From Phytohabitans houttuyneae (lineage in GTDB: Bacteria > Actinomycetota > Actinomycetes > Mycobacteriales > Micromonosporaceae): 64,000 nucleotides of DNA. Under the pieces are notes generated by a model that saw only the letters and a program-made list of their open reading frames with translations, made no database searches and had not been told where the DNA came from. How positions within the stretch are numbered: position 1 is the first letter of the stretch; each line of letters begins with the position of its first letter. The stretch is taken from assembly GCF_011764425.1 (NCBI RefSeq), contig NZ_BLPF01000002.1, forward strand, positions 310,001 to 374,000, in the 5' to 3' direction. The translations under genes and the position numbers were made by a program. This document shows, one piece after another, positions 1-64,000 of this stretch.

Positions 1-212
1 TCGACCCGGATCCCGTCGACGGTGACCGTGCCGGTGCTCGGCCGGTCCAGCCCGGCCACCAGGTTGAGCAGCGTCGACTTGCCGCTGCCGGACGGGCCGA
101 GGACCGCCACAGCCTCGCCGGGCGCGACGCTCAACGACACCTCACGGAGTGCCGGCGGTCCTTCGTCGTACTTGCGTGTCACCTCGTGCAGTTCGATCAG
201 CGGTGCGGTCAT
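1..212 (-). CDS. ABC transporter ATP-binding protein, N-terminal part (cut by window edge)
   Basis: Read on the minus strand, the first ~70 residues of a MacB/LolD-type ABC ATPase are visible. A short leader is followed by '[20 protein letters not shown]' and the Walker A motif GPSGSGKST with '[14 protein letters not shown]' after it. The signature motif and Walker B lie beyond the window. The start is the ATG at 212, preceded by a GGGGAG ribosome site 1-2 bases upstream of ideal spacing. It should hydrolyse ATP to drive an FtsX-type permease, probably encoded further left. It diverges from the sensor kinase at 418, so that two-component system may control it, as is common for this transporter class (inference). 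Confidence 0.88.
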
Positions 213-417
213 CTCCCCGTCTCCTCACTCGCTCGTGGTTCGGCGGCGCTGACGCTATGGCCGGGGACGAATCGCGCACATCGCCAGCGGGAGGCATATT
301 CGGTACCCCATCGGGATGAGCGGTCGTGGCGTCATCCTTGCGATGTAGGCGTGCGATGTACGGCCGCCGCTCGCGCAGCGGATGCCGCCGGGCCGGCCCG
401 GTGGAGAGAATGAGCAG

Positions 418-1741
418 ATGACGGGGCGTGCGGTGGCCATGCGGCTGCGGGCTGGCATCCGGTCGCTGACGCGTCCGGTCGGCCCGCTGCCGCCGTTGTC
501 GCGGCGGGGCAGGCGTTCGACGTGCTCCTGGCGCTGGGGCTGGGTCTGCTCGCGATCCAGGCGGGCGACACCGGATCCGGCGACCGGCGGTCGATCACCC
601 ACATGGAGATCCAGTCGGCGGAGCGCATGCGCCTGCTGCCGGAGCGTGCCGAGCCGGTGTGGCCGCCGTTCCTGCCGGTCGAAGACGACGGGAGTGGCTG
701 GACGGCGGTGCTGCTGCTGTTGGTCGCGTTGCCGCTGGTGCTGCGCCGCCGGTACCCCTCGGTGTGCTCTGGTCCTTGCTGGCGATGGCCGTGATCGTCA
801 GCGACAACCCGGCCGCGCTGCGGTTGTCGTTCTTCGCCTGTGTGATCGCCGGCTACAGTGCGGCCGTCTTCAGCCCGTACAAGGTGCCGGCCCTGGCCAG
901 CCTGCCGCTGGCGGCGGTCATGCACGCCGGGCTGCAGTCGGATGCCAGCTCGGTGTCGGGCAGCGCCGTGCCGTTCCTGATCCTGCTGCCGATCGCGGTG
1001 GCGGCCGAGGGCCTGCGGCGGTGGAAACAGCACGCGGACGACGGCCGGGCGCGGATGTCGGCGATGGAACACGAGCAGATCGAGGCGCTGCGCCGGGCGA
1101 CCGAGCTGGAGCGTGCCCGGATCGCGCGGGAGCTGCACGACGTGGTGACCCACAACGTCAGCGTGATGGTGATCCAGGCCGGCGCCGCCCGGAAGGTCAT
1201 GGAGGCCACCCCCGAGGAGGCGCGGGCGGCGCTGCTCGCGGTCGAGGCCAGCGGCCGGGCGGCGATGACGGAGCTGCGGCAGGTGATGGGGCTGCTGACG
1301 ATGGACGGCGACGCCGGCCGGCGGGGCGAGGCCGACCTGGCGCCGCAGCCGACGCTCGACGGGCTGGACGCGCTGGTGGTGCGGATGCGCGACTCCGGGG
1401 TCGCGGTCGACTTCGAAATGCGCGGGCAGCGCGCGCCGCTGCCGTCCGGCGTCGAGCTGACCGTGTACCGGCTGGTGCAGGAGGCGCTGACGAACACCGT
1501 GAAACACGCGGCCGGCGCGTCCGTGCGCGTGCTCGTCGAGTACGCCGCGGACCACGTGCGGGTCGAGGTCACCGACACCGGCGGCCGGCCGGGCGCGACC
1601 GCCGGTACCGGCACCGGGCGGGGGCTGATCGGGCTGCGGGAGCGGCTGTCGGTCTACGGTGGCACTCTGCAGGCGGGCCCGCGGCTGACCGGTGGGTACC
1701 GTGTCCAGGCTCGGATTCCGGTGGAGGTGGGCACAGCGTGA
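418..1741 (+). CDS. Sensor histidine kinase (NarL/DesK type), broken by two apparent frameshifts
   Basis: Membrane-bound sensor that should autophosphorylate on His and pass phosphate to the regulator at 1738. The sequence shows an N-terminal membrane region, the HisKA_3 box 'RIARELHDVVTHNVSVMV' and a HATPase domain with N-box 'EALTNTVKHAAG' and 'GRGLIGLRERL'. The reading is continuous only in three pieces: 418 to about 506, about 510 to 755, and about 758 to 1741. Joining them needs one extra G in the run at 506-509 and one extra C in the run at 755-758. The repaired join 'RRG/QAFDVLLALGLGLL' and 'RRRYP/LGVLWSLLAM' reads like a normal kinase. ATG 418 follows GGAGAG at 402-407. The stop overlaps the next start as GTGA. 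It is either a true pseudogene or, more likely given the same pattern elsewhere, a sequence error. Confidence 0.82.
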
Positions 1742-2397
1742 CCGCGGCGCTGCGGGTGGTGGTCGCCGACGACCAGGCGCTGGTCCGGGCCGGGTTCCGG
1801 ATGATCTTGACCGCCGACGGTATCGAGGTGGTCGCCGAGGCGACGACCGGGCTCGAGGCCGTGGACGCCGTGCAGCGGCACCGGCCCGACGTGGTGCTGA
1901 TGGACATCCGGATGCCCCAGATGGACGGCCTCGCGGCCACCCGACAGATCCTGACCGGCGCCGGCGAGGCACCCCGCATCATCATGCTCACGACCTTCGA
2001 CCTCGACCAGTACGTGTACGCGGCGCTGAGTGCCGGGGCCAGCGGCTTCCTGCTCAAGGACGTCACTCCGGAGCAGCTCGTGGGCGCGGTCCGGCTGGTC
2101 CGCAACGGCGACGCGCTGCTGGCGCCGGCGATCACCCGCCGCCTGGTGCAACGGTTTGCCCAGCAGGACCCCGAACCGCCGACCATCCACCGGGACCTGG
2201 CCGCGCTGACCCCGCGCGAGCTGGAGGTGCTCGGCCTGCTGGCCGAGGGCCTGAGCAACGCCGAGCTCGCCGGCCGCCTGCACCTGTCCGAGGCGACCGT
2301 GAAGACACACGTCGCCCGGATCCTGGCCAAGCTCGGCCTGCGCGACCGCGTCCAGGCGGTCGTCGTCGCGTACCGCACCGGCCTGGTCGCCCCTTAG
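1738..2397 (+). CDS. LuxR/NarL-type response regulator
   Basis: Cytoplasmic DNA-binding partner of the preceding kinase, about 219 residues. The receiver domain has the acidic pair in 'VVVADDQALVRAGF', the phospho-acceptor Asp in 'VVLMDIRMPQMDG', the Thr in 'IIMLTTFD' and the Lys in 'FLLKDVTP'. The C-terminal LuxR helix-turn-helix is 'LTPRELEVLGLLAEGLSNAELAG' followed by 'ATVKTHVARILAKLGL'. The GTG start overlaps the kinase stop by four bases, so translation is coupled. The probable target is the divergent ABC transporter at the window's left end. Confidence 0.95.
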   Translation: MTAALRVVVADDQALVRAGFRMILTADGIEVVAEATTGLEAVDAVQRHRPDVVLMDIRMPQMDGLAATRQILTGAGEAPRIIMLTTFDLDQYVYAALSAGASGFLLKDVTPEQLVGAVRLVRNGDALLAPAITRRLVQRFAQQDPEPPTIHRDLAALTPRELEVLGLLAEGLSNAELAGRLHLSEATVKTHVARILAKLGLRDRVQAVVVAYRTGLVAP

Positions 2398-2400
2398 GAT
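2395..2400 (+). promoter_or_regulatory. Candidate -10 box of a leaderless promoter (TAGGAT)
   Basis: TAGGAT ends exactly 6 bases before the GTG at 2407 and overlaps the stop codon of the preceding regulator. There is no Shine-Dalgarno site before 2407. TANNNT at 6-7 bases from the start codon is the classic layout of leaderless actinobacterial transcripts, and it recurs five more times in this window. Confidence 0.55.
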
Positions 2401-2406
2401 CGCGGC

Positions 2407-3387
2407 GTGATCCAGCTGCGGATGGGCGTGGCCGACGTGGCCCGAACGCGGTTCGGGTACTCGCCGCTGGCCGAGGTGGTGCAAAGCCTGTACCAGCTGT
2501 CGTCGCCGCGGGTCGCCGCGCTGCACCGGCCCTGGTGGGAGGCGACGCGCGGCGGCCTGGGCGGCGTCGACATGCCGCTGCTGCGCGCCGTGTTGCCGGC
2601 CGGCGCGTTCGTGGCCGACTTCCTGTTCGCGGCGGCCAGCCACCCCGGCGGCATCGACGAGCAGCTGCGCCTGGTGGCCGAGGCCGACGTGGCGGCGATC
2701 CGCGCGGACGTGGAGGCGGTGTGGGGGCGCGAGCCGCTGCCGGGACCGGCCCGGGAGCTGATCGCGGAGGGCTCCGCCGGTGCGCGCCGGCTGGCGGAGG
2801 TGTTGCGGCGCTACTGGACGGTGGCGATCGAGCCGCACTGGCCGAGGCTGCGCGCCGTGCTGGAAGACGACCTCGCCTACCGCGCGGCGCAGCTGACCAC
2901 CGGCGGTGTCGACGCGCTGCTGTCCGACCTGCATCCGGAGGTCAGCGTGCGCGGTGACGTGCTGCGGATCGACAAGCCGCGGCACACGGTGGACCACGAC
3001 CTTGCCGGCGACGGGCTGAGGCTGGTGCCGTCGGTGTTCGCCTGGCCGCGACTGATGGTGGACAAGGCGCCCGGCCGGGCCGCGACGCTCGTGTACGCCT
3101 GTCGCGGGGTCGGCCGGCTGTGGGGACGCGACGCCGACAACGCCGGCTGCGACGACGGGGCGTTGGGTGCGCTGCTGGGGCAGAGCCGCGCGGCGATCCT
3201 TGACTGCCTGGCGCTGCCGAAGTCGACCACCGAGCTCGCCGGCGAGCTGGGGCAGAGCCCGCCCTCGGTGAGCTTCCACCTGTCGGTGCTGCGGCGCAGC
3301 GGCCTTGTGACGTCATGGCGTTCCGGGCGGCGGGTGCTGTACCGGCGCACCCACCTCGCCGACGAACTCGTCGCCGCCAGCGACTGA
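2407..3387 (+). CDS. ArsR-family winged-helix regulator (DUF5937-type)
   Basis: A 326-residue protein with a long N-terminal region of the type found in actinobacterial ArsR-like regulators ('FGYSPLAEVVQSLYQLSSPRV'). The C-terminal ArsR helix-turn-helix is at about residues 255-315 ('ILDCLALPKSTTELAGELGQ', then 'PSVSFHLSVLRRSGLV' and 'GRRVLYRRT'). No metal-binding Cys/His cluster stands out, so the effector is unknown. It starts at GTG 2407, 9 bases after the two-component regulator, with its own probable leaderless promoter. Its last five codons are the first unit of a 15-bp tandem repeat. Role inferred: local repressor. Confidence 0.85.
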   Translation: MIQLRMGVADVARTRFGYSPLAEVVQSLYQLSSPRVAALHRPWWEATRGGLGGVDMPLLRAVLPAGAFVADFLFAAASHPGGIDEQLRLVAEADVAAIRADVEAVWGREPLPGPARELIAEGSAGARRLAEVLRRYWTVAIEPHWPRLRAVLEDDLAYRAAQLTTGGVDALLSDLHPEVSVRGDVLRIDKPRHTVDHDLAGDGLRLVPSVFAWPRLMVDKAPGRAATLVYACRGVGRLWGRDADNAGCDDGALGALLGQSRAAILDCLALPKSTTELAGELGQSPPSVSFHLSVLRRSGLVTSWRSGRRVLYRRTHLADELVAASD

Positions 3388-3462
3388 GCCGCCAGCGACG
3401 GAGCCGGCACCGACCAAGCCGCCAACGACCAAGCCGGCACCGACCAAGCCGCCAACGACTGA
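3373..3462 (+). repeat. 15-bp tandem repeat, six units, beginning inside the ArsR gene
   Basis: Six consecutive 15-base units based on GCCGSCAVCGACYRA. The first unit, 3373-3387, encodes the last residues and stop of the ArsR protein (A-A-S-D-stop). Units 2-5 carry GGA or CAA in place of the stop, and unit 6 again ends in an in-frame TGA at 3460-3462. Loss of the first stop would therefore add 25 residues of a pentad repeat. Replication slippage is the likely origin. Confidence 0.85.
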
Positions 3463-3551
3463 GCCGGATTCCACCACCGTCGAATCGTTGGCTGCCCGCC
3501 GCGGGCTTGCCACGGTGGTACCGCATGAACGGCCGACCCTCGGGAGGAATC

Positions 3552-4805
3552 GTGCGGACCGGAACCAGCCGTCGTAGTCTCATCGCCGCCGCGGGCGCCG
3601 CCGCGGTGCCGCTCGCCTGGGCCTCGCCCGCCTCCGCCGAACCCGGCGTGGCGCTGCCGCCGGCCACGACGGAGGTAACCCCGCTGCGGCTCGCGGTCTC
3701 CGACGACGCCCTCCGCGACCTGCGGCGCCGCCTGGCCGCGACCCGCTTTCCGGAGCGGGAGACCGTCGCGGACGGGTCGCAGGGCGCGCCGCTGCAGCGG
3801 GTACGCGCGCTGGTCGAGCACTGGCGCTCCCGGTACGACTGGCGCCGGGTCGAGGCTCGGCTCAACGGGTTCGGCCAGTTCCGTACCCGGATCGACGGGT
3901 TGGGTATCCACTTCCTGCACGTGCGGTCGCGGCACCCGAACGCGATGCCGGTGGTCCTCACCCACGGCTGGCCCGGCTCGGTGGTGGAGTTTCTCGACGT
4001 GATCGGGGCGTTGACCGATCCCACCGCGTCCGGTGGCAGTGCGGCGGACGCCTTCCACGTCGTGGTGCCGTCGCTGCCGGGCTTCGGCTTCTCCGACCGG
4101 CCGGCCGCGACCGGCTGGAACGTGCCCCGCATCGCCAACGCGTGGGGCCAGCTGATGGCCCGCCTCGGCTACCGCCGGTGGCTGGCACAGGGCGGCGACT
4201 TCGGCAGCGTGGTGACGCACGAGCTGGCCAAGCTCGGGCCTGCCGGCCTCGCCGGGGTCCACCTCAACTTCTTCCCGATATTCCAACCGCCGGCCGGCGA
4301 CCCGCCAACCCCGGAGGAACAGGCGTCGCTGGACCAGCTGCGGCGGTTCTTCGACGACGGCGCCGGGTTCATCTACCAGCAGTCGACCCGACCCCAGACC
4401 ATCGGGTACGCGCTCGCGGACTCGCCGGCCGGGCAGGCCGCCTGGATCTTCGAGAAGTTTCTGGAGTGGACAGACAGCGACGGCGACCCCGAGCAGCTGC
4501 TCGGCGTCGACCGGATCCTCGACGACATCATGCTGTACTGGCTGCCCGGCACCGGCGCCTCCTCCGCCCGCATCTACTGGGAGGACGCGCGCACCGCCGC
4601 CACGCCCAACGACTTCCGGGTACCGGTCGGGTTCACCACCTTCCCTGGCGAAATCATCCCCACGCCGCGCGTCTGGGCCGAACGCGTCTACAAGTCCCAG
4701 CTGATCTACTACAACAAAGCGGACCGTGGCGGGCACTTCGCCGCATTCGAGCAACCCGCCATCTTCACCGACGAGCTGCGCGCCTTCGCCCGCCTGCTGC
4801 GCTGA
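3552..4805 (+). CDS. Exported epoxide hydrolase (alpha/beta hydrolase, EHN family)
   Basis: Converts epoxides to diols; substrate unknown. The protein (417 residues) opens with a Tat-type signal, 'TSRRSLIAAAGAAAVPL' ending in 'ASPASA', so it is probably exported folded. The N-terminal EHN domain follows (about residues 38-140). The alpha/beta-hydrolase core has the oxyanion motif HGWPGS (His about 138), the nucleophile elbow QGGDFGS (Asp about 216) and the catalytic His in 'GGHFAAFEQP' (about 395). GTG 3552 is chosen because GGAGG sits at 3544-3548 and it gives a clean Tat signal. An upstream ATG at 3525 is in frame but has no site and would bury the signal. Spacing to neighbours suggests a single-gene unit. 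Confidence 0.9.
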   Translation: MRTGTSRRSLIAAAGAAAVPLAWASPASAEPGVALPPATTEVTPLRLAVSDDALRDLRRRLAATRFPERETVADGSQGAPLQRVRALVEHWRSRYDWRRVEARLNGFGQFRTRIDGLGIHFLHVRSRHPNAMPVVLTHGWPGSVVEFLDVIGALTDPTASGGSAADAFHVVVPSLPGFGFSDRPAATGWNVPRIANAWGQLMARLGYRRWLAQGGDFGSVVTHELAKLGPAGLAGVHLNFFPIFQPPAGDPPTPEEQASLDQLRRFFDDGAGFIYQQSTRPQTIGYALADSPAGQAAWIFEKFLEWTDSDGDPEQLLGVDRILDDIMLYWLPGTGASSARIYWEDARTAATPNDFRVPVGFTTFPGEIIPTPRVWAERVYKSQLIYYNKADRGGHFAAFEQPAIFTDELRAFARLLR

Positions 4806-4839
4806 ATCGCGGCCGCCGCGGGGGATGGTGGCGGCTTCC

Positions 4840-4845
4840 TACGCT
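4840..4845 (+). promoter_or_regulatory. Candidate leaderless -10 box (TACGCT)
   Basis: TACGCT is followed by six bases and the ATG at 4852. The absence of a ribosome site near that ATG supports a leaderless transcript. The alternative ATG at 4825 also lacks one. Confidence 0.5.
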
Positions 4846-4851
4846 GTGGGC

Positions 4852-5571
4852 ATGCAGCTGACCGAGATGAGCGTCATGGGGTTTCGGACCTCGGTCACGG
4901 TGTTTCGGCGGCCCGCCGGTGGGCTGCGCTGGGTGATCATCCCGACCATCCACATGGGGCACGCCGACTACTACTGGGCGATCTGGCAGCGGCTGCGCTC
5001 CTGCCAGGCCGTCATCGCCGAGATCTGGGACGGGCCCAGCTCGACCGGGATGGCGTACGCCAACGCGATGCGCCTTGCCCGCCAGCGAGCCAGTCGTGAC
5101 CTGGTGCCGCAGGACATCGACTACGGCGCCCTCGGCGTGCCAATCATCTTTCCCGACGAGTACCTGGCGCCGGAAGCCGACCCGGACCGCCGGATGTCGC
5201 GCGAGGAGCGGCTGACGGCGACCGTGATGACGCCGATCCTCGCGCTGCACATGGCGCTGACGGGCGACGGCGACTGGCTCGGCAGCATCCCGCTCGACAT
5301 CTACGACAACACCGAGTTTCGCAAGGGCGAGGACGACCGCAAGCGGGAAGGCCTGCTGCTGGACGTGATGCGGGAGATCGACGGCGAGTTCGCCGCCGAG
5401 GACATGGAGGTGGCCGTCGTCTTCGGGGCGGCGCACATGCCGACGGTCGTCCAGGAGCTGACCAGCCAGCGCTACCGGGTGATGCCGGGCGCGCAGTGGC
5501 TGACCGCTATCGACTTCGACGAGCCGCCGTACATGCGCAAGCCGCCGCTGGACGGGTGGATGGACTGGTAG
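4852..5571 (+). CDS. TraB/GumN-like domain protein
   Basis: A 239-residue protein of unknown activity. The N-terminal 'IIPTIHMGHADYYWAIWQRL' and the C-terminal 'VAVVFGAAHMPTVVQEL' match the paired His motifs of the TraB/PrgY/GumN superfamily (a possible metal-dependent hydrolase fold). Family assignment rests on these two motifs and on the alpha/beta pattern between them. There is no signal peptide or membrane segment, so it is probably cytoplasmic. ATG 4852 is preferred to ATG 4825 because a TACGCT box sits six bases before it. Confidence 0.62.
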   Translation: MQLTEMSVMGFRTSVTVFRRPAGGLRWVIIPTIHMGHADYYWAIWQRLRSCQAVIAEIWDGPSSTGMAYANAMRLARQRASRDLVPQDIDYGALGVPIIFPDEYLAPEADPDRRMSREERLTATVMTPILALHMALTGDGDWLGSIPLDIYDNTEFRKGEDDRKREGLLLDVMREIDGEFAAEDMEVAVVFGAAHMPTVVQELTSQRYRVMPGAQWLTAIDFDEPPYMRKPPLDGWMDW

Positions 5572-5601
5572 TCCACAGTGGGCGCCCCTCATCGCCGCTG
5601 C

Positions 5602-5607
5602 TACGGT
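5602..5607 (+). promoter_or_regulatory. Candidate leaderless -10 box (TACGGT)
   Basis: TACGGT is followed by seven bases and the ATG at 5615, the same arrangement as at 4840 and 40711. No Shine-Dalgarno site is present. Confidence 0.5.
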
Positions 5608-5614
5608 GACCGCC

Positions 5615-6043
5615 ATGCAGGACGCCGCACCGATCGATGCGTGGCTCACACACTGGCTGACGGCGCGTGAGCAAGGGTTTCCCGAGTGGTCCGCCGCCAC
5701 CGGCCGCGCCGCCGACCTCGACTTCAGCCCGGAGTCGTTGCTGGCACTCGAGCAGGTCGTCCGGCACCGGACTCCCACCAAGCAGGCCCTGCACGATCCG
5801 GCCCACGCAGACTTCGTGCAGGGTGCGATCTGGTACCTCGGCGAGGTCGCCTGCCGCCATCGCTACGCACAGTGGCGTTACCACCCCGACCTCACCGGCC
5901 GGAGCAAAAACCCGTACGTGGGCCGGCCGTTCGTCCAACAGGACGGCGACGGAAACGACGCGATACCGCTGCTCGAGCTGCAGGCCGCTGTCCTGTCCGG
6001 CGAGTCGGGAGTACTCGTGGAGCGGTTCGAGGTGTTCGACTAG
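5615..6043 (+). CDS. Hypothetical protein, 142 residues
   Basis: I do not recognise a family. The product is soluble and rich in Trp, Tyr and His (for example 'AWLTHWLTAREQGFPEW' and 'GAIWYLGEVACRHRYAQWRY'), with no signal peptide, membrane segment or obvious catalytic motif. Codon usage and third-position G+C look like a real gene. ATG 5615 is chosen over GTG 5606 because of the leaderless -10 box at 5602. The stop overlaps that of the convergent MMPL gene by four bases. Confidence 0.6.
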   Translation: MQDAAPIDAWLTHWLTAREQGFPEWSAATGRAADLDFSPESLLALEQVVRHRTPTKQALHDPAHADFVQGAIWYLGEVACRHRYAQWRYHPDLTGRSKNPYVGRPFVQQDGDGNDAIPLLELQAAVLSGESGVLVERFEVFD

Positions 6044-8280
6044 ACCGGCGCCCGGGCGGCCGGGATCGGCGCGGCCACCGGCTCCGGGCTGCGGGCTGGC
6101 GGGGCAAACCAGCGCTCGTGCAGCCGGCGCAGCGGCGCGGGCGCCCACCAGTTCCACTCGCCGAGCAGGTTCATCAGCGCCGGCAGGAGCAGGCCGCGGA
6201 CGACCGTGACGTCCAGCAGCAGCGCGACCGCCATCGCGAAGCCGATCTCCTTGACCGCGACGAGGTCGCCGAGCAGGAAGCCGAGGAACACCACGCCGAT
6301 GCACAGCGCGGCGGCGGTGACCACCGGCCCTGACTTTTCGATGCCGGCGCGGACGGCGTGGTCGTTGGCCGGCGTGCGCCGTGGCGTGCGGCGGCGGGTG
6401 CGCCCGTCCCACTCCTCTTTGATCCGGGCGAGCAGGAACACCTCGTAGTCCATCGAGAGCCCGAACACGAACACGAACAGCAGGACGGGTGTGGTGAGGT
6501 CGATCGCGCCCCACGAGTCGAAGCCGAGCAACGCGTCGCCGACGCCCCACTGGAACACGACCACCAGCACGCCGAGCGTGGCGAGCAGGGTGAGCGCGTT
6601 CATCAGCAGCGCCTTGAGCGGCAGCACCAGCGAGCCGGTCAGCACGAACAGCAGCACCGTCGTGGACAGCAGGATGACCAGCAGCGCGATGGGAAACCGG
6701 TCGGCCACCGAGTCGCGGTAGTCGACAAGCTCCGCGGCGCCGCCGCCGACGAGCACCGGAAACGGCGGGTTCATCGCCCGGACCGCGCGTACGACGTCGC
6801 GGGAGGTCGGGCCGGCGGTCTCGCCCTCCGGCGTCACGTCGATGACGGCGGCCGGCGCGGTGATGTCGGGGCGCGGCTCGATCCGCAGCACGCCGTCGAG
6901 CGTGAGGAGCGCGTTCATGAAGTCGCGGACCGGGGCACCGGCCGGGTCGGCGTCGACCACCACGACGATCGGATCTGCCTGGCCGCCGCTGAAGTCGCGC
7001 TGTACCACCTCGTGCAGCCTGCGGGCCTCGGCCGAGGCGGGCAGCGCGCGGGCGTCGGAGTTTTCCAGGTTGACCGCGAAGACGAACGGCAGCGACAGCG
7101 CGAGAAGGCCGGCCGCGACGGCGAGCGCGACGGGCCCCGGCCGGCCCTGCGCGAACGCCGCGAGCCGCGCGAGCAGGCCGGGTCGGAACCCAGGCCCGGG
7201 CCCACCGTGGCGGCGCAGCCTGGCCGCGACCGCGCGGCGCAGCGCGATCACCCGGGTGGCGTCGTGGGGGCCGGGGATGCGGCGGTGCGTCACGGCGATG
7301 AGCGCGGGCACGGCGGTCAGGCCGGCCAGGGTGGCCAGCAGCACCGCGACCGCGCCGCCCAGCGCCATCGCGCCGAGCAGCGGTTCGGCGAACGCGTACA
7401 GGCCGAGCATCGCGGTGGCGACGGCGAGGCCGCAGATCAGCACGGTACGGCCGGCGGTCGCGGCGGTGCGGGCGACCAGCTCCGCGATCGGGGCGTCGGG
7501 GTCGGCCTCGCGCTCGTCCCGGAAGCGGGCGATCACCAGCAGCGCGTAGTCGACGGCGAGCCCGATGCCGAGCAGGGTGACCACGTTGACGGTGAACTCG
7601 CTGACGCCGGTGAGCGTGGTCAGCCCGAACAGGCCGAGCAGCGTCACCGACACCGTGGCGAGCGCGGCCGCGAGCGGGATCGCGCCGGCCACGAAGCCGC
7701 CGAGGGTCAGCACCAGCACGACAAGCAGGACGGCGATCGCGACCGACTCGCCGAAGGCCGCGTCCGCGATGGCCTGTTCGGCGAACGCGCGCTCCGCGAG
7801 CTTTTCGCCGCCGACCAACACTTCGGGCGCGTCGATGCGATGCAGCGCGCCGGCGACCGCGTCCTCCACCTGCTCCCGGCGCTCGTCCGGCAGGCCCCGC
7901 TCCAGCTCGACCCGGATCAGCGAACTGCGGTTGTCGGCGCCGATCCGCCCGCCCGCTGCGCCGTACAGGTCGTCGACCTCAGCGACACCATCCATCTCGC
8001 GGATCTCGCTTGTGACCGCCGTGATGTCGTCGACCAGCGCCTTGTCGAACACGTCCCGCCCGCCGACGACGGCGAGGACCAGCGGGCCCTCGGGCAGCAA
8101 CTGGTCGACCCGCCGCTCCGCGAGCTGCGACTCGGCGTCCGGCCGCAGGCTGCCGCTCGTGGTGAGCCGGTCGAAGACCTGGCCTCCCAGGACCAGCCCG
8201 GCGGCGATCAGGACGAGCCACGCGCCGAGCACCGGCCACCGCCAGCGAGCACACGAACGGCCGAGCGCAGCGCACCTCAC
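6040..8280 (-). CDS. MMPL/RND-family membrane transporter
   Basis: A 746-residue proton-driven exporter of the MmpL/HpnN type. It has an N-terminal helix ('WPVLGAWLVLIAAGLVLGG'), an extracytoplasmic domain, a block of about five helices, a central cytoplasmic stretch, a second helix ('GPVALAVAAGLLALSLPFV') with a second extracytoplasmic domain, and a final block of helices including 'FVFVFGLSMDYEVFLLARI', the typical MMPL signature. The pseudo-twofold repeat matches the family. The GTG at 8280 is chosen because it places the first helix about ten residues in; an in-frame ATG at 8355 would add 25 Arg/Pro-rich residues. The substrate is unknown, possibly lipids. It converges with the gene at 5615 and diverges from the secreted dehydrogenase at 8525. 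Confidence 0.9.
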   Translation of the reverse strand: MRCAALGRSCARWRWPVLGAWLVLIAAGLVLGGQVFDRLTTSGSLRPDAESQLAERRVDQLLPEGPLVLAVVGGRDVFDKALVDDITAVTSEIREMDGVAEVDDLYGAAGGRIGADNRSSLIRVELERGLPDERREQVEDAVAGALHRIDAPEVLVGGEKLAERAFAEQAIADAAFGESVAIAVLLVVLVLTLGGFVAGAIPLAAALATVSVTLLGLFGLTTLTGVSEFTVNVVTLLGIGLAVDYALLVIARFRDEREADPDAPIAELVARTAATAGRTVLICGLAVATAMLGLYAFAEPLLGAMALGGAVAVLLATLAGLTAVPALIAVTHRRIPGPHDATRVIALRRAVAARLRRHGGPGPGFRPGLLARLAAFAQGRPGPVALAVAAGLLALSLPFVFAVNLENSDARALPASAEARRLHEVVQRDFSGGQADPIVVVVDADPAGAPVRDFMNALLTLDGVLRIEPRPDITAPAAVIDVTPEGETAGPTSRDVVRAVRAMNPPFPVLVGGGAAELVDYRDSVADRFPIALLVILLSTTVLLFVLTGSLVLPLKALLMNALTLLATLGVLVVVFQWGVGDALLGFDSWGAIDLTTPVLLFVFVFGLSMDYEVFLLARIKEEWDGRTRRRTPRRTPANDHAVRAGIEKSGPVVTAAALCIGVVFLGFLLGDLVAVKEIGFAMAVALLLDVTVVRGLLLPALMNLLGEWNWWAPAPLRRLHERWFAPPARSPEPVAAPIPAARAPV

Positions 8281-8524
8281 CGGGGCATGCAAACACCTTC
8301 GCGTTGAGGGCGCCACCCCGCGTACGGGCGGCCGAGGCCGCCGATCGACGTGCATCGTCCGGACCGACGGACAGGTTTGGCCGATCGGCCGGCGGTGGAG
8401 TCGGACAGCCGACACTTGGCGATTCCGCGTCCCGTTACGATTCGCCGATCTTGCTGCCGTGAGGGGCGTCCGTCCCGCTCGAAACGCATGACTTGGGGTT
8501 CCGCGATTGGGGAGGGGAATGCCC

Positions 8525-11500
8525 GTGATTCGGCGTGCGCTGGGTGGGTTCGTCGCGTTGGCGACGGTGTTCGCGGCTTCGTCGTTCGTCGGTCCGCAGT
8601 CCGCGTCCGCGGTCGCGCTGCCGAGCGGGTTCCAGGAGCAGGTCGTCTTCAGCGGCCTCAGCTCGCCGACCGATCTGGAGTTCGCGCCGGACGGGCGGGT
8701 CTTCGTCGCCGAGAAGGGCGGCCGGATCAAGGTCTTCGACGACCTCGCCGACACCACCGCGACGGTGTTCGCCGACCTGTCCGCGAACGTGCACAACCAG
8801 TGGGACCGGGGCCTGCTCGGACTGGCGCTGGCGCCCAACTTCCCGGCCAGCCCGTACGTGTACGTGCTGTACACCTACGACGCGCCGCCCGGTCAGACCG
8901 CCCCGGTCTGGAACGACGTGTGCGCCAACGCCAACGACGGGCGCTGCGTGGTCACCGGCCGGCTCTCCCGCCTGCAGGCCAGCGGCAACACGATGACCGG
9001 CAGCGAGCAGGTGCTGCTGCACGACTGGTGCCAGCAGTTTCCGAGCCACTCCATCGGTGACATCGCCTTCGGCGCGGACGGGATGCTCTACGTGGCCGCC
9101 GGCGACGGCGCGAGCTTCAGCGCGGTCGACTACGGCCAGCTGCCCGCCGGGGCGCCGACCAACCCGTGCACGGACCCGGCCAACGAGGGCGGGGCGCTGC
9201 GATCGCAGGACATCCGCACCGCGGGCGACGAGACCCAGCTGGACGGTACGCTGCTGCGGCTCGACCCAGCCACCGGCGCGGCCGCGGCCGGCAACCCGAA
9301 CATCGGCTCGGCCGACCTGGACACCCGGCGGATCGTCGCCAACGGCCTGCGCAACCCCTTCCGGATCACCATGCGGCCGGGCACCAACGAGGCGTGGATC
9401 TCCGACACCGGATGGAACACCTGGGAGGAGGTCAACCGGGTGGTCAACCCGACCGCCGGCGTGACCAACTTCGGCTGGCCGTGCTGGGAGGGCAATGCCC
9501 GGCAGTCCGGGTACGACAGCGCCAACCTGCCGATCTGCGAGACCCTCTACACCGCGCCGGCGGGCACGCACGCCCCGCCGTTCGTGGCCTGGAACCACGC
9601 CAGCAGGCTCGTCGCGGGCGAGGCCTGCCCGACCGGTGGCTCCTCGTCGACCGGCGTGGCGTTCTACCCGACCGCCGGCGGCCCCTACCCGGCCGCGTAC
9701 AACGGCGCGGTCTTCTTCGCCGACTACTCGCGCCGGTGCATCTGGGCGTCGCTGCCGTCCACGCCGGGCGGCCTGCCCGACGCGGCCAACCTGCAGACGT
9801 TCGTGTCCGACGCCGCCAGCCCGGTCGACCTGGAGGTCGGCCCCGGCGGCGAGCTGTACTACGCCGACCTCGGCGGCGGCACGGTCCGCCGGGTGCGCTA
9901 CTTCCCGGGCAACCAGCCGCCGAGCGCGGTCGTCGAGGCGTCGTCGACGCAGGGTCCGGCGCCGCTGACGGTGACGTTCAACGGCACCGGCTCCACCGAC
10001 CCCGACCCGGCCGACGAGGGACGCCTGCGGTACGCGTGGGACTTCACAAACGACGGGGTGACCGACTCCACCTCGCCGACGGCGACGTTCACCTACAACA
10101 CGGCGGGCTCGTACACGGCGCGGCTGACGGTGACCGACACGTTGAACGCGACGGGCACCAGCACGATCACCATCACGCCGGGCAACGAGGCGCCGACGGC
10201 GGTGATCGACACGCCGGCCGCGAGCACGACCTGGGCCGTCGGCGACACGATCGCCTTCTCCGGACACGCCACCGACCCGCAGCAGGGCACGATTCCCGCG
10301 TCCCGCCTCGACTGGGACCTGGTGATGCACCACTGCTCCACGCCGGACAACTGCCACGAGCACAACGTGCGCAGCTGGACCGGCGTGGCGTCCGGGTCGT
10401 TCGAGGCACCGGACCACGAGTATCCGTCCTATTTGGAGCTCAAGCTCCGCGCCACCGACCAGGACGGCCTCTCGCACGCCGTGACGCGGCGGCTGGACCC
10501 GAAGACGGTCAACCTGACGTTCGCCACCGTGCCGTCCGGACTCCAGCTCACCGTCGGCTCGTCGTCGGGCACCACACCGTTCTCCCGTACCGTGATCCAG
10601 GGCTCGACCAACTCGGTGTCCGCGCCGTCGCCGCAGGGCTCCTCGGTGTTCGCGTCGTGGTCCGACGGCGGGGCGCAGACCCACGTCATCACCGCGCCCG
10701 CCGCGGCGGCGACCTACACCGCGACCTACACGGCGGCTCCGACTTCCCAGCGGATCGGCTACACCCAGGTCGGCGCGTCGCTCGACAGCGGCGACATGAA
10801 CCACATGAACGGCTCGCGGTTCGTCACCGGCTCCGAACCGGCGGCGGTCACGTCCATGTCGGTGTACCTGAAGACCGTGCAGGCGGCGCCGAACAACCAG
10901 TACCAGCTCGCCATCTACGCCGACTCGAACGGCTCGCCCGGCGCGCGGGTGGCCACCAGCACGTCGGGCACGCTTGTGGCCAACTCGTGGAACACCCGGC
11001 CGGTCACCGCGACGCTGGCCGCCAACACGCCGTACTGGCTCATGTACAACACCAACGGCGACAACAACATGAGCTTCGACGCCGGCAGCGCCAACCAGGG
11101 CGCGTGGAGCGGATCCACGCTGTTCGGCACCTGGCCGGCGACGTTCGGCGCGTCCAGCCGGTGGAACGCGAAGTTCTCCATCTACGCGACGGCCGGCGCG
11201 GACACCGGCGCGCCGACGGTGAGCTCCACGACCCCGGCCGGCGGCGCCACCGGAGTGGCGGTGAACGCGCCGATCACCGTGCGGTTCAGCGAGGGCATGG
11301 CGGCGGGCACCATCACGCCCGCGAACCTGGAGCTGCGCGGCCCGGGCGGCACCCTGGTCAACCGGACCGTCACCTATGACGCGGCCAGCGAGGCCGCGAC
11401 GATCACGCCGTCCGCGGCGCTGGCCGCCTCGACCCAGTACACGGTGACCGTCCGGACGGGCGTGACCGACGCGGCGGGCAACGCGCTCGCGGCCAACCAC

Positions 11501-11980
11501 CAGTTCTCGTTCACCACGGCCGCGACCACCGCACCGCGGTTCGGGTACGACCAGGTGGGTGCCTCGCTGGACTCCGGCGACATGAACTACATGAACGGCT
11601 CGCGGTTCGTCAACGGCGCCACCGCGCTCACCGTCAGCCAGATCTCCGTCTACCTCAGGGGCGTGCAGGCCGCGCCGGCCAACCAGTACCAGGTGGCGAT
11701 CTACACCGACGTGAACGGCTCGCCGGGCACGCTCGTGGCGTCGAGCACGTCGGGCACGCTCACGGCGAACTCGTGGAACAGCCGGCCGGTCACCGCGACG
11801 CTGGCGCCGAACACGGCGTACTGGCTCATGTACAACACCAACGGCGACAACAACATGAGCTTCGACGCCGGCAGCGCCAACCAGGGCGCCTGGAGCCAGC
11901 CGCGCCCGTTCGGCACGTGGCCGTCGTCGTTCGGTACGTCCACCCGCTGGACCGCGAAGTACTCGATCTACGCCTCATAG
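8525..11980 (+). CDS. Secreted PQQ-type sugar dehydrogenase-like multidomain protein
   Basis: About 1151 residues. An N-terminal secretion signal ('ALGGFVALATVFAASSFV', cleavage near ASA) is followed by a six-bladed glucose/sorbosone dehydrogenase-like domain (about 30-460; 'TDLEFAPDGRVFVAEKGG', 'RGLLGLALAPNF', 'NGLRNPFRI'). Then come a PKD domain (464-550), a second Ig/PKD-like domain (552-660), a sandwich domain A (738-892), a Big_5 Ig-like domain (893-1000) and a near copy of A (1001-1151). The enzyme probably oxidises a sugar outside the cell, with the C-terminal modules binding a polymer; both points are inferred from family. GTG 8525 lies nine bases after GGAGG (8511-8515). ATG 8519 is also in frame but only three bases from that site. 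Confidence 0.82.
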   Translation: MIRRALGGFVALATVFAASSFVGPQSASAVALPSGFQEQVVFSGLSSPTDLEFAPDGRVFVAEKGGRIKVFDDLADTTATVFADLSANVHNQWDRGLLGLALAPNFPASPYVYVLYTYDAPPGQTAPVWNDVCANANDGRCVVTGRLSRLQASGNTMTGSEQVLLHDWCQQFPSHSIGDIAFGADGMLYVAAGDGASFSAVDYGQLPAGAPTNPCTDPANEGGALRSQDIRTAGDETQLDGTLLRLDPATGAAAAGNPNIGSADLDTRRIVANGLRNPFRITMRPGTNEAWISDTGWNTWEEVNRVVNPTAGVTNFGWPCWEGNARQSGYDSANLPICETLYTAPAGTHAPPFVAWNHASRLVAGEACPTGGSSSTGVAFYPTAGGPYPAAYNGAVFFADYSRRCIWASLPSTPGGLPDAANLQTFVSDAASPVDLEVGPGGELYYADLGGGTVRRVRYFPGNQPPSAVVEASSTQGPAPLTVTFNGTGSTDPDPADEGRLRYAWDFTNDGVTDSTSPTATFTYNTAGSYTARLTVTDTLNATGTSTITITPGNEAPTAVIDTPAASTTWAVGDTIAFSGHATDPQQGTIPASRLDWDLVMHHCSTPDNCHEHNVRSWTGVASGSFEAPDHEYPSYLELKLRATDQDGLSHAVTRRLDPKTVNLTFATVPSGLQLTVGSSSGTTPFSRTVIQGSTNSVSAPSPQGSSVFASWSDGGAQTHVITAPAAAATYTATYTAAPTSQRIGYTQVGASLDSGDMNHMNGSRFVTGSEPAAVTSMSVYLKTVQAAPNNQYQLAIYADSNGSPGARVATSTSGTLVANSWNTRPVTATLAANTPYWLMYNTNGDNNMSFDAGSANQGAWSGSTLFGTWPATFGASSRWNAKFSIYATAGADTGAPTVSSTTPAGGATGVAVNAPITVRFSEGMAAGTITPANLELRGPGGTLVNRTVTYDAASEAATITPSAALAASTQYTVTVRTGVTDAAGNALAANHQFSFTTAATTAPRFGYDQVGASLDSGDMNYMNGSRFVNGATALTVSQISVYLRGVQAAPANQYQVAIYTDVNGSPGTLVASSTSGTLTANSWNSRPVTATLAPNTAYWLMYNTNGDNNMSFDAGSANQGAWSQPRPFGTWPSSFGTSTRWTAKYSIYAS
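11031..11103 (+). repeat. 73-bp perfect direct repeat, copy 1 (copy 2 at 11817-11889)
   Basis: Bases 11031-11103 and 11817-11889 are identical and 786 bases apart, inside the two copies of the C-terminal domain of the secreted dehydrogenase. Perfect DNA identity within a more diverged protein duplication suggests recent duplication or gene conversion between the copies. Confidence 0.85.
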
Positions 11981-12811
11981 CGCGTCGATGCTTTCGGTTC
12001 CCAGCACGTTCAGCAGCGCGAGCGCCTCGGCGTCACGTGATCCGGGCGGCGCGGTGTAGAGCACGAGGTGCTGGTCGCGGTCGACGAGGGCGAGGCCGTC
12101 GCAGTCGACGGTGATCGGTCCGACGGCTGGATGGTGGAACGTCTTTGTGAGCACCGGGAGCGGCTGCACGTCGTGCCGCTCCCAGAGCCGGGCGAACTCG
12201 GCGCTGCCGTCGCGCAGCTCCTGGACGAGGCCGGTCACGGCGGGGTCCGACGGGTACCGGGCGAGGGTCGCGCGCAGCTCCATGACGACGTGGTGGCGGA
12301 ACTGGGCGGTGTCGGAGATCGCGAACAACGGCGGCGGCCCGAGGAACGCGCGGCGGGCGAGGTTGCGGTCGGCCGGGGCGAGCCGGCCGAAGTCTTCCAT
12401 GAGCGCCGCCGCGAGGTCGTTCCACGCCAGCACCTCGAAGGCCGCCGACGTGACGAACGCGGCGGTCAAAGGGAGGCGCTCCAGCAGCGCGAGGATGCTC
12501 GGGCGCACGTCGCGCCGGTGCAGGCCGGTCCGGATGGGCGCGGTGCCGGCCAGCACGTGCAGGTGGTCGCTCTCCGCGTCGGTCAGTCGCAGCGCGGTGG
12601 CGATGCCGGCGAGCACCTCACCGGACGGGCGCGGCGCCCTGCCCTGTTCGAGGCGGACGTAGTACTCGGTCGAGATGTGCGCGAGGACCGCGATCTCTTC
12701 ACGCCGAAGGCCCGGCGTCCGCCGCCGCGGACCCGACGGGAGGCCGACGTCCTGCGGGCGGAGCCGCTCGCGCCGGCTGCGCAGAAACCTCCCGAGCTCT
12801 TGCTTGTCCAT
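11975..12811 (-). CDS. XRE-family regulator with MmyB-like ligand domain
   Basis: A 278-residue regulator. The N-terminal helix-turn-helix covers residues 5-75 ('LGRFLRSRRERLRPQDVGL', 'LRREEIAVLAHISTEYYVRL' and 'RPSGEVLAGIATALRL'). The MmyB-like C-terminal domain ('AAFVTSAAFEVLAWNDLAAAL' onwards) is a PAS-like fold found in many actinobacterial regulators. It is divergent from the SDR gene at 12899 with 87 bases between starts, the usual arrangement when such a regulator controls its neighbour. The stop overlaps the 3' end of the dehydrogenase gene by six bases. Confidence 0.92.
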   Translation of the reverse strand: MDKQELGRFLRSRRERLRPQDVGLPSGPRRRTPGLRREEIAVLAHISTEYYVRLEQGRAPRPSGEVLAGIATALRLTDAESDHLHVLAGTAPIRTGLHRRDVRPSILALLERLPLTAAFVTSAAFEVLAWNDLAAALMEDFGRLAPADRNLARRAFLGPPPLFAISDTAQFRHHVVMELRATLARYPSDPAVTGLVQELRDGSAEFARLWERHDVQPLPVLTKTFHHPAVGPITVDCDGLALVDRDQHLVLYTAPPGSRDAEALALLNVLGTESIDAL

Positions 12812-12898
12812 ACGCCCCAGTCTGCGCCTTCCACGACGGCGGATCCTGGTACCGACTGTGCCTGCATCCGCATCCCGGGCCCGGCGACGCTTTTCGGC

Positions 12899-13684
12899 AT
12901 GACAAACCGTTTCGACGCCACCCCCGCCGGCCTGCTGGCCGGCAAGGTCGTATTCATCACCGGCGCCAGCCGCGGCATCGGCGCCGCGGCAGCACGGCTC
13001 TTCGCCCGCGAAGGCGCCGCCGTCGTGCTCGCCGCCCGCGGTACCGACGCCTTGAACCGCGTCGTGGCCGAGGTCCGCGCCGAAGGCGGCGTCGCCGACG
13101 CGGTCACGATGGACCTCGCCGACAGCGCGAGCATCCGCGCCGCCGTCGACCGGGTCGAGCAGCTGCACGGCCGGCTCGACGGCGCCTTCAACAACGGCGC
13201 GACGGGCCAGAGCCAGCCCGGCCCGCTCGATGCCACCAGCGACGAGGACATCGACGAGCAGTTCGCCGTGAACTTCCGCGCCCACTGGACCGCCATGACG
13301 GCCGAGGCCGCGCTCATGCGCCGCACCGGCGGCGGGGCGATCGTCAACACCTCCAGCATCGGCAGCCGCCGCGCGAACACCGCCCTGCCCGCGTACGGCG
13401 CCATGAAGCGCGCGCTCAACAGCATCACCGAGACCGCCGCGGTGACCTGGGCCCCGCACGGCGTGCGGGTCAACGGCATCACCGCCGGCGGCACCGCCAC
13501 CGAGATGATGGACGCCTGGGAGGCCGCGACCCCCGGCATCGTCAAGCAACTGACGGCCGCGATCCCGATGGGCCGGATGGCCGAGCCGCGCGAGGTCGCC
13601 GAGGCGGCCGCCTGGCTGCTCAGCGACAGGTCGTCGATGGTGACCGGCGCGATCGTGCCCGTCGACGGCGGCGCCGGCGCCTGA
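12899..13684 (+). CDS. Short-chain dehydrogenase/reductase (SDR)
   Basis: A 261-residue NAD(P)-dependent oxidoreductase. The Rossmann motif is 'GASRGIGAAAARLF'. The catalytic set is Ser152/153 in 'NTSSIGSRR', Tyr166 and Lys170 in 'YGAMKRAL', with the structural 'NNGA' motif (usually NNAG). The C-terminus 'GAIVPVDGGAGA' is typical of classical SDRs. The substrate cannot be read from the sequence. There is no clear ribosome site before the ATG; GACGCT seven bases upstream of it may be a weak leaderless -10. Probably regulated by the divergent XRE protein. A short hairpin follows at 13695-13709. Confidence 0.92.
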   Translation: MTNRFDATPAGLLAGKVVFITGASRGIGAAAARLFAREGAAVVLAARGTDALNRVVAEVRAEGGVADAVTMDLADSASIRAAVDRVEQLHGRLDGAFNNGATGQSQPGPLDATSDEDIDEQFAVNFRAHWTAMTAEAALMRRTGGGAIVNTSSIGSRRANTALPAYGAMKRALNSITETAAVTWAPHGVRVNGITAGGTATEMMDAWEAATPGIVKQLTAAIPMGRMAEPREVAEAAAWLLSDRSSMVTGAIVPVDGGAGA

Positions 13685-13694
13685 GTCGTCACCT

Positions 13695-13709
13695 TCCCGC
13701 GCGGCGGGA
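13695..13709 (+). terminator. Small hairpin after the SDR gene
   Basis: TCCCGC, a three-base loop and GCGGGA form a six-pair stem 10 bases after the stop. There is no T tract, so terminator function is only a suggestion. Confidence 0.3.
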
Positions 13710-13836
13710 TCGGTCGCGGTCGACGCGGAAATGCGCAAGATGGAAATGCGCAAGGCGGAAGAAGGGTCAGGGCGTGGTCTCTGGCTAATGTGGCGAGTGG
13801 GTGGTAAAGCCCGTCGTGATCGGAAGGCGGAACAGC

Positions 13837-14943
13837 ATGGCTGACCCGCGTCTGCGTCGACTCGCGAGGGTGTTGGTCCATCACTCGCTCACGACGCAAA
13901 ACGGGGACCGGGTCCTGATTCACGCACCGGCATCGGCGGCGCCGCTGGTGCGTGAGGTCTATCGCGAGGTGATCCGGGCGGGAGCGCATCCGACGGTGCG
14001 AGCCGGTCTGGACGGTATCGAGCGGATCGCGGTCGAGGAAGGCACCGACGAGCAGGTTCGCCGGCTCACCGCGCTGGACCAGCGCGAAATCGAGGGCGTT
14101 GACGTGTGGCTGGTGATATCGGCCGACGCCGACGTGCCAACCGGCGCCACCGCGACGGCGCGGGCGGCAATTCTTCGCGCCGCGCAGGCATCGCTGATGA
14201 GACAGTGCATCGCGCGGATCGCGAAAGGTGAGCTTCGCTGGTGCCGTACGGTGGTGCCGACCGAGTCAGGTGCGGCACGGGCCGGCATGCCCCTGGACGA
14301 GTACCAGGACTTCGTCTTCCGGGCGGGCCTGCTCGACAGGGAGGACCCGATCGCGGCCTGGAAGGACCTGCACGACGCCCAGCAGCGGATCGTCGACTTC
14401 CTCGGCAAGCACGACACCGTCCACATCGTGGCGCCGGGTGTCGACCTGGAGTACCGGGTGGCGGGCCGGACGTGGATCAACGGCAGCGGCCAGTACAACT
14501 TCCCCGACGGCGAAGTGTTCACCGGCCCGATCGAGGATTCGGTGCGCGGCACCATCCGGTTCAGCTATCCCGCCGTTTACCGCGGCGCGCGGGTGGACGA
14601 TGTGACCCTGCGCTTCGAAAACGGCCGTGTCGTCGAAGCCTCGGCCGGTGCCGGCATGGAGTTTCTCCAGACGATGCTCGATACCGACGACGGTGCGCGC
14701 TACGTCGGAGAGGTCGCGTTCGGGCTCAACGAGGCTGTCGACAGGTTCACCGCGAACACGCTGTTCGACGAGAAAATCGGCGGGACCATGCATTTGGCGG
14801 TCGGCCAGTCCTATCCGCACACCGGCGGCACGAACCGGTCGGAAATCCATTGGGACATGGTGACCGATCTGCGTGACGGCGAGGTGTACGTCGACGGGCG
14901 GCTGTGCTACGAGAAAGGGCGGTTCCTCGCGACGGTGATGTGA
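13837..14943 (+). CDS. M29-family aminopeptidase
   Basis: A 368-residue metallo-aminopeptidase of the AmpS/PepS/aminopeptidase T family, releasing N-terminal residues from peptides. The family signatures are clear: 'VVPTESGAARAGMPLDEY', 'WINGSGQYNFPDGEVFTGP', 'GEVAFGLNEAVD' and 'NTLFDEKIGGTMHLAVGQSY' followed by 'EIHWDMVTDL'. These supply the Glu, His and Asp metal ligands. It is soluble, with no signal. ATG 13837 has GGAAGG at 13822-13827. It is first in a same-strand set with the genes at 15005 and 15703 (gaps of 61 and 86 bases), so a shared pathway is possible. Confidence 0.93.
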   Translation: MADPRLRRLARVLVHHSLTTQNGDRVLIHAPASAAPLVREVYREVIRAGAHPTVRAGLDGIERIAVEEGTDEQVRRLTALDQREIEGVDVWLVISADADVPTGATATARAAILRAAQASLMRQCIARIAKGELRWCRTVVPTESGAARAGMPLDEYQDFVFRAGLLDREDPIAAWKDLHDAQQRIVDFLGKHDTVHIVAPGVDLEYRVAGRTWINGSGQYNFPDGEVFTGPIEDSVRGTIRFSYPAVYRGARVDDVTLRFENGRVVEASAGAGMEFLQTMLDTDDGARYVGEVAFGLNEAVDRFTANTLFDEKIGGTMHLAVGQSYPHTGGTNRSEIHWDMVTDLRDGEVYVDGRLCYEKGRFLATVM

Positions 14944-15004
14944 GCAAGCGGGGGCATCGTCAAGCAAATACACAAATCGGGGACCTTAGCGAGGGGAGAC
15001 CGCA

Positions 15005-15616
15005 ATGACATTGGCATTCGAGACAGAGGGCACCGAGACACTGGCGCCGTGTCCCACGAGTTTGGCGGACCTGCGCCTGTTCACCCCGCCGAAGGGCGGC
15101 ATCGACAAGCTCAACTTCGTCACGTGGGACACGATCGAGGTGCCGGGCTTCGGTGAGGACACCATCGAGCTGCGGGGCCACTACCAGATCCAGCGGGCCG
15201 ATCCGACGGCGGCTGACTGGGTCAGCGCCTCGGTGGAGATCACGATGTTGGAGATGGACCTGACCGGCGTGAGTGAGAAGTTCGGTCCGGTGCACGCGAG
15301 CGTGAACTACCAGATCGGCAAGCGGTCGCGCGGGCGGGTCAGCCCGGGCACCGTGTATCCGGGGCTGCCGGACTCTCCGAAGATGTGCACGATGGAGGGG
15401 TACATGCAGTTCGAGCTGTCCGCGCTGTCGATGGTGGTCTTCAACAAGGAGCCGGTGGTGCTCAGGCACAAGATCACCCACATCCCGCCGGTCGGGCAGG
15501 GCGGCGGCACCGAAGGCCGGGTGGGTGTCGAGCTGTTCACCCGGGACAACCCGGACGGCCCGCCCGTGGCGGTGCTTCGTCAGGTCAAGACCCACATCGG
15601 TGCGTGGAAGCAGTAG
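15005..15616 (+). CDS. DUF6073-like protein
   Basis: A 203-residue protein, probably cytoplasmic and rich in beta strands. The core 'PKGGIDKLNFVTWDTIEVPG', 'ELRGHYQIQRADPTAADW' and 'VVFNKEPVVLRHKITHIPPV' resembles what I remember of the DUF6073 family, whose function is unknown. ATG 15005 has GAGGGGA nine bases upstream. Its position between an M29 peptidase and a PLP aminotransferase suggests a role in amino-acid or peptide modification (inference only). Confidence 0.68.
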   Translation: MTLAFETEGTETLAPCPTSLADLRLFTPPKGGIDKLNFVTWDTIEVPGFGEDTIELRGHYQIQRADPTAADWVSASVEITMLEMDLTGVSEKFGPVHASVNYQIGKRSRGRVSPGTVYPGLPDSPKMCTMEGYMQFELSALSMVVFNKEPVVLRHKITHIPPVGQGGGTEGRVGVELFTRDNPDGPPVAVLRQVKTHIGAWKQ

Positions 15617-15702
15617 TAGCCGACCCGTGGTGCGTGGCCCTCTGCGTCCGGTGACGGCGGGGGCCGCGCACCATGGTGAGCTTGAGGACTGGAGCGATGG
15701 CC

Positions 15703-16914
15703 ATGGTGGATGCCCCGATCTCCTCGCATCTGAACGCTGTCAGTGCCGCGTCGGCGCCTTTCGTGCGGTTCCTGATGACCTCGACGTGGGCCGCGCGCAG
15801 GGCCGAAGGCGACGGCTGCGACTTCGTCGTGGGCAACCCGCAGGAGATGCCGCTGCCGGCCTATGTGGATGCGATCCGGCGGGCGAGCGTTCCGCAGGAT
15901 GCCAGCTGGTTCGCGTACAAGCTGAACGAGACCGTCCCGTGTGAGGCGGCCGCGGCTTCGCTGCGGGAGCGGCTCGGCGTGGCGTACGAGGCCGAGGACA
16001 TCTTCCTGACCAAAGGCGCCTCGAGCGCGCTGGTGCTCGCGTTCAGCACGGTGCTGGAGCCCGGCGACGAGGTCGTCTTCCAGAGCCCGCCGTGGTTCTT
16101 CTACGAGTCCATGATCGCCTTCGCCCGCGGTGTCCCGGTGCGCGCGCCGGTCGACCGGGCGACGTTCGACCTCGATGTCGACGCGATCGCCGCGGTGATC
16201 ACACCACGCACCCGCGCGGTGATCGTCAACTCGCCCAACAACCCGACCGGCCGCATCTATCCGCCGCAGACGCTGCGCCGGCTGGCCCAGGTGCTCACCG
16301 CGGCCTCCGAAGAGTACGGTCGCGCGATCTACCTGATCTCCGACGAGGCGTACAACCGGATCCTGTTCGACGGCCGCCGCTTCCCGAGCCCTACCGCCTA
16401 CTACCCGTACTCCTTCCTGGTCTACAGCTACGCCAAGGCGCTGCTGACACCCGGCCAGCGCCTGGGCTATCTGGCCCTGGCGCCATCGATGCCCGATCGG
16501 GAACGTATGCGTGGCGCCGTCCTGGCGGCCCAGTACAACGGGTTCGGCATGCCCGACGCGGTACTGCAGCACGCGCTGCCCGAGCTCGAACACCTCTGCA
16601 TCGACCTGGACCAGCTGCAGCGCCGCCGCGACCTGCTGGTCGACGCGCTGCGCGCGCAAGGATACGAAGTACACGCCCCCGAGGGCGCCTTCTACCTGCT
16701 GCCGCGCGCCCCGATCGCCGACGACAACGCGTTCGTGGAAGCCCTGGCCGCCCGCGACGTCTTCGTCCTGCCGGGCAGCGTCGTCGAGCTGCCCGGGTAC
16801 TTCCGCATCTCGCTGACCGCGAGCGACGCGATGGTCGAGCGTTCCATCCCCGCCTTCGCCGCTGCCATCGCGGCGGCGGGAGAGCGCGCACGCCCCGTCG
16901 GTTCACCCCGATGA
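15703..16914 (+). CDS. PLP-dependent aminotransferase, class I/II
   Basis: A fold-type I aminotransferase of about 403 residues. It shows the PLP-phosphate segment 'KGASSALVLAFS', the substrate/PLP motif 'NSPNNPTGRIYP', 'SDEAYNRILF' and the Schiff-base Lys (about 245) in 'YSYAKALLTPGQRLGYLAL'. The C-terminal Arg is probably in 'GYFRISLTAS'. The amino donor and acceptor cannot be told. Three in-frame ATGs exist (15673, 15697, 15703); 15703 is chosen because GGAG lies eight bases before it. The 3' end overlaps the convergent exported protein by 12 bases. Confidence 0.93.
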   Translation: MVDAPISSHLNAVSAASAPFVRFLMTSTWAARRAEGDGCDFVVGNPQEMPLPAYVDAIRRASVPQDASWFAYKLNETVPCEAAAASLRERLGVAYEAEDIFLTKGASSALVLAFSTVLEPGDEVVFQSPPWFFYESMIAFARGVPVRAPVDRATFDLDVDAIAAVITPRTRAVIVNSPNNPTGRIYPPQTLRRLAQVLTAASEEYGRAIYLISDEAYNRILFDGRRFPSPTAYYPYSFLVYSYAKALLTPGQRLGYLALAPSMPDRERMRGAVLAAQYNGFGMPDAVLQHALPELEHLCIDLDQLQRRRDLLVDALRAQGYEVHAPEGAFYLLPRAPIADDNAFVEALAARDVFVLPGSVVELPGYFRISLTASDAMVERSIPAFAAAIAAAGERARPVGSPR

Positions 16915-17856
16915 CCCGGACGCGGCCGCACACTTCGGACCGTTGTCGGGCGTGACCTGCAGCGGAAACCAGGCGCGCTGCCCGGGTGGGTAGCCGACCG
17001 CCACCCGTAGGCAGGCGTTACGCCGGGCGGCGGTGTTCAGCGCGCCGGCGACAGTGTCGATGATGTAGCTGCCGACCGCCTGGCAGGCGACGTGGACCGC
17101 GGGCATTGCCCGGATCCGGGCGCACACGGCGGCGCTGATCACCTCGGCCAGCAGCGCACGGACGAACGCGTTGTCCGGAAACGCGGAGGCGATGCCGCGG
17201 GTGTCCGCGCGGCCAATGATGATCAGGCAGCCGCGGACGGTGCAGCCGGCCTGGCCGGGGCTGGGCCTGGGCAGCTGCAGGTAGAGGGCGAGCCGGGTCT
17301 GCGGGCCGACGATCCCGATCTGCGGAAGCCCGGCGCGTTGCTGAAACGTCCGGACCGCTGCGGCGGCATCGCCGTCGAAGGTGGCGCCGCGGCCGGCGGC
17401 GATGCCGTGCACGGCGAGGCGGGCCCGCAGGGTGGTCACGCAGCTGCCCTGTGAACCGGCGGCCTCGCCGGTGGGTTGCCGAAGCGAGACGCAGTCGCGG
17501 CGCAGGTCCCACCGGTCCGGTCCATCCGGCAGGTGGGCGAGGGCGTCGAGCGTCGGCTTGTCCAGCACGCCGTCCTGGTGCAGGCCGCGGCCGGCTTGAA
17601 ACTCCTTGATGTACCTGGTGGTCTCGCGCAGGTAGTTGCCGGTCACGTCCATCGGTGCCCCGCGAGCCCGAAGCACCTGTTGCAGGTGCCGCACACATTC
17701 CGGGCGGGCCTCGCCCCACCGCATGGGGCCGCAGTCACGCAGACCGTCCAGCTCGCCGGCGAAGCTGTCACCGACGTCGCCGGCGTCGGTGTCGGCGACG
17801 GCGCCGAACAACCCGAGCAGCACGACGGCGACCACAACCGTCCAGATCGCGCGCAC
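16903..17856 (-). CDS. Exported peptidoglycan-binding protein
   Basis: A 317-residue protein with an N-terminal signal or anchor helix ('IWTVVVAVVLLGLFGAVA'). Two PG_binding_1-type repeats follow, around residues 50-115 ('CVRHLQQVLRARGAPMDVTG', 'YIKEFQAGRGLHQDGVLDKP') and 140-195 ('CVTTLRARLAVHGIAAGRGA', 'AAVRTFQQRAGLPQIGIVGP'). The remaining ~110 residues contain many Cys and no recognised enzyme motif. GTG 17856 has GAGGAGGG upstream. Role inferred: cell-wall association. Confidence 0.82.
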   Translation of the reverse strand: MRAIWTVVVAVVLLGLFGAVADTDAGDVGDSFAGELDGLRDCGPMRWGEARPECVRHLQQVLRARGAPMDVTGNYLRETTRYIKEFQAGRGLHQDGVLDKPTLDALAHLPDGPDRWDLRRDCVSLRQPTGEAAGSQGSCVTTLRARLAVHGIAAGRGATFDGDAAAAVRTFQQRAGLPQIGIVGPQTRLALYLQLPRPSPGQAGCTVRGCLIIIGRADTRGIASAFPDNAFVRALLAEVISAAVCARIRAMPAVHVACQAVGSYIIDTVAGALNTAARRNACLRVAVGYPPGQRAWFPLQVTPDNGPKCAAASGSSG

Positions 17857-17999
17857 GACACCCTCCTCGTGACGTCGGTGGGTTCAGCCGCCATCACGTT
17901 GCCGCCTGTCAGGGCCGCGGGTCATCCGAGCGAGTACTCGATATCGAGCAGGTGCCAGCACTGTTGCACCGGCCAAAGCAGCACTGCGACGATTTCACG

Positions 18000-19682
18000 A
18001 TGCCAAGGATCGGCGTGCGGCCACTGCCTGCGGCGTTTTTCGGCCTCACCTGCCTCGTTTCAGTGGCCACAGTGGTGATCACCCTGGGCCTCGAACCGGT
18101 TTACGAGGTCGTCCTCTACCCGCTGCACACGGTGGCGTTCGGCCTGGCAGGCGCCCTGATCATCTCGAACCAACGCTCGAATCCGATCGGCTGGCTGCTC
18201 GGAGGACTGGGTTTCGAGGGGTCCTTGGTGGATTTCGCCGAGGGGTATGCGCACCACGCGAGCTGGCCGTGGGTGGTACCGATCGAGTGGTTTTCGAACT
18301 GGGCAAACACGCTGGGCATCGGGACGCTCGCCGTCATCCTGACGCTGTTTCCCGGCGGCCGAGGGCTGGGTCCGCGGCGGCGTGCGTTGGTGTGGACCGG
18401 CGTCGTCGCGATCGTGTTGATGACGGTGGGAGCGGCGTTCGGGCATTCCACGGATCCCAGGTTCGACTCCGGTTCAAACCCGTACGCGGTTGCGGGGCTG
18501 GAGCCGGTCCACCTCGCCGGGCAGGTGCTGTTCATCGTCGCGCTGCTGGCGGCGATCGGATCGCTCATCGCCCGGTTCCGCGGTGCGACCGGAGTCGAGC
18601 GTCAGCAGCTCAAGTGGGTCGCATACGTGGTCGGCGTGCTGGCCGTCGTGGGCCCGCTGGCCATCGTGGCCTTCGACGACAGCGCCCTGGTGCGTATCGC
18701 GATCGCGGTCGTCGCGGCCGCGCTGCCGTCGGCGATCTGTATCGCGATCCTGCGGTACCGGCTCTACGACGTCGACGTCATCGTCACCGGCACGCTCGTC
18801 TACGCGACGTTGACGGTCCTGCTCGCCGCCGGATACCTCGCGGCGACGCTCGTGCTGGGCGCCGCCCTCGGTGGCCGCTCGCCGTGGGTGATCGCTGGCG
18901 CGACGCTCGCCGTCGCGGCGGCGTTCCGCCCACTGCGGGCGCGGATCCAGGACGCCGTCGACCGGCGGTTCCGTCGCGCCCGCTACGACGCCCTGGCCCG
19001 CGTCGACGCGTTTCTCGATGACCTGCGCGTGGGGCGAGCGGACCCCGAGGCGCTCCAGCAGGTGCTGCGGGAGGTCATGTCGCAGCCGGACCTCGAACTG
19101 CGCTACCTCCTTCCCGGGGCGGCGCTGCGGATCGACGCCCAGGGGCGCGATGTCAGGACGGACGTGCCTGACGGCCGCGTCGAGCTGCTGGTCGAGCGGG
19201 CCGGCGTGCCCCTCGCGGTCGTCGTGCACACCGCGGCCGCCGCCGAACCCCGGCTGCACGAGGTGGTGGCACGCGCGCGACTGGCGATCGAGATCGCCAG
19301 GCTCCGCGCCGAGGTACGCCACCAGCTCATCGAGGTGCAGGCCTCGCGAGCCCGCATCGTCGCCGCGAGCTACCAGGAGCGCCGCCGCATCGAGCGGGAC
19401 CTGCACGACGGTGCGCAGCAGCGGTTGGTCAGCGTGGGTCTGGCGCTACGGCACGCCCAGTTCGAGCTCGGGGAGTCCCCGGTCGTCCGGACAATCGACG
19501 CCGCCATCGAACAGATCACCGTCGCCATCGCCGACCTGCGCGAACTCGCCAACGGTGTGCGGCCCGCGTCGCTTCGCGAGCTGGCCGGCCGGACACCGCT
19601 GCCGGTGGACGTGTACGCCGGTTGCGAACGGTTCCCGACCGACATCGAGGCGATCCCCAACCCTGCCTGGGCACCACATTGA
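18000..19682 (+). CDS. Sensor histidine kinase lacking its ATP-binding domain
   Basis: A 560-residue membrane protein. About seven to eight helices lead to a GAF-like/dimerisation region and the HisKA_3 phospho-acceptor box 'RRRIERDLHDGAQQRLVSVG'. The frame then runs 'ELANGVRPASLRELAGRTPL' and stops at 19682 after 'FPTDIEAIPNPAWAPH'. Compared with the family and the kinase at 20424, a short piece after 'RPAS' and the whole HATPase domain are missing. Only 13 bases separate the stop from the next start, so no hidden frame can supply it. It is likely an inactive remnant or a protein that must be phosphorylated in trans. ATG 18000 has no good ribosome site. Confidence 0.85.
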   Translation: MPRIGVRPLPAAFFGLTCLVSVATVVITLGLEPVYEVVLYPLHTVAFGLAGALIISNQRSNPIGWLLGGLGFEGSLVDFAEGYAHHASWPWVVPIEWFSNWANTLGIGTLAVILTLFPGGRGLGPRRRALVWTGVVAIVLMTVGAAFGHSTDPRFDSGSNPYAVAGLEPVHLAGQVLFIVALLAAIGSLIARFRGATGVERQQLKWVAYVVGVLAVVGPLAIVAFDDSALVRIAIAVVAAALPSAICIAILRYRLYDVDVIVTGTLVYATLTVLLAAGYLAATLVLGAALGGRSPWVIAGATLAVAAAFRPLRARIQDAVDRRFRRARYDALARVDAFLDDLRVGRADPEALQQVLREVMSQPDLELRYLLPGAALRIDAQGRDVRTDVPDGRVELLVERAGVPLAVVVHTAAAAEPRLHEVVARARLAIEIARLRAEVRHQLIEVQASRARIVAASYQERRRIERDLHDGAQQRLVSVGLALRHAQFELGESPVVRTIDAAIEQITVAIADLRELANGVRPASLRELAGRTPLPVDVYAGCERFPTDIEAIPNPAWAPH

Positions 19683-19695
19683 TCGCGGAGTTGCC

Positions 19696-20352
19696 GTGCG
19701 CGTGCTGATCGCCGAGGACCAGGTCCTGCTCCGCGAGGGTCTGGCGCGGCTGTTCGCCGACCGCGGCCACCAGGTCGTGGCCACCGTCGGCGACGCCGAA
19801 AACCTGCTGCCCACCGTCGAGAGCCACCGGCCCGACCTGGTCGTGGTGGACGTGCGGATGCCACCCACGTTCACCGACGAAGGCACCCGCGCCGCACGCG
19901 ACATCAAGCAGGCACATCCGGAGATCGGCGTGCTTGTGCTGTCCCAACACATCGACACCACGCACGCGATGGTCCTCATGAGCCGAACCGGTTTCGGGTA
20001 CCTGCTCAAGGACCGCGTCCTCGACGTGCACGACTTCCTCGCCGCGGCCCAGCGCGTCGCGGACGGCGGCTCGGCGCTGGACCCGAACGTCGTCGGCGCC
20101 CTCGTGCGGCCGCGTCCCAGCGACGACCCGCTCTTCGCACTGTCGGACCGGGAGCGGGAGGTGCTGGAGCTGATGGCCCAAGGGCTCAACAACCCGGCGA
20201 TCGCGCGGCGCCTGGTGGTCAGCGAGCGAACTGTCGAAGGGCACGTCCGCCACGTCCTCCTCAAGCTCGGCCTGGCCGAGTCCGACGACGGCCACCGCCG
20301 GGTCCTCGCGGTCCTCACCTACCTCCGCGCACCCCGGACCCGCCGTTCCTGA
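19696..20352 (+). CDS. LuxR/NarL-type response regulator
   Basis: A 218-residue regulator paired with the truncated kinase. The receiver has 'VLIAEDQVLLREGLARLFAD', the phospho-Asp in '[16 protein letters not shown]', 'VLVLSQH' and the Lys in 'YLLKDRVLD'. The LuxR domain is 'LSDREREVLELMAQGLNNPAI' and 'RTVEGHVRHVLLKLGL'. GTG 19696 has GGAG at 19687-19690. It belongs to the same subfamily as the regulator at 22174. Confidence 0.94.
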   Translation: MRVLIAEDQVLLREGLARLFADRGHQVVATVGDAENLLPTVESHRPDLVVVDVRMPPTFTDEGTRAARDIKQAHPEIGVLVLSQHIDTTHAMVLMSRTGFGYLLKDRVLDVHDFLAAAQRVADGGSALDPNVVGALVRPRPSDDPLFALSDREREVLELMAQGLNNPAIARRLVVSERTVEGHVRHVLLKLGLAESDDGHRRVLAVLTYLRAPRTRRS

Positions 20353-20423
20353 GGAAAGCCGTCCCGCGCACACAGTCTTCTATGTGACTCAACGCGGACT
20401 TCGCGGGGCAGATCGGGCAGCCT

Positions 20424-22163
20424 GTGAGGGTGAGGGCCGGGCGGGGCGTGGTGCACACGCTTGTCGCTGCGGGTGTGCTGCTCGCAGCGGTCGTGCTCCC
20501 GTGCAAGGCGGTCGACGTCGAGCACTCGGTATGGGAGAGCGTCTTCACCGGGTTCAGCGGCCTGCTCTTCCTCGGAGCGGGCGCGGTGGCGCACCACCGC
20601 CGGCCGGACAACCGGGTCGGGCTGTTGATGGTGCTCGTCGGCGTCGGCTGGTTCGCCGAAGACGTGCGCTTCATTCCGTTCGCGCTGACCCACACGCTCG
20701 GCCTGATGCTCAGCACCGCGTCGAGCGGGTTCCTGGCTCACCTCGTGCTCGCGTTTCCGACCGGCCGGCTGGGCTCGCGGCCGCTGCAGTGGCTCGTGGC
20801 CGCCGCCTACGTGGCGGTCTTCGGGCTGACCCCGCTGGGCGCGCTCTTCCAGGACGTGTCCCACATCGGCCCGGACTACCAGCGCAACCTGCTGTTCATC
20901 GACTCGCCGGCGATGCTGGCCGCGGTGGCAGCGGTGGTGGCCGCGATCGGTGCGTCGGTGGCCGGCGCCGTGGCTGGAGTGCTCGTCTGGCGGTGGGTGC
21001 GGGCCACGCCACCGCAGCGCCGCCTGGTCGGGCCGGTGCTGCTCACGTTCCTCCTCGGCGGTGCGGCATCCGCGACCGGCAACGCGTTGAGCCAGTTCGA
21101 CGCGGTGCGCATCGGCGCGCTCACGGTGTACAAAGTGGCCTTTTGTGTCTTGCCTTTGGTCTTTCTCGCCGGCGTCCTGCGCGTGCGGCTGGGCCGGACC
21201 GCGGTCGCCGAGCTGCTCGTCGACCTGCAGCGGCCGCTGTCGCCGGCGGAGCTGCGCGACCGCCTCGCCGCTGCCCTCGGCGACCCCACCCTCCAGGTTG
21301 GATACTGGCGGCCGGACGCCACCGAGCTTGTCGACGCGGCGGGCGCGCCGCTGCCGCTGCCGCCACCGGGCAGCGGCCGGACAGTGACCTATGTGGACCG
21401 CGCGGGCCAGCGGGTCGCCGCGCTGCTGCACGACGCGGCGCTGTGCGAAGACGGCCACGTGCTGCGGGCGGTGACCGCGGCTGCCGGCCTGACGCTGGAA
21501 AACCAGCGGCTGACCGCCGAGGTGCGGGCGCAGCTCGGCGAGGTCCGGGCGTCAAGGGCGCGGATCGTCACCGCGGTCACCGAGGAGCGCCGCCGCATGG
21601 AGCGCGACCTGCACGACGGCGTGCAGCAGCACGTGGTGGCGGCCGCGATCGGCATCCGCGCCGTCGAGAGCCAGCTGGGCTCGGAGACCGGCGACGGCGC
21701 ACGCGTGCTGCTGCGGGCCTGTGGCGAAGGGCTGGACACCGCGCTGTCCGACCTGCGGTCGCTGGCCCGAGGCATACACCCGGCGATCCTGAGCGAAGAC
21801 GGCCTGGTCGCCGCCCTCCAGTCCCTTGTCGAGCGGATGCACGCGCCGGTCGAGCTGGCGGCGGCCGAGATCCCCCGGCTGCCGCTGGCGGTCGAGGCCA
21901 CCGCCTACTTCGTCGTGGCCGAGGCGGTGACCAACGCGATGAAGCACGCCCACGCCGACCGGATCCGGATCACCGTCGAGCCCGCGCGGGGCGCTATCCG
22001 CGTGACGGTGGACGACGACGGCATCGGTGGTGCGGCCGTCACCGCGGGCTCGGGCCTGCTGGGGCTTGCCGACCGGGTACGCGCGCTCGACGGCGACCTG
22101 TCCGTGCGGAGCCTGCCGGGGCAAGGCACTACGGTTACCGCGATCCTGCCCGCCGGAGCATGA
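20424..22163 (+). CDS. Sensor histidine kinase (intact paralogue of the 18000 kinase)
   Basis: About 579 residues. Multiple N-terminal membrane helices and a linker with GAF-like character precede the His box '[20 protein letters not shown]' and '[20 protein letters not shown]'. A complete HATPase domain follows, with '[12 protein letters not shown]', 'VDDDGIGG' and '[11 protein letters not shown]'. The layout matches the truncated kinase at 18000, so the two pairs look like a tandem duplication. The start could be GTG 20424 or GTG 20430. It is ten bases upstream of its regulator. Confidence 0.92.
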
Positions 22164-22173
22164 GGGAGCGCGC

Positions 22174-22854
22174 GTGACGACCAGGGTCGTGCTCGCCGAC
22201 GACGCGGCACTCGTCCGCACGGCGATCGGCGTCCTGCTGCGGCAGCACGGGTTCGACGTGGTCGCGGAGGTGGGGGACCGGCCGGCGCTGTGGGACGCGG
22301 TGGCCTCGGCGCGGCCCGACGTGGCCGTGGTCGACGTGCGGATGCCGCCCACGAACCGCCTCGAAGGGCTCGAGGCGGCTATCGACATCCGGGCCACCTA
22401 TCCCGCGGTCGGGGTACTGGTGCTCTCGCAGTACCTGGAGTCGCGGTACCTGACCACGCTGCTCGGCGACAGCGCCCGCGGCGTCGGATACCTGCTGAAG
22501 GAGCGGGTCGGCGGCGCGGCCGACTTCGTCGACGCGGTCCGGCGGGTGGCGGCCGGCGGCTGCGCGGTCGACCCCGAAGTGGTCTCGCTGATGCTGGCCG
22601 GCCGGCGCAGCGACGACCCGCTGCAGCGGCTCACCGCGCGCGAGCGGGAGGTGCTGGCCCTGATGGCGGAGGGACGCTCCAACCAGGCGATCGGCGACCG
22701 GCTCTTCCTGACCCCCAAGACGGTGGAGTCGCACGTGCGCAGCATCTTCCTGCGCCTGGACCTCCCGCCCGAGCCGGAAAGCCACCGGCGCGTGCGCGCG
22801 GTGCTCGCCTACCTGCGACCCGCCGCGCCTACCCGGCCCGCAGCAGGCTCCTGA
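22174..22854 (+). CDS. LuxR/NarL-type response regulator
   Basis: A 226-residue partner of the 20424 kinase. Receiver motifs: '[18 protein letters not shown]', '[16 protein letters not shown]', '[10 protein letters not shown]' and 'YLLKERVGG'. LuxR domain: '[21 protein letters not shown]' and '[16 protein letters not shown]'. GTG 22174 follows GAGGGAG. The 3' end overlaps the convergent receiver-only gene by 26 bases. Confidence 0.95.
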
Positions 22855-23248
22855 GCGCCTGCGCGGTCAGCGCCGACTTGGTGAGAAACCCGGCGGCCCC
22901 GCAGCCGTCGAGCTTCGTGCCGTAGTCCGCCGCCGCGCGTACCGAGCAGAGCACCACCCGGGTCGTCAGGCCCGCCGCCCGTACCGACCGGAGCACCGCG
23001 AACCCGTCCGTGTCCGGAAGCTCCACGTCGAGCAGCACCACGTCCGGCGCCAGCGCGGCGATCACGATGAGCGCGTCGGCGCCGGTGGCCGCCTCGCCCA
23101 GGACGCGGAACCCGCCGGCGGCCAGGAGCACCGCGGCCATCGTCCGGAAACCGGCGTGGTCGTCCACGACCACCACGGTGGTCGGTTCGCCGGCTCGCGC
23201 TCCTTGTCCGATGACACCAGCCTGGTCACATCCGCCGGCCGCACACAT
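22829..23248 (-). CDS. Stand-alone receiver-domain protein
   Basis: A 139-residue CheY-like protein with no output domain. It has '[20 protein letters not shown]', the phospho-Asp in '[14 protein letters not shown]', 'VLCSVR' and Lys in 'GFLTKSAL'. All phosphorylation residues are present, so it could act as a phosphate sink or a protein-interaction switch for the neighbouring kinases (inference). ATG 23248 is chosen over ATG 23281, which would leave little room for the divergent GTPase promoter. No convincing ribosome site is seen for either. Confidence 0.8.
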
Positions 23249-23298
23249 CAGGGCCCGCCCTGATGTATCGCGGCCGTCCACTGCCGAGCATCGTACGC

Positions 23299-24564
23299 AT
23301 GGCCTTCCTGCTCGTCCTGTCGCTGCTGGCCCTGGCCGGCCTCATGGTCACGCTCACCGGCCGCCACATGCGCCGGCGCCGGCAGGTGCGCGCCTTTCCC
23401 GAGCTGCCGACACCGACGTTCAAGGTGGTGGCGCTGGGCAACAGCGGCTCCGGCAAGACGGTCCTGCTGGCCAGCCTCTTCTACCAGTTCCGGGCGCGCC
23501 CCGGCCGCCCGTACTACCTCGACACCGACGCCTCCACCCGGGTCATGCTCGGCAACCTGCTGTCCACAGTGGTCGACCCGACCGAGCCCTGGCCGAGCGC
23601 CACCCGGCGCGACGGCACCCGCACCTACCGCTTCGACTGCGTCACGCAGGTCGAGGAGAAGCCGACGACGGCGTTCACGATCGAGTACCTGGACTACGCC
23701 GGCGAGATCTTCGAGCTGCTCGGCGCCGGCGACACCGCCCTGGACGACCTGGTCGGCAAGGTCATGGCGGCGGACGCCCTGATCGGCGTGCTTGACGGCC
23801 GCCGCGTGCTGCAGTTCCTGCGCGGCCAGGCGCAGGGCCGGGCCTACCTCATCGCGAAGATCGCGGTGATGGTCCAGCTGATGGCCAGGGCCCGGTGCGC
23901 CGTCTACCTCGTCATCTCCAAGTGGGACCTGGTGCGCGACTTCGGCGAACCAGCCGGGTCGGACGACCGGGCCCGGCTGGACGCCGTGGTCAAGGCGCTG
24001 ATGACCGTCGAGCACATCAGTGACCTGGTCCGCTCGCGCACCACCGTCCGGCTGATCCCGGTCAGCGCGGTCGGCTCCGGATTCGCCCGCCTCGACGAGT
24101 CGACCGGCGTGGTCACCAAGCGTCCCGACGGCACGTTCGCGCCGTACAATGTGGACATTCCGGTTGCCGCGATCATCCCGGACCTCTTCACCCGCGTGCG
24201 GCAGAGCATCGACAGCCAGCTCGTCGGGGCCATCGAGAGCGAGTACCGGGTGCGGCGGCGGCACACGCCCGACGAGCTGGTCAGCGAGATCGGGGCGTTC
24301 CTGCTCCGGCCCGCCGGCGTCGCCATGCGCGCCACGCTCGACAGCGTCATGAGCCGCCCGTACAGCAACGAGCTCGTGGGCATGATGCTCGACTGGATCG
24401 CCCGGCCCAGCCAGCACAAGGCCGCCGAGCTTGCCGCGTTCCGCGCCGAGTCGCACCGCCAGGCGTACACGCTGCTCGAAGCGCGCACCGTCGTCCTCGA
24501 CGACTTCCAGCGGATGCTGCACCGGCTCGAGCACGACCTGCCGGCATCGGTGCTGTCCCGATGA
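23299..24564 (+). CDS. Membrane-anchored P-loop GTPase-like protein
   Basis: A 421-residue protein with an N-terminal helix ('FLLVLSLLALAGLMVTL') and an Arg-rich stop (RRRR), then a TRAFAC-like GTPase domain. Walker A is GNSGSGKT (about 47-54), a switch II-like DxAG sits in 'IEYLDYAGEIFE' and the specificity motif appears as 'VISKWD' in place of NKxD. It may belong to the double-GTPase (DO-GTPase2) group described in actinobacterial conflict systems, but I hold that loosely. It is first in an operon: the next ORF overlaps its stop by four bases. ATG 23299 is chosen over GTG/ATG further upstream because it begins right at the helix. Confidence 0.75.
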   Translation: MAFLLVLSLLALAGLMVTLTGRHMRRRRQVRAFPELPTPTFKVVALGNSGSGKTVLLASLFYQFRARPGRPYYLDTDASTRVMLGNLLSTVVDPTEPWPSATRRDGTRTYRFDCVTQVEEKPTTAFTIEYLDYAGEIFELLGAGDTALDDLVGKVMAADALIGVLDGRRVLQFLRGQAQGRAYLIAKIAVMVQLMARARCAVYLVISKWDLVRDFGEPAGSDDRARLDAVVKALMTVEHISDLVRSRTTVRLIPVSAVGSGFARLDESTGVVTKRPDGTFAPYNVDIPVAAIIPDLFTRVRQSIDSQLVGAIESEYRVRRRHTPDELVSEIGAFLLRPAGVAMRATLDSVMSRPYSNELVGMMLDWIARPSQHKAAELAAFRAESHRQAYTLLEARTVVLDDFQRMLHRLEHDLPASVLSR

Positions 24565-25406
24565 GCAGCGGCTGGGCCTTCCTGGTGGCGCGGGGCCGCC
24601 GGCAGGGTTTCCGGGCCCGCCTCGTGCCCGCGGTGCTCGCCGAGCACGGCCTCGCCGGCCTGCTGGAGGAGAACCGCTCCGCCGACACCCCCATCGGCCG
24701 GGTCACGCTCGTCACGCGTACCCACCGGATCCGGCCACAGGACATCGGTAGCGCGAGCGTGCTGGACGAGCACGGCCGCCCCCTCGAGATCAGCTACGGG
24801 TTCGTGCACCTCGGCGCCCCGCATCCGGCCGCCGAGGAGGCCGGCCTCGCCACCGCGTACGCCCAGGCGCTCGATACGTACCGGCGCCTGCTCGCCGACG
24901 AGACGGGCTTCGAGACCGAGGTCTCGGCGCCGTTCGCGCTGCCGGTCGCGCCCCTTGCGGCGACGACCGCGGTGCGGCCGCCGGGCCGGGCCCGGATCGC
25001 CGCCGGGTTCGCCGCCGCGGGCCTGCTCGCCGCCGTCCTGGTCGCCGTCTTTGCCGTGGTACGCGGCGACCCGCCGGACGACGACCTGAACGGCACCTGG
25101 CAGGCGGAGACATTCGCGGTCACCGTCACGTGCGGCCCAGGGTGTCCCGTCCCGGCGGGCACCCCGATCGGCACGGCGCGTGCCGCCGCCTGCACATATC
25201 GGCTCGTCCTCGCACAGCCGGCCGGCGATGGCATCCGGGCCGCCGCCAGCCGCACGGCGGGGGAGGCCTGCCTGGCCGACGGCCTGCTCTCGCTGCGCCG
25301 CACGGACGACGACCGCGCGAGCCTGGAATGGCGCGACACCTCCGGCACGCTGCTGGCAGAGGCCACCCTCCGCGTTCAGCCCGGCCCCGCCGATCCGACG
25401 CAATGA
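24561..25406 (+). CDS. Single-pass membrane protein of unknown function, GTPase operon
   Basis: A 281-residue protein that I cannot assign to a family. Residues 1-145 look cytoplasmic and mixed alpha/beta ('WAFLVARGRRQGFRARLVP'). One membrane helix spans about 147-168 ('GFAAAGLLAAVLVAVFAVV'). The remaining ~110 residues are beta-rich with four Cys and an opening 'DDDLNGTWQAE', somewhat like a lipocalin-type barrel. The start overlaps the GTPase stop (ATGA) and the stop is 13 bases before the LGFP-repeat gene, so the three should be made together. A membrane-spanning link between the GTPase and an outside signal is possible (inference). Confidence 0.72.
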   Translation: MSSGWAFLVARGRRQGFRARLVPAVLAEHGLAGLLEENRSADTPIGRVTLVTRTHRIRPQDIGSASVLDEHGRPLEISYGFVHLGAPHPAAEEAGLATAYAQALDTYRRLLADETGFETEVSAPFALPVAPLAATTAVRPPGRARIAAGFAAAGLLAAVLVAVFAVVRGDPPDDDLNGTWQAETFAVTVTCGPGCPVPAGTPIGTARAAACTYRLVLAQPAGDGIRAAASRTAGEACLADGLLSLRRTDDDRASLEWRDTSGTLLAEATLRVQPGPADPTQ

Positions 25407-25419
25407 GGAGTTGAGGTCC

Positions 25420-28400
25420 ATGACCACCTGCGTACACGACGCCGTCGGCCTGATCGGCGACCGCTGGCGGGAGACCGGTGCGGAGCTCGGGCCGCTGGGC
25501 TGCCCGCTCGGCCCGGAGGCCGACGACGGTGCCGGCAACCGGGTCCAGGTGTTCGAACGCGGCGAGATCGCCTGGTGCCCCAGGCAGGACATGGTCGTCA
25601 CGTGTTACCGGCTGCGCGACTACGCCTGCTTCGAGTGGCAGCTCGCCAGCGAGCACTACCACTACGAGTGGTGGCAGTTCGAGGCGTTCATCGACGGTCG
25701 CCGGCTGGGCCGGTCGGCTTCGCTGTTCACGTACGACGGCGACGTGCCGCACCGGCAGCGGCGCGGTCGCATGCCCATGCGGATCCAGAGCGCGGGCCGC
25801 TACGAGTTCGAGATCCGCGGCTGCGACGACCCCGACGGCGACCGCTGCGAACAGGGCTGGACGAAGCGGATCGGGTTCACCGTCGGCCACCGCGACGGCA
25901 ACCCGTTTCCCGACGACGCGCCCGTCGACGGTCTGATCGCGGACCGATGGCACCTCTACGACGCCTGGGACGGCCCGCTCGGCCGGCCCACCGGTCCCGC
26001 GGTCACGACCGCGGAAGGCGCGCGGCAGCAGACGTTCACGAATGGGCAGATCAGCGTCGACCCGCGGTTCGGCGACCTGGCCACGGTCCTCTACACCGAC
26101 CGGGAGGCCGTCTTCTTCACCTGGGGACCGGCCTCCTACCCGGAAGCGGGCGGCATGCGCCCGACCCACTACCGGGTCGACTGGCACCGGGAGCAGGGCG
26201 AGCCCGTCGTCGCGTACCTGGAGCCCGACGACGCGTGGGTCGAGTTCAGCTGCGGCGGCTACCAGCTGCGGGACGGCCTGCCGGCCGGCCGTCAGGAGCT
26301 GCGGCTGTTTCCCGGCCTGCCCGACTCGCCGTACGGCGAGGTGGGACCGGCCCAGCCGGTGCCGTCGGTACTGTTCCAGCCGAGGCCGGGCGGGGTGGAT
26401 CTGGGTCCGGCCGCGCTCGGTGGCACACCGGCGGCGGCCGTGGCCACCGACGCGGCACGCATCCGGGCGGTGGTGGACGCCTTCGCGGCCAGCGGCACCG
26501 TGCTGCCGTCGAAGCAGCTGTACCACAACGAGGACCTCGGCGCGCTGCTCGTGGCCCACCTGCAGGCGGTGCGCGACCACGGCGACGGCCGCTACACGGT
26601 GCCCGGCGGCTGGCTGCCCACCGCGACGATGGTCAACGAGGCGCTCCTCAACCTGCGGCCGACCTCGGTCGGCACCGACAGCGACAAGGATCTCAGCGAC
26701 CTGCAGTGGGTGTACTGCCGGAAGATCAATGGCGAGTACGACACCCTGCTCAAGCACCTCGTCGCGATCGCCTACCGCTACGACGACCTGCTCCAGCCGC
26801 GGGTCCGCGCGCACCTGCTGGACTGGCTGCTGTCGGTGCGCGGCCGGCACGACGAGGCTGTGATGACCAAGCAGCTGTGCTGCAACTGGTCCGAGCTCGG
26901 CGCCGCGGCGGTCGCGGCTGCCGGGATCTTCCTCGGCCCGATCGTGCTGCCGGGCCTGGGTGGGCCGCCGTGCATCCCGATCCCCGAGTCGGAAAACCAT
27001 GTGCTGCTCATCGAGAGCAGTCGCTACCTCACCAACCAGCTCCTGCACCGGCGGGACCCGGCCGTGGACTTCGACAACGGCGCCAACGGCTTTCGGCAGT
27101 GGATGCTCAACTACCTGCAGGTCGCGGCGCGACACGACTTCCTGGAGTTCAACGCGCGGCCGTACCTGCGGTACACGTTCAACGCGCTGCTGAACCTGGC
27201 CGAGTTCGCCGACGACGAGGTGTCGACCGCGGCGCAGCTCCTGCTGGACTACCTGACGGTGAAGTTCGCGGTGTCCAGCAGCAGGCTGCGGCGGCTCGGG
27301 CCGTTCCGCAGGCTGCGGGATCAGTCCTACGCCGAGGACCCGGTCGGTCTCAACGATCTCTACGGCAGGGACGCCGACGAGATGACCGCCTTCTTCCACC
27401 ACTACACCGGACCGCCGCCGCTGGCCGATGGCAGCCCCGGCAAGCACATCCCGCACTGGTGGTTCATCGAGTGCCTGCTCGCCGGGCTGGCACCGTACCG
27501 GCCGCCGGTAGCCGCCTACGTCCTCGCACTGGACGAGACGTGGACCGGCACCCACTCCTTCCACCTCGGGCTGCGCCCCCCGATCCCGGCCGGCGAACAG
27601 GCCGACGCCGGTGTCGAGAGCTACTACCGCTCGCCGTCGTTCCTGCTGACCTCCGGCGGGATCTTCCTCAACAGCGGCTACGCCAACGACGGGATCGCCA
27701 AGTACAAGAACGCGGCCATGCCACAGCCGATCACGCTGCTGCCCACCGGTGGCGCCCTGACCTTCGACCAGCTCATCCGCCTCGACGTGTGGCCGGACGT
27801 GCGCAGCGGCGTCAACACCGCGGCGTTTCACGGGTTCGCGTGCGGCGCCAACCTGCACATCCCCGCGTGGCTCAAGGACCCGGCCACGCCGTTGCAGGGC
27901 TGGTACACGTTCAACCTGGACGCCGACCGGCCCGAGCACGGCAACCTCGGCCTGTACGTCGCCGCACTCGTCACCGCGCCCGCCGAGATCTACGACGAAG
28001 GCCAGCCGTCCAGCGCGTGGCCGACCAACTGGGCGTTCTTCTACGCCGTAGAGGCCACGAGCATGCCTTCCTTCGAGGAGTTCGAGCGGCGCACGATCGA
28101 GGACAACCGCGACCTGATCCCGGGCGACTCCTCGAGCCTGCGCGCCGGCGTCGACTACGTCTTCAACGCCCCCGACGGCAAGCGGATCGAGTTCGTCATC
28201 GCCCCGTCCTCGGACCGCCAGTTCGGCGAGCGGTTCGCCAAGGGCGACCGGTACTCGATGCGCATTCGACGCGTCGGCAACGCGACCGCGCCGGCGGACC
28301 TGCAGCAGCTGCCGCTGGCGGCGGGGAGTTCCTGTGGTCCGTCGGGCACACCGGCCGCTTCGAGTTCATCTACCCGGGCTGCCTGGACACTCCACGGGTC

Positions 28401-29522
28401 CTGGACTTCACCGATGTCGAGCACCCGTCGCGCTCCGGCCCGCTCGCGTGCACCTCCTGGTACGACGAGCTGTGGGCGGCCTACTTCGCCCGCGCGTTGG
28501 ACCGCCTCCGCAACGGCGACGCCGCGGCCGCGCTGGAGCTCACCGCCCGGACCCTGGAGGAGTTCGGCCGGATCCGGGCCGTCACACCCGACCTCAGCAA
28601 CGCCAAGCTGTACGAGATCGCCGGCCAGTGGCACGCGACCGCGCAGGCGGCCCACCCGCACGACGTGCCCGTGCAACTCGGCGCGGCCCAGAACGCGTGG
28701 CTGCTGTACCGGTTTCTGACCGACGACGACCCGACCGAGCAGCGGCGGGGCTTTCTCGCGCCCACCCTGGTGAACCTGGCCGGCTACCTCGCCTTCGGCT
28801 CACCGGACACGGCGCAGGCGTCCAACGCCGCCGCCCTCGGCCGCCATGTCTACGCGGGGCTGCCCGGCGATCACCGCCTGGACATCGCCAGCTCGTGGTC
28901 CGGCCAGGCACTGTTCCACCACGAGGTGGCATTCAACCCGCGCAACCCGGACCCGCCGGCCGAGCTGCTCCGGCAGCGCACCGCCGCGGCCGAGGCGTTC
29001 GCGATCGTCGACCCGATCGTCCAGGCCCTGCCGGACCCGGCGCTGACGGCCGCGGACCTGGAGCGGGCCGCCGCGATCCTACGCGGGCTCATCGGGCTGC
29101 TCACCTTCGGCTCACCGGACTCCGCCCCGAGCGAGCGGGCCGCGGAGGCGATCCGGTCGGTCTACGCCAACATCGCCGACCGCGACCACCGCATCGACGT
29201 CGCCGAGAGTTGGGCGATCCTGTCGATGCGCCACCACGAGACGTCGTTCGTGCCCGGCTGCCCCGACCCGGCCGACGAGCAGCGCCGCCAACGCATGGCC
29301 GCGCGGGAGGCCGCGCGGGTGCTGGTGCCGCTGGGCGAGCGGCTGCCGGACCCGGCGATCAGCGCCGCGGACATGGTGCGCGTCGCCGACCTGCTCGACC
29401 GGACGGCCAGCTTGCTGGTCTTCGGCGCGCCCCCGCCGCCGGACCCGGAGACGTTGGAGCTGCAGCGCCTCGCCAACACCGCCACCGCGCTCAGGGACCG
29501 GATCCGTAGCTTGACTGCGTGA
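25420..29522 (+). CDS. Giant LGFP-repeat protein with C-terminal helical repeats, one apparent frameshift
   Basis: About 1367 residues after repair. Two LGFP-like repeats (about 8-55, 'LGPLGCPLGPE', and 175-225, 'DGPLGRPTGPA') flank a beta domain; a second beta domain follows (230-330). A large, mainly helical region of unknown fold comes next (340-960; 'QWMLNYLQVAARHDF', 'YLRYTFNALLNLAEFAD'). The C-terminus has repeated ~100-residue helical units opening with L-x-x-FGSPD ('YLAFGSPDTAQ', 'LLTFGSPDSAP', 'LLVFGAPPPP'). There is no signal peptide despite the LGFP repeats, which usually bind cell wall. The frame shifts at the G run 28323-28326; adding one G joins 'LPLAAG' to 'EFLWSVGHTGRFEF'. Third gene of the GTPase operon. 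Confidence 0.78.
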
Positions 29523-29532
29523 CAGCTGCCCG

Positions 29533-29561
29533 TTGCGGTGAGTCACCGTGCGGCGTATGCT
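29533..29561 (+). promoter_or_regulatory. Candidate housekeeping promoter (TTGCGG-17-TATGCT)
   Basis: TTGCGG at 29533-29538 and TATGCT at 29556-29561 are separated by 17 bases, a good match to the actinobacterial HrdB/SigA-type promoter. It points at the glycosyltransferase gene and leaves a leader of about 180-200 bases. Confidence 0.55.
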
Positions 29562-29768
29562 ACCGCCATATTGAGATCCCTCGATTGATCTCGATGGGTG
29601 GTTCAGCGATGCGCGGACTACCCGCCCCGAGCAGCCGCGAACGCGTCGACGGTCAGCTCGAAAGCCTTCCGCTTTTGCGACCGATGCCGCATGCCTTCGT
29701 GCAGGCCGCGGGTGCGACCCCGATTCAACGACGAAAGGAAAAGTCGCTATGAGCAAGGGGCGTATGCG

Positions 29769-31112
29769 GTGACCGACGTACCGAACCCGCGCTGGGTGCG
29801 GCAGGCTGTGCCGGACGGCCGTCCGCTGCTTGTCCACGTCAACACCACCTCGACCGGCGGCGGGGTGGCCGAGCTGCTCCACCGGCTGATCCCGGCACAG
29901 CGCGACGGCGGCCTCGCGGTCGGGTGGGCTGTCGTCTCCGGCACGCCGGAGTTCTTCGCCCTGACCAAGACGATCCACCACCTGCTGCACGGCAAGGGCA
30001 ACCCCGCCCCGCTGCACGGCGCGGACGCCGGAGTGCTGTACCGCTCGGTGCTGCAGCCGCAGGGACACTGGCTCGCCGCGCAGCTTCGAGAGGGTGACAC
30101 CGTCGCCCTGCACGACCCGCAGACGCTCGGCCTGGCCCCCATGCTGGCCGCGCGCGGGATCCGCGTCGCGTGGCACTGCCACATCGGAACGACCGACGGG
30201 TCAGCCACCACGCCGGAGCACGTATGGCGTTTTCTCGCGCCCGAGTTCGACGACGTGGATGTCGTGCTGGCCACGCGGCCCGAGTTCGGCCCGCCCGGCT
30301 TCACCCGGACGAGGTACGTCGTGCCCCCGGCGATCGACCCGGACTCGCCGAAGAACCAGCCGCTCACCACCGCCGAGGTCGACGCGCTGCTCACCGCGAT
30401 CGGGCTGTTCGGGACGGCGGCCGGCGGCGACTCGTCCGCCACGATCGACCAGGTCGGGCCGGTGCCCCCGGACGCGCCGATGGTCCTGCAGGTGTCGCGG
30501 TGGGACCCGCTCAAGGACATGGCCGGAGTGCTGCGCTGCCTGCCCGGGATACCGCAGGACGCCCACCTGGTCCTGGCCGGACCGGATCCGCACGAGGTGA
30601 CCGACGATCCGGAGGGAGTCGCGATCCTGGAGGAGGTCCGCGCCGCGTACCGCGATCTGCCCGAAAGCGAACGGCGGCGCACGCACCTGGTGACCCTGTC
30701 GATGCGCGATCCCCACCGGAACGCCCTGCTGATCAACGCCCTGCAGCGGCGCGCCGACGTGGTGCTGCAGAAGAGCCTTGAGGAGGGCTTCGGCCTGACC
30801 GTCACCGAAGCCATGCACAAGTCCCGTCCCATCGTGGCGTCGGCGGTCGGCGGCCTGGCCCTGCAGGTCGTCGACGGCAAGACCGGTTTGCTCGTCGACC
30901 CGACCGACTACACCGGCGTGGCCGGCGCCATCCGCCGCCTGCTCGAGGATCCCGAGCTGAGCCGCCGGCTCGGCTCGCAGGCGGCGGCCGAGGCGGCGCG
31001 CCTCTTCCACCTCTCACGACTCGTGGCGGACTACCGCCGGGTGGTCGACCAGCCGCACACCGGAAAGGAACCCGCCGCGGCCAGCGGCGTGCGGGGAGAC
31101 GTCACGGTGTAG
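29769..31112 (+). CDS. Trehalose-synthase-like GT4 glycosyltransferase
   Basis: A GT-B glycosyltransferase of 447 residues resembling TreT (NDP-glucose plus glucose to trehalose). Matching signatures: 'NTTSTGGGVAELLHRLIPA', 'HDPQTLGLAPML', 'WHCHIGTT', 'VVPPAIDPDSPKN', 'VSRWDPLKDM' and the E-x7-E motif in 'LEEGFGLTVTEAM'. The GTG at 29769 overlaps the stop of a seven-codon frame starting at ATG 29749, which has the better ribosome site (AAAGGA). If one G is missing from the run 29757-29760, the true start is 29749 and the protein opens MSKGAYAVTDVP. It could make compatible solute or a glycosylated product. Confidence 0.8.
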   Translation: MTDVPNPRWVRQAVPDGRPLLVHVNTTSTGGGVAELLHRLIPAQRDGGLAVGWAVVSGTPEFFALTKTIHHLLHGKGNPAPLHGADAGVLYRSVLQPQGHWLAAQLREGDTVALHDPQTLGLAPMLAARGIRVAWHCHIGTTDGSATTPEHVWRFLAPEFDDVDVVLATRPEFGPPGFTRTRYVVPPAIDPDSPKNQPLTTAEVDALLTAIGLFGTAAGGDSSATIDQVGPVPPDAPMVLQVSRWDPLKDMAGVLRCLPGIPQDAHLVLAGPDPHEVTDDPEGVAILEEVRAAYRDLPESERRRTHLVTLSMRDPHRNALLINALQRRADVVLQKSLEEGFGLTVTEAMHKSRPIVASAVGGLALQVVDGKTGLLVDPTDYTGVAGAIRRLLEDPELSRRLGSQAAAEAARLFHLSRLVADYRRVVDQPHTGKEPAAASGVRGDVTV

Positions 31113-31148
31113 GACGCACGACGAGATTGCCGGCGGGCGACGTCGACG

Positions 31149-31166
31149 CAGGGCTTGCACGCCCTG
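31149..31166. terminator. Hairpin between convergent genes
   Basis: CAGGGC, a six-base loop and GCCCTG. It lies between the glycosyltransferase stop (31112) and the convergent caspase-gene stop (31236). A second hairpin follows at 31196-31209. No T tract is seen. Confidence 0.4.
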
Positions 31167-31195
31167 GTCGGTGAGGGGTCGCCCGCCGGAGCCCC

Positions 31196-31209
31196 GCACC
31201 ACGCGGTGC
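31196..31209. terminator. Second hairpin between convergent genes
   Basis: GCACC, loop ACGC and GGTGC. It is close to the 3' end of the caspase-WD40 gene and may act in either direction. Weak evidence without a T tract. Confidence 0.35.
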
Positions 31210-31235
31210 CCACGGCTGCGCGCGAGCGGTGAAGG

Positions 31236-34200
31236 CTACGCGTCGCAGGTCTGGGTGAAGGCCAGGTCGGGAGCATGGTTGTCCCATTCCTCCCGGGTGA
31301 GTCCGTGACCGACGATGCCGCAGGCGTATCCGAGCGGGTCAGTGACCATTGTGGTCAGTGCCCGCAGGTCCCACATGGCGTACGAGATTTCGGGGTTGTC
31401 GGCGCCGGACCTGCTGGACGTGGCCACGAGCAGGCCGCTGTCGGCGCTGACGGTGATCTGGTCGATCTCGGCCGAGGCGCCGATGAGGGTCGCGACGCGG
31501 ATCGGCTCGCTCGGGTGTGTCAGGTCCCACATCGCGACCCGGTGGCCGTCCCCGGTGAAGATCAGTCGGCCGTCCGCACTGTAGGTGGCGACGCTGCCCG
31601 CACCGAGGGGACCCACGGGGTGGACGAGGTCAGGTTGATGAGCGTCAGCCTGCGGTCGGCGATGATCTTGCTTCGGGCGTCGGCCGCCAGTTGTTCGCCT
31701 CCGCGGGGAGCCGTCAGCTGGCGTTCGCGCCGGGCGGTGCTGGCGCCGTCGATCCGCCAGACGGAGACGGTCGTGGGTTTGCTCTCCTCGTCGCTGTCGG
31801 AAGCGGTGGGGGATCAGTGATCATCGCGACCGTGCCGTCGGGGCTCAGGGTGCGCGCGGTCCCGTCCGCGGTGAAGATCTGCCGGGGGTGGTGGCGGTCG
31901 TCGAGGTTCCACACGGTGGTCCGCTGTTGAGCCTCGGACCAGGCCATGGCCACCCGTCCGTCGCGGCTGAGGGCGACCGTATCAGCGTCGGGGAGGGTGG
32001 CCAGCTGCTCGGGATCGGCGGGGTCGCCGAGGTCCCAGAGGACAGCTCCGCTGGTCTCGCCGCCTATGACGGCGGCAAGCGGGGCGGCTTCGGCCAGCTG
32101 GACCGCTCGCGCGTTCGGGAATCGGGCCAGCTCCGCGCCGGAGGACAGGTCGCGGAGCAGGAAGTCGTCGCCGGCGCTGATCAGCGCGGTGCGGCCGCCA
32201 GCGGTGAGCTGCTGCACGGTTTCGCCGCTGCCGGTCTGGAAGCTGCTCTCGCTCGGGGAGCCGGCGGGGCGCTCGGGCATCGTGACGAGACGGCCGGGGA
32301 CGGCGTCGCCGTGCACGAGGACGGTGCCGCCGTCGTCGCCGAGGGTCAGGCGGGACAAGGGTGACAGGACGCGGTGTGGGTCTGGTCGCAGCGGGTCGAC
32401 GGTGCTCCAGATCCGCGCGGATCCGTCGAGCGCGGCGGTGAGCATGGTCCTGTCGTCGCCGACGAGGATCTCCGACACGGGACCGCTGTGACCCTCCAAT
32501 GTGGCCACCCGCCGCGGGTAGGCGGAGGTGATGTCCCAGACGCTCGCGCCCGTGTCGTCGCGGCCCGCCAGGGTCACCGTCGTGCCCTCCGTGTTGAACG
32601 ACGAGGTCCACACGGCGCCCTGCATGCCGGTGAGCGTGGCGTAGAAGGTGGGGTAGATGGGATCGCTCACGTTCCACAGCTCGGCTCGGCCGCTGCCCGT
32701 GCCCACGACGGCGAGGTCGCGGGATCGGCTGAAGCCGACGGTCCAGATCGGCTCGGACCCGCTGCCGATCCGCGAGCGCAGGGACGGCGTGTAACCGGGG
32801 TAACGGATGTCCCACAGCAGGGCCTGGCCGTTGTCGGAGCCGGTCAGCAGCGTCTCGCCGTCGGGGCTGAAGGCGACCGACCACACTGGAGCTGGCTGCT
32901 GCGGCAGCTCGGTCTCGATGCGCGGGTTCGCGGGGTCTGTCACGTCCCAGATCGCGACCTGGCGCGGATCGTTTCCCCAACTGATGACGACCTTGTCACC
33001 GTCGGGGCTGTAGGCGACGGCCCACACCCGCGGCCAGCCTGCCTCCCGCAAGCCGGGGGTGGTGAGCACCGACAGCGCCTGCGGGTTCGCCGGATCCTTC
33101 AGGTCCCACATGACGTTGCCCTCGATCAGGTACCGGCCGTCCGGGCTGAACGCGGCCTCGTACGTTGGCCCGGTGTTCCACCCCTCCTCGTGCGGCAGCT
33201 CGGCCACCCGCCGTGGCCGGTGGCGGTCCCTGATGTCCCAGACGGTGCTCTTCGGCAGGTCCTCCGCGAAGAGGTTGTCGAAGCCGCCCAACACGGCGAG
33301 GTCCAGCTTGGGCGAGACCGCCAGGCTCCGCACGTGGCTGCCGAACTCGCCGACCGTCCCCGCGTAGCGGCTGGCCTGGATGTGCTTGATGAGGTTGGCC
33401 CGGTTGTCCCTGCTCGGATCGAGGCGGTAGGCGGCGACGGCGAGTTGGGTCGCTGTGCCTGGCTGCGTCGCCTGCACCGCGTCGGCCTGGACCGTAAGCG
33501 CCCGGATGGCGGCGATCCGCCGCTGCTCGTCGGCCGATCGAAACGCGGTGACCGCGGCGACCGCGGCGGTGACGGAGGCTACGAGCAGGATGGTGAGGAC
33601 CAGCGAGAGGACGGCGAGTCGGCGGGTGCGGCGTTTGGCGGCGCTCTGCCGGGCGGTCTCCGCGGCGATGCTCTCGGCCAGAAACGCGGCCGGGAGCTCT
33701 CCGAGCCGGTCCGGCTGGCCCTGGCTCTCGGCCCAGCCACGGGCCACCTCGAGCCGGCTGTCTCCGTACAGCGCCGCGGGTTCACGGCCTTCGCGATCCC
33801 AGGCAAGGGCCGCGTCGAGGAGCCGCTGGTGGATGATCAAGCCCTCGCGGTCGCTGTCGAGCCAAGCGCGCAGGGTCGGCCAGGCAGACAGCAGCGCCTC
33901 GTGGGTGATCTCCACCGTCTCCTCGTCGATGGTGACCAACCGCGCCTGGTCGGCGCTGAATGCCCGCAGCGCGGTCTCGGCGGAAGCGGGATCGGCGAGT
34001 TCGGACAGCAACTGGGTCCAGCCGACCCGCCGCCGGGTGTCGTCGGTGCCGTCGCCGACGCGCACCAGCCGGCACAGCACCTGCCGAGCCGCGGCCCGCT
34101 CGGCCTCGTCGAGGTCCGCCAAAACCTTGTCGGCGGTACTGGCCAGTGCTCCGTGGATGCCCCCGGTCGCCCGGTACGCCGGGATTGTCAGGACGCCGTC

Positions 34201-35835
34201 TTCACGGTTGTGCCAGGTGGCCAGGAGCGCGTGTGACAGTAACGGCAGCCGGCCCGCGTGGTCGTTCGGGCCACCGTCGCGCGGAACCCCCAGGTCCGCC
34301 AGCATGAGGTCGGCAAGACCGGTCTCCACCGCCAGCCCGACCGCGGCGGCCGGGCGTTCGACGGCGTCGGTCAGCTCCCGTCCGTTCATCGCGCCGACCA
34401 GCGCCGGGCTGTTCTCAAGAGCCCGCGCCAATCCCGGGTAGCCGGCGCACCGGCCCAGAAAGTCCGCCCGGACACCGAGCACGACGAGCGCGGCCGGAAC
34501 GTCGTCGCCATCACCGGCGAGCGCGCCGAGTGCCGCGATGAACGCCTGCTGCGCCATCGGGTCCGTGCACTGCGTGAACGTCTCCTCGAACTGGTCGACG
34601 ACCAGAACGACCCGCCCACTGTCGCCGGAGGGGCCGAGCGTCTCGCGCAACGCCGCGTGGGCCACCGCGGTCGCTTCCGACGGGCGGTCAAGCAATGTCG
34701 CCCGCAAGCGGTCACGATCTGGGCCGGACTGGGCGATCCCGGCCAGCTGCTGAGCGAGCTGACCGATCGGATCGGCGGTGGGCGTAAACAGCAACCGTGG
34801 CCAAGCCACCGAGCCGGAGATGTCGAGGTCACCGCGAGCGACCGCCGGCAGCAGGCCAGCGCGCAGCAGCGAGGACTTGCCGGCGCCCGAGGCGCCCGTC
34901 ACGAACAGCGGCGCGGGCTGGTCGAACCGTTCAGCCACCCGGCGCACGAGAGACTCGGTGAGCGCCTCCCGCCCGTAAAACCATTGGGCGTCGTCGCTCT
35001 CGAAGGCGGCCAGGCCGCGGTACGGGCATTCGCCGGTCGCCAACGGGTCGGCCGCGACCGCTGGACCGCGCAGCGGGGCACGGATCCGGTAAGCGGGATT
35101 GTCGGTGAGGATGAGGTGCCCAGCGTTGCCCGTGGTGCGGATCCGCGGGCGCGGGCCGCCGGCGGCGGGCAGCGTCCTGGCCAGTTCCCGGTACAGGTCC
35201 TGGAGCGTGAGGTACTGCGGGCCGTCCTGCCAGCCGTCGGTCAGCAAGCGGATCAACTCACCGGTGAACGCGGTGTGTCGCGCGCCTTCCGGCGCGAGTG
35301 CGAGCTCATCGGCGCCGGCGGATGTCAGCACGAACGCGCCGTCGATGCCGGCGAGGTCCGCCATCTCGTCGCCGGTGCCGCCAAGACCCGCCGTCGCCTT
35401 CCCGGCGAAGCAACAGTCGAGCACGACAATCAGCGGCCGGGCCGCGCAGTCCCACAGGTACCGCCGGACCGTCTGGTAGCTCAGCGCGGTGTGCTCCACA
35501 CGACTCGGCCGCCGGTCGGTGGCGGCCGTGGCCAGGTAGAGGCCGTTACCCGAGCTCACCAGGCCGTGCCCGACGTAGTACACAAGCAAGGGACCGCCCG
35601 CGGCATCCTCGGCGCCCGCGGCGATCACATCGCCCATCTCCAGCGGGCTCGCCAGGTCCAGGTGGCGCCGCACCGCCGAGGGGCGCATGCCGCACCGGCT
35701 GATCAGCAGCCGCTCCAGGTCGGCGAGCGTCGACGCGACGGCGGGAACATCGGTCAGGGCGCCGGTGTAGGTGCCGGCGCCGATGAGGAGCGCGAGCCCG
35801 TCCGTGGCAAGCGCGCGGCGGCTCCGGTTACTCAT
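31236..35835 (-). CDS. Caspase-nSTAND NTPase-TM-WD40 effector (EACC1-associated caspase type), two apparent frameshifts
   Basis: About 1533 residues after repair. The caspase-like peptidase is at 1-240, with catalytic His90 in 'YYVGHG' and Cys142 in 'VVLDCCFAG'. It is followed by 'CPYRGLAAFESDDAQWFYGR', the hallmark opening of nSTAND1 NTPases, with Walker A GASGAGKSS (314-322) and Walker B VVLVVDQFEE (409-418). A membrane helix lies at about 738-765 and a WD40-like propeller from about 840 to the end (repeated 'SVAFSPDGETLL'/'WDI' units). The last ~190 residues are reached only by adding one base at each of the runs 31808-31812 and 31607-31610. ATG 35835 lies inside the last codons of the EACC1 gene, so translation is coupled. 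Known analogues are predicted conflict or cell-death effectors. Confidence 0.88.
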
Positions 35836-36190
35836 CGCCAGATCTGGCGAACGTGGCCAGGTCATCGACAAGGTCGCGGACGGCCGCCGCGGTCAGCCCC
35901 TGGACGTACTTCGCCGACACTTTCATGGTGGCGCCATCCGCCCTGCTGACCTCGACCTCGACGTCGGTGCGCCGGGTGCGCAACCACTGCACGACTCCGG
36001 CCGCGAACGCACCGACCCCGGCCGGCCCCAACACCGCCACCAAGCCGTCGGTGATCGCTCCGAGCGTGCCGGAAACGGCCTCGCCCTCGCGTAGACGCAC
36101 CCGCCCCCGAAGCTCGTCCTCCTCGCCCAACCATCGCGCGAGCTCGCGAACGCCGTCCGCGGAAGGGCTGACGACCACACCAACGTCCAC
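35828..36190 (-). CDS. EACC1 (effector-associated constant component 1) protein
   Basis: A 120-residue protein with the EACC1 pattern: 'ELARWLGEEDELRGRVRL', a Gly/Ala-rich hydrophobic middle ('GPAGVGAFAAGVVQWLRTRR') and the strand 'DVEVEVSRADGATMKVSA' before a final helix. EACC1 is the constant partner of variable peptidase/NTPase effectors in actinobacterial and multicellular-bacterial conflict systems, and is thought to link a stimulus to the effector. GTG 36190 is chosen because GGAGG lies eight bases upstream; the ATG at 36247 has no such site. It overlaps the caspase gene by eight bases. Confidence 0.85.
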   Translation of the reverse strand: MDVGVVVSPSADGVRELARWLGEEDELRGRVRLREGEAVSGTLGAITDGLVAVLGPAGVGAFAAGVVQWLRTRRTDVEVEVSRADGATMKVSAKYVQGLTAAAVRDLVDDLATFARSGDE

Positions 36191-36284
36191 CAACACGACC
36201 TCCAAGCACGGCGCGACGGAGCTAACCGATACGCGACCGGGCCACATGGTCGACAGGCTGTTGTCGCTTATTCGACTCGCGGGG

Positions 36285-36314
36285 TTGCGACCAACCGGTG
36301 TCGATCGCTACCGT
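36285..36314 (+). promoter_or_regulatory. Candidate promoter (TTGCGA-18-TACCGT) for the LPXTG gene
   Basis: TTGCGA at 36285-36290 and TACCGT at 36309-36314 with an 18-base spacer. It leaves a leader of about 60 bases before ATG 36383. The opposite-strand promoter for the EACC1 gene must lie in the same 192-base gap; I see no clear one. Confidence 0.45.
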
Positions 36315-36382
36315 GCGCTGATCTTGTAAGCCCTCTTTACGATTTCAGCTCTCTCACGAGACTTCCGTTGGGGAAAGGCACC

Positions 36383-37891
36383 ATGCGTAACAAGACGCCC
36401 CTCGGCCGCTTCGGCCTGGCTTGCGCTGCGGCGAGCGTGGCCGCTCTGGCCGCCGCGGCGCCGGCGCGCGCCGCTGAGCCCGTCGAGTTCGGCTGGGCCC
36501 AGCCAAATATCGAGTACGTGGTCAACATCGCGATGGACGCGACCACGCCCAAGCCCATCAAGGTCGACGTCATCAACAGCGTGCCCACGGCCGCCGTCGA
36601 CGTGACCGTGACGATAGACGCATCCGCGGTCTCGGACGCCTTCGATCTCGACCTGCCCGGCGCGGCACAGGGCTGCGCGGTCGCGGCCAAGGTGGCCACC
36701 TGCACGCTTGCCGAGCTGGCCGGCGACTCCACGCACACGTACACGATCGCCGCGCTGCCGGGCGACCTGGACGTGCTGGAGTACCAGGGCCAGATCAAGG
36801 TCACCACGTCCGCGAGCAACATGCCCGAGGACCAGTACGCCGAGGGGTACGTTCAGCTCGCGTGGCCGGGGGTCGACCTCGTCATCGACAAGATGGACGA
36901 CGTCGAGCTCGGGCCGGGGCAGAGCACCGAGGTGCCGATCCGCGCGGCCAACACCGGCACGGTCGCCGCGTCCGGTGTCGAGATCGTGCTGAGCACCAGC
37001 CTCGACCTCACGTTCCCCCGGCAGTACGAGAACTGCGAGTACAACGCGGACTTCCTGGAGCTCACCTGCTGGGTGCTCGGCGACGTCGCTCCCGGCGAGG
37101 TCTTCACGATCGCCGAGGACACGCCGTTGCTCGTCGCGGTCGATGACAAGGCCGCCGGACCCAGCACCCAGGGCGTCTACGCGCGGGTTGCGCCGCTCGG
37201 GGAAGAGCAGGTCGAGGAGCTGGCCGCCCGGGCAGCCACCAAGCGGTCCGCCGGTGCGCAGCTCCGGCTCGCCGAGGTGGGGCCGGTGCCGGACCTGAAC
37301 GACTACGACAACTTCACCCAGTTTGCGGTCAAGGTGCCCAAGACCGCGGCCGACACCGTCGCGATCGGCGGCGCCGTCAACGGTGCCGTGGGCGACGCGG
37401 TGGACCTCAAGGTGGGCATGCGCAACGACGGCCCGCACAACGTGATCAGCCCTGGCGAGGAGTGGGCGTCCTCCGCCCTGGTGACGCTCCCGGCCGGGGT
37501 CAAGGCGTTGACGGTCAGCGACCGCTGCTGGCCGATCGTCGACGGCGAGCCGCGGTGGGAGGACGCCGGAAAGGTCGACGGCCTCATCTACCTCTGCTGG
37601 CCGTCGGACAGCCTCGAAGCGGGTAAGAGCTCCGACTTCCCGTTCCGCGTGGAGATTGTGGACACTGCCGCCGAGGCCGGCTCGATCGTGGTCGACGGCG
37701 GCGTACAGGACCCGAACACCGCCAACAACACGGCCGAAATCACGATCGGTACCGGCGGTGGTGGCGGCGGCCTGCCGGTCACCGGTGCCCGGGCCGGGCT
37801 CGTCGCCGGGATCGGCGCCCTGCTCGTCGCCGCCGGCGCGGCGGCCGTGGTGCTCCTGCGCCGCCGCCGGATCGTCACGGTCGTCGAGTAG
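36383..37891 (+). CDS. LPXTG-anchored cell-surface protein
   Basis: A 502-residue secreted protein. The N-terminal signal ('FGLACAAASVAALAAAAPAR') is followed by several beta-sandwich, DUF11/CARDB-like domains ('VDLVIDKMDDVELGPGQSTE', 'AANTGTVAASGVEIVLSTSL', 'VGMRNDGPHNVISPGEEWAS'). A Gly stretch and the sortase motif LPVTG follow at about residue 468, then a helix ('LVAGIGALLVAAGAAAVVLL') and an Arg tail (RRRR). It should be covalently attached to peptidoglycan by a sortase. ATG 36383 has GGGAAAGG upstream. Function on the surface unknown. It ends at a strong terminator hairpin. Confidence 0.88.
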   Translation: MRNKTPLGRFGLACAAASVAALAAAAPARAAEPVEFGWAQPNIEYVVNIAMDATTPKPIKVDVINSVPTAAVDVTVTIDASAVSDAFDLDLPGAAQGCAVAAKVATCTLAELAGDSTHTYTIAALPGDLDVLEYQGQIKVTTSASNMPEDQYAEGYVQLAWPGVDLVIDKMDDVELGPGQSTEVPIRAANTGTVAASGVEIVLSTSLDLTFPRQYENCEYNADFLELTCWVLGDVAPGEVFTIAEDTPLLVAVDDKAAGPSTQGVYARVAPLGEEQVEELAARAATKRSAGAQLRLAEVGPVPDLNDYDNFTQFAVKVPKTAADTVAIGGAVNGAVGDAVDLKVGMRNDGPHNVISPGEEWASSALVTLPAGVKALTVSDRCWPIVDGEPRWEDAGKVDGLIYLCWPSDSLEAGKSSDFPFRVEIVDTAAEAGSIVVDGGVQDPNTANNTAEITIGTGGGGGGLPVTGARAGLVAGIGALLVAAGAAAVVLLRRRRIVTVVE

Positions 37892-37912
37892 CCGTTTCAC
37901 CGCACGACGCCG

Positions 37913-37940
37913 ACCCCCGCCGGGCTTGCCCGGCGGGGGT
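37913..37940. terminator. Strong bidirectional terminator hairpin
   Basis: ACCCCCGCCGGG and CCCGGCGGGGGT form a perfect 12-pair stem with a four-base CTTG loop, extendable by one C-G pair. It sits midway between the convergent LPXTG and AhpD-like genes and serves both. Confidence 0.82.
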
Positions 37941-37951
37941 CCGCCAACGGC

Positions 37952-38512
37952 TCACTTGTGGATGGTCTCCTGCTGCAGGACACCGAGGTAGCCGTGGGCG
38001 GCGATGTGCTTCGCGCGGTTGGTGTAGAAGTCGGGGTCTTCCGGCAGGACGGTGGCCAACCCGTCGACGTACCGGTTGAACATGCAGAACGCGGCCGCGA
38101 TCAGCACCGTGTCGTGGATCTCCACATCGGTGGCACCCGCGGACCGGGCGGCGGCCACCAGATCCTCGGTGACCTGCTTGCCGCCGCGTTGCACCGCGCC
38201 GCCGATGTCGAGCAGCGCGCGCATCTTGGCCGAAACCGGTGCGCCGTCGAGATTGTCATGCACCTGATCGACCAGGGCCATGCCCTCGGGGAGCTGCTCG
38301 GCCGCGTACGCCGCGTGGGCGGAGTAACAGTACCGGCATTCGTTGAGGCCGGACACATAGGCCGCGATGAGCTCGCGTTCGCCACGGGTCAACGTACCTG
38401 GCCCACACAGCAGTGCCTCGACAAGCCCGTTGAGCGGCAGTGCCGTCTCCGGCCTGAACCGGAACAGGCCGCGGATCCCGGGTTCGTTGGTGTTGAGCGT
38501 GATGTGTGGCAT
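37952..38512 (-). CDS. AhpD/carboxymuconolactone-decarboxylase-like peroxidase-related protein
   Basis: A 186-residue all-helical protein. The family's redox motif is 'NECRYCYSAHAAYA' (CxxC with following His), preceded by 'ERELIAAYVSGL'. The helices 'VLIAAAFCMFNRYVDGLATV' are typical of the peroxidase-related subgroup. Likely an alkylhydroperoxidase-type or detoxifying activity in the cytoplasm. ATG 38512 has a GAGGAG ribosome site. It lies 62 bases downstream of the membrane-protein gene on the same strand and may be co-transcribed with it. Confidence 0.92.
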   Translation of the reverse strand: MPHITLNTNEPGIRGLFRFRPETALPLNGLVEALLCGPGTLTRGERELIAAYVSGLNECRYCYSAHAAYAAEQLPEGMALVDQVHDNLDGAPVSAKMRALLDIGGAVQRGGKQVTEDLVAAARSAGATDVEIHDTVLIAAAFCMFNRYVDGLATVLPEDPDFYTNRAKHIAAHGYLGVLQQETIHK

Positions 38513-38574
38513 GCGCACTCCTCGCTGATCCGGTTGGTGGACGGGGTCTTTGGCTCTTGGGGCGACCGCACGGG

Positions 38575-39219
38575 TCACATCCCGATGATGCCCAACCCGC
38601 GGCGGGCGAGCCACTGGAAGAGCCAGCTGCCAAGGATCGCCGGTACGAGCGCGGCGGCGGCGATGATCAGGTCCCGCAAGGCGAGCACGTCGATGCCCAG
38701 CACGGTGGCGGCGGTGGCAACGAGCGCGAGGGTGACCAAGGACGCCACTCGCCCGATGACCGAGGCGTGGCGCTGATTCCGCGCCGCCAGCGCCTGCCGC
38801 GTAACCCGCCCGGCCCACGCCGCCCCGAGACCGGCACAGGCGGCGGCAAGGCCGATCAACACTGCCCACGGCCGTTGCCAGAAAAGGCAGAACAGCACGG
38901 ACGCGGCCAGCGCCCCGACCACGGTAGCGCCGCGCAGCAGTGCCTCGACGGAGGTGATGGCCGCGGCAAGCCCGCCGGTGCACTCCTTGACAGCCGCGAT
39001 GTGCTGCCGCCAGAGAGCGTCGTCATCGCGGGTGCGCTCCTCGTCGAAGAAGCAGAGCACGTCGCCGTCGGCCTGGATGACGGTCCGCAAGCCAGGTGTG
39101 CTGACCGTCGTACCGCCCAGATCGAGGAAGTGGGTCTTGAGCTGCACGCAGGCGGCACGTAGCTCCTGGAGCCGTTTCGGACGCCAGAGGGGCGAGGTAG
39201 GGAGCGACCGCCAGCGCAC
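38575..39219 (-). CDS. Four-helix membrane protein of unknown function
   Basis: About 214 residues, not recognised. The first ~105 residues are soluble ('LQELRAACVQLKTHFLDLGG', 'DALWRQHIAAVKECTGGLAA'). Two pairs of membrane helices follow ('GATVVGALAASVLFCLFW', 'PWAVLIGLAAACAGLGAAWA', 'VASLVTLALVATAATVLGI', 'LIIAAAALVPAILGSWLFQ'). The start is uncertain: GTG 39219, or TTG 39231 which would overlap the upstream stop as TTGA. It is the last member of a three-gene operon with the genes at 39228 and 40032. Confidence 0.68.
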   Translation of the reverse strand: MRWRSLPTSPLWRPKRLQELRAACVQLKTHFLDLGGTTVSTPGLRTVIQADGDVLCFFDEERTRDDDALWRQHIAAVKECTGGLAAAITSVEALLRGATVVGALAASVLFCLFWQRPWAVLIGLAAACAGLGAAWAGRVTRQALAARNQRHASVIGRVASLVTLALVATAATVLGIDVLALRDLIIAAAALVPAILGSWLFQWLARRGLGIIGM

Positions 39220-39227
39220 AGTGGCGG

Positions 39228-40018
39228 TCAACGTGCTAAAAAACTCCGGAAGGCACTGCTGGTCATTTGCGCGAGCGTCTGAAACATGAACTGCCAGTGG
39301 GCCAGAGCGATCTGCAGAGTGCCTTGGTGCAGATGCTGCACCTGATCCCTCGACGCGACCGCGTGGGCCATGTCGACGCGGGTCACGATGTCGCCGTCGA
39401 GTTGCGCCACGGTCTGCATGAGAATCTGTTCGATGCCCACCTCCCACACCTTGCGGACGGTAATCAACTCGTCCGCGGTGAGCGGGAGCGAAAACTCGGG
39501 CGACGCATCGCGCTCGACGCCGCCCTCGACCGCGCGGGCGACCGCGTCCCTCCTGAGGATGTTTTTGATCTGGTCGCAGTTGCGGAAGATCCGCCGCAGG
39601 ATGACCGCGTTGCCGTCGTCCAGCTGCGGCATGCTTTTGCGCAGATGCCGGTGGACGGCCTCCGCTTCGCGCGCGCGCTCACGCAGCTCGTCGAACGTCG
39701 CCACGCTGACGACCAGCGGAACCGGATCGGTGCGCAGCTCCACCGCCAGCATGCCCCGGCATTCGTCCTCCGGGAGGCGTTTGGCTCGTTGGCGTTGACG
39801 TTGGTGTGGACGAGCACCTCCGGCCTGCCTTGGCGCAACCAGTGGCCGTCGATCTCCGGCCCCACCCGGCACAGGAACGTGTTGTAGTGGGTGATGATGT
39901 CGAGCAGAGCCTGATGCGCGTCCGGCATCTTGCGGCCGGTCATGCCCGCCGTGGAGATGACGTTTACCTCGATATTGAGAAGGTCATCGAAGATCTGCCG
40001 TGCCGCCTTGGTCGCCAC
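39228..40018 (-). CDS. Unknown soluble protein, one apparent frameshift
   Basis: About 263 residues after repair; no family recognised. N-terminal 'ARQIFDDLLNIEVNVISTAG' and 'LLDIITHYNTFLCRVGPEID', then helical C-terminal segments ('TFDELRERAREAEAVHRHLR', 'VILRRIFRNCDQIKNILRRD', 'WQFMFQTLAQMTSSAFRSFL'). The reading changes frame near 39772-39774; one extra base gives 'NEPNASPEDECRGMLAVELR'. GTG 40018 is chosen because GGAG lies six bases before it; TTG 40030 is an alternative. It begins 13 bases after the preceding stop and sits between a small soluble protein and a membrane protein. Confidence 0.62.
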
Positions 40019-40031
40019 CGTGATCTCCAAG

Positions 40032-40412
40032 TCACATCTGAGAGATCTTCTGACCGACCTCGATGAGGGCGCGGATGTGCTCAGGAATCACCTTGATGCT
40101 CTTTTCGACCTGTGCGGAATGGAATGCGCGCAACGACTCGTCACCGAGCAGATCGGGCGAAATCATGTTGGTCACGTCTCCGTCGATCAGATCGAAGATG
40201 GTCACCAGCGCCTTCGCGTTTTTCCCCGTCGTCTGCACGTCGGTCTTGATGGTGGCGCCGTCCTCCGAGCGGCGAAGGGCGATTTCGACGTCGCCGACCG
40301 CGGTCACGACGCGTATCTCGGTCAGCTCTTTGAAGATGCGCGCAAGGGTTTCCCGGATCCCGTCACCCTCGGGCTTGATGTCATCTTTCGAGGAGACTGG
40401 CTCGCCTGTCAT
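40032..40412 (-). CDS. Small unknown soluble protein, first gene of a three-gene operon
   Basis: A 126-residue acidic protein of unknown function. It has a helix 'GIRETLARIFKELTEIRVV', a beta hairpin-like stretch ('GDVEIALRRSEDGATIKTDV') and a C-terminal helical part ('EKSIKVIPEHIRALIEVGQK'). The ATG at 40412 has GAGGAG about eight bases upstream. The 2-layer pattern of small soluble, larger soluble and membrane protein recalls other regulated effector operons, but no homology is claimed. Confidence 0.7.
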   Translation of the reverse strand: MTGEPVSSKDDIKPEGDGIRETLARIFKELTEIRVVTAVGDVEIALRRSEDGATIKTDVQTTGKNAKALVTIFDLIDGDVTNMISPDLLGDESLRAFHSAQVEKSIKVIPEHIRALIEVGQKISQM

Positions 40413-40722
40413 GAGGGGCTCCTCTCGAAGCGGCGGTCGGGTATGAGGATCCTCTTTGTCGCTCAAGATGGTCAAGGCGATGTTCTGACTGGTTGCCGAC
40501 TCACGCAAACAGCACTTCCCGGCGCCGGTGCGGCGCAGCGACAATGGCCATTTTATCGTGGAACGGGCCGGTAGGGGGCATGATCGGCAAAAGGTGTGTT
40601 GGTGCTCCATATAGGACTCCACATCGGACAGACGCGCGACCTCGCGGGCGGTCGATGTGGCATTCCGCCGGCCGCGAGCGCGCCGGGCACCACAATCCCG
40701 CGGCGGGAGATACGGTCTGGAG
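40413..40722. other. 310-base divergent intergenic region
   Basis: No gene is evident on either strand. It must hold the promoter of the unknown minus-strand operon and carries the leaderless -10 box of the response regulator at 40711-40716. The stretch is slightly less G+C-rich near 40430-40620 than the surrounding genes. Confidence 0.6.
40711..40716 (+). promoter_or_regulatory. Candidate leaderless -10 box (TACGGT)
   Basis: TACGGT is followed by CTGGAG and the GTG at 40723. The GGAG touching the start codon is too close to act as a ribosome site, which favours a leaderless transcript. Confidence 0.5.
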
Positions 40723-41375
40723 GTGATCCGGGTACTGCTCGCCGACGACGAGGTGATCGTCCGGGCCGGTGTGAAGGCGATCCTGGCCGCCACGCCGGAC
40801 ATCGAGGTGGTGGCCGAGGCCGGTGACGGGCACGAGGCGCTGGAGTTGGCCCGCGTGCACCGTCCCGACGTCGCCCTGCTCGACGTCCGGATGCCGGTGC
40901 TGGACGGGCTGGCCGCGGCCGCCGAGTTTCGCCGGGCGGCGCCGGACGTCGCGGTCGTGATGCTCACGACGTTCGCCGAGGACGAGTACATCGCGGCGGC
41001 GTTGGACAGCGGCGCGAGCGGCTTCCTGTTGAAGTCCGGCGACCCGTACGAGCTGATGGCGGCCGTGCGCGCGGTGCACGGGGCGCCGCGTTCCTGTCGC
41101 CGGAAGCCGCCCGCCGGGTGATCAGCCTGTTGAACGGCGGTGTGATGACCCGCCAAGCCGCCGCCCGGGAGCGGATCGCAGCCCTGACGGCGCGAGAGCG
41201 GGAGGTGCTCGCGCTGGTGGGCACCGGACTGTCCAATGCGGAGATTGGCGAGCGGCTGTTTCTTGTCGAAGGCACGGTCAAGGTCTACGTCAGCACCATG
41301 CTGAGCCGGCTCGGGCTCAAAAACCGCGTGCAGGCGGCGGTGCTCGCCTACCAGGCGGGACTCGTCGAGGAGTAG
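40723..41375 (+). CDS. LuxR/NarL-type response regulator, one apparent frameshift
   Basis: About 217 residues after repair. Receiver: 'VLLADDEVIVRAGVKAILAA', 'VALLDVRMPVLDG', 'VVMLTTFAED' and 'GFLLKSGDPYE'. LuxR domain: '[21 protein letters not shown]' and 'GTVKVYVSTMLSRLGL'. The frame breaks at the G run 41080-41083; one added G gives 'AVHGGAAFLSPEAARRVISL', the usual inter-domain sequence. Its likely kinase is encoded at 43984, on the far side of the convergent FtsX-type permease gene, so the three form one sensing unit (inference). Confidence 0.87.
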
Positions 41376-41378
41376 CGC

Positions 41379-43874
41379 CTACTCGGCGTTGATGGCGGCC
41401 AACATGTCGGTGCGTGCGGCGCGCCGGGCGGGCCAGAGCGCGGCGAGCACCCCGACGAGCCCGGCCGTGGCGAGGAAGAGGGCCAGCCGGCCCCAGGGCA
41501 GCACCAGGGTCCAGGTGTCGATGCCGATGGAGGCGACCAGCTCACCGATGCCCCAGCCGAGAAAGGTGCCGAGCCCCACGCCGAGCACCCCGCCGAACAG
41601 GGCGATCACCAGCGACTCCAGCCGCACCATCCGCTTGACCCGGCGGCGGTCGAGGCCGACGGCGCGGAGCAGGGCGATCTCCTTCGCCCGCTCGTGCACC
41701 GACATGGCGAGCGTGTTGACCACGCCGAGGACCGCGACGACGACGGCGAGCGCGAGCATCCCGTAAAGCAGGTTCAGCACGAGTCCGACCGATCCCGTGA
41801 TGCCGTCGGCGACCTCCTGCCGGTCCTGCACCCGGATCGCGGGGCTGTTGCCCAGCGCGGCCCGCAGCGCGACTTCGGTCGCCTCGCTCGCGCCGCCCCG
41901 CGTCGCCACCAGGATCTCCGGCGCGGTCGGGCGGTCGAGGTGAGGGTCCATCACGGACAGGTCGGTCTTGAAACCGTCGTCGAACGCGCTGGTGTAGAAG
42001 CCGCTGAGCGTGAGCTCGCCACCGGCGCCGTCGGGCCAGGTGACGTCGACGGTGTCACCGAGCCGCCAGCCGCGGGCGTCGGCGGTCTCCTGGTCGACGA
42101 TGACCGTCTGGCCCGGCGCGAAGCCACCCTGCGTGAAGTCGATGTCGAGCAGCTTGTCGAGCTGTGCGGTACGGAAGCCGACCACGATCTGCTCGCCGCC
42201 GGCGACCCGGGCCGGGATCTCGCGCCGTGGGGACACGGCGACGACACCGTCCAGATCGGACAGTGTCTTCTCGGTCTGTGCCGCGAGCGGGCCGGCGTTG
42301 GCCATCGAGACGTAGTAGTCGGCGCGGACGAAGCCCTCGCCGGCCAGCTTGTCGATTGCCTTGTCGGCGCTGGCGGCTGTCACGGTCAGCGCGGTGATCA
42401 GAGTGAGCCCGATGGTCAGCGCGGATGCGGTGGCGGCGGTGCGGCGCGGGTTGCGCACGGCGTTTTGCCCGGCCAGCAGGCCCACGACGCCGAACCGGCG
42501 CAGCACCGGCCGGGCCGCCGCGATCAGCACCCGGGACAGCAGCGGGGTCAGCACGATGACGCCGATCGCCAGCAGGAAACCGCCAAGGGCCAGCAGCCCT
42601 TCGCTGTCGACGGCGGTCGCGGCGACCACGAGCGCGGCGCCGGCGGCGGCGAGGAAGCCGCCGGCGATGTTGCGCACCACCAGGGACCGGGCGGTGGCCG
42701 GCGCGTGCACCGCGCTCATCGCGGCCACCGGCGGGACTGTCGCGGCGCGGCGGGCCGGCAGCCAGGCGGCGCAGAGCGTGACGCCGACCCCCAGGGCCAT
42801 CACGATCAGCACCGTGGCGGGGCTGACGACGATCGCACCCTCCGGCACCGTGTCGCCGGTGGCGGCCAGCAGCGCGGGCACACCGGCACCGACGAGAACG
42901 CCGGTCGCGAGCCCGGCCGCCGTCGCGACAAACCCGACCACCGCGGCCTCGGCCAGCACCGAGCGGGTCACCTGACCGCGGCTCGCGCCGACCGCGCGCA
43001 GCAGCGCCAGCTGCCTGGTGCGCGAGGCGACAAGCATCGTGAACGTGTTGACGATGAGGAATCCGCCGACGAACAGCGCGATGCCGGCACAGGCGAGCAG
43101 CACGGGGGCCAGCGTCTTGACACTCTGCGCGTTGCCGTCGGCCTGCTCGGTGGCGAGCTGCGCGGCGGTCACCGCCTCGATGCCGGGCGGAGCGATGGTC
43201 TGAGCCTGCCGGCGCAGCTCCTCGGCGGACACGCCAGGCCTTGCGGTCAGCTCGATCTGGTTGTAGCGGGCCGGCTCGGCGAACAGCGCTTGCGCCGTCG
43301 CGGTGTCGAAAAGGGTGAGCGTGCCGCCCGCCGCCACGTTGCCGTCGTCGGTGCGGAAGATGCCGGTGACCCGCTGATCGAGCACGGGCCCGCTGACCGA
43401 GAGCCGGACCGTGTCACCCACCGCATACCCGGTGCGCTCGGCGGTCCGCGCGTCGATGGCGATCTCGCCCGCGGCCTGGGGCGCTCGACCCTCGGCAAAC
43501 GGGTGCCGGCCGTCCGAGTTGGTGCCGCGCGTGGCCCAGCCGTCGCCGACCATCTCGCCGTCCTTGCCCGCCAGCGCGGCGAAGCCGGCGACGAGCCCGG
43601 ACGCGGACGCGACGCCGGGCAGGGCCCGGGCCTGCGTAAGCAGCCGCTCGTCGATCAGCCGGGCGGTGTCGTGGCCGGCCTGGCTCCGGGCCGCCCGCAG
43701 CTGCACGTCGACGCCGGTGAAGCTCTGCTCAGCACTCCCGCGGTAGGCCGCCGAGATCGTGTCGGTGAAGACCAGGGTGCCGGAGACGAACGCCGTGCCG
43801 AGGAGGACCGCGAGCATCGTCATCGCGAGCCTGGCCTTGTGGGCGCGAACCTCGCGCAGGACGGCTTTCCACAC
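41379..43874 (-). CDS. FtsX/MacB-type ABC transporter permease
   Basis: An 831-residue permease with two FtsX repeats. The N-terminal helix 'LAMTMLAVLLGTAFVSGTL' leads into a large extracytoplasmic domain, then a helix block with 'ASRTRQLALLRAVGASRGQV'. The second half has 'NPRRTAATASALTIGLTLI', another outer domain and 'HERAKEIALLRAVGLDRRRV' before the final helices. It needs an ATPase, but none is adjacent; the ATPase at the window's left end is 40 kb away. GTG 43874 starts the gene; TAGAGT eight bases upstream could be a leaderless -10. It is flanked by a kinase (divergent) and regulator (convergent), the usual setting for peptide-resistance exporters. Confidence 0.92.
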   Translation of the reverse strand: MWKAVLREVRAHKARLAMTMLAVLLGTAFVSGTLVFTDTISAAYRGSAEQSFTGVDVQLRAARSQAGHDTARLIDERLLTQARALPGVASASGLVAGFAALAGKDGEMVGDGWATRGTNSDGRHPFAEGRAPQAAGEIAIDARTAERTGYAVGDTVRLSVSGPVLDQRVTGIFRTDDGNVAAGGTLTLFDTATAQALFAEPARYNQIELTARPGVSAEELRRQAQTIAPPGIEAVTAAQLATEQADGNAQSVKTLAPVLLACAGIALFVGGFLIVNTFTMLVASRTRQLALLRAVGASRGQVTRSVLAEAAVVGFVATAAGLATGVLVGAGVPALLAATGDTVPEGAIVVSPATVLIVMALGVGVTLCAAWLPARRAATVPPVAAMSAVHAPATARSLVVRNIAGGFLAAAGAALVVAATAVDSEGLLALGGFLLAIGVIVLTPLLSRVLIAAARPVLRRFGVVGLLAGQNAVRNPRRTAATASALTIGLTLITALTVTAASADKAIDKLAGEGFVRADYYVSMANAGPLAAQTEKTLSDLDGVVAVSPRREIPARVAGGEQIVVGFRTAQLDKLLDIDFTQGGFAPGQTVIVDQETADARGWRLGDTVDVTWPDGAGGELTLSGFYTSAFDDGFKTDLSVMDPHLDRPTAPEILVATRGGASEATEVALRAALGNSPAIRVQDRQEVADGITGSVGLVLNLLYGMLALAVVVAVLGVVNTLAMSVHERAKEIALLRAVGLDRRRVKRMVRLESLVIALFGGVLGVGLGTFLGWGIGELVASIGIDTWTLVLPWGRLALFLATAGLVGVLAALWPARRAARTDMLAAINAE

Positions 43875-43971
43875 GAGGGAGAACTCTAGGAACGGAGCCG
43901 GGTGAGCACTGCACCCGATCGTTAGCAGCCCCTATTAACGTTCGTCAGGTGTCCCGGCCGCCCCCGGCCCG

Positions 43972-43977
43972 TAGCGT
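43972..43977 (+). promoter_or_regulatory. Candidate leaderless -10 box (TAGCGT)
   Basis: TAGCGT is followed by six bases and the GTG at 43984. There is no ribosome site. The same box occurs at 47581. Confidence 0.5.
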
Positions 43978-43983
43978 GGTGCC

Positions 43984-45531
43984 GTGCGACGGCTCAACCA
44001 GCTCGTGACCAGCAGATGGGCGGCTGACCTGCTGCTGTGGCTGGTGATCACCGCCCCGCTGCTCGTCCCCGACAGCGGAGCACCCCGGTGGTTGCTGGTT
44101 GCGGCGGTGCCGCTGCTGGGGGTCACCGTGATCATCTCCCGCCGCGCGCCGCTCGTGGCGGCCGCGGTGCCGATGACGCTCGGGCTGATGGCGTCGATCG
44201 AGCTCGACAGCGCCAGCTTCCTGCTCGCCCAGGTTCTGCTGGCGTACCTTCTGGGCCGGCGCTCGGCACGGCGGCGCGCGCCCCTGCTGCTCTTCGCGGC
44301 GGTGTGCGCGATCACGCTGCTGCTCGTGCCGGTCATGCCGACCGCCGCGCTGTCGGACTGGCTCGAGCTGCTCGCAAACGGCCTGCTCACGTTCGTGCTG
44401 CCCTGGCTGGCCGGGCGATACACCCGCCAGCACGCCGAGCTCGTCCGCACCGGCTGGGAGCTGGCCGATCGGCTCGAGCGGGAGCAGCACCTGGTCGGCG
44501 ACCGGGTGCGGCTGCTCGAGCGTTCGCGGATCGCCACCGACATGCACGACTCGCTCGGCCACGAGCTGAGCATGATCGCGTTACGGGCCGCCGCCCTCCA
44601 GGTGGCGCCCGACGTCGGACCGCAGGGGCGCCAGGCCGCGGGGGAGCTGCGGGTCGCGGCCGCGGCGGCCACCCGAAGGCTGCGCGACGTCGTGGGCGTG
44701 CTGCGTGAAGAAGGCGAGAGCGCGCCGCTTGAGCCGGCCGACGACACGGTGCCGTCGCTGGTCAGCCGGGCCGCGGCCGCCGGGCTGCCGGTGGCGTTCA
44801 CCGACGAGCTGTCCCCGCCGGGCTCGACGCCGCTGACGCCGATGGCGGATCGGGCGGTGTACCGGGTCGTGCAGGAGGCGCTGACCAACGCGGCCAAGCA
44901 CGCCCCGGGCGCGAAGGTGACGGTGGCGCTGCGCCAGGAGGGCACCGACGCGGTGGTGGCCGTCGTCAACGAGGCGGCCCCGGCCGGTCCCGCCTCCGCC
45001 GGGTCGAATGGTCACGGGCTGGTGGGGCTGCACGAGCGGGTCAGGCTCGCCGGCGGCACGCTGCACACCGAGCCGCTCGGCGGCGGCTTCGCGGTCACCG
45101 CCCGGATACCCGTGACGACCGGCCCGGCCACGACGCCACCCCGGCACGCGGGCACCTCGCAGCGGGAGCTCGCCCTCGCCCGCCGCGAGGTCCGCCGCAC
45201 GGTCATCGACGCCATCTGGGTGCCGATGGCCGCGACGGCGGTCCTCCTGCTCGCGATCGTGTTCAATGTGGACAGCAAATCCCGGTCGGTGCTGAACGAG
45301 GACCTGTACCGGCAGCTGCGGATCGGAGACCCGCAGACCTCGGTGGAGCAACACCTCCCGGAATACCAGGTCAACGGCAAGGGCCGCCCGGACAGCACGC
45401 CGGCCGACCCGCCGGGCACCGACGAGTGCCGCTTCTACCGCACCCACCCCGAGGCGCCGACACCCGCGTACCGGCTCTGCTTCACCGCCGGCCACCTGAC
45501 CCACAAGGACACCGTGTACCTCGTCGACTGA
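43984..45531 (+). CDS. Sensor histidine kinase with extra C-terminal membrane segment and outer domain
   Basis: A 515-residue kinase. N-terminal helices (about 1-140) precede the His box 'RIATDMHDSLGHELSMIALR' and a HATPase domain with 'EALTNAAKHAPG' and 'SNGHGLVGLHERVRLAGG'. The core ends near residue 380. The protein then continues into a further membrane helix (407-430, 'IWVPMAATAVLLLAIVFNV') and an ~85-residue tail with two Cys ('RLGI'-like start 'QLRIGDPQTSVEQHLPEY'), which should lie outside the cell. This tail may be the true sensor. It diverges from the FtsX permease and probably pairs with the regulator at 40723. Confidence 0.9.
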   Translation: MRRLNQLVTSRWAADLLLWLVITAPLLVPDSGAPRWLLVAAVPLLGVTVIISRRAPLVAAAVPMTLGLMASIELDSASFLLAQVLLAYLLGRRSARRRAPLLLFAAVCAITLLLVPVMPTAALSDWLELLANGLLTFVLPWLAGRYTRQHAELVRTGWELADRLEREQHLVGDRVRLLERSRIATDMHDSLGHELSMIALRAAALQVAPDVGPQGRQAAGELRVAAAAATRRLRDVVGVLREEGESAPLEPADDTVPSLVSRAAAAGLPVAFTDELSPPGSTPLTPMADRAVYRVVQEALTNAAKHAPGAKVTVALRQEGTDAVVAVVNEAAPAGPASAGSNGHGLVGLHERVRLAGGTLHTEPLGGGFAVTARIPVTTGPATTPPRHAGTSQRELALARREVRRTVIDAIWVPMAATAVLLLAIVFNVDSKSRSVLNEDLYRQLRIGDPQTSVEQHLPEYQVNGKGRPDSTPADPPGTDECRFYRTHPEAPTPAYRLCFTAGHLTHKDTVYLVD

Positions 45532-45583
45532 CCCGGATCCAGGGATTTCGCGGCTGGCCGGTACATGTGTCATCGTCGCGGGC

Positions 45584-46858
45584 ATGAGCGTGGAAGCGGC
45601 GGCATGGCGTCGGCCCGGGCCGACGGCGAAGCAGCGTCGCAACGACGTGCTCGTCGGGGTGGCGGTGGCGGCGCTGGCACAGCTCAACCTGATGCTGGCG
45701 ACGAGCGCCGGCCTGCTGCCCCTGGGCGACCCGCCGAGCCGGCCGGAGCAGATCGCGTGGACGCTGGTGATCACGCTGCCGCTGGCGGTGCGCCGGCGGT
45801 GGCCGGCCGCGGTGGCGATCGTGATCTCGGTCGCTTTCATCGCGGCTCAGATCCGCCGCTCCCCGGAGCAGCAGGTCACCCAGGGTGCCCTCTCCGCCGC
45901 GATCTACACGCTCGGCGCTTGGAGCCGGGATCGGCTGCGCGCCCGGTGGGTACGGATCGCGATAATCGTCGCGATGTTCGCCTGGCTGGGGATCGCGGTC
46001 GGCCTCTCCGTGCCCGATGTGCCCGCCGACGCGTTCCCCGACGCCGCCGGTCCCCTTGAGCCGCTGCTCGCGGCCGTCGCCAGCGGGGTCCTGCTGAACG
46101 CGCTGTTCTTCGGGTTCGCCTACTTCTTCGGCGAGACCGCCTGGACCTCGGCCCGCCGCCGGCACCAGGTGGAGGTACAGGGGCAGGAGCTGCGCCGGTT
46201 GGCGGCGGAGGCCGGCGAGCGGGCGGTGATGGGGGAGCGGGTGCGCATCGCGCGCGAGCTGCACGACGTCGTCGCCCACCATGTGTCGGTGATGGGCGTG
46301 CAAGCCTCGGCCACGCGCCGGGTGATGGACCGCGACCCGGCCAAGGCGCGCACCGCGCTCGCCGCGGTCGAGCAGAGCGCCCGCACCGCCGTTGACGAGC
46401 TGCGCCGCATGCTCAACCTGCTGCGGTCGACCGGCGCCGACGAGCGGCCGGACGGATCCGGCGTCGACCGCCTCGACGACCTGGTCGGCAACGCCCGCGA
46501 CGCCGGGCTCACCGCGACGCTGGGCGTCTACGGCGACCCGGTACCGCTTCCCGACTCGCTGTCACAGGCGGCGTACCGGATCGTGCAGGAGGCGGTCACG
46601 AACACGCTCAAGCACGCGAACGCGTCCGCGATCGACGTGCGCGTCCGGTACCACGCGGCCGAGCTGGAGATCGACGTCACCGACGACGGCCGCGGCGCCC
46701 CGCCCGGCGCACCCGCCGGGCTCGGCCTCGGCCTGATCGGTATGCGGGAGCGGGTCGCCGCACACGACGGCACGCTGGAGACCCACTCCCGCTCCAGCGG
46801 CGGCTACCGGGTGCGGGTCCGCTTTCCGCTCGCCGAGTCCCAGGCGGTGGCGGTGTGA
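45584..46858 (+). CDS. Sensor histidine kinase (NarL/DesK type)
   Basis: A 424-residue kinase. About four to five N-terminal helices, then 'RVRIARELHDVVAHHVSVMG' (phospho-His in ELHD) and HATPase motifs 'EAVTNTLKHANA', 'VTDDGRGAPPG' and 'GLGLIGMRERV'. The stop overlaps the regulator start as GTGA. It precedes an ABC-2 exporter, suggesting control of that exporter. Confidence 0.94.
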   Translation: MSVEAAAWRRPGPTAKQRRNDVLVGVAVAALAQLNLMLATSAGLLPLGDPPSRPEQIAWTLVITLPLAVRRRWPAAVAIVISVAFIAAQIRRSPEQQVTQGALSAAIYTLGAWSRDRLRARWVRIAIIVAMFAWLGIAVGLSVPDVPADAFPDAAGPLEPLLAAVASGVLLNALFFGFAYFFGETAWTSARRRHQVEVQGQELRRLAAEAGERAVMGERVRIARELHDVVAHHVSVMGVQASATRRVMDRDPAKARTALAAVEQSARTAVDELRRMLNLLRSTGADERPDGSGVDRLDDLVGNARDAGLTATLGVYGDPVPLPDSLSQAAYRIVQEAVTNTLKHANASAIDVRVRYHAAELEIDVTDDGRGAPPGAPAGLGLGLIGMRERVAAHDGTLETHSRSSGGYRVRVRFPLAESQAVAV

Positions 46859-47511
46859 TCCGGGTGCTGGTGGCCGACGACCACCACCTCGTGCGGACAG
46901 GCTTCCGGGTCATCCTCGAGACCGAGGAGGACATCGAGGTGATCGGTGAGGCATCCGACGGGGTACGGGCCGTCGACCTCGCCACCAGCGCCCGTCCCGA
47001 CGTGGTGCTGATGGATGTGGAGATGCCGGGCATCGACGGGCTCGAAGCGACTCGCCGTATCGTCGCCGCCGACACCGGCCCCGCGGTGCTGATCCTCACC
47101 ACGTTCGACCGCGACGACTACCTCTTCGCCGCGCTGGAGGCCGGGGCCAGCGGCTTCCTGCTGAAGAACGGCACTCCGGAGGCCCTCATCGACGCCGTGC
47201 GCGTGGTCGCGCGCGGCGACGCGCTGCTGGCGCCCGAGATCACCCGCCGGGTCATCGCGACGTTCACCAGGCCGGGCATGGCCGCCCGGACCGACGGTAG
47301 GCGGCTGTCCGAGCTGACCCCGCGCGAGCACGAGGTGCTGGTACTGCTGGCCGGCGGCGCGTCCAACGCCGAGATCGCCGCCGCGCTCCAGCTCGGCGAG
47401 TCCACCGTCAAGACCCACGTCAGCCGGGTGCTCACCAAGCTGAGCCTGCGAGACCGCACCCAGGCCGTCGTGTTCGCGTACGAGCACGGGGTGGTTACGC
47501 CGCGCGGCTGA
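46855..47511 (+). CDS. LuxR/NarL-type response regulator
   Basis: A 218-residue partner of the kinase at 45584. Receiver: 'VLVADDHHLVRTGFRVILET', 'VVLMDVEMPGIDG', 'LILTTFDRDD' and 'GFLLKNGTPE'. LuxR domain: 'LTPREHEVLVLLAGGASNAEI' and 'STVKTHVSRVLTKLSL'. Likely controls the ABC exporter genes that begin 81 bases downstream. Confidence 0.95.
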   Translation: MIRVLVADDHHLVRTGFRVILETEEDIEVIGEASDGVRAVDLATSARPDVVLMDVEMPGIDGLEATRRIVAADTGPAVLILTTFDRDDYLFAALEAGASGFLLKNGTPEALIDAVRVVARGDALLAPEITRRVIATFTRPGMAARTDGRRLSELTPREHEVLVLLAGGASNAEIAAALQLGESTVKTHVSRVLTKLSLRDRTQAVVFAYEHGVVTPRG

Positions 47512-47580
47512 CCCGGGTCCGTCGCGCGGGGGACCCCGACGATCGATCCAGCGTCGGACGCGCCGGCCCGCGGGCCTGCA

Positions 47581-47586
47581 TAGCGT
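47581..47586 (+). promoter_or_regulatory. Candidate leaderless -10 box (TAGCGT)
   Basis: TAGCGT is followed by six bases and the ATG at 47593, giving the exporter operon its own promoter separate from the two-component genes. Confidence 0.5.
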
Positions 47587-47592
47587 CGAGGC

Positions 47593-48486
47593 ATGACACA
47601 GTTGCTGCGTCTCGACGGGCTGAACCGGGCCTTCGGCGAGCGGCAGGCCCTCAAAGACGTCACGTTCGACGTGGCGCCGGGACGGCTGACCGGATTTGTC
47701 GGCGCCAACGGCGCTGGCAAGACCACCACCATGCGGATCGTCCTCGGGGTGCTCGCCGCCGATTCCGGCACGGTGACCTGGGGCGGCGCCCCGCTCACCA
47801 AGGCCGACCGGCGGCACTTCGGCTACATGCCGGAGGAGCGCGGCCTCTACCCCAAGATGACCGTCCGGGAGCAGCTGACGTACCTCGGCCGGCTGCACGG
47901 CCTCGCCGCCGGCGCGGTCGCGCGGAACATGGCCGGCCTGCTCGACCGGCTCGGGATCGGCGAGCGGGCCGACGAGCAACTGGAGAAGCTGTCGCTGGGC
48001 AACCAGCAGCGGGCCCAGATCGCGGCCGCTCTGGTGCACGAGCCGGAACTGCTGGTACTCGACGAGCCGTTCTCCGGCCTGGACCCGATCGCCGTGGACA
48101 CCGTCGTGACCGTGCTGCGCGAGCAGACCGCCCGCGGTGTGCCGGTGCTGTTCTCCAGCCACCAGCTGGACGTGGTCGAGCGGCTCTGCGACGACCTCGT
48201 CATCATCGGCGACGGCGCCATCATCGCCGCCGGCCGCCGTGACGAGATCCGCGCCGCGTACGCCCTGCCCAGGTACGAGATCCGGGTCGACGGCGACGCC
48301 GGTTGGCTGCGCGACCAGCCCGGCGTGACCATGGTCGACCTCGACGGGCCGTACGCGGTGTTCGACCTTGCCGCCGGGGTCGAGGACCAGTCCGTGTTGA
48401 AGGCGGCGCTCGCGCGTGGAGCGGTGCGCGCGTTCGCCCCCGTCGCGCCGTCGCTGGCCGAGATCTTCCGGGAGGTCGCACGATGA
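47593..48486 (+). CDS. ABC-2 exporter ATP-binding protein
   Basis: A 297-residue ATPase of the NatA/DrrA type. Walker A 'GANGAGKTTTM', Q-loop region 'FGYMPEERGLY', a signature that reads 'LSLGNQQRAQIAAAL' in place of LSGGQ, Walker B 'LLVLDEPFSGLDP' and the switch His in 'LFSSHQ'. The C-terminal ~90 residues are the usual accessory domain. The stop overlaps the permease start by four bases (ATGA). The variant signature is typical of this NatA-like group. Confidence 0.94.
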   Translation: MTQLLRLDGLNRAFGERQALKDVTFDVAPGRLTGFVGANGAGKTTTMRIVLGVLAADSGTVTWGGAPLTKADRRHFGYMPEERGLYPKMTVREQLTYLGRLHGLAAGAVARNMAGLLDRLGIGERADEQLEKLSLGNQQRAQIAAALVHEPELLVLDEPFSGLDPIAVDTVVTVLREQTARGVPVLFSSHQLDVVERLCDDLVIIGDGAIIAAGRRDEIRAAYALPRYEIRVDGDAGWLRDQPGVTMVDLDGPYAVFDLAAGVEDQSVLKAALARGAVRAFAPVAPSLAEIFREVAR

Positions 48487-49562
48487 CCACGTTCGACATC
48501 GTCCGCCTTGTCGCCGCCCGGGAGATCCGGGTCAAGCTGCGTGACAAGACGTTCCTCGTGAGCACTGCCATCTTCCTGCTCGTCGTGGTCGCCTCGACGG
48601 TGCTGCCCGGGTTCTTCGGAGAGGGCGGCCCCTCGTCGGTGGCCGCCACCCCCGGCCCGGCCGCCACCGCGTTGGCCAGCGCCGGCCTCGACGTCCGTAC
48701 CGTCGCCGACGACGCCTCGGCCGAGCGGCTCGTCCGCGAGGGCGACGTCGACGCGGCCGTGGTCGCCGGCCCGCGCGTGCTGGCCATGGAGGACGCGCCC
48801 TCCGACGTCGTGGAGGCGCTCAGCGCGCAGCCACCCGTCCAGTTGCTCGAGCCGAGCACCGTCAACGAGACGGTCGCGTTCCTGGTCCCGTACGCGTTCG
48901 CGTTCGTCTTCTTCATCACCTCACTGACCTTCGGGCTGCAGATCGCCCAGAGCGTCACCGAGGAGAAGCAGACCCGTGTGGTGGAGATCCTGGTCGCGAC
49001 GATCCCGGTGCGCGCGCTGCTGGCCGGCAAGGTCGTCGGCGGCGCGGTGCTCGCTTTCGGGCAGATCGCGCTGATCACGGTGGTGGGCGTCGTCGGCGCC
49101 TGGCTGGGCGGCGCGCCGGGCGACGTACTGTCGCTGCTCGGCCCGGCGATCGCGTGGTTCATCCCGTTCTTCGTCGTCGGCTTCGTGATGCTGGCGGCCC
49201 TGTGGGCGGCCGTCGGCGCGCTGGTCAACCGCCAGGAGGACATCGCCGGAGCGTCGATGCCCATCCAGATAGCGATGATGCTGCCGTTCTTCGCGGTGAT
49301 CGTCCTGCAGGACAACCCGGTGGCGATCAAAATTCTGTCGTACCTGCCGGTGTCCTCACCGACGGCGATGCCCTCCCGGCTGTTCGACGGGCAGGCCGCG
49401 GGGTGGGAGCCGCTGCTGTCCCTCGCGATCCTGGCTCTGACCTCGGCGGCGATGGTGGTCGTCGGCGCCCGGATCTACGAGGGCTCGCTGCTGCGCACCA
49501 ACGGTCGCACCAAGATGGCGGCCGCCTGGCGGGACCGCGAGGCGGCCCGGCTGGCCGGCTGA
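48483..49562 (+). CDS. ABC-2 exporter permease (NatB-like)
   Basis: A 359-residue membrane protein. A first helix ('[19 protein letters not shown]') is followed by a ~110-residue outer domain, then five to six helices starting at '[20 protein letters not shown]' with the cytoplasmic motif '[20 protein letters not shown]' characteristic of the NatB group. Works with the ATPase encoded just upstream to export an unknown substrate, such as Na+ or a toxic compound. Confidence 0.93.
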
Positions 49563-49622
49563 CCGCTTCTTTGGAGCGTAGAGATACGTGCGGACTACCA
49601 GAACCGAAACATTTGCCCGGGA

Positions 49623-49651
49623 GGCTGTCTGTTAGACGGACGCTGACAGCC
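49623..49651 (+). promoter_or_regulatory. Inverted repeat just upstream of glnR
   Basis: GGCTGTC (49623-49629) and GACAGCC (49645-49651) are separated by 15 bases and end 15 bases before the GTG of glnR. A competing inner hairpin (GTCT-GTT-AGAC) overlaps the left arm. It could be an operator or a leader-RNA switch; function is not shown. Confidence 0.4.
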
Positions 49652-49666
49652 GAGAGGTGGGACCAC

Positions 49667-50425
49667 GTGGAGATCCTGGTACTGACCGCCGAGACCGGCG
49701 GTGAGCAGGCGAGCCGGGTGCTCCCCGCACTCGAACTGCTGCCGCACTCGGTGCGCTACGCCGGTCACGACGCATCGGCGCTGGACGCCGGCCCCTATCC
49801 GCATGTCGTGCTGGTCGACGCGCGGCGGTCGCTGGCCGATGCGCGCGACGCCTGCCGGGTGCTCCGGGCCACCCGCGTGCGGGTGCCGCTGCTCGCCGTG
49901 GTGCAGGAGGCCGGCCTGGCCGCCGTCTCCGCGGACTGGGGAATCGACGACGTGGTGCTTTCCACCGCCGGCCCGGCCGAGGTCGAGGCGCGGCTGCGGC
50001 TGCTCGTAGACCGGGCGACGGGCCGGCCGGACGCCACCGCCCACGGGCTCATCAGCAGCGGTGACCTCGCCATCAATCCCGAGACCTACGCCGCGAAGCT
50101 CAAGGGGCGGCCGCTCGACCTGACATACAAAGAGTTCGAGCTGTTGAAGTTTCTCGCGCAGCATCCGGGTCGGGTGTTCACCCGAGACCAGTTGCTGCGC
50201 GAGGTGTGGGGCTACGACTACTTCGGCGGCCACCGCACGGTCGACGTGCACGTGCGGCGGCTGCGCGCGAAGCTCGGCACCGAGTACGAGTCGATGATCG
50301 GTACGGTGCGCCAGGTCGGGTACAAGCTGGTGCTCCCACCGTCGGCCGACGCACAGGCAGTCATCGACGACCTGGAAGCCGCCTGGCAGATGGCGACGCA
50401 CGTCGATGGCGCGACTATGGGTTGA
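49667..50425 (+). CDS. glnR: GlnR, OmpR-type regulator of nitrogen metabolism
   Basis: A 252-residue regulator. The N-terminal receiver-like domain lacks a normal acidic pocket but keeps '[14 protein letters not shown]' and the GlnR-typical '[20 protein letters not shown]' with '[10 protein letters not shown]'. The winged helix ('[20 protein letters not shown]', '[20 protein letters not shown]', '[20 protein letters not shown]') is nearly diagnostic. In actinomycetes GlnR controls glutamine synthetase, ammonium uptake and nitrate/nitrite reductases without a kinase partner. GTG 49667 follows AGAGGTGG. Its likely targets nearby are the nitrate/nitrite genes at 59.9-64 kb. Confidence 0.85.
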
Positions 50426-50516
50426 CGGCGATGCCGCCCCACTCTGAGGCCATCGTTGCGCACTCATGGCGCAGGCCGTGCGCGGTGAACGGGTTCGCCA
50501 CGCACGGCCGACGGCG
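50415..50516 (-). pseudogene. Possible tyrosine-recombinase C-terminal remnant
   Basis: On the minus strand, about 30 codons ending at 50415 read 'PFTAHGLRHECATMASEWG', which resembles the HxLRH box II region of tyrosine recombinases. No box I, catalytic Tyr or start is present, and the frame upstream runs into the xylanase gene out of phase. It may be a trace of an old integration event or a coincidence. Confidence 0.3.
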
Positions 50517-50536
50517 GATAGCCAGGCTCAGGGCAC

Positions 50537-52179
<1,643 letters not shown>

Positions 52180-52494
52180 CTACGGGCGCTCCCACTCCAG
52201 GCGGACCAGGACGGATGCCTCACCGGTGGCTTTGGCCAGGATGCTCGTCAAGCCGCTGGTCTCGACCGCCAGCTTGAGTCCAAACTCGACGCCGTAGCGG
52301 CGCGGCGGGTCCGGCAGGGCGTTCTTCAGCGTCTCGGACATGAACTGGCTGATCCGCACGATGTCGCCGCGGACGTCCTCCAGGCTGAGCCGCCGGCTGC
52401 CCGCGTCGCCGCCGGCCGAAGGGGTCGTGACCTCGGCGCGGATGGTGGAGCCGTCCGGAAGCTCGATAGGGACAATCCTGGTGAACTCCGGCAT
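52180..52494 (-). CDS. TCO1 (trypsin-co-occurring domain 1) protein
   Basis: A 104-residue protein with the TCO1/CU044_2847 pattern: 'IELPDGSTIRAEVTT' at the N-terminus, an amphipathic helix ('ISQFMSETLKNALPD') and the closing strands 'GVEFGLKLAVETSG' and 'EASVLVRLEWE'. TCO1 proteins are encoded next to trypsin-like effectors in predicted bacterial conflict systems, probably as regulator or substrate. It is divergent from the trypsin-NACHT gene, with 98 bases between starts. Confidence 0.85.
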   Translation of the reverse strand: MPEFTRIVPIELPDGSTIRAEVTTPSAGGDAGSRRLSLEDVRGDIVRISQFMSETLKNALPDPPRRYGVEFGLKLAVETSGLTSILAKATGEASVLVRLEWERP

Positions 52495-52592
52495 GTGCCC
52501 CTACTTCGCTTCGGTCCGATGGCTGCCTGGACTATCGCACGCCCCCGCGCGGTCGGAGAAGATGTGGCTCGTACAAGGGGGGAATCCGGTCG

Positions 52593-55500
52593 ATGGCTCT
52601 GCAGGTGTCCTCAATGGCCGACGTGGTACGCGCGTCGTCCGTGTCGTTGTGGGACGGCGAGCAGTTCCTGGGCAGCGGGTTCTTTGTGGAGCCTCATCTG
52701 GTGGTGACCTGCGCGCACGTCGTGTGGCGGCGCCCCGACCGCATCGCCGTGCGGTGGCGCGAGCACCTGCTCGACGGCGACGTGGTGGTGCGCCACCCGC
52801 CCGAACACGGCGGTGGAGACTACTACGCCCACCCGGATGTCGCGTTCGTGCGGGTCGCCGCCGCGCCGGACCATCCTGTCGCGCGGTTGGCCAGCGACGT
52901 CAGCGTTCCGCCGGAGCTGCTGGCGTACGGGTTCAGCGCCGCCACGCCGGACGCCGGGGTCGCGCCGGACACGCTGCGGCTGACGGTCGTCGGCCGCAGC
53001 GGGCAGTTCCTGCGGCTCAAGGACGACGAGATCGTCGACGGCATGAGCGGGTCGCCGGCGCTCGATCCGCGTACCGGCCTCGTGTACGGCCTGGTCAAGG
53101 CCTCGCGCGACTACGGCGGTCCGCGCGGCGGGTGGATCGTGCAGGCGACGGACGTCGCGCTCGTGCGCAGCAGCCACGCGGCCGTCCTCGGGCCGCCGGC
53201 CGATCCGACCCATCCGCGGCTGCGGCCGGCACCCGGCAGTGCCCTGCACGACCTGCTCGTGGCCCAGCGCCGCGCGGCCGAGCGGCTGCCGTACCGGCTC
53301 GTCGACGGCCCCGCCCCACCACTGTCCACGATCTACGTGCGGCAGCGCGCGGCGCCACGCTACGCCGGCCCGCGCTCGGACGTGCCGGTCCGCTCGGTGT
53401 CCGAGGTGCTGCGGCGGCACCGGCACACGCTCGTGGTCGGCGGGCCGGGTGCCGGCAAGTCGGCACTGGTACAGCACATCGTCGCGGAGACCGCCGGATG
53501 GTGGCTGGACGGCGGCGGCGAGGCGGCTGCGCCGTACGGCCCGGCGCTCACCCTGCGGGTGCCGGCCACCGCGATGTTGGGCCGGCGCCCGTGGCTGGAG
53601 CTGCTCGCCGGGGCCGTGGAGCGGGACCTGTCCGACTATCTCGACCGGGGCGTCGACCCGCAGACCCTCGACCCCGCGGCGACGCCCGGCATCGAGTGGC
53701 TGCTGCTGGTGGACGGCCTGGACGAGGTGTACGACCGCGACCAGCGGCAGCGGCTCATCGACGCGCTCGGGCACCGGGTGGCGGAGTACGGCTCGGCGTG
53801 GCGGTTTCTCGTGACCAGCCGGCCGCTGTTCGGGGCGGAGCTGGCCGGCCTTGGCGCGCATCTGCCCGACCCGGCCGCCGAGCCGAGGTTCGGCGACTAC
53901 GAGCTGCGCCAGTTCGACCCGCCCGGGCTGCGGCGCTTCGCCAGGGCGTGGTTCACGGTGCGTACGCCGGAGCGCGCCGAGAACAACGCGACGACCTTCC
54001 TCGAGGAGGTCGACCACCGGCGGCTCGATCCGTTGGTACGGGTGCCGTTGCTCGCGACGATCGCCGCCGTGGTGTTCGAGGGCCACCCGGACGGGCCGCT
54101 GCCGATGAGCCGCACCGGGCTCTACGAGCGCTTCGTGGCCAACCTCGTGTATACCCGGCAGCGCCGCCAGGACCTTCGCCAGGCGCTGACCGACCAGCTG
54201 GCCGTCTACGCGCCGGGCGCGACAAGGGTCGTGGACCTGCTCTTCGACCGGACCCAGGAGTGGCTGGAGGAGGTGGCCCACCACCGGCTGGCCTCCGGCG
54301 AGGAGACCACGACCACCGCGCTCGCCCAGCGGTGGCTCGACCGGCAGCCCGGCGGCGCGCCGGAGGTACCGGAGCTGGCCCGGCACCTGCGCGCCATGCT
54401 GCTGGGCACCGGCCTGCTGACCGTGTCCGGTGAGGACGTGCGGTTCATCCACCGGGGCTTCGCCGAGTACCTCGCCGCCGGGTACAGCGTCCGCCACGAC
54501 TGGAACGAGCGGGAGTGGCTGCGCCGGGTGCGCCGGGACGGCATCACCAACCTCGACATGTTCCGGCTGGCCCGGTGGGCCGACGCGGGCAACGACGCGG
54601 CGCCTGTGCTGCGGCGCCTGCTGCGCGTGCGGCCGCACGCCCGGCCGCCGTTCGTGCGCCGCCCCCAGCTGCTGGACTTCGGCACGATCCTGCGGGACGG
54701 CCTGCCACTGCCCGAGCAGTCGGTCGACGGGCTCGTCGCCGCAGGGTTCACCGCGGTGCGGCGGCTGCGCGTGGTGGACGAGAGCGCGCTGCCCGCGCTG
54801 ACGTACGTCCTGCGGTGCCTGAACGCCCGGTCCGCGGGCCCGGCGAGGCTCGTCCAGCTGGCCCGCGACCGGCGGGTCGCGCCGATCAAGCGCGTGGCGG
54901 CGGCGCGGGCATTGATCATGACCGGCGCGCGGGACGATCGGCGGGCGGCCGTCGACGCGCTCCACGGCATCGTCACGAACACGCCGCCCGGGGACACCGG
55001 TGGGCTGTGGGCGACGTACACCCTCGCTCTGGTCGGCGACGCGGATGCGCGGCGACGCGCGATCGGCCGCCTCGCCCGGGACGCCGTGGCCGAAGGCGAC
55101 CCGGAAAGCCGGGTCCGGGCCACGCTCTTTCTCGCCGAGCTGGGTCACGGCGCGATCGCCGACCAGCGGCTGCTCGTCCGAGCGGTGAGCCCGAGCCTGC
55201 CACGGTCCATGCGGGTGGAAGCGGTCGAGACGCTGCGCCTGGCCGGGCCGGCGAGCGGCGGCGCACCGGTCGTCGAACGGCTGGCCGACGTGTGGCAGCA
55301 GTTTCGGGCGGCCAACCTGACCAGGGCCGGCCGGCTGGCGGCCACCGGCCAGCGGGCGGAGACGGAAACGATCGACGCCGACGACGCCAGCGGGCTCGCG
55401 GAGGGCGCCGCACGGCTCGCCGACCACGATCCTGCCGCGGCCGAACGCATCCTCGTCGCCGCGCGCGCCGAGGGCGGCCTCAGCGACGCCGTCCTGGCGG

Positions 55501-57152
55501 TCGTCGAGGAGCGCCTGACCAGGAGCGGTCACCACGCCACCGCCACGGCGATCGTGCCGGAGGCGGAAACCCTGATCGGCAACCGGCCGCCGGCGTGGGA
55601 GCACGCGGTCCGGGCGGTCGACCGCGCCGTCGCCGCCGAGGAGCGGCTGGAGGCGGCCGTCGCCCTCGCGTCGTACCGCGCGGAGCGGCAGACCGCCGAA
55701 TGGTTGCAGATGGCGTGGCACACCGACCCGGCCGTCCCGATCATCCACAAAATCGAAGCCACGCTCGAGCTTGCCCGTCACCGGGGCCACTACGACCTCG
55801 CCAACGACCTGCTCCGCACCCACGCCGGCGACCGGCGCCTGTCCCGCTGGCAACGCCTCGCCGCGCGGCTCGGGGGTGTCGCGCTCGACCTCGACGAGCT
55901 CACCGTGTACCTCAGCGGCGGCCCGCCGCTCGGCTGGCGCCATCCTTCGCTCGCGTGGATAGCCCGCCACTCCGACCCGGAGCAGCCGGTACGCCGGGCG
56001 CTGCTGCGAGGCTGGCTGCGCCACAGCGGCGAGAGCACCGACGCCCTCGCGCGGGCGGTCGCGGCCGCGTCTTCCCGCGAGGTGGCCGAGGCCCTGAGGA
56101 CCGCACTGTCCGAAAAGGACGATCCAGCGCCGGTGCCGGCGGCACCCGATGAAGGGGACCTGGCGTCGGCGCGGCGCGCGATGAGCGCCCGCGCCGAAAG
56201 CCTCCGGATCGTCCTGGCGGCCGGGATGCTCAACGACGACTGGGCCGACCGCTCCCTCGCGGCCAGCATCGGGGACGACGCGGCGGACCGCGCGGACGCC
56301 GCCCTGGTCGAGGTGGTCACCGATCCCGCCGCCGCCGCGCGGCACGACCGCCGGCTGGCCCGGGCCCGCACCGCCCTCCGATGCCCGTGGTACGCCCGCC
56401 TTCTCGCCGAGATGGTGGACGTCACGGGCCCGCAGCGGGCCGCCCGGCTGGCCCTGGGCGTCGCGCTGCGCCGCGAGGCCGAGGCGTACGTGGCCGGTCG
56501 CCGCCGGCCGGTCCGACTCCCTTCGCTGCCGGCCTGGCGCGCGGCGAGGCAGACCCTGCGGCGTGACGCCACGCGCATCACGCTGGCCGTGCTCGCCGCC
56601 TATGCCACCACCTTCGCCGGCGCGGCCGCGGCCCTGCTCGGTGACGGCCTGCTCACCGTCGCGCTCGTCGCGCGCGTCGCCGAGGTACAGGCCCAGCTCG
56701 CGCTGCCGGTCCTCGTCGTGCTGGGCTGCCTGCTCGTCCGACCGGCCCGCTCGCTCGCCGCCGAGCACCGCACCCGCCTTGTGCTGCTGGCCGCCGGTGG
56801 GCTGGCCGCCTTCATGGCCAGGCCCGAGGCCGGCACGCCGCTGCGCGTCCCCGCGTGGCCGGGCATCGAGGACGGGCTGCGCCGGCTTGACGCGTTCGTG
56901 GTGGACCACCTGCCGCTGGCGTCCAAGGATCTCGCGCTGGCCGTCACCGTCGCCGGCATCGTCACCGCCATCGCCGCCCTCAACCTGCACTTCGCGACCA
57001 GCGCGGCCCGCCGACCCACCGCTCTCCGCACGGCCGTCCGGGCCGTGCTCCTCGCGGCCACCGCCTGGTGGGTACTCGCACTGAGCCCCAGCGACCTGTG
57101 GGCGGCGGTCAGGTCGCTCGCTTCCGTCTTCGCCTCGGCCGGCCTTCCCTGA
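52593..57152 (+). CDS. Trypsin-like peptidase-NACHT NTPase-repeat-TM effector
   Basis: A 1519-residue multidomain protein. A trypsin-like serine peptidase fills about 1-200, with His42 in 'VTCAHVV', Asp82 in 'HPDVAFVRV' and Ser152 in 'GMSGSPALD'. A NACHT-type STAND NTPase follows, with Walker A GGPGAGKS (283-290), Walker B LLLVDGLDE (370-378) and 'FIHRGFAEYLAAGY'. A long alpha-helical repeat region (about 640-1320) resembles HEAT/TPR arrays and probably senses a ligand. Two to four membrane helices close the protein (about 1335-1500). ATG 52593 has an AGGGGGG site. A close match to effectors of trypsin/TCO1 conflict systems; trigger and substrate unknown. Confidence 0.9.
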   Translation: MALQVSSMADVVRASSVSLWDGEQFLGSGFFVEPHLVVTCAHVVWRRPDRIAVRWREHLLDGDVVVRHPPEHGGGDYYAHPDVAFVRVAAAPDHPVARLASDVSVPPELLAYGFSAATPDAGVAPDTLRLTVVGRSGQFLRLKDDEIVDGMSGSPALDPRTGLVYGLVKASRDYGGPRGGWIVQATDVALVRSSHAAVLGPPADPTHPRLRPAPGSALHDLLVAQRRAAERLPYRLVDGPAPPLSTIYVRQRAAPRYAGPRSDVPVRSVSEVLRRHRHTLVVGGPGAGKSALVQHIVAETAGWWLDGGGEAAAPYGPALTLRVPATAMLGRRPWLELLAGAVERDLSDYLDRGVDPQTLDPAATPGIEWLLLVDGLDEVYDRDQRQRLIDALGHRVAEYGSAWRFLVTSRPLFGAELAGLGAHLPDPAAEPRFGDYELRQFDPPGLRRFARAWFTVRTPERAENNATTFLEEVDHRRLDPLVRVPLLATIAAVVFEGHPDGPLPMSRTGLYERFVANLVYTRQRRQDLRQALTDQLAVYAPGATRVVDLLFDRTQEWLEEVAHHRLASGEETTTTALAQRWLDRQPGGAPEVPELARHLRAMLLGTGLLTVSGEDVRFIHRGFAEYLAAGYSVRHDWNEREWLRRVRRDGITNLDMFRLARWADAGNDAAPVLRRLLRVRPHARPPFVRRPQLLDFGTILRDGLPLPEQSVDGLVAAGFTAVRRLRVVDESALPALTYVLRCLNARSAGPARLVQLARDRRVAPIKRVAAARALIMTGARDDRRAAVDALHGIVTNTPPGDTGGLWATYTLALVGDADARRRAIGRLARDAVAEGDPESRVRATLFLAELGHGAIADQRLLVRAVSPSLPRSMRVEAVETLRLAGPASGGAPVVERLADVWQQFRAANLTRAGRLAATGQRAETETIDADDASGLAEGAARLADHDPAAAERILVAARAEGGLSDAVLAVVEERLTRSGHHATATAIVPEAETLIGNRPPAWEHAVRAVDRAVAAEERLEAAVALASYRAERQTAEWLQMAWHTDPAVPIIHKIEATLELARHRGHYDLANDLLRTHAGDRRLSRWQRLAARLGGVALDLDELTVYLSGGPPLGWRHPSLAWIARHSDPEQPVRRALLRGWLRHSGESTDALARAVAAASSREVAEALRTALSEKDDPAPVPAAPDEGDLASARRAMSARAESLRIVLAAGMLNDDWADRSLAASIGDDAADRADAALVEVVTDPAAAARHDRRLARARTALRCPWYARLLAEMVDVTGPQRAARLALGVALRREAEAYVAGRRRPVRLPSLPAWRAARQTLRRDATRITLAVLAAYATTFAGAAAALLGDGLLTVALVARVAEVQAQLALPVLVVLGCLLVRPARSLAAEHRTRLVLLAAGGLAAFMARPEAGTPLRVPAWPGIEDGLRRLDAFVVDHLPLASKDLALAVTVAGIVTAIAALNLHFATSAARRPTALRTAVRAVLLAATAWWVLALSPSDLWAAVRSLASVFASAGLP

Positions 57153-57168
57153 GCTCGCTGTCTGCTGA

Positions 57169-57661
57169 TCACCGGCGCTTGCGGGGGCGGCGGAGCGGGG
57201 CGGCTGGGCGCGCATGTTGTCGCGTACCCGGGTCATGATGTCGCCGAGGTGGTGCAGGTCGTCCTCGGTGAGCGGGTCGAGCAGCAGGCGGCGGACGACC
57301 TGGACGTGACCGGGCAGGATCTGGCCGAAGAGGGCCAGACCCTTCTCGGTGATGGTCACCAGGGTGGCGCGCTCGTCGTCGGGGCTCGACGTGCGGGTGA
57401 TGAGGCCGGCCTTCTCCAGCAGCCCCGCCTGGTAGGTCAGGCCGCTGCGGCTGTAGACGACGCCGTCGGCCAGTTGCGTCATGGTCAGTTGACCGTTGTC
57501 GGCGGCGAGGCGCGCCAGCAGTTGAAACTGGACCGTGGAGATGTCCGCCTCGGCGCGCAGGTGCTGCTCCACCTGGTGCTGGAGCAGGCTGACGGCTTCC
57601 ATGAGCGCGAAGTAGGCCCCAGCTGCTGGGGGTCGAGCGCTTGGGGGTCGCCGTCCGTCAT
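57169..57661 (-). CDS. MarR-family regulator, two apparent frameshifts
   Basis: About 164 residues after repair. The winged helix is clear: 'STVQFQLLARLAADNGQLTM', 'LADGVVYSRSGLTYQAGLLE' and the wing 'RTSSPDDERATLVTITEKGL'. One extra base at 57617-57620 joins 'MTDGDPQALDPQQLG' to 'AYFALMEAVSLLQHQ'; one more at 57183-57187 gives an ending AAPRKRR and a stop at 57169. As written, the middle frame has no stop for over 4.9 kb. It should repress its own gene and the oxidoreductase at 57784 through the palindromes between them. Confidence 0.83.
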
Positions 57662-57676
57662 CCGTTTCACGGTACA

Positions 57677-57692
57677 GCTTCGAATCTGAAGC
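57677..57692. promoter_or_regulatory. Third, imperfect MarR-type operator
   Basis: GCTTCGAATCTGAAGC matches the two perfect sites at 57725 and 57747 except in the centre. It lies just before the MarR gene start and would suit autoregulation. Confidence 0.6.
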
Positions 57693-57722
57693 ATTGTGCC
57701 GGGCGTCACTGCCCTCTTCTCT

Positions 57723-57764
57723 TTGCTTCGAAGTCGAAGCGGATTAGCTTCGACTTCGAAGCAA
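57723..57764. promoter_or_regulatory. Large perfect inverted repeat, probable double MarR operator
   Basis: The arms TTGCTTCGAAGTCGAAGC (57723-57740) and its exact reverse complement (57747-57764) are separated by GGATTA. Each arm is itself a near-palindrome of the form GCTTCGA..TCGAAGC, so two MarR dimers could bind side by side. Located between the divergent MarR and oxidoreductase genes. Confidence 0.78.
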
Positions 57765-57783
57765 TCGACATTGGGGAGGGCTC

Positions 57784-58722
57784 GTGAAAGCGATGCGTTA
57801 CCACTCGTACGGCAGCAGCGACGTGCTGGTCTACGAGGATGCGGACGATCCGGTGGCCGGCCCGGGACAGGTGGTGGTGCGGGTGGCCGGCACCTCGTTC
57901 AACCTCCTGGACGCCGCCGTGCGCGCGGGCCTGCTGCGGGAGGTGTTTCCGGTCGCCTTCCCGCACGTGCCGAACATCGACGTCGCGGGCGTCATCACCG
58001 AGGTCGGGGAGGGCGTCAGCGGCTGGCGCGCCGGGGACACGGTGATCGCGATCCTGCCGGCCACCGTGCCCGGCGCAGCCGCCGAGTACGTCGCCGTGCC
58101 GGTCGACGTGCTGGCCGCGGCTCCGCGCACGGGACAGCTGGCCGACGCCGCGGCGCTACCCGTGGGCGGGCTGACGGCCTGGCAGGCGGTGTTCGAGCAC
58201 GCCGCCGTGACGGCGGGGCAGCACGTCCTGATCAACGGCGCGGGCGGCGGAGTGGGCGGGTATGCCGTCCAGCTCGCCGCGCGGGCCGGTGCCGCCGTGA
58301 CCGCGACCGCGAGCGCGCGCAGCCGCGAGCGGATCCGCTCGTACGGCGCGGACCGGATCGTCGACTACACCGCCACCCCGATCCTGGAGGCGGTGGCCGG
58401 GCAGCGGTTCGACGCGGTGCTGAACCTGGCGACCACCAGCCCGGAGCAGACCGCGCGGCTGGTGGACCTGGTCGCCGACGGCGGCGTCTTCGTCAGCACC
58501 ACCACGCCCGGGCCGGCGGACCCGGGACGCGGGGTACGGACCGTGCGCGTCTTCGTGCGCGGCGACGCGGCACAGCTCGCCGAGCTTGTCGCCCGCGTCG
58601 ACGCCGGAGACCTGAAGATCGACGTGGCCGAGCGGCGGCCGCTGACCGACCTGGCCGCCGTCCACGACGAGGCCGTCGCCGGGCAGCTGCCCGGCAAGAC
58701 AATTCTCACGACTTCCCTTTAG
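57784..58722 (+). CDS. Zinc-independent quinone-oxidoreductase-like MDR protein
   Basis: A 312-residue NADP(H)-dependent oxidoreductase. It has the GroES-like N-terminal half ('VAGTSFNLLDAAVRAGLL', 'NIDVAGVITEVGEGVSGWRA') and a Rossmann half with 'GAGGGVGGYAVQLA'. There are no zinc-ligand Cys. GTG 57784 has GGGGAGG nearby. Likely removes reactive quinones or enals and is induced when the MarR repressor lets go (inference). It is followed 16 bases later by the GDSL hydrolase, so they form an operon. Confidence 0.92.
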   Translation: MKAMRYHSYGSSDVLVYEDADDPVAGPGQVVVRVAGTSFNLLDAAVRAGLLREVFPVAFPHVPNIDVAGVITEVGEGVSGWRAGDTVIAILPATVPGAAAEYVAVPVDVLAAAPRTGQLADAAALPVGGLTAWQAVFEHAAVTAGQHVLINGAGGGVGGYAVQLAARAGAAVTATASARSRERIRSYGADRIVDYTATPILEAVAGQRFDAVLNLATTSPEQTARLVDLVADGGVFVSTTTPGPADPGRGVRTVRVFVRGDAAQLAELVARVDAGDLKIDVAERRPLTDLAAVHDEAVAGQLPGKTILTTSL

Positions 58723-58738
58723 GACGATTGGAGCGGAC

Positions 58739-59845
58739 ATGAGCTGGACCGCCGGCTTCCGCAGCGCAGTGATCAGTCCCTACGAGCAGATCCAGCTCAG
58801 CGAGCCGCGGGGCTTCGCCGACCAGACGGTGCGCCAGGTGCTCCACATGGCCGGCGGCGGCGAACGCGTCCGCGTCCACCTGACCAACCGGTACGGTCGC
58901 GCGCCCTTGACCATCGGGGCCGCGGCCGTCGCCACCGGGCGCGAGCAGGCCGCCGTCCTCTTCGACGGCGCCGAGAAGCTCACCATCCCGGCGGGGCAGG
59001 AGGCCGTCAGCGACCCGGTGGAGGTGGCCGTCGCCGGCGGCGCCGACCTTGTCCTCACGCTCTACCTGCCCGAGCGCACCGGCCTGGCCACCTACTCCCA
59101 CATGCCCATGCAGGTCGCGTACGTGGCCGGCGGAAACCACGTCACGTCCGCCGGACTGCCCGAGGCCGAAGAGGTCGAAGCCAGGTTCTACGTTTCGGGC
59201 GTCGACGTGTTCACCCCGGCCGAGAGCCCGGTTGCCGTGGCTTTCGGCGACTCCTGGTTCGAGGGGGTCGGCTCGACGACCGGCGCCAACAACCGCTCCG
59301 TGGACTACCTCAACCGCCGGCTCACCCGGGGATGGGTGGTCAACCAGGGCATCGCCGGAAACCGACTCCTGCGCGACGAGGTCGGTGAGCACGCACTGGC
59401 CCGGTTCGAGCGCGACGTGCTCTCGGTGCCCGGCGTGACCCACGTGCTCGTCCACTTCGGAATCAACGACCTCGGCCTGCCCGGCATGGCCGGCGAACCT
59501 CCGGCCACCGCGGACGCGCTCATCGCGGGCTTCACGACCCTCGCCGACCGCGCCCACAAGGCCGGGCTGACGATCCTCGCCGCCACCATCGGCCCGTTCG
59601 CCGGCGCCATCTATCCCGGGGTCAGTACCCCGGCGGGGCTGGCCGTCCGCCGCGAGGTCAACGACTGGATCCGCACCACCGACACGTTCGACGCCGTCTT
59701 CGACGTGGCCCGGGCCGTCGAAAACCCGCAAGCCCCCGACTACATCCACCCCGCCCTGGACACCGGCGACGGCATGCACCTCAACGACGACGGCGCCCGC
59801 GCGATGGCCGGCGCCGTCGACCTGACCACCATCGACCGGCGCTGA
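58739..59845 (+). CDS. GDSL/SGNH-family hydrolase
   Basis: A 368-residue esterase-like enzyme. An N-terminal beta domain (about 1-155) precedes the SGNH core: block I 'AFGDSWFEG' (nucleophile Ser), block II 'GIAGNRLL', block III 'HFGINDLG' and block V 'DGMHLNDDG' with catalytic Asp/His. No signal peptide is visible, so it may be cytoplasmic or use another route. ATG 58739 follows GGAGCGG. Co-transcribed with the MDR oxidoreductase and probably under the same MarR control. Confidence 0.92.
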   Translation: MSWTAGFRSAVISPYEQIQLSEPRGFADQTVRQVLHMAGGGERVRVHLTNRYGRAPLTIGAAAVATGREQAAVLFDGAEKLTIPAGQEAVSDPVEVAVAGGADLVLTLYLPERTGLATYSHMPMQVAYVAGGNHVTSAGLPEAEEVEARFYVSGVDVFTPAESPVAVAFGDSWFEGVGSTTGANNRSVDYLNRRLTRGWVVNQGIAGNRLLRDEVGEHALARFERDVLSVPGVTHVLVHFGINDLGLPGMAGEPPATADALIAGFTTLADRAHKAGLTILAATIGPFAGAIYPGVSTPAGLAVRREVNDWIRTTDTFDAVFDVARAVENPQAPDYIHPALDTGDGMHLNDDGARAMAGAVDLTTIDRR

Positions 59846-59872
59846 TCCGGCCCGCGGCCTCCTCGTCAAGAG

Positions 59873-60196
59873 CTAGTCGGGCAGGCCGACGACCAGTTCG
59901 CCCTCGTCGTCGACGCGCACGGGGTAGACCGCCAGCGGCGGCTGCCCGGTCTTCGAGCAGCCGGTCGCCAGGTCGAAGACGTGCTGATGCATAGGGCAGA
60001 TGACCACCGCGGAGTCGGCGATGCCATCCGCGATCGGACCGCCGGCGTGCGGGCAGACGGCCGAGACGGCGCGCAGCGAACCGTCCCGCAGCCGGAAGAC
60101 GGCCACCATCGTGGCACCGGCCGCGTAGGCGCGGCCCTCGCCGACCGGCAGGTCCGCCGCCGGCCCGACCCGAAACTCGACGAGGTGGGCGGTCAT
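59873..60196 (-). CDS. nirD: Nitrite reductase small subunit NirD (Rieske-type)
   Basis: A 107-residue Rieske-fold protein with the ligand motifs 'CPHAGGPIADG' and 'CPMHQHVFDL', which suggests a bound [2Fe-2S] cluster (some NirD proteins lack these). It partners NirB in NADH-dependent reduction of nitrite to ammonium in the cytoplasm. Its ATG overlaps the nirB stop (ATGA). Last gene of the nitrate-assimilation operon. Confidence 0.93.
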   Translation of the reverse strand: MTAHLVEFRVGPAADLPVGEGRAYAAGATMVAVFRLRDGSLRAVSAVCPHAGGPIADGIADSAVVICPMHQHVFDLATGCSKTGQPPLAVYPVRVDDEGELVVGLPD

Positions 60197-62664
60197 GCGG
60201 GGTCCCGCTCCCGGACCGGCACCACGGGCAGTGGCAGCAGCGGGAGGGCGGTGCGGAACTGGCCCGCCGTCGCCGGTGCCGCGCCCTCCTTCCACGGGTC
60301 CGTGTAGGCGGCCACCGCTGCCGCCATCCGTTCGTCGAGACCGGCGGCGAGGCCGTCGCTGTCATCGACGATGAGCGACCGGATCGTCTCGATCCCGATC
60401 CGGGGGACGAACGCGTACGTGCGTTCCAGCCAGTTGGCGTTTTCGCGGTAGTACTGCAGGAACCGGCCGGTGAGCGTGATCACCTCGTCCGGGCTGTCCA
60501 CTGTGGCCAGCAGGTCGCCCTTGCGCACGTGCGCGCCGGCCGCGCCGCCGACGTAGATTTCCCACCGCCCGCCGTCGATGGCGACGACGCCGAGGTCCTT
60601 GACGTACGCCTCGGCGCAGTTGCGCGGGCAGCCCGTCACGGCGAGCTTCATCTTGGCCGGGCTCTCCAGCCCTTGGAAGCGGGACTCGATGGCGATGCCG
60701 AGCGTGGTGGAGTCGCCGACGCCGAAGCGGCAGAACTCGCTGCCCACGCAGGTCTTCACCGTACGCATGCTCTTGGCGTAGGCGTACCCGGACGGCATGT
60801 CGAGGTCGGCCCAGACCCGCGGCAGGTCCTCCTTGCGTATGCCGAGGAGATCGATGCGCTGCCCGCCGGTGACCTTCACCATCGGCACCTGGTACTTGTC
60901 GGCCACGTCGGCGATCCGGCGCAGCTGGTCGGGAGTGGTGACCCCGCCCTTCATCTGCGGTACGACCGAGAACGTGCCGTCACGCTGGATGTTGGCGTGC
61001 ACGCGGTCGTTGATGAACCGGGCGCCGCGCTCGTCCTGGTACTCCTCGCCCCACATCATGCGCAGCAGCGAGACCAGCCCCATCTTGCTCTTCGCGTCTT
61101 CACGGCCGCCGGCCAACGCGTCGAAGACCGCCGAGACGCTTTTGAGGCCCTGCGCGCGGATCGCCGCCATCAAGGCCGGCTTGTCCATGGGTACGCCTGG
61201 GACGTACCAGGTGGCGGTGGGGTCCTCCTCGACCGTGCCGCCGGCGGCCCACTCCACGATCTGCGCGACGAGCGACTTGCAGGAGCCGCAGCCCTTGCCG
61301 GCGCGGGTCGCGTCCATCACGCCGCCGACCGTCTTGACACCACTGTGGACGGTGGTCACGAGGTCGCCCTTGCTGACGCCGTTGCAGTTGCACACCTGGG
61401 CGCCGTCGTCGAGCTCGGCGGCGGACTCCTCGGCCGGCGGCCCGCCGAGGTCGAACAGCAGGCGCACCCGCTCCTCCGGCAACGGCAGGCCCCGATCGAA
61501 CGCCTGCATGAGGAAGCCCACCTTGCTGACGTCGCCGAGCAGCGTCGCACCGATGAGCCGGTCGTCGCGGACGATGACGCTCTTGTAGACGCCGCGCCGC
61601 GGCTCGGAGTACACCACGAACTCGTCGTCGTCGCGCTCGGGTGTGGTGATGCCCATGGCGGCCACGTCGACACCGGCGACCTTGAGCTTGGTGGCGGTGC
61701 GGGAGCCGTGGTAGGCGGCGGTGCGGTCGCGGCCGGTGATCTGGTCGGCGAGTACCCTGGCCTGCTCCCATAGCGGTGCCACGAGACCGTACGTCTGGCC
61801 GCGGTGCTGCACACACTCGCCCACCGCGTAGATGTCCGTCTCGTCGAGCACGCGCATGTGGTCGTCGACAAGGATCGCGCGTTCCACCGGCAGGCCGCTC
61901 AGCGCGGCCACCTCCACGTTGGCGCGGATGCCGGCGGCGACGACGACCATGTCGCTGGGGATGGTGCGGCCGTCGGCCAGGCGTACCCCCTCGACCCGGT
62001 CCCGGCCCACGACGGCGACGGTGCGCGCCGAGACCTCGACAGTGATACCCAGGCTCTCCACGTTGCGCCGGAGGATCGCGCCGGCCTGAGCATCGAGCTG
62101 GGCGTTCATCAGCGTGGCCGCCGAGTGCAGGAGTGTGACCTGGACGCCGTGCTGCTGAAGGCCGCGGGCCGCCTCCAGGCCCAGCAGGCCGCCGCCGATG
62201 ACGACGGCCCGCTCGTGGTCGCGCGCGTAGCGGATCATCGCCCGGGTGTCGTCGATGGTGCGGAACGTGAACACGCCCTGGTGGTAGCCGCGCCGTGGAT
62301 GATGCATCCCGTCGATCGGCGGGACATAGGGACGACTGCCTGTCGCGATGATGAGCTTGTCGTACGGCGTCACGGTGCCGTCGGCCGCGCGTACCACGCG
62401 TGCGAACCGGTCGATCCGCTCCACTCGCACGCCGGCCCGCAGTGTGATGCCGTTCTCCTCGTACCAGGGCAGGCTGTTGAGGAAGATGTCGGCCTCGTCC
62501 TCGACGCCCGAGAGCACATTGGACAGCAGGATGCGGTTGTAGTTGCCGTACGGCTCTTCGCCGAACATCGTGATGGCGAAGCGCTCCCGGCCGCCCCGAT
62601 CCAGGATCTCCTCCACGGTGCGGGCGCCGGCCATACCGTTGCCGATGACCACCAGACGTTCCAC
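60193..62664 (-). CDS. nirB: NADH-dependent assimilatory nitrite reductase large subunit NirB
   Basis: An 823-residue enzyme. FAD/NAD(P) domains: 'VVIGNGMAGARTVEEIL', 'IIATGSRPYVPPIDG' and 'AVVIGGGLLGLEAARGL'. The BFD-like [2Fe-2S] region has 'CNCNGVSKGD' and 'GKGCGSCKSL'. The sirohaem/[4Fe-4S] domain has 'CVGSEFCRFG' and 'TGCPRNCAEA'. It reduces nitrite to ammonium with six electrons from NADH. The GTG at 62664 directly follows the preceding stop. GlnR control is expected for this operon; the promoter lies outside the window. Confidence 0.97.
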   Translation of the reverse strand: MERLVVIGNGMAGARTVEEILDRGGRERFAITMFGEEPYGNYNRILLSNVLSGVEDEADIFLNSLPWYEENGITLRAGVRVERIDRFARVVRAADGTVTPYDKLIIATGSRPYVPPIDGMHHPRRGYHQGVFTFRTIDDTRAMIRYARDHERAVVIGGGLLGLEAARGLQQHGVQVTLLHSAATLMNAQLDAQAGAILRRNVESLGITVEVSARTVAVVGRDRVEGVRLADGRTIPSDMVVVAAGIRANVEVAALSGLPVERAILVDDHMRVLDETDIYAVGECVQHRGQTYGLVAPLWEQARVLADQITGRDRTAAYHGSRTATKLKVAGVDVAAMGITTPERDDDEFVVYSEPRRGVYKSVIVRDDRLIGATLLGDVSKVGFLMQAFDRGLPLPEERVRLLFDLGGPPAEESAAELDDGAQVCNCNGVSKGDLVTTVHSGVKTVGGVMDATRAGKGCGSCKSLVAQIVEWAAGGTVEEDPTATWYVPGVPMDKPALMAAIRAQGLKSVSAVFDALAGGREDAKSKMGLVSLLRMMWGEEYQDERGARFINDRVHANIQRDGTFSVVPQMKGGVTTPDQLRRIADVADKYQVPMVKVTGGQRIDLLGIRKEDLPRVWADLDMPSGYAYAKSMRTVKTCVGSEFCRFGVGDSTTLGIAIESRFQGLESPAKMKLAVTGCPRNCAEAYVKDLGVVAIDGGRWEIYVGGAAGAHVRKGDLLATVDSPDEVITLTGRFLQYYRENANWLERTYAFVPRIGIETIRSLIVDDSDGLAAGLDERMAAAVAAYTDPWKEGAAPATAGQFRTALPLLPLPVVPVRERDPA

Positions 62665-63012
62665 TCAAACCTCCACGAGCCCGAGGTCGACCACGACGGC
62701 GCCGCCGACACCTTCCGGCGCGGCGAGGTGCAGCTCGATCACCGTGCCGCTGTCGAGGTCTTCGACCACCCGCAGCGGCACGTGCACGTCGCCCTTCGCG
62801 CCGATCGGGAAGTACCGCATCGGCGTTCCGTCGCGCATCAGCACCACGTAGATCAGCTCGCCGGTCGAGTTGCCGCCGCGGAAGTAGACCGGCTGGGTGA
62901 CCACGCCGTCCGGGACCGTGTACGAGAGCGCGTCCGCGATGGGGAAGGGCGACTCGAGCCCCTTGCCCTCGAAGGGATAGACGCCTTGCAGAAACCTCGA
63001 TGTGGACTCCAC
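62665..63012 (-). CDS. Small protein between nitrate reductase and nirB
   Basis: A 115-residue beta-rich protein with no signal ('LQGVYPFEGKGLESPFPIAD', 'VYFRGGNSTGELIYVVLMRD'). I have no family name for it. It is fully embedded in the operon: one base separates the nitrate-reductase stop from its GTG, and its stop abuts the nirB start. A GAAGGGA site precedes the GTG. Position suggests a role in assembly or electron transfer of nitrate assimilation. Confidence 0.75.
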   Translation of the reverse strand: MESTSRFLQGVYPFEGKGLESPFPIADALSYTVPDGVVTQPVYFRGGNSTGELIYVVLMRDGTPMRYFPIGAKGDVHVPLRVVEDLDSGTVIELHLAAPEGVGGAVVVDLGLVEV

Positions 63013-63013
63013 G

Positions 63014-64000
63014 TCAACTGTCCCTTCTGGACGGTGCAGGCAAGTGCACCGGCGGCGGTGTGGCGGGGGAGCGGTCGTCGGGGCCGCCCACCCGGCGGAG
63101 GGCGACGGCGCAGACCTTGAACGCGGGCATCTTGGAGTGCCGGTCGAGCGTCGGGTCGGTCAGCGCGTTGGCGCTGGCCAGGCCGCCCCAGTGAAAGGGG
63201 GCGAACACGGTGTCCGGCCGGATGGTGTCGGTGAGGGAGGCGCGGAAGACGGCGGTACCCCGGCGGGTGTGCAGCTCGACCAGATCGGCGGCCTCGATGC
63301 CCAGCCGGCGGGCCAGGTCCGGATGGAGCTCCACCTTCGGGTCGTCGGCGCTCAGCCGCAGTGAGCGGGAACGGCGGGTCTGGTTGCCGCTCTGGTACTG
63401 CTGCATGATCCGGCCGGTGGTCAGCAGGTACGGGTAGTCCTGGTCGGGCGGCTCGGCCGGCTCGCGGTGGTCCACCTTGAGGAAGCGGGCACGCCCATCT
63501 GGCGTCGGGAACCGCTCGGCGAACAGCCGCGGCGTCCCCGGGTGCTCGGCCGCCGGGCACGGCCAGAAGACGCCTTGTTCGGCGTCGATCCGCTCGTACG
63601 AGATGCCGGCGTAGTCGGCGATCCCGCCGGCGCTGGCCCGGCGCAGCTCGTCGAAGACGGTGCGCGGATCGGCCGAGAAGCTCGCGTTGCCGAGCCGGCC
63701 GGCGAGCGCGGCCAGCGTCGACAGGTCGTCGAGGACGCCGTCGGGAGGAGGCTTCGCCCGCCGCCGCCGGATCACCCGACCCTCCAGGTTGGTCATCGTG
63801 CCCTCCTCTTCCGCCCACTGCGCGGTGGGGAGTACGACGTCGGCCAGCGCGGCGGTGTCGGAGAGGAAGATGTCGGACACGGCCAGGAAGTCCAGCGCGG
63901 CCAGGCGTTCGCGGACCCGGTTGCGGTCCGGGGCGGAGACGATGATGTTGGAGGCGAACACGAGCAGGGCATGCACCCCGCCGGGCGTGCCAAACCTGTC
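63014..64000 (-). CDS. Assimilatory nitrate reductase, C-terminal part (molybdopterin oxidoreductase)
   Basis: The last ~329 residues of a large molybdopterin enzyme; the rest is outside the window. Visible are 'MHALLVFASNIIVSAPDRNR', 'SDTAALADVVLPTAQWAEEE' and 'EGTMTNLEGRVIRRRRA', and the dinucleotide-binding C-terminal domain ('YPYLLTTGRIMQQYQSGNQT', 'VELHPDLARRLGIEAADLVE', 'VFAPFHWGG'). It should reduce nitrate to nitrite ahead of NirBD. In genomes of this group it is usually called NasA or NarB. Confidence 0.9.
   Translation of the reverse strand, partial: DRFGTPGGVHALLVFASNIIVSAPDRNRVRERLAALDFLAVSDIFLSDTAALADVVLPTAQWAEEEGTMTNLEGRVIRRRRAKPPPDGVLDDLSTLAALAGRLGNASFSADPRTVFDELRRASAGGIADYAGISYERIDAEQGVFWPCPAAEHPGTPRLFAERFPTPDGRARFLKVDHREPAEPPDQDYPYLLTTGRIMQQYQSGNQTRRSRSLRLSADDPKVELHPDLARRLGIEAADLVELHTRRGTAVFRASLTDTIRPDTVFAPFHWGGLASANALTDPTLDRHSKMPAFKVCAVALRRVGGPDDRSPATPPPVHLPAPSRRDS

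Follow-up and report, generated by a model that had tools for sequence, protein, structure and literature searches.

A DO-GTPase-related GTPase and a predicted membrane-spanning linker protein encoded by a recurrent gene pair in Phytohabitans houttuyneae and other Actinomycetes

The locus described here contains two adjoining genes, encoding a GTPase predicted to be membrane-anchored and a small protein predicted to span the membrane (the linker), and on sequence comparison these first two genes alone are the conserved unit of what the first-pass annotation had taken for a three-gene operon. The locus lies in a window of 64,000 nucleotides (contig NZ_BLPF01000002.1, positions 310,001 to 374,000) of the 11.3 Mb genome of Phytohabitans houttuyneae, and its features are collected in Table 1. 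The gene order and spacing of that annotation were reproduced, with a 4-base overlap between the GTPase and linker genes and a 13-base gap to the third start at 25420. The comparison of loci brought out the conserved pairing, the tight coupling of the two genes, the co-varying hydrophobic segments, and the other contexts in which the third gene occurs elsewhere. We tentatively read the pair as a two-gene membrane switch that is free of GAP1 and has a locus-specific third gene as cargo, a reading that we place a little short of even.

Table 1. Features of the locus, in window coordinates
Feature	Position	Strand	Remark
GTPase, DO-GTPase2-like family	23299..24564	+	N-terminal membrane segment, aa 1-19
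Walker A GNSGSGKT	23437..23460	+	From alignment
Walker B region DYAGE	23692..23706	+	From alignment; the glutamate is a mark of DO-GTPases (PMC7159879, as far as its available text goes)
G4 motif SKWD	23917..23928	+	Relatives mostly have TKWD
Linker	24561..25406	+	Conserved N-terminal domain (~aa 1-140) with FLVARGR motif, one membrane segment, cysteine-bearing tail
Linker membrane segment, aa 149-167	25005..25061	+	From hydropathy
Third gene, first part	25420..28326	+	LGFP blocks (~aa 1-330), then core domain (~aa 340-966)
Core Glu-Asn-His, aa 525-527	26992..27000	+	Candidate lyase active site; invariant in the 7 covering rows
Core Tyr582	27163..27165	+	Candidate catalytic acid/base; invariant in 8 rows; 56 residues after Asn526
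One-base frame change in third gene	28317..28326	+	Likely assembly error
Third gene, last part, other frame	28320..29522	+	End of beta-rich domain, then helical-looking repeats
Two ~104-residue repeats	~28758-29066, ~29070-29381	+	Partial third copy after

The GTPase was found in 11 of the 397 order genomes searched and, with a family profile, in 7 of 364 class genomes (own genome included in each), both counts being lower bounds because few candidates were scored per genome. Outside the window, 17 GTPase loci were compared (L037-L046, L051, L052, and L061-L065; L051 and L062 are from one genome). A linker relative lay directly 3' of the GTPase in ten of them (L037-L044, L051, and L052), which corresponds to 11 of 18 loci with the window counted. 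The two genes overlapped by 4 bases in 8 of these 11 pairs and were separated by 3 bases in L041, 1 base in L043, and 7 bases in L051; the order in L042 was GTPase, linker, GTPase. Six linker relatives were retrieved using the window linker alone. The linkers of L042 and L044 were initially chosen by position and motif, and a profile built without them retrieved both (4.9e-12 and 1e-21), as well as those of L051 (1.2e-12) and L052 (2.5e-12). Searches starting from the linker gave hits in 7 of the 298 genomes searched from the order and in 3 of the 394 from the class (both counts include the own genome), and every hit was at a GTPase; no linker relative apart from a GTPase was found in these samples, of which only the two other class genomes add new data, because the six other order genomes were already rows of the profile.

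Behind the GTPase of L061 the contig ends, and no linker relative was found at the six loci with more distant GTPases (L045, L046, and L062-L065). Small genes at L062, L064, and L065 were considered as distant linkers and rejected: they have an RGR-like motif near the start, but in hhalign they reached a probability of 0.10 to 0.72% (E 0.079 to 0.54), level with nine controls (up to 0.87%), one of which was in the wrong frame and contained a stop.

The first-pass annotation had suggested a neighbourhood survey of the third gene's homologues, and this survey spoke against a three-gene system by the condition that the annotation itself had set, namely homologues mostly lacking the GTPase. A profile search retrieved the third gene from 5 of 397 order genomes (own included), one of which (L018) matched in the LGFP part alone. 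Scanning genome contigs yielded records from Crossiella SN42, Crossiella S99.2, Actinocrispum wychmicini, and Fodinicola feengrottensis, the last apparently the same locus as L019, and one Streptomyces plasmid carried a relative, the single hit among 72,556 plasmid records. No plasmid match was obtained with the GTPase, and no third-gene relative was found in viral contigs. The relatives were counted as eight loci, seven with the core and one with the LGFP part, leaving out a weak LGFP-only hit (L003 in G039, E 2.3e-4) and L019, which is apparently the same locus as L024. Neither the GTPase nor the linker was present at any of the eight, with flanks of about 7.5 to 10 kb per side examined (in L021, the downstream flank was limited to about 1.6 kb), and the third-gene core was absent from all 17 other GTPase loci. 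The three-gene system was rejected because, among the loci compared, no third-gene relative adjoined the pair and no other GTPase locus had the core. Only in this genome is the third gene tied to the GTPase, and it may therefore be a passenger.

The second protein had been described as spanning the membrane once, and the hydropathy scan agreed, with one segment at aa 149-167. The window linker had no match in Pfam, NCBIfam, or PADLOC, the L037 linker had none in NCBIfam, and no linker match was obtained among PDB sequences at E 1. For nine linker rows, Pfam gave PASTA in one row and weak matches to PycTM (0.016) and CwsA (0.025) in one row each. The PASTA row is the linker of L039, which has two PASTA stretches at its end, beyond the membrane segment (5.5e-19), and in this it resembles PASTA-bearing membrane receptors. 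The inner domain of such receptors is a kinase. The inner part of the linker, unlike theirs, is the linker domain, and the tail of the window linker had no PASTA match.

Hydrophobic segments in the two proteins tended to occur together. Using a simple hydropathy scan (threshold 1.6), a segment was found in both GTPase and linker in 7 of the 11 pairs (window, L037, L038, L039, L040, L043, and L044; the L039 GTPase was borderline at 1.61), in neither protein in three (L042, L051, and L052), and in the linker only in one (L041). One GTPase was taken for L042 and its second left out, and the chance of such agreement is ~0.02 by hand arithmetic that ignores relatedness. The PASTA tail in L039 and the co-varying segments fit an inner partner domain combined with an outer sensing tail, and in the membrane topology that we infer for the pair, the G domain of the GTPase would be intracellular.

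Under the proposed mechanism, the linker would pass the membrane once, with its conserved inner domain pairing with the GTPase and its variable outer tail sensing the envelope. Signals from outside would act on the GTPase by altering its nucleotide state, after which the GTPase would engage the product of an adjoining gene. In this genome, the partner of the GTPase would be the LGFP-bearing, probably glycan-acting protein kept within the cell, which may then serve as the effector.

The surroundings of the pair bear on whether it has any role in conflict. The first-pass annotation had placed the locus in an island with two known conflict modules, and both were recovered: one combines EACC1 with a caspase-nSTAND1-WD40 gene, the other Trypco1 with a trypsin-like gene. 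A CHAT peptidase gene was beside the pair in L037 (2.6e-42) and L040 (1.8e-31), and these 2 of 10 other pairs are a lower bound because only chosen neighbours were scanned. Genes for sigma-70 factors were within about 6 kb of the pair in L037, L040, and L043. By eye, the neighbours of the L051 and L052 pairs look housekeeping or metabolic. Neighbours that vary in this way are reminiscent of conflict systems, with their constant core and variable effectors, but support from 2 of 10 pairs is thin.

The main rival to the two-gene switch with cargo is that the pair is a housekeeping switch for envelope stress or wall homeostasis, rather than a conflict system, and that an unrelated third gene came to lie behind it as a passenger. 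We consider this distinctly possible, if less probable than the preferred reading. The absence of the pair from the examined flanks of all eight loci of third-gene relatives is in its favour, and the PASTA tail on one linker and the metabolic-looking genes around L051 and L052 (by eye) also agree with it. A gene of the DO-GTPase family has moreover been described in psp operons, with a connection to membrane stress (PMC11237479, in the part of its text available). Against it stand the sparse occurrence of the pair, with the GTPase in at least 11 of 397 order genomes, the CHAT genes adjoining two pairs, and the known conflict modules in the same window.

Returning to the preferred reading, its cargo would be the product of the third gene, which had been annotated as a 1367-residue protein; no such open frame exists, as the frame shifts by one base near 28,320. 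In the frame that starts at 25420, family-like sequence extends up to about 28,317-28,326; past this point the frame is out of register until it reaches a stop at 28719, and the repeats sit in a different frame that ends at 29522. In the relatives L020-L023, a single frame continues beyond the equivalent of this point. A further rival is that the third gene is a broken leftover yielding no full protein, so that only a two-gene function remains. The frame change itself is what speaks for such a leftover, but the coding-frame tracking gave a strong coding signal on both sides of it. Two further window genes also look similarly split: the response regulator at 40723-41375, in which the frame differs between the receiver and GerE regions, and, with less certainty, the caspase gene at its WD40 end (31236-31616 vs 31714-35871, with a weak WD40 match of 1.6e-4 in 31236-31900). 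These point to a sequencing fault, and an assembly error is thus the likely cause of the frame change, which we take as probably not biological; a broken third gene is improbable.

The domain description of the third protein largely stood. LGFP repeats were confirmed in two stretches (PF08310, 42.7 bits, cut-off 22), and repeats of the announced length of about 100 residues were recovered at ~104 residues, with a local score of 233 compared with the highest of 55 among 200 shuffles. These repeats emerged from pairwise alignment with shuffles, and a blastp self-comparison of the C-terminal region returned nothing; homology between them and the TPR-like ends of L017, L021, L023, and L047 was not detected by hhalign (E 0.13). 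The large helical domain needs correction: a helical part is present in the structural models, which are of low confidence, and a beta-rich domain follows it. As annotated, the protein lacks a signal peptide, with no N-terminal hydrophobic segment by hydropathy. Such a segment was present, directly or behind an inner start, in six of seven third-gene relatives scanned, the exception being the plasmid-encoded L047, which like the window protein has none; the Fodinicola gene was left out of this scoring, its start being spread over frames. The window protein starts near where the secreted relatives begin past the signal segment. It shares PF08310 and 6swz matches with LGFP wall proteins, such as mycoloyltransferase A of C. 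glutamicum in its C-terminal part; by Foldseek, the window model matched 6swz (E 4.7e-4) through its LGFP part only. It differs from these proteins in lacking the signal segment and in having the LGFP repeats fused to a different core and to helical-looking repeats.

The core of the third protein is a family for which Pfam has no match by sequence, and it carries an invariant Glu-Asn-His and an invariant Tyr. From Asn and His to this Tyr the distances are 56 and 55 residues in the window protein and L020-L023, 55 and 54 in L047, and wider in L017 (69 and 68). The available text on the polysaccharide lyase families PL15, PL17, PL21, PL35, and PL39 gives an Asn or His 52-57 residues before the catalytic Tyr (PMC12088678, PMC11921355), and wider spacings of 59 to 63 for PL8 and PL23 (PMC12088678). 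The core resembles these alpha/alpha-toroid and beta-sheet lyases in its adjacent Asn-His followed by Tyr 52-57 residues on (56/55 in the core; PMC12088678, PMC11921355, likewise from the text available) and, on weak models, in its helical-then-beta-rich order. For the core model of L022, the first-ranked PDB match was the PL35 lyase GAGase II (E 0.02, TM 0.28, 616 columns, mean pLDDT 50.3), and GAGase VII was seventh (E 0.18, low TM-score).

The core differs from these lyases in having no detectable sequence or profile similarity to them and no conserved beta-domain His. No lyase family was matched in Pfam by the eight core rows, searches of PDB sequences gave chance-level hits only, and the 50 matches listed for the window-protein model included no lyase fold; the third-protein models have low confidence (mean pLDDT 46.8 and 50.3). 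A comparison with Hepar_II_III_N relatives by hhalign gave E 0.96, a weak test in that several of its 10 rows look like wrong frame picks, and the viral structure library had no match below E 0.28. For the catalytic His that known lyases have in the beta domain, no invariant counterpart was found there, column 490 having His in five of eight rows and not in the window protein. There is perhaps an even chance that the core is lyase-like, and it may be an alpha/alpha-toroid lyase with a putative lyase chemistry.

The GTPase had been described as anchored and as having Walker A, and both features hold, with GNSGSGKT present and a hydrophobic segment at aa 1-19 by hydropathy; a weaker hydrophobic stretch is also present at aa 188-206. 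An upstream ATG at 23263 is a possible alternative start. The specificity motif, called modified, is SKWD as reported, but it is near the family norm, TKWD being found in 10 of the 11 other covering rows and SRWD in one. The suggested kinship to DO-GTPases stands at the level of the family, since 10 of 13 aligned rows (L043 being two rows and L042 having two GTPases) match PF19993 at E 0.01 or better, whereas the window GTPase itself is only marginal. It scored 25.6 bits against the DO-GTPase2 model (cut-off 27), and 27.4 bits when its neighbours in frame were included, while DO-GTPase1 was matched by 5 of the 13 family rows. The Walker B glutamate is present in the window GTPase (DYAGE) and in 6 of the 12 aligned rows covering that column. 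PADLOC gave a weak match of the window GTPase to mad8 (18.3 bits), and the mad8 model hits two further window genes as well.

As far as the available text of Kaur et al. (2020; PMC7159879) goes, DO-GTPase systems are defined by a GTPase with the Walker B glutamate together with GAP1, contain two GTPases in 38% of cases, and have N-terminal membrane segments in about 13%. The pair shares with the DO-GTPase/GAP1-N2 systems described there a DO-GTPase2-related GTPase and membrane segments, as well as extramembrane parts in some members, variable neighbours, and actinobacterial occurrence. It differs in that GAP1 was not found, that no FNIII or GASH part was recognised in the operon proteins, that the partner is small, mostly single-pass, and has a conserved domain of its own, and that most loci have one GTPase (compared with the same portion of PMC7159879). 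GAP1-N2 had no match in the own genome, and GAP1 had none in nine linker rows at E 0.1. The window contains one GTPase, the sole other hit in the genome being at E 0.3. The parts of PMC7159879 and PMC11237479 available do not describe a linker-like partner. With no GAP1 found in these searches, the locus may work like a DO-GTPase system and is not filed as a member. A standard DO-GTPase/GAP1 conflict system, as Kaur et al. describe it, is a very unlikely reading: the DO-GTPase2 similarity, the Walker B glutamate, the N-terminal hydrophobic segment, and the two GTPases around the linker in L042 favour it, but the failure to find GAP1 or to recognise FNIII or GASH parts and the single GTPase in the window weigh against it.

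We regard the pair as a lead open to testing rather than a demonstrated system: it points to a compact membrane receptor-GTPase pair that is DO-GTPase-related and has no recognisable GAP1, and it looks akin to bacterial conflict systems without corresponding to a described one. The core of the third protein offers invariant, enzyme-like residues that are directly testable. More speculatively, and with rather low probability, the pair may stand for a GAP1-free class of actinobacterial receptor-GTPases. The single-pass linker would perceive the state of the wall, or damage to it, by outer tails that can be exchanged (PASTA among them), and its inner domain would set the DO-GTPase-like switch. 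The switch in turn would govern intracellular effectors that are likewise exchangeable, such as a CHAT peptidase or, at this locus, a wall-targeted, lyase-like protein that stays inside for want of a signal segment and is used on cell damage or lysis. If such wall sensing with swappable effectors were true, the pair would provide a simple model for coupling envelope damage to an internal response.

The GTPase of the GTPase-linker-third gene operon and the stand-alone receiver domain gene share a common upstream region. The third protein carries an Ala/Gly-rich hydrophobic insertion (aa 493-511, about 26896-26952) slightly ahead of its Glu-Asn-His motif, and this insertion was missing from the closer relatives among those aligned.

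Two kinds of known conflict module were found in the window. The EACC1 gene and the caspase-nSTAND1-WD40 gene represent an arrangement already known from conflict systems, and the WD40 end of the latter seems to continue in other frames, reaching 31236. The second kind consists of the Trypco1 gene and the trypsin-like gene in divergent orientation. The response regulator split over two frames likely reflects an assembly fault of the same kind as that of the third gene.

Features flanking the operon, elsewhere in the window, and at loci of other genomes (L037, L040, and L042, with relatives of the GTPase-linker pair; L047, a Streptomyces plasmid locus)
Feature	Locus	Position	Strand	Remark
Histidine kinase and response regulator pair	window	20424-22854		just past the receiver domain gene
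Stand-alone receiver domain gene	window	22829-23281	-	divergent from GTPase
TreT-like trehalose synthase/glycosyltransferase gene	window	29598-31112	+	immediately after third gene
EACC1 and caspase-nSTAND1-WD40 genes	window	31714-36205	-	EACC1 match, 88.7 bits
Response regulator over two frames	window	40723-41375	+	receiver 40723-41121; GerE 41118-41375
Trypco1 gene	window	52180-52494	-	
Trypsin-like gene with NACHT-like part	window	52593-57152	+	
Small protein, sigma-70 factor, and TPR-CHAT protein	L037	2539-8031		adjoining GTPase-linker pair
Small protein, sigma-70 factor, and TPR-CHAT protein	L040	4250-9196		adjoining GTPase-linker pair
Stretch with GTPase-linker-GTPase cluster	L042	3068-11692		
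Third protein relative	L047	9695-13258		on Streptomyces plasmid

The plasmid relative of the third protein had neither an LGFP match nor a hydrophobic segment at its N-terminal end, and a weak GH43/lectin-like insertion was observed in it; its gene is flanked on both sides by annotated transposase genes. Close to the L042 cluster are genes that, on visual inspection alone, resemble those for the sheath and tube of a contractile tail; genes of transposase-like appearance lie between these and the cluster. The set of small protein, sigma-70 factor, and TPR-CHAT protein recurs, being present at both L037 and L040.
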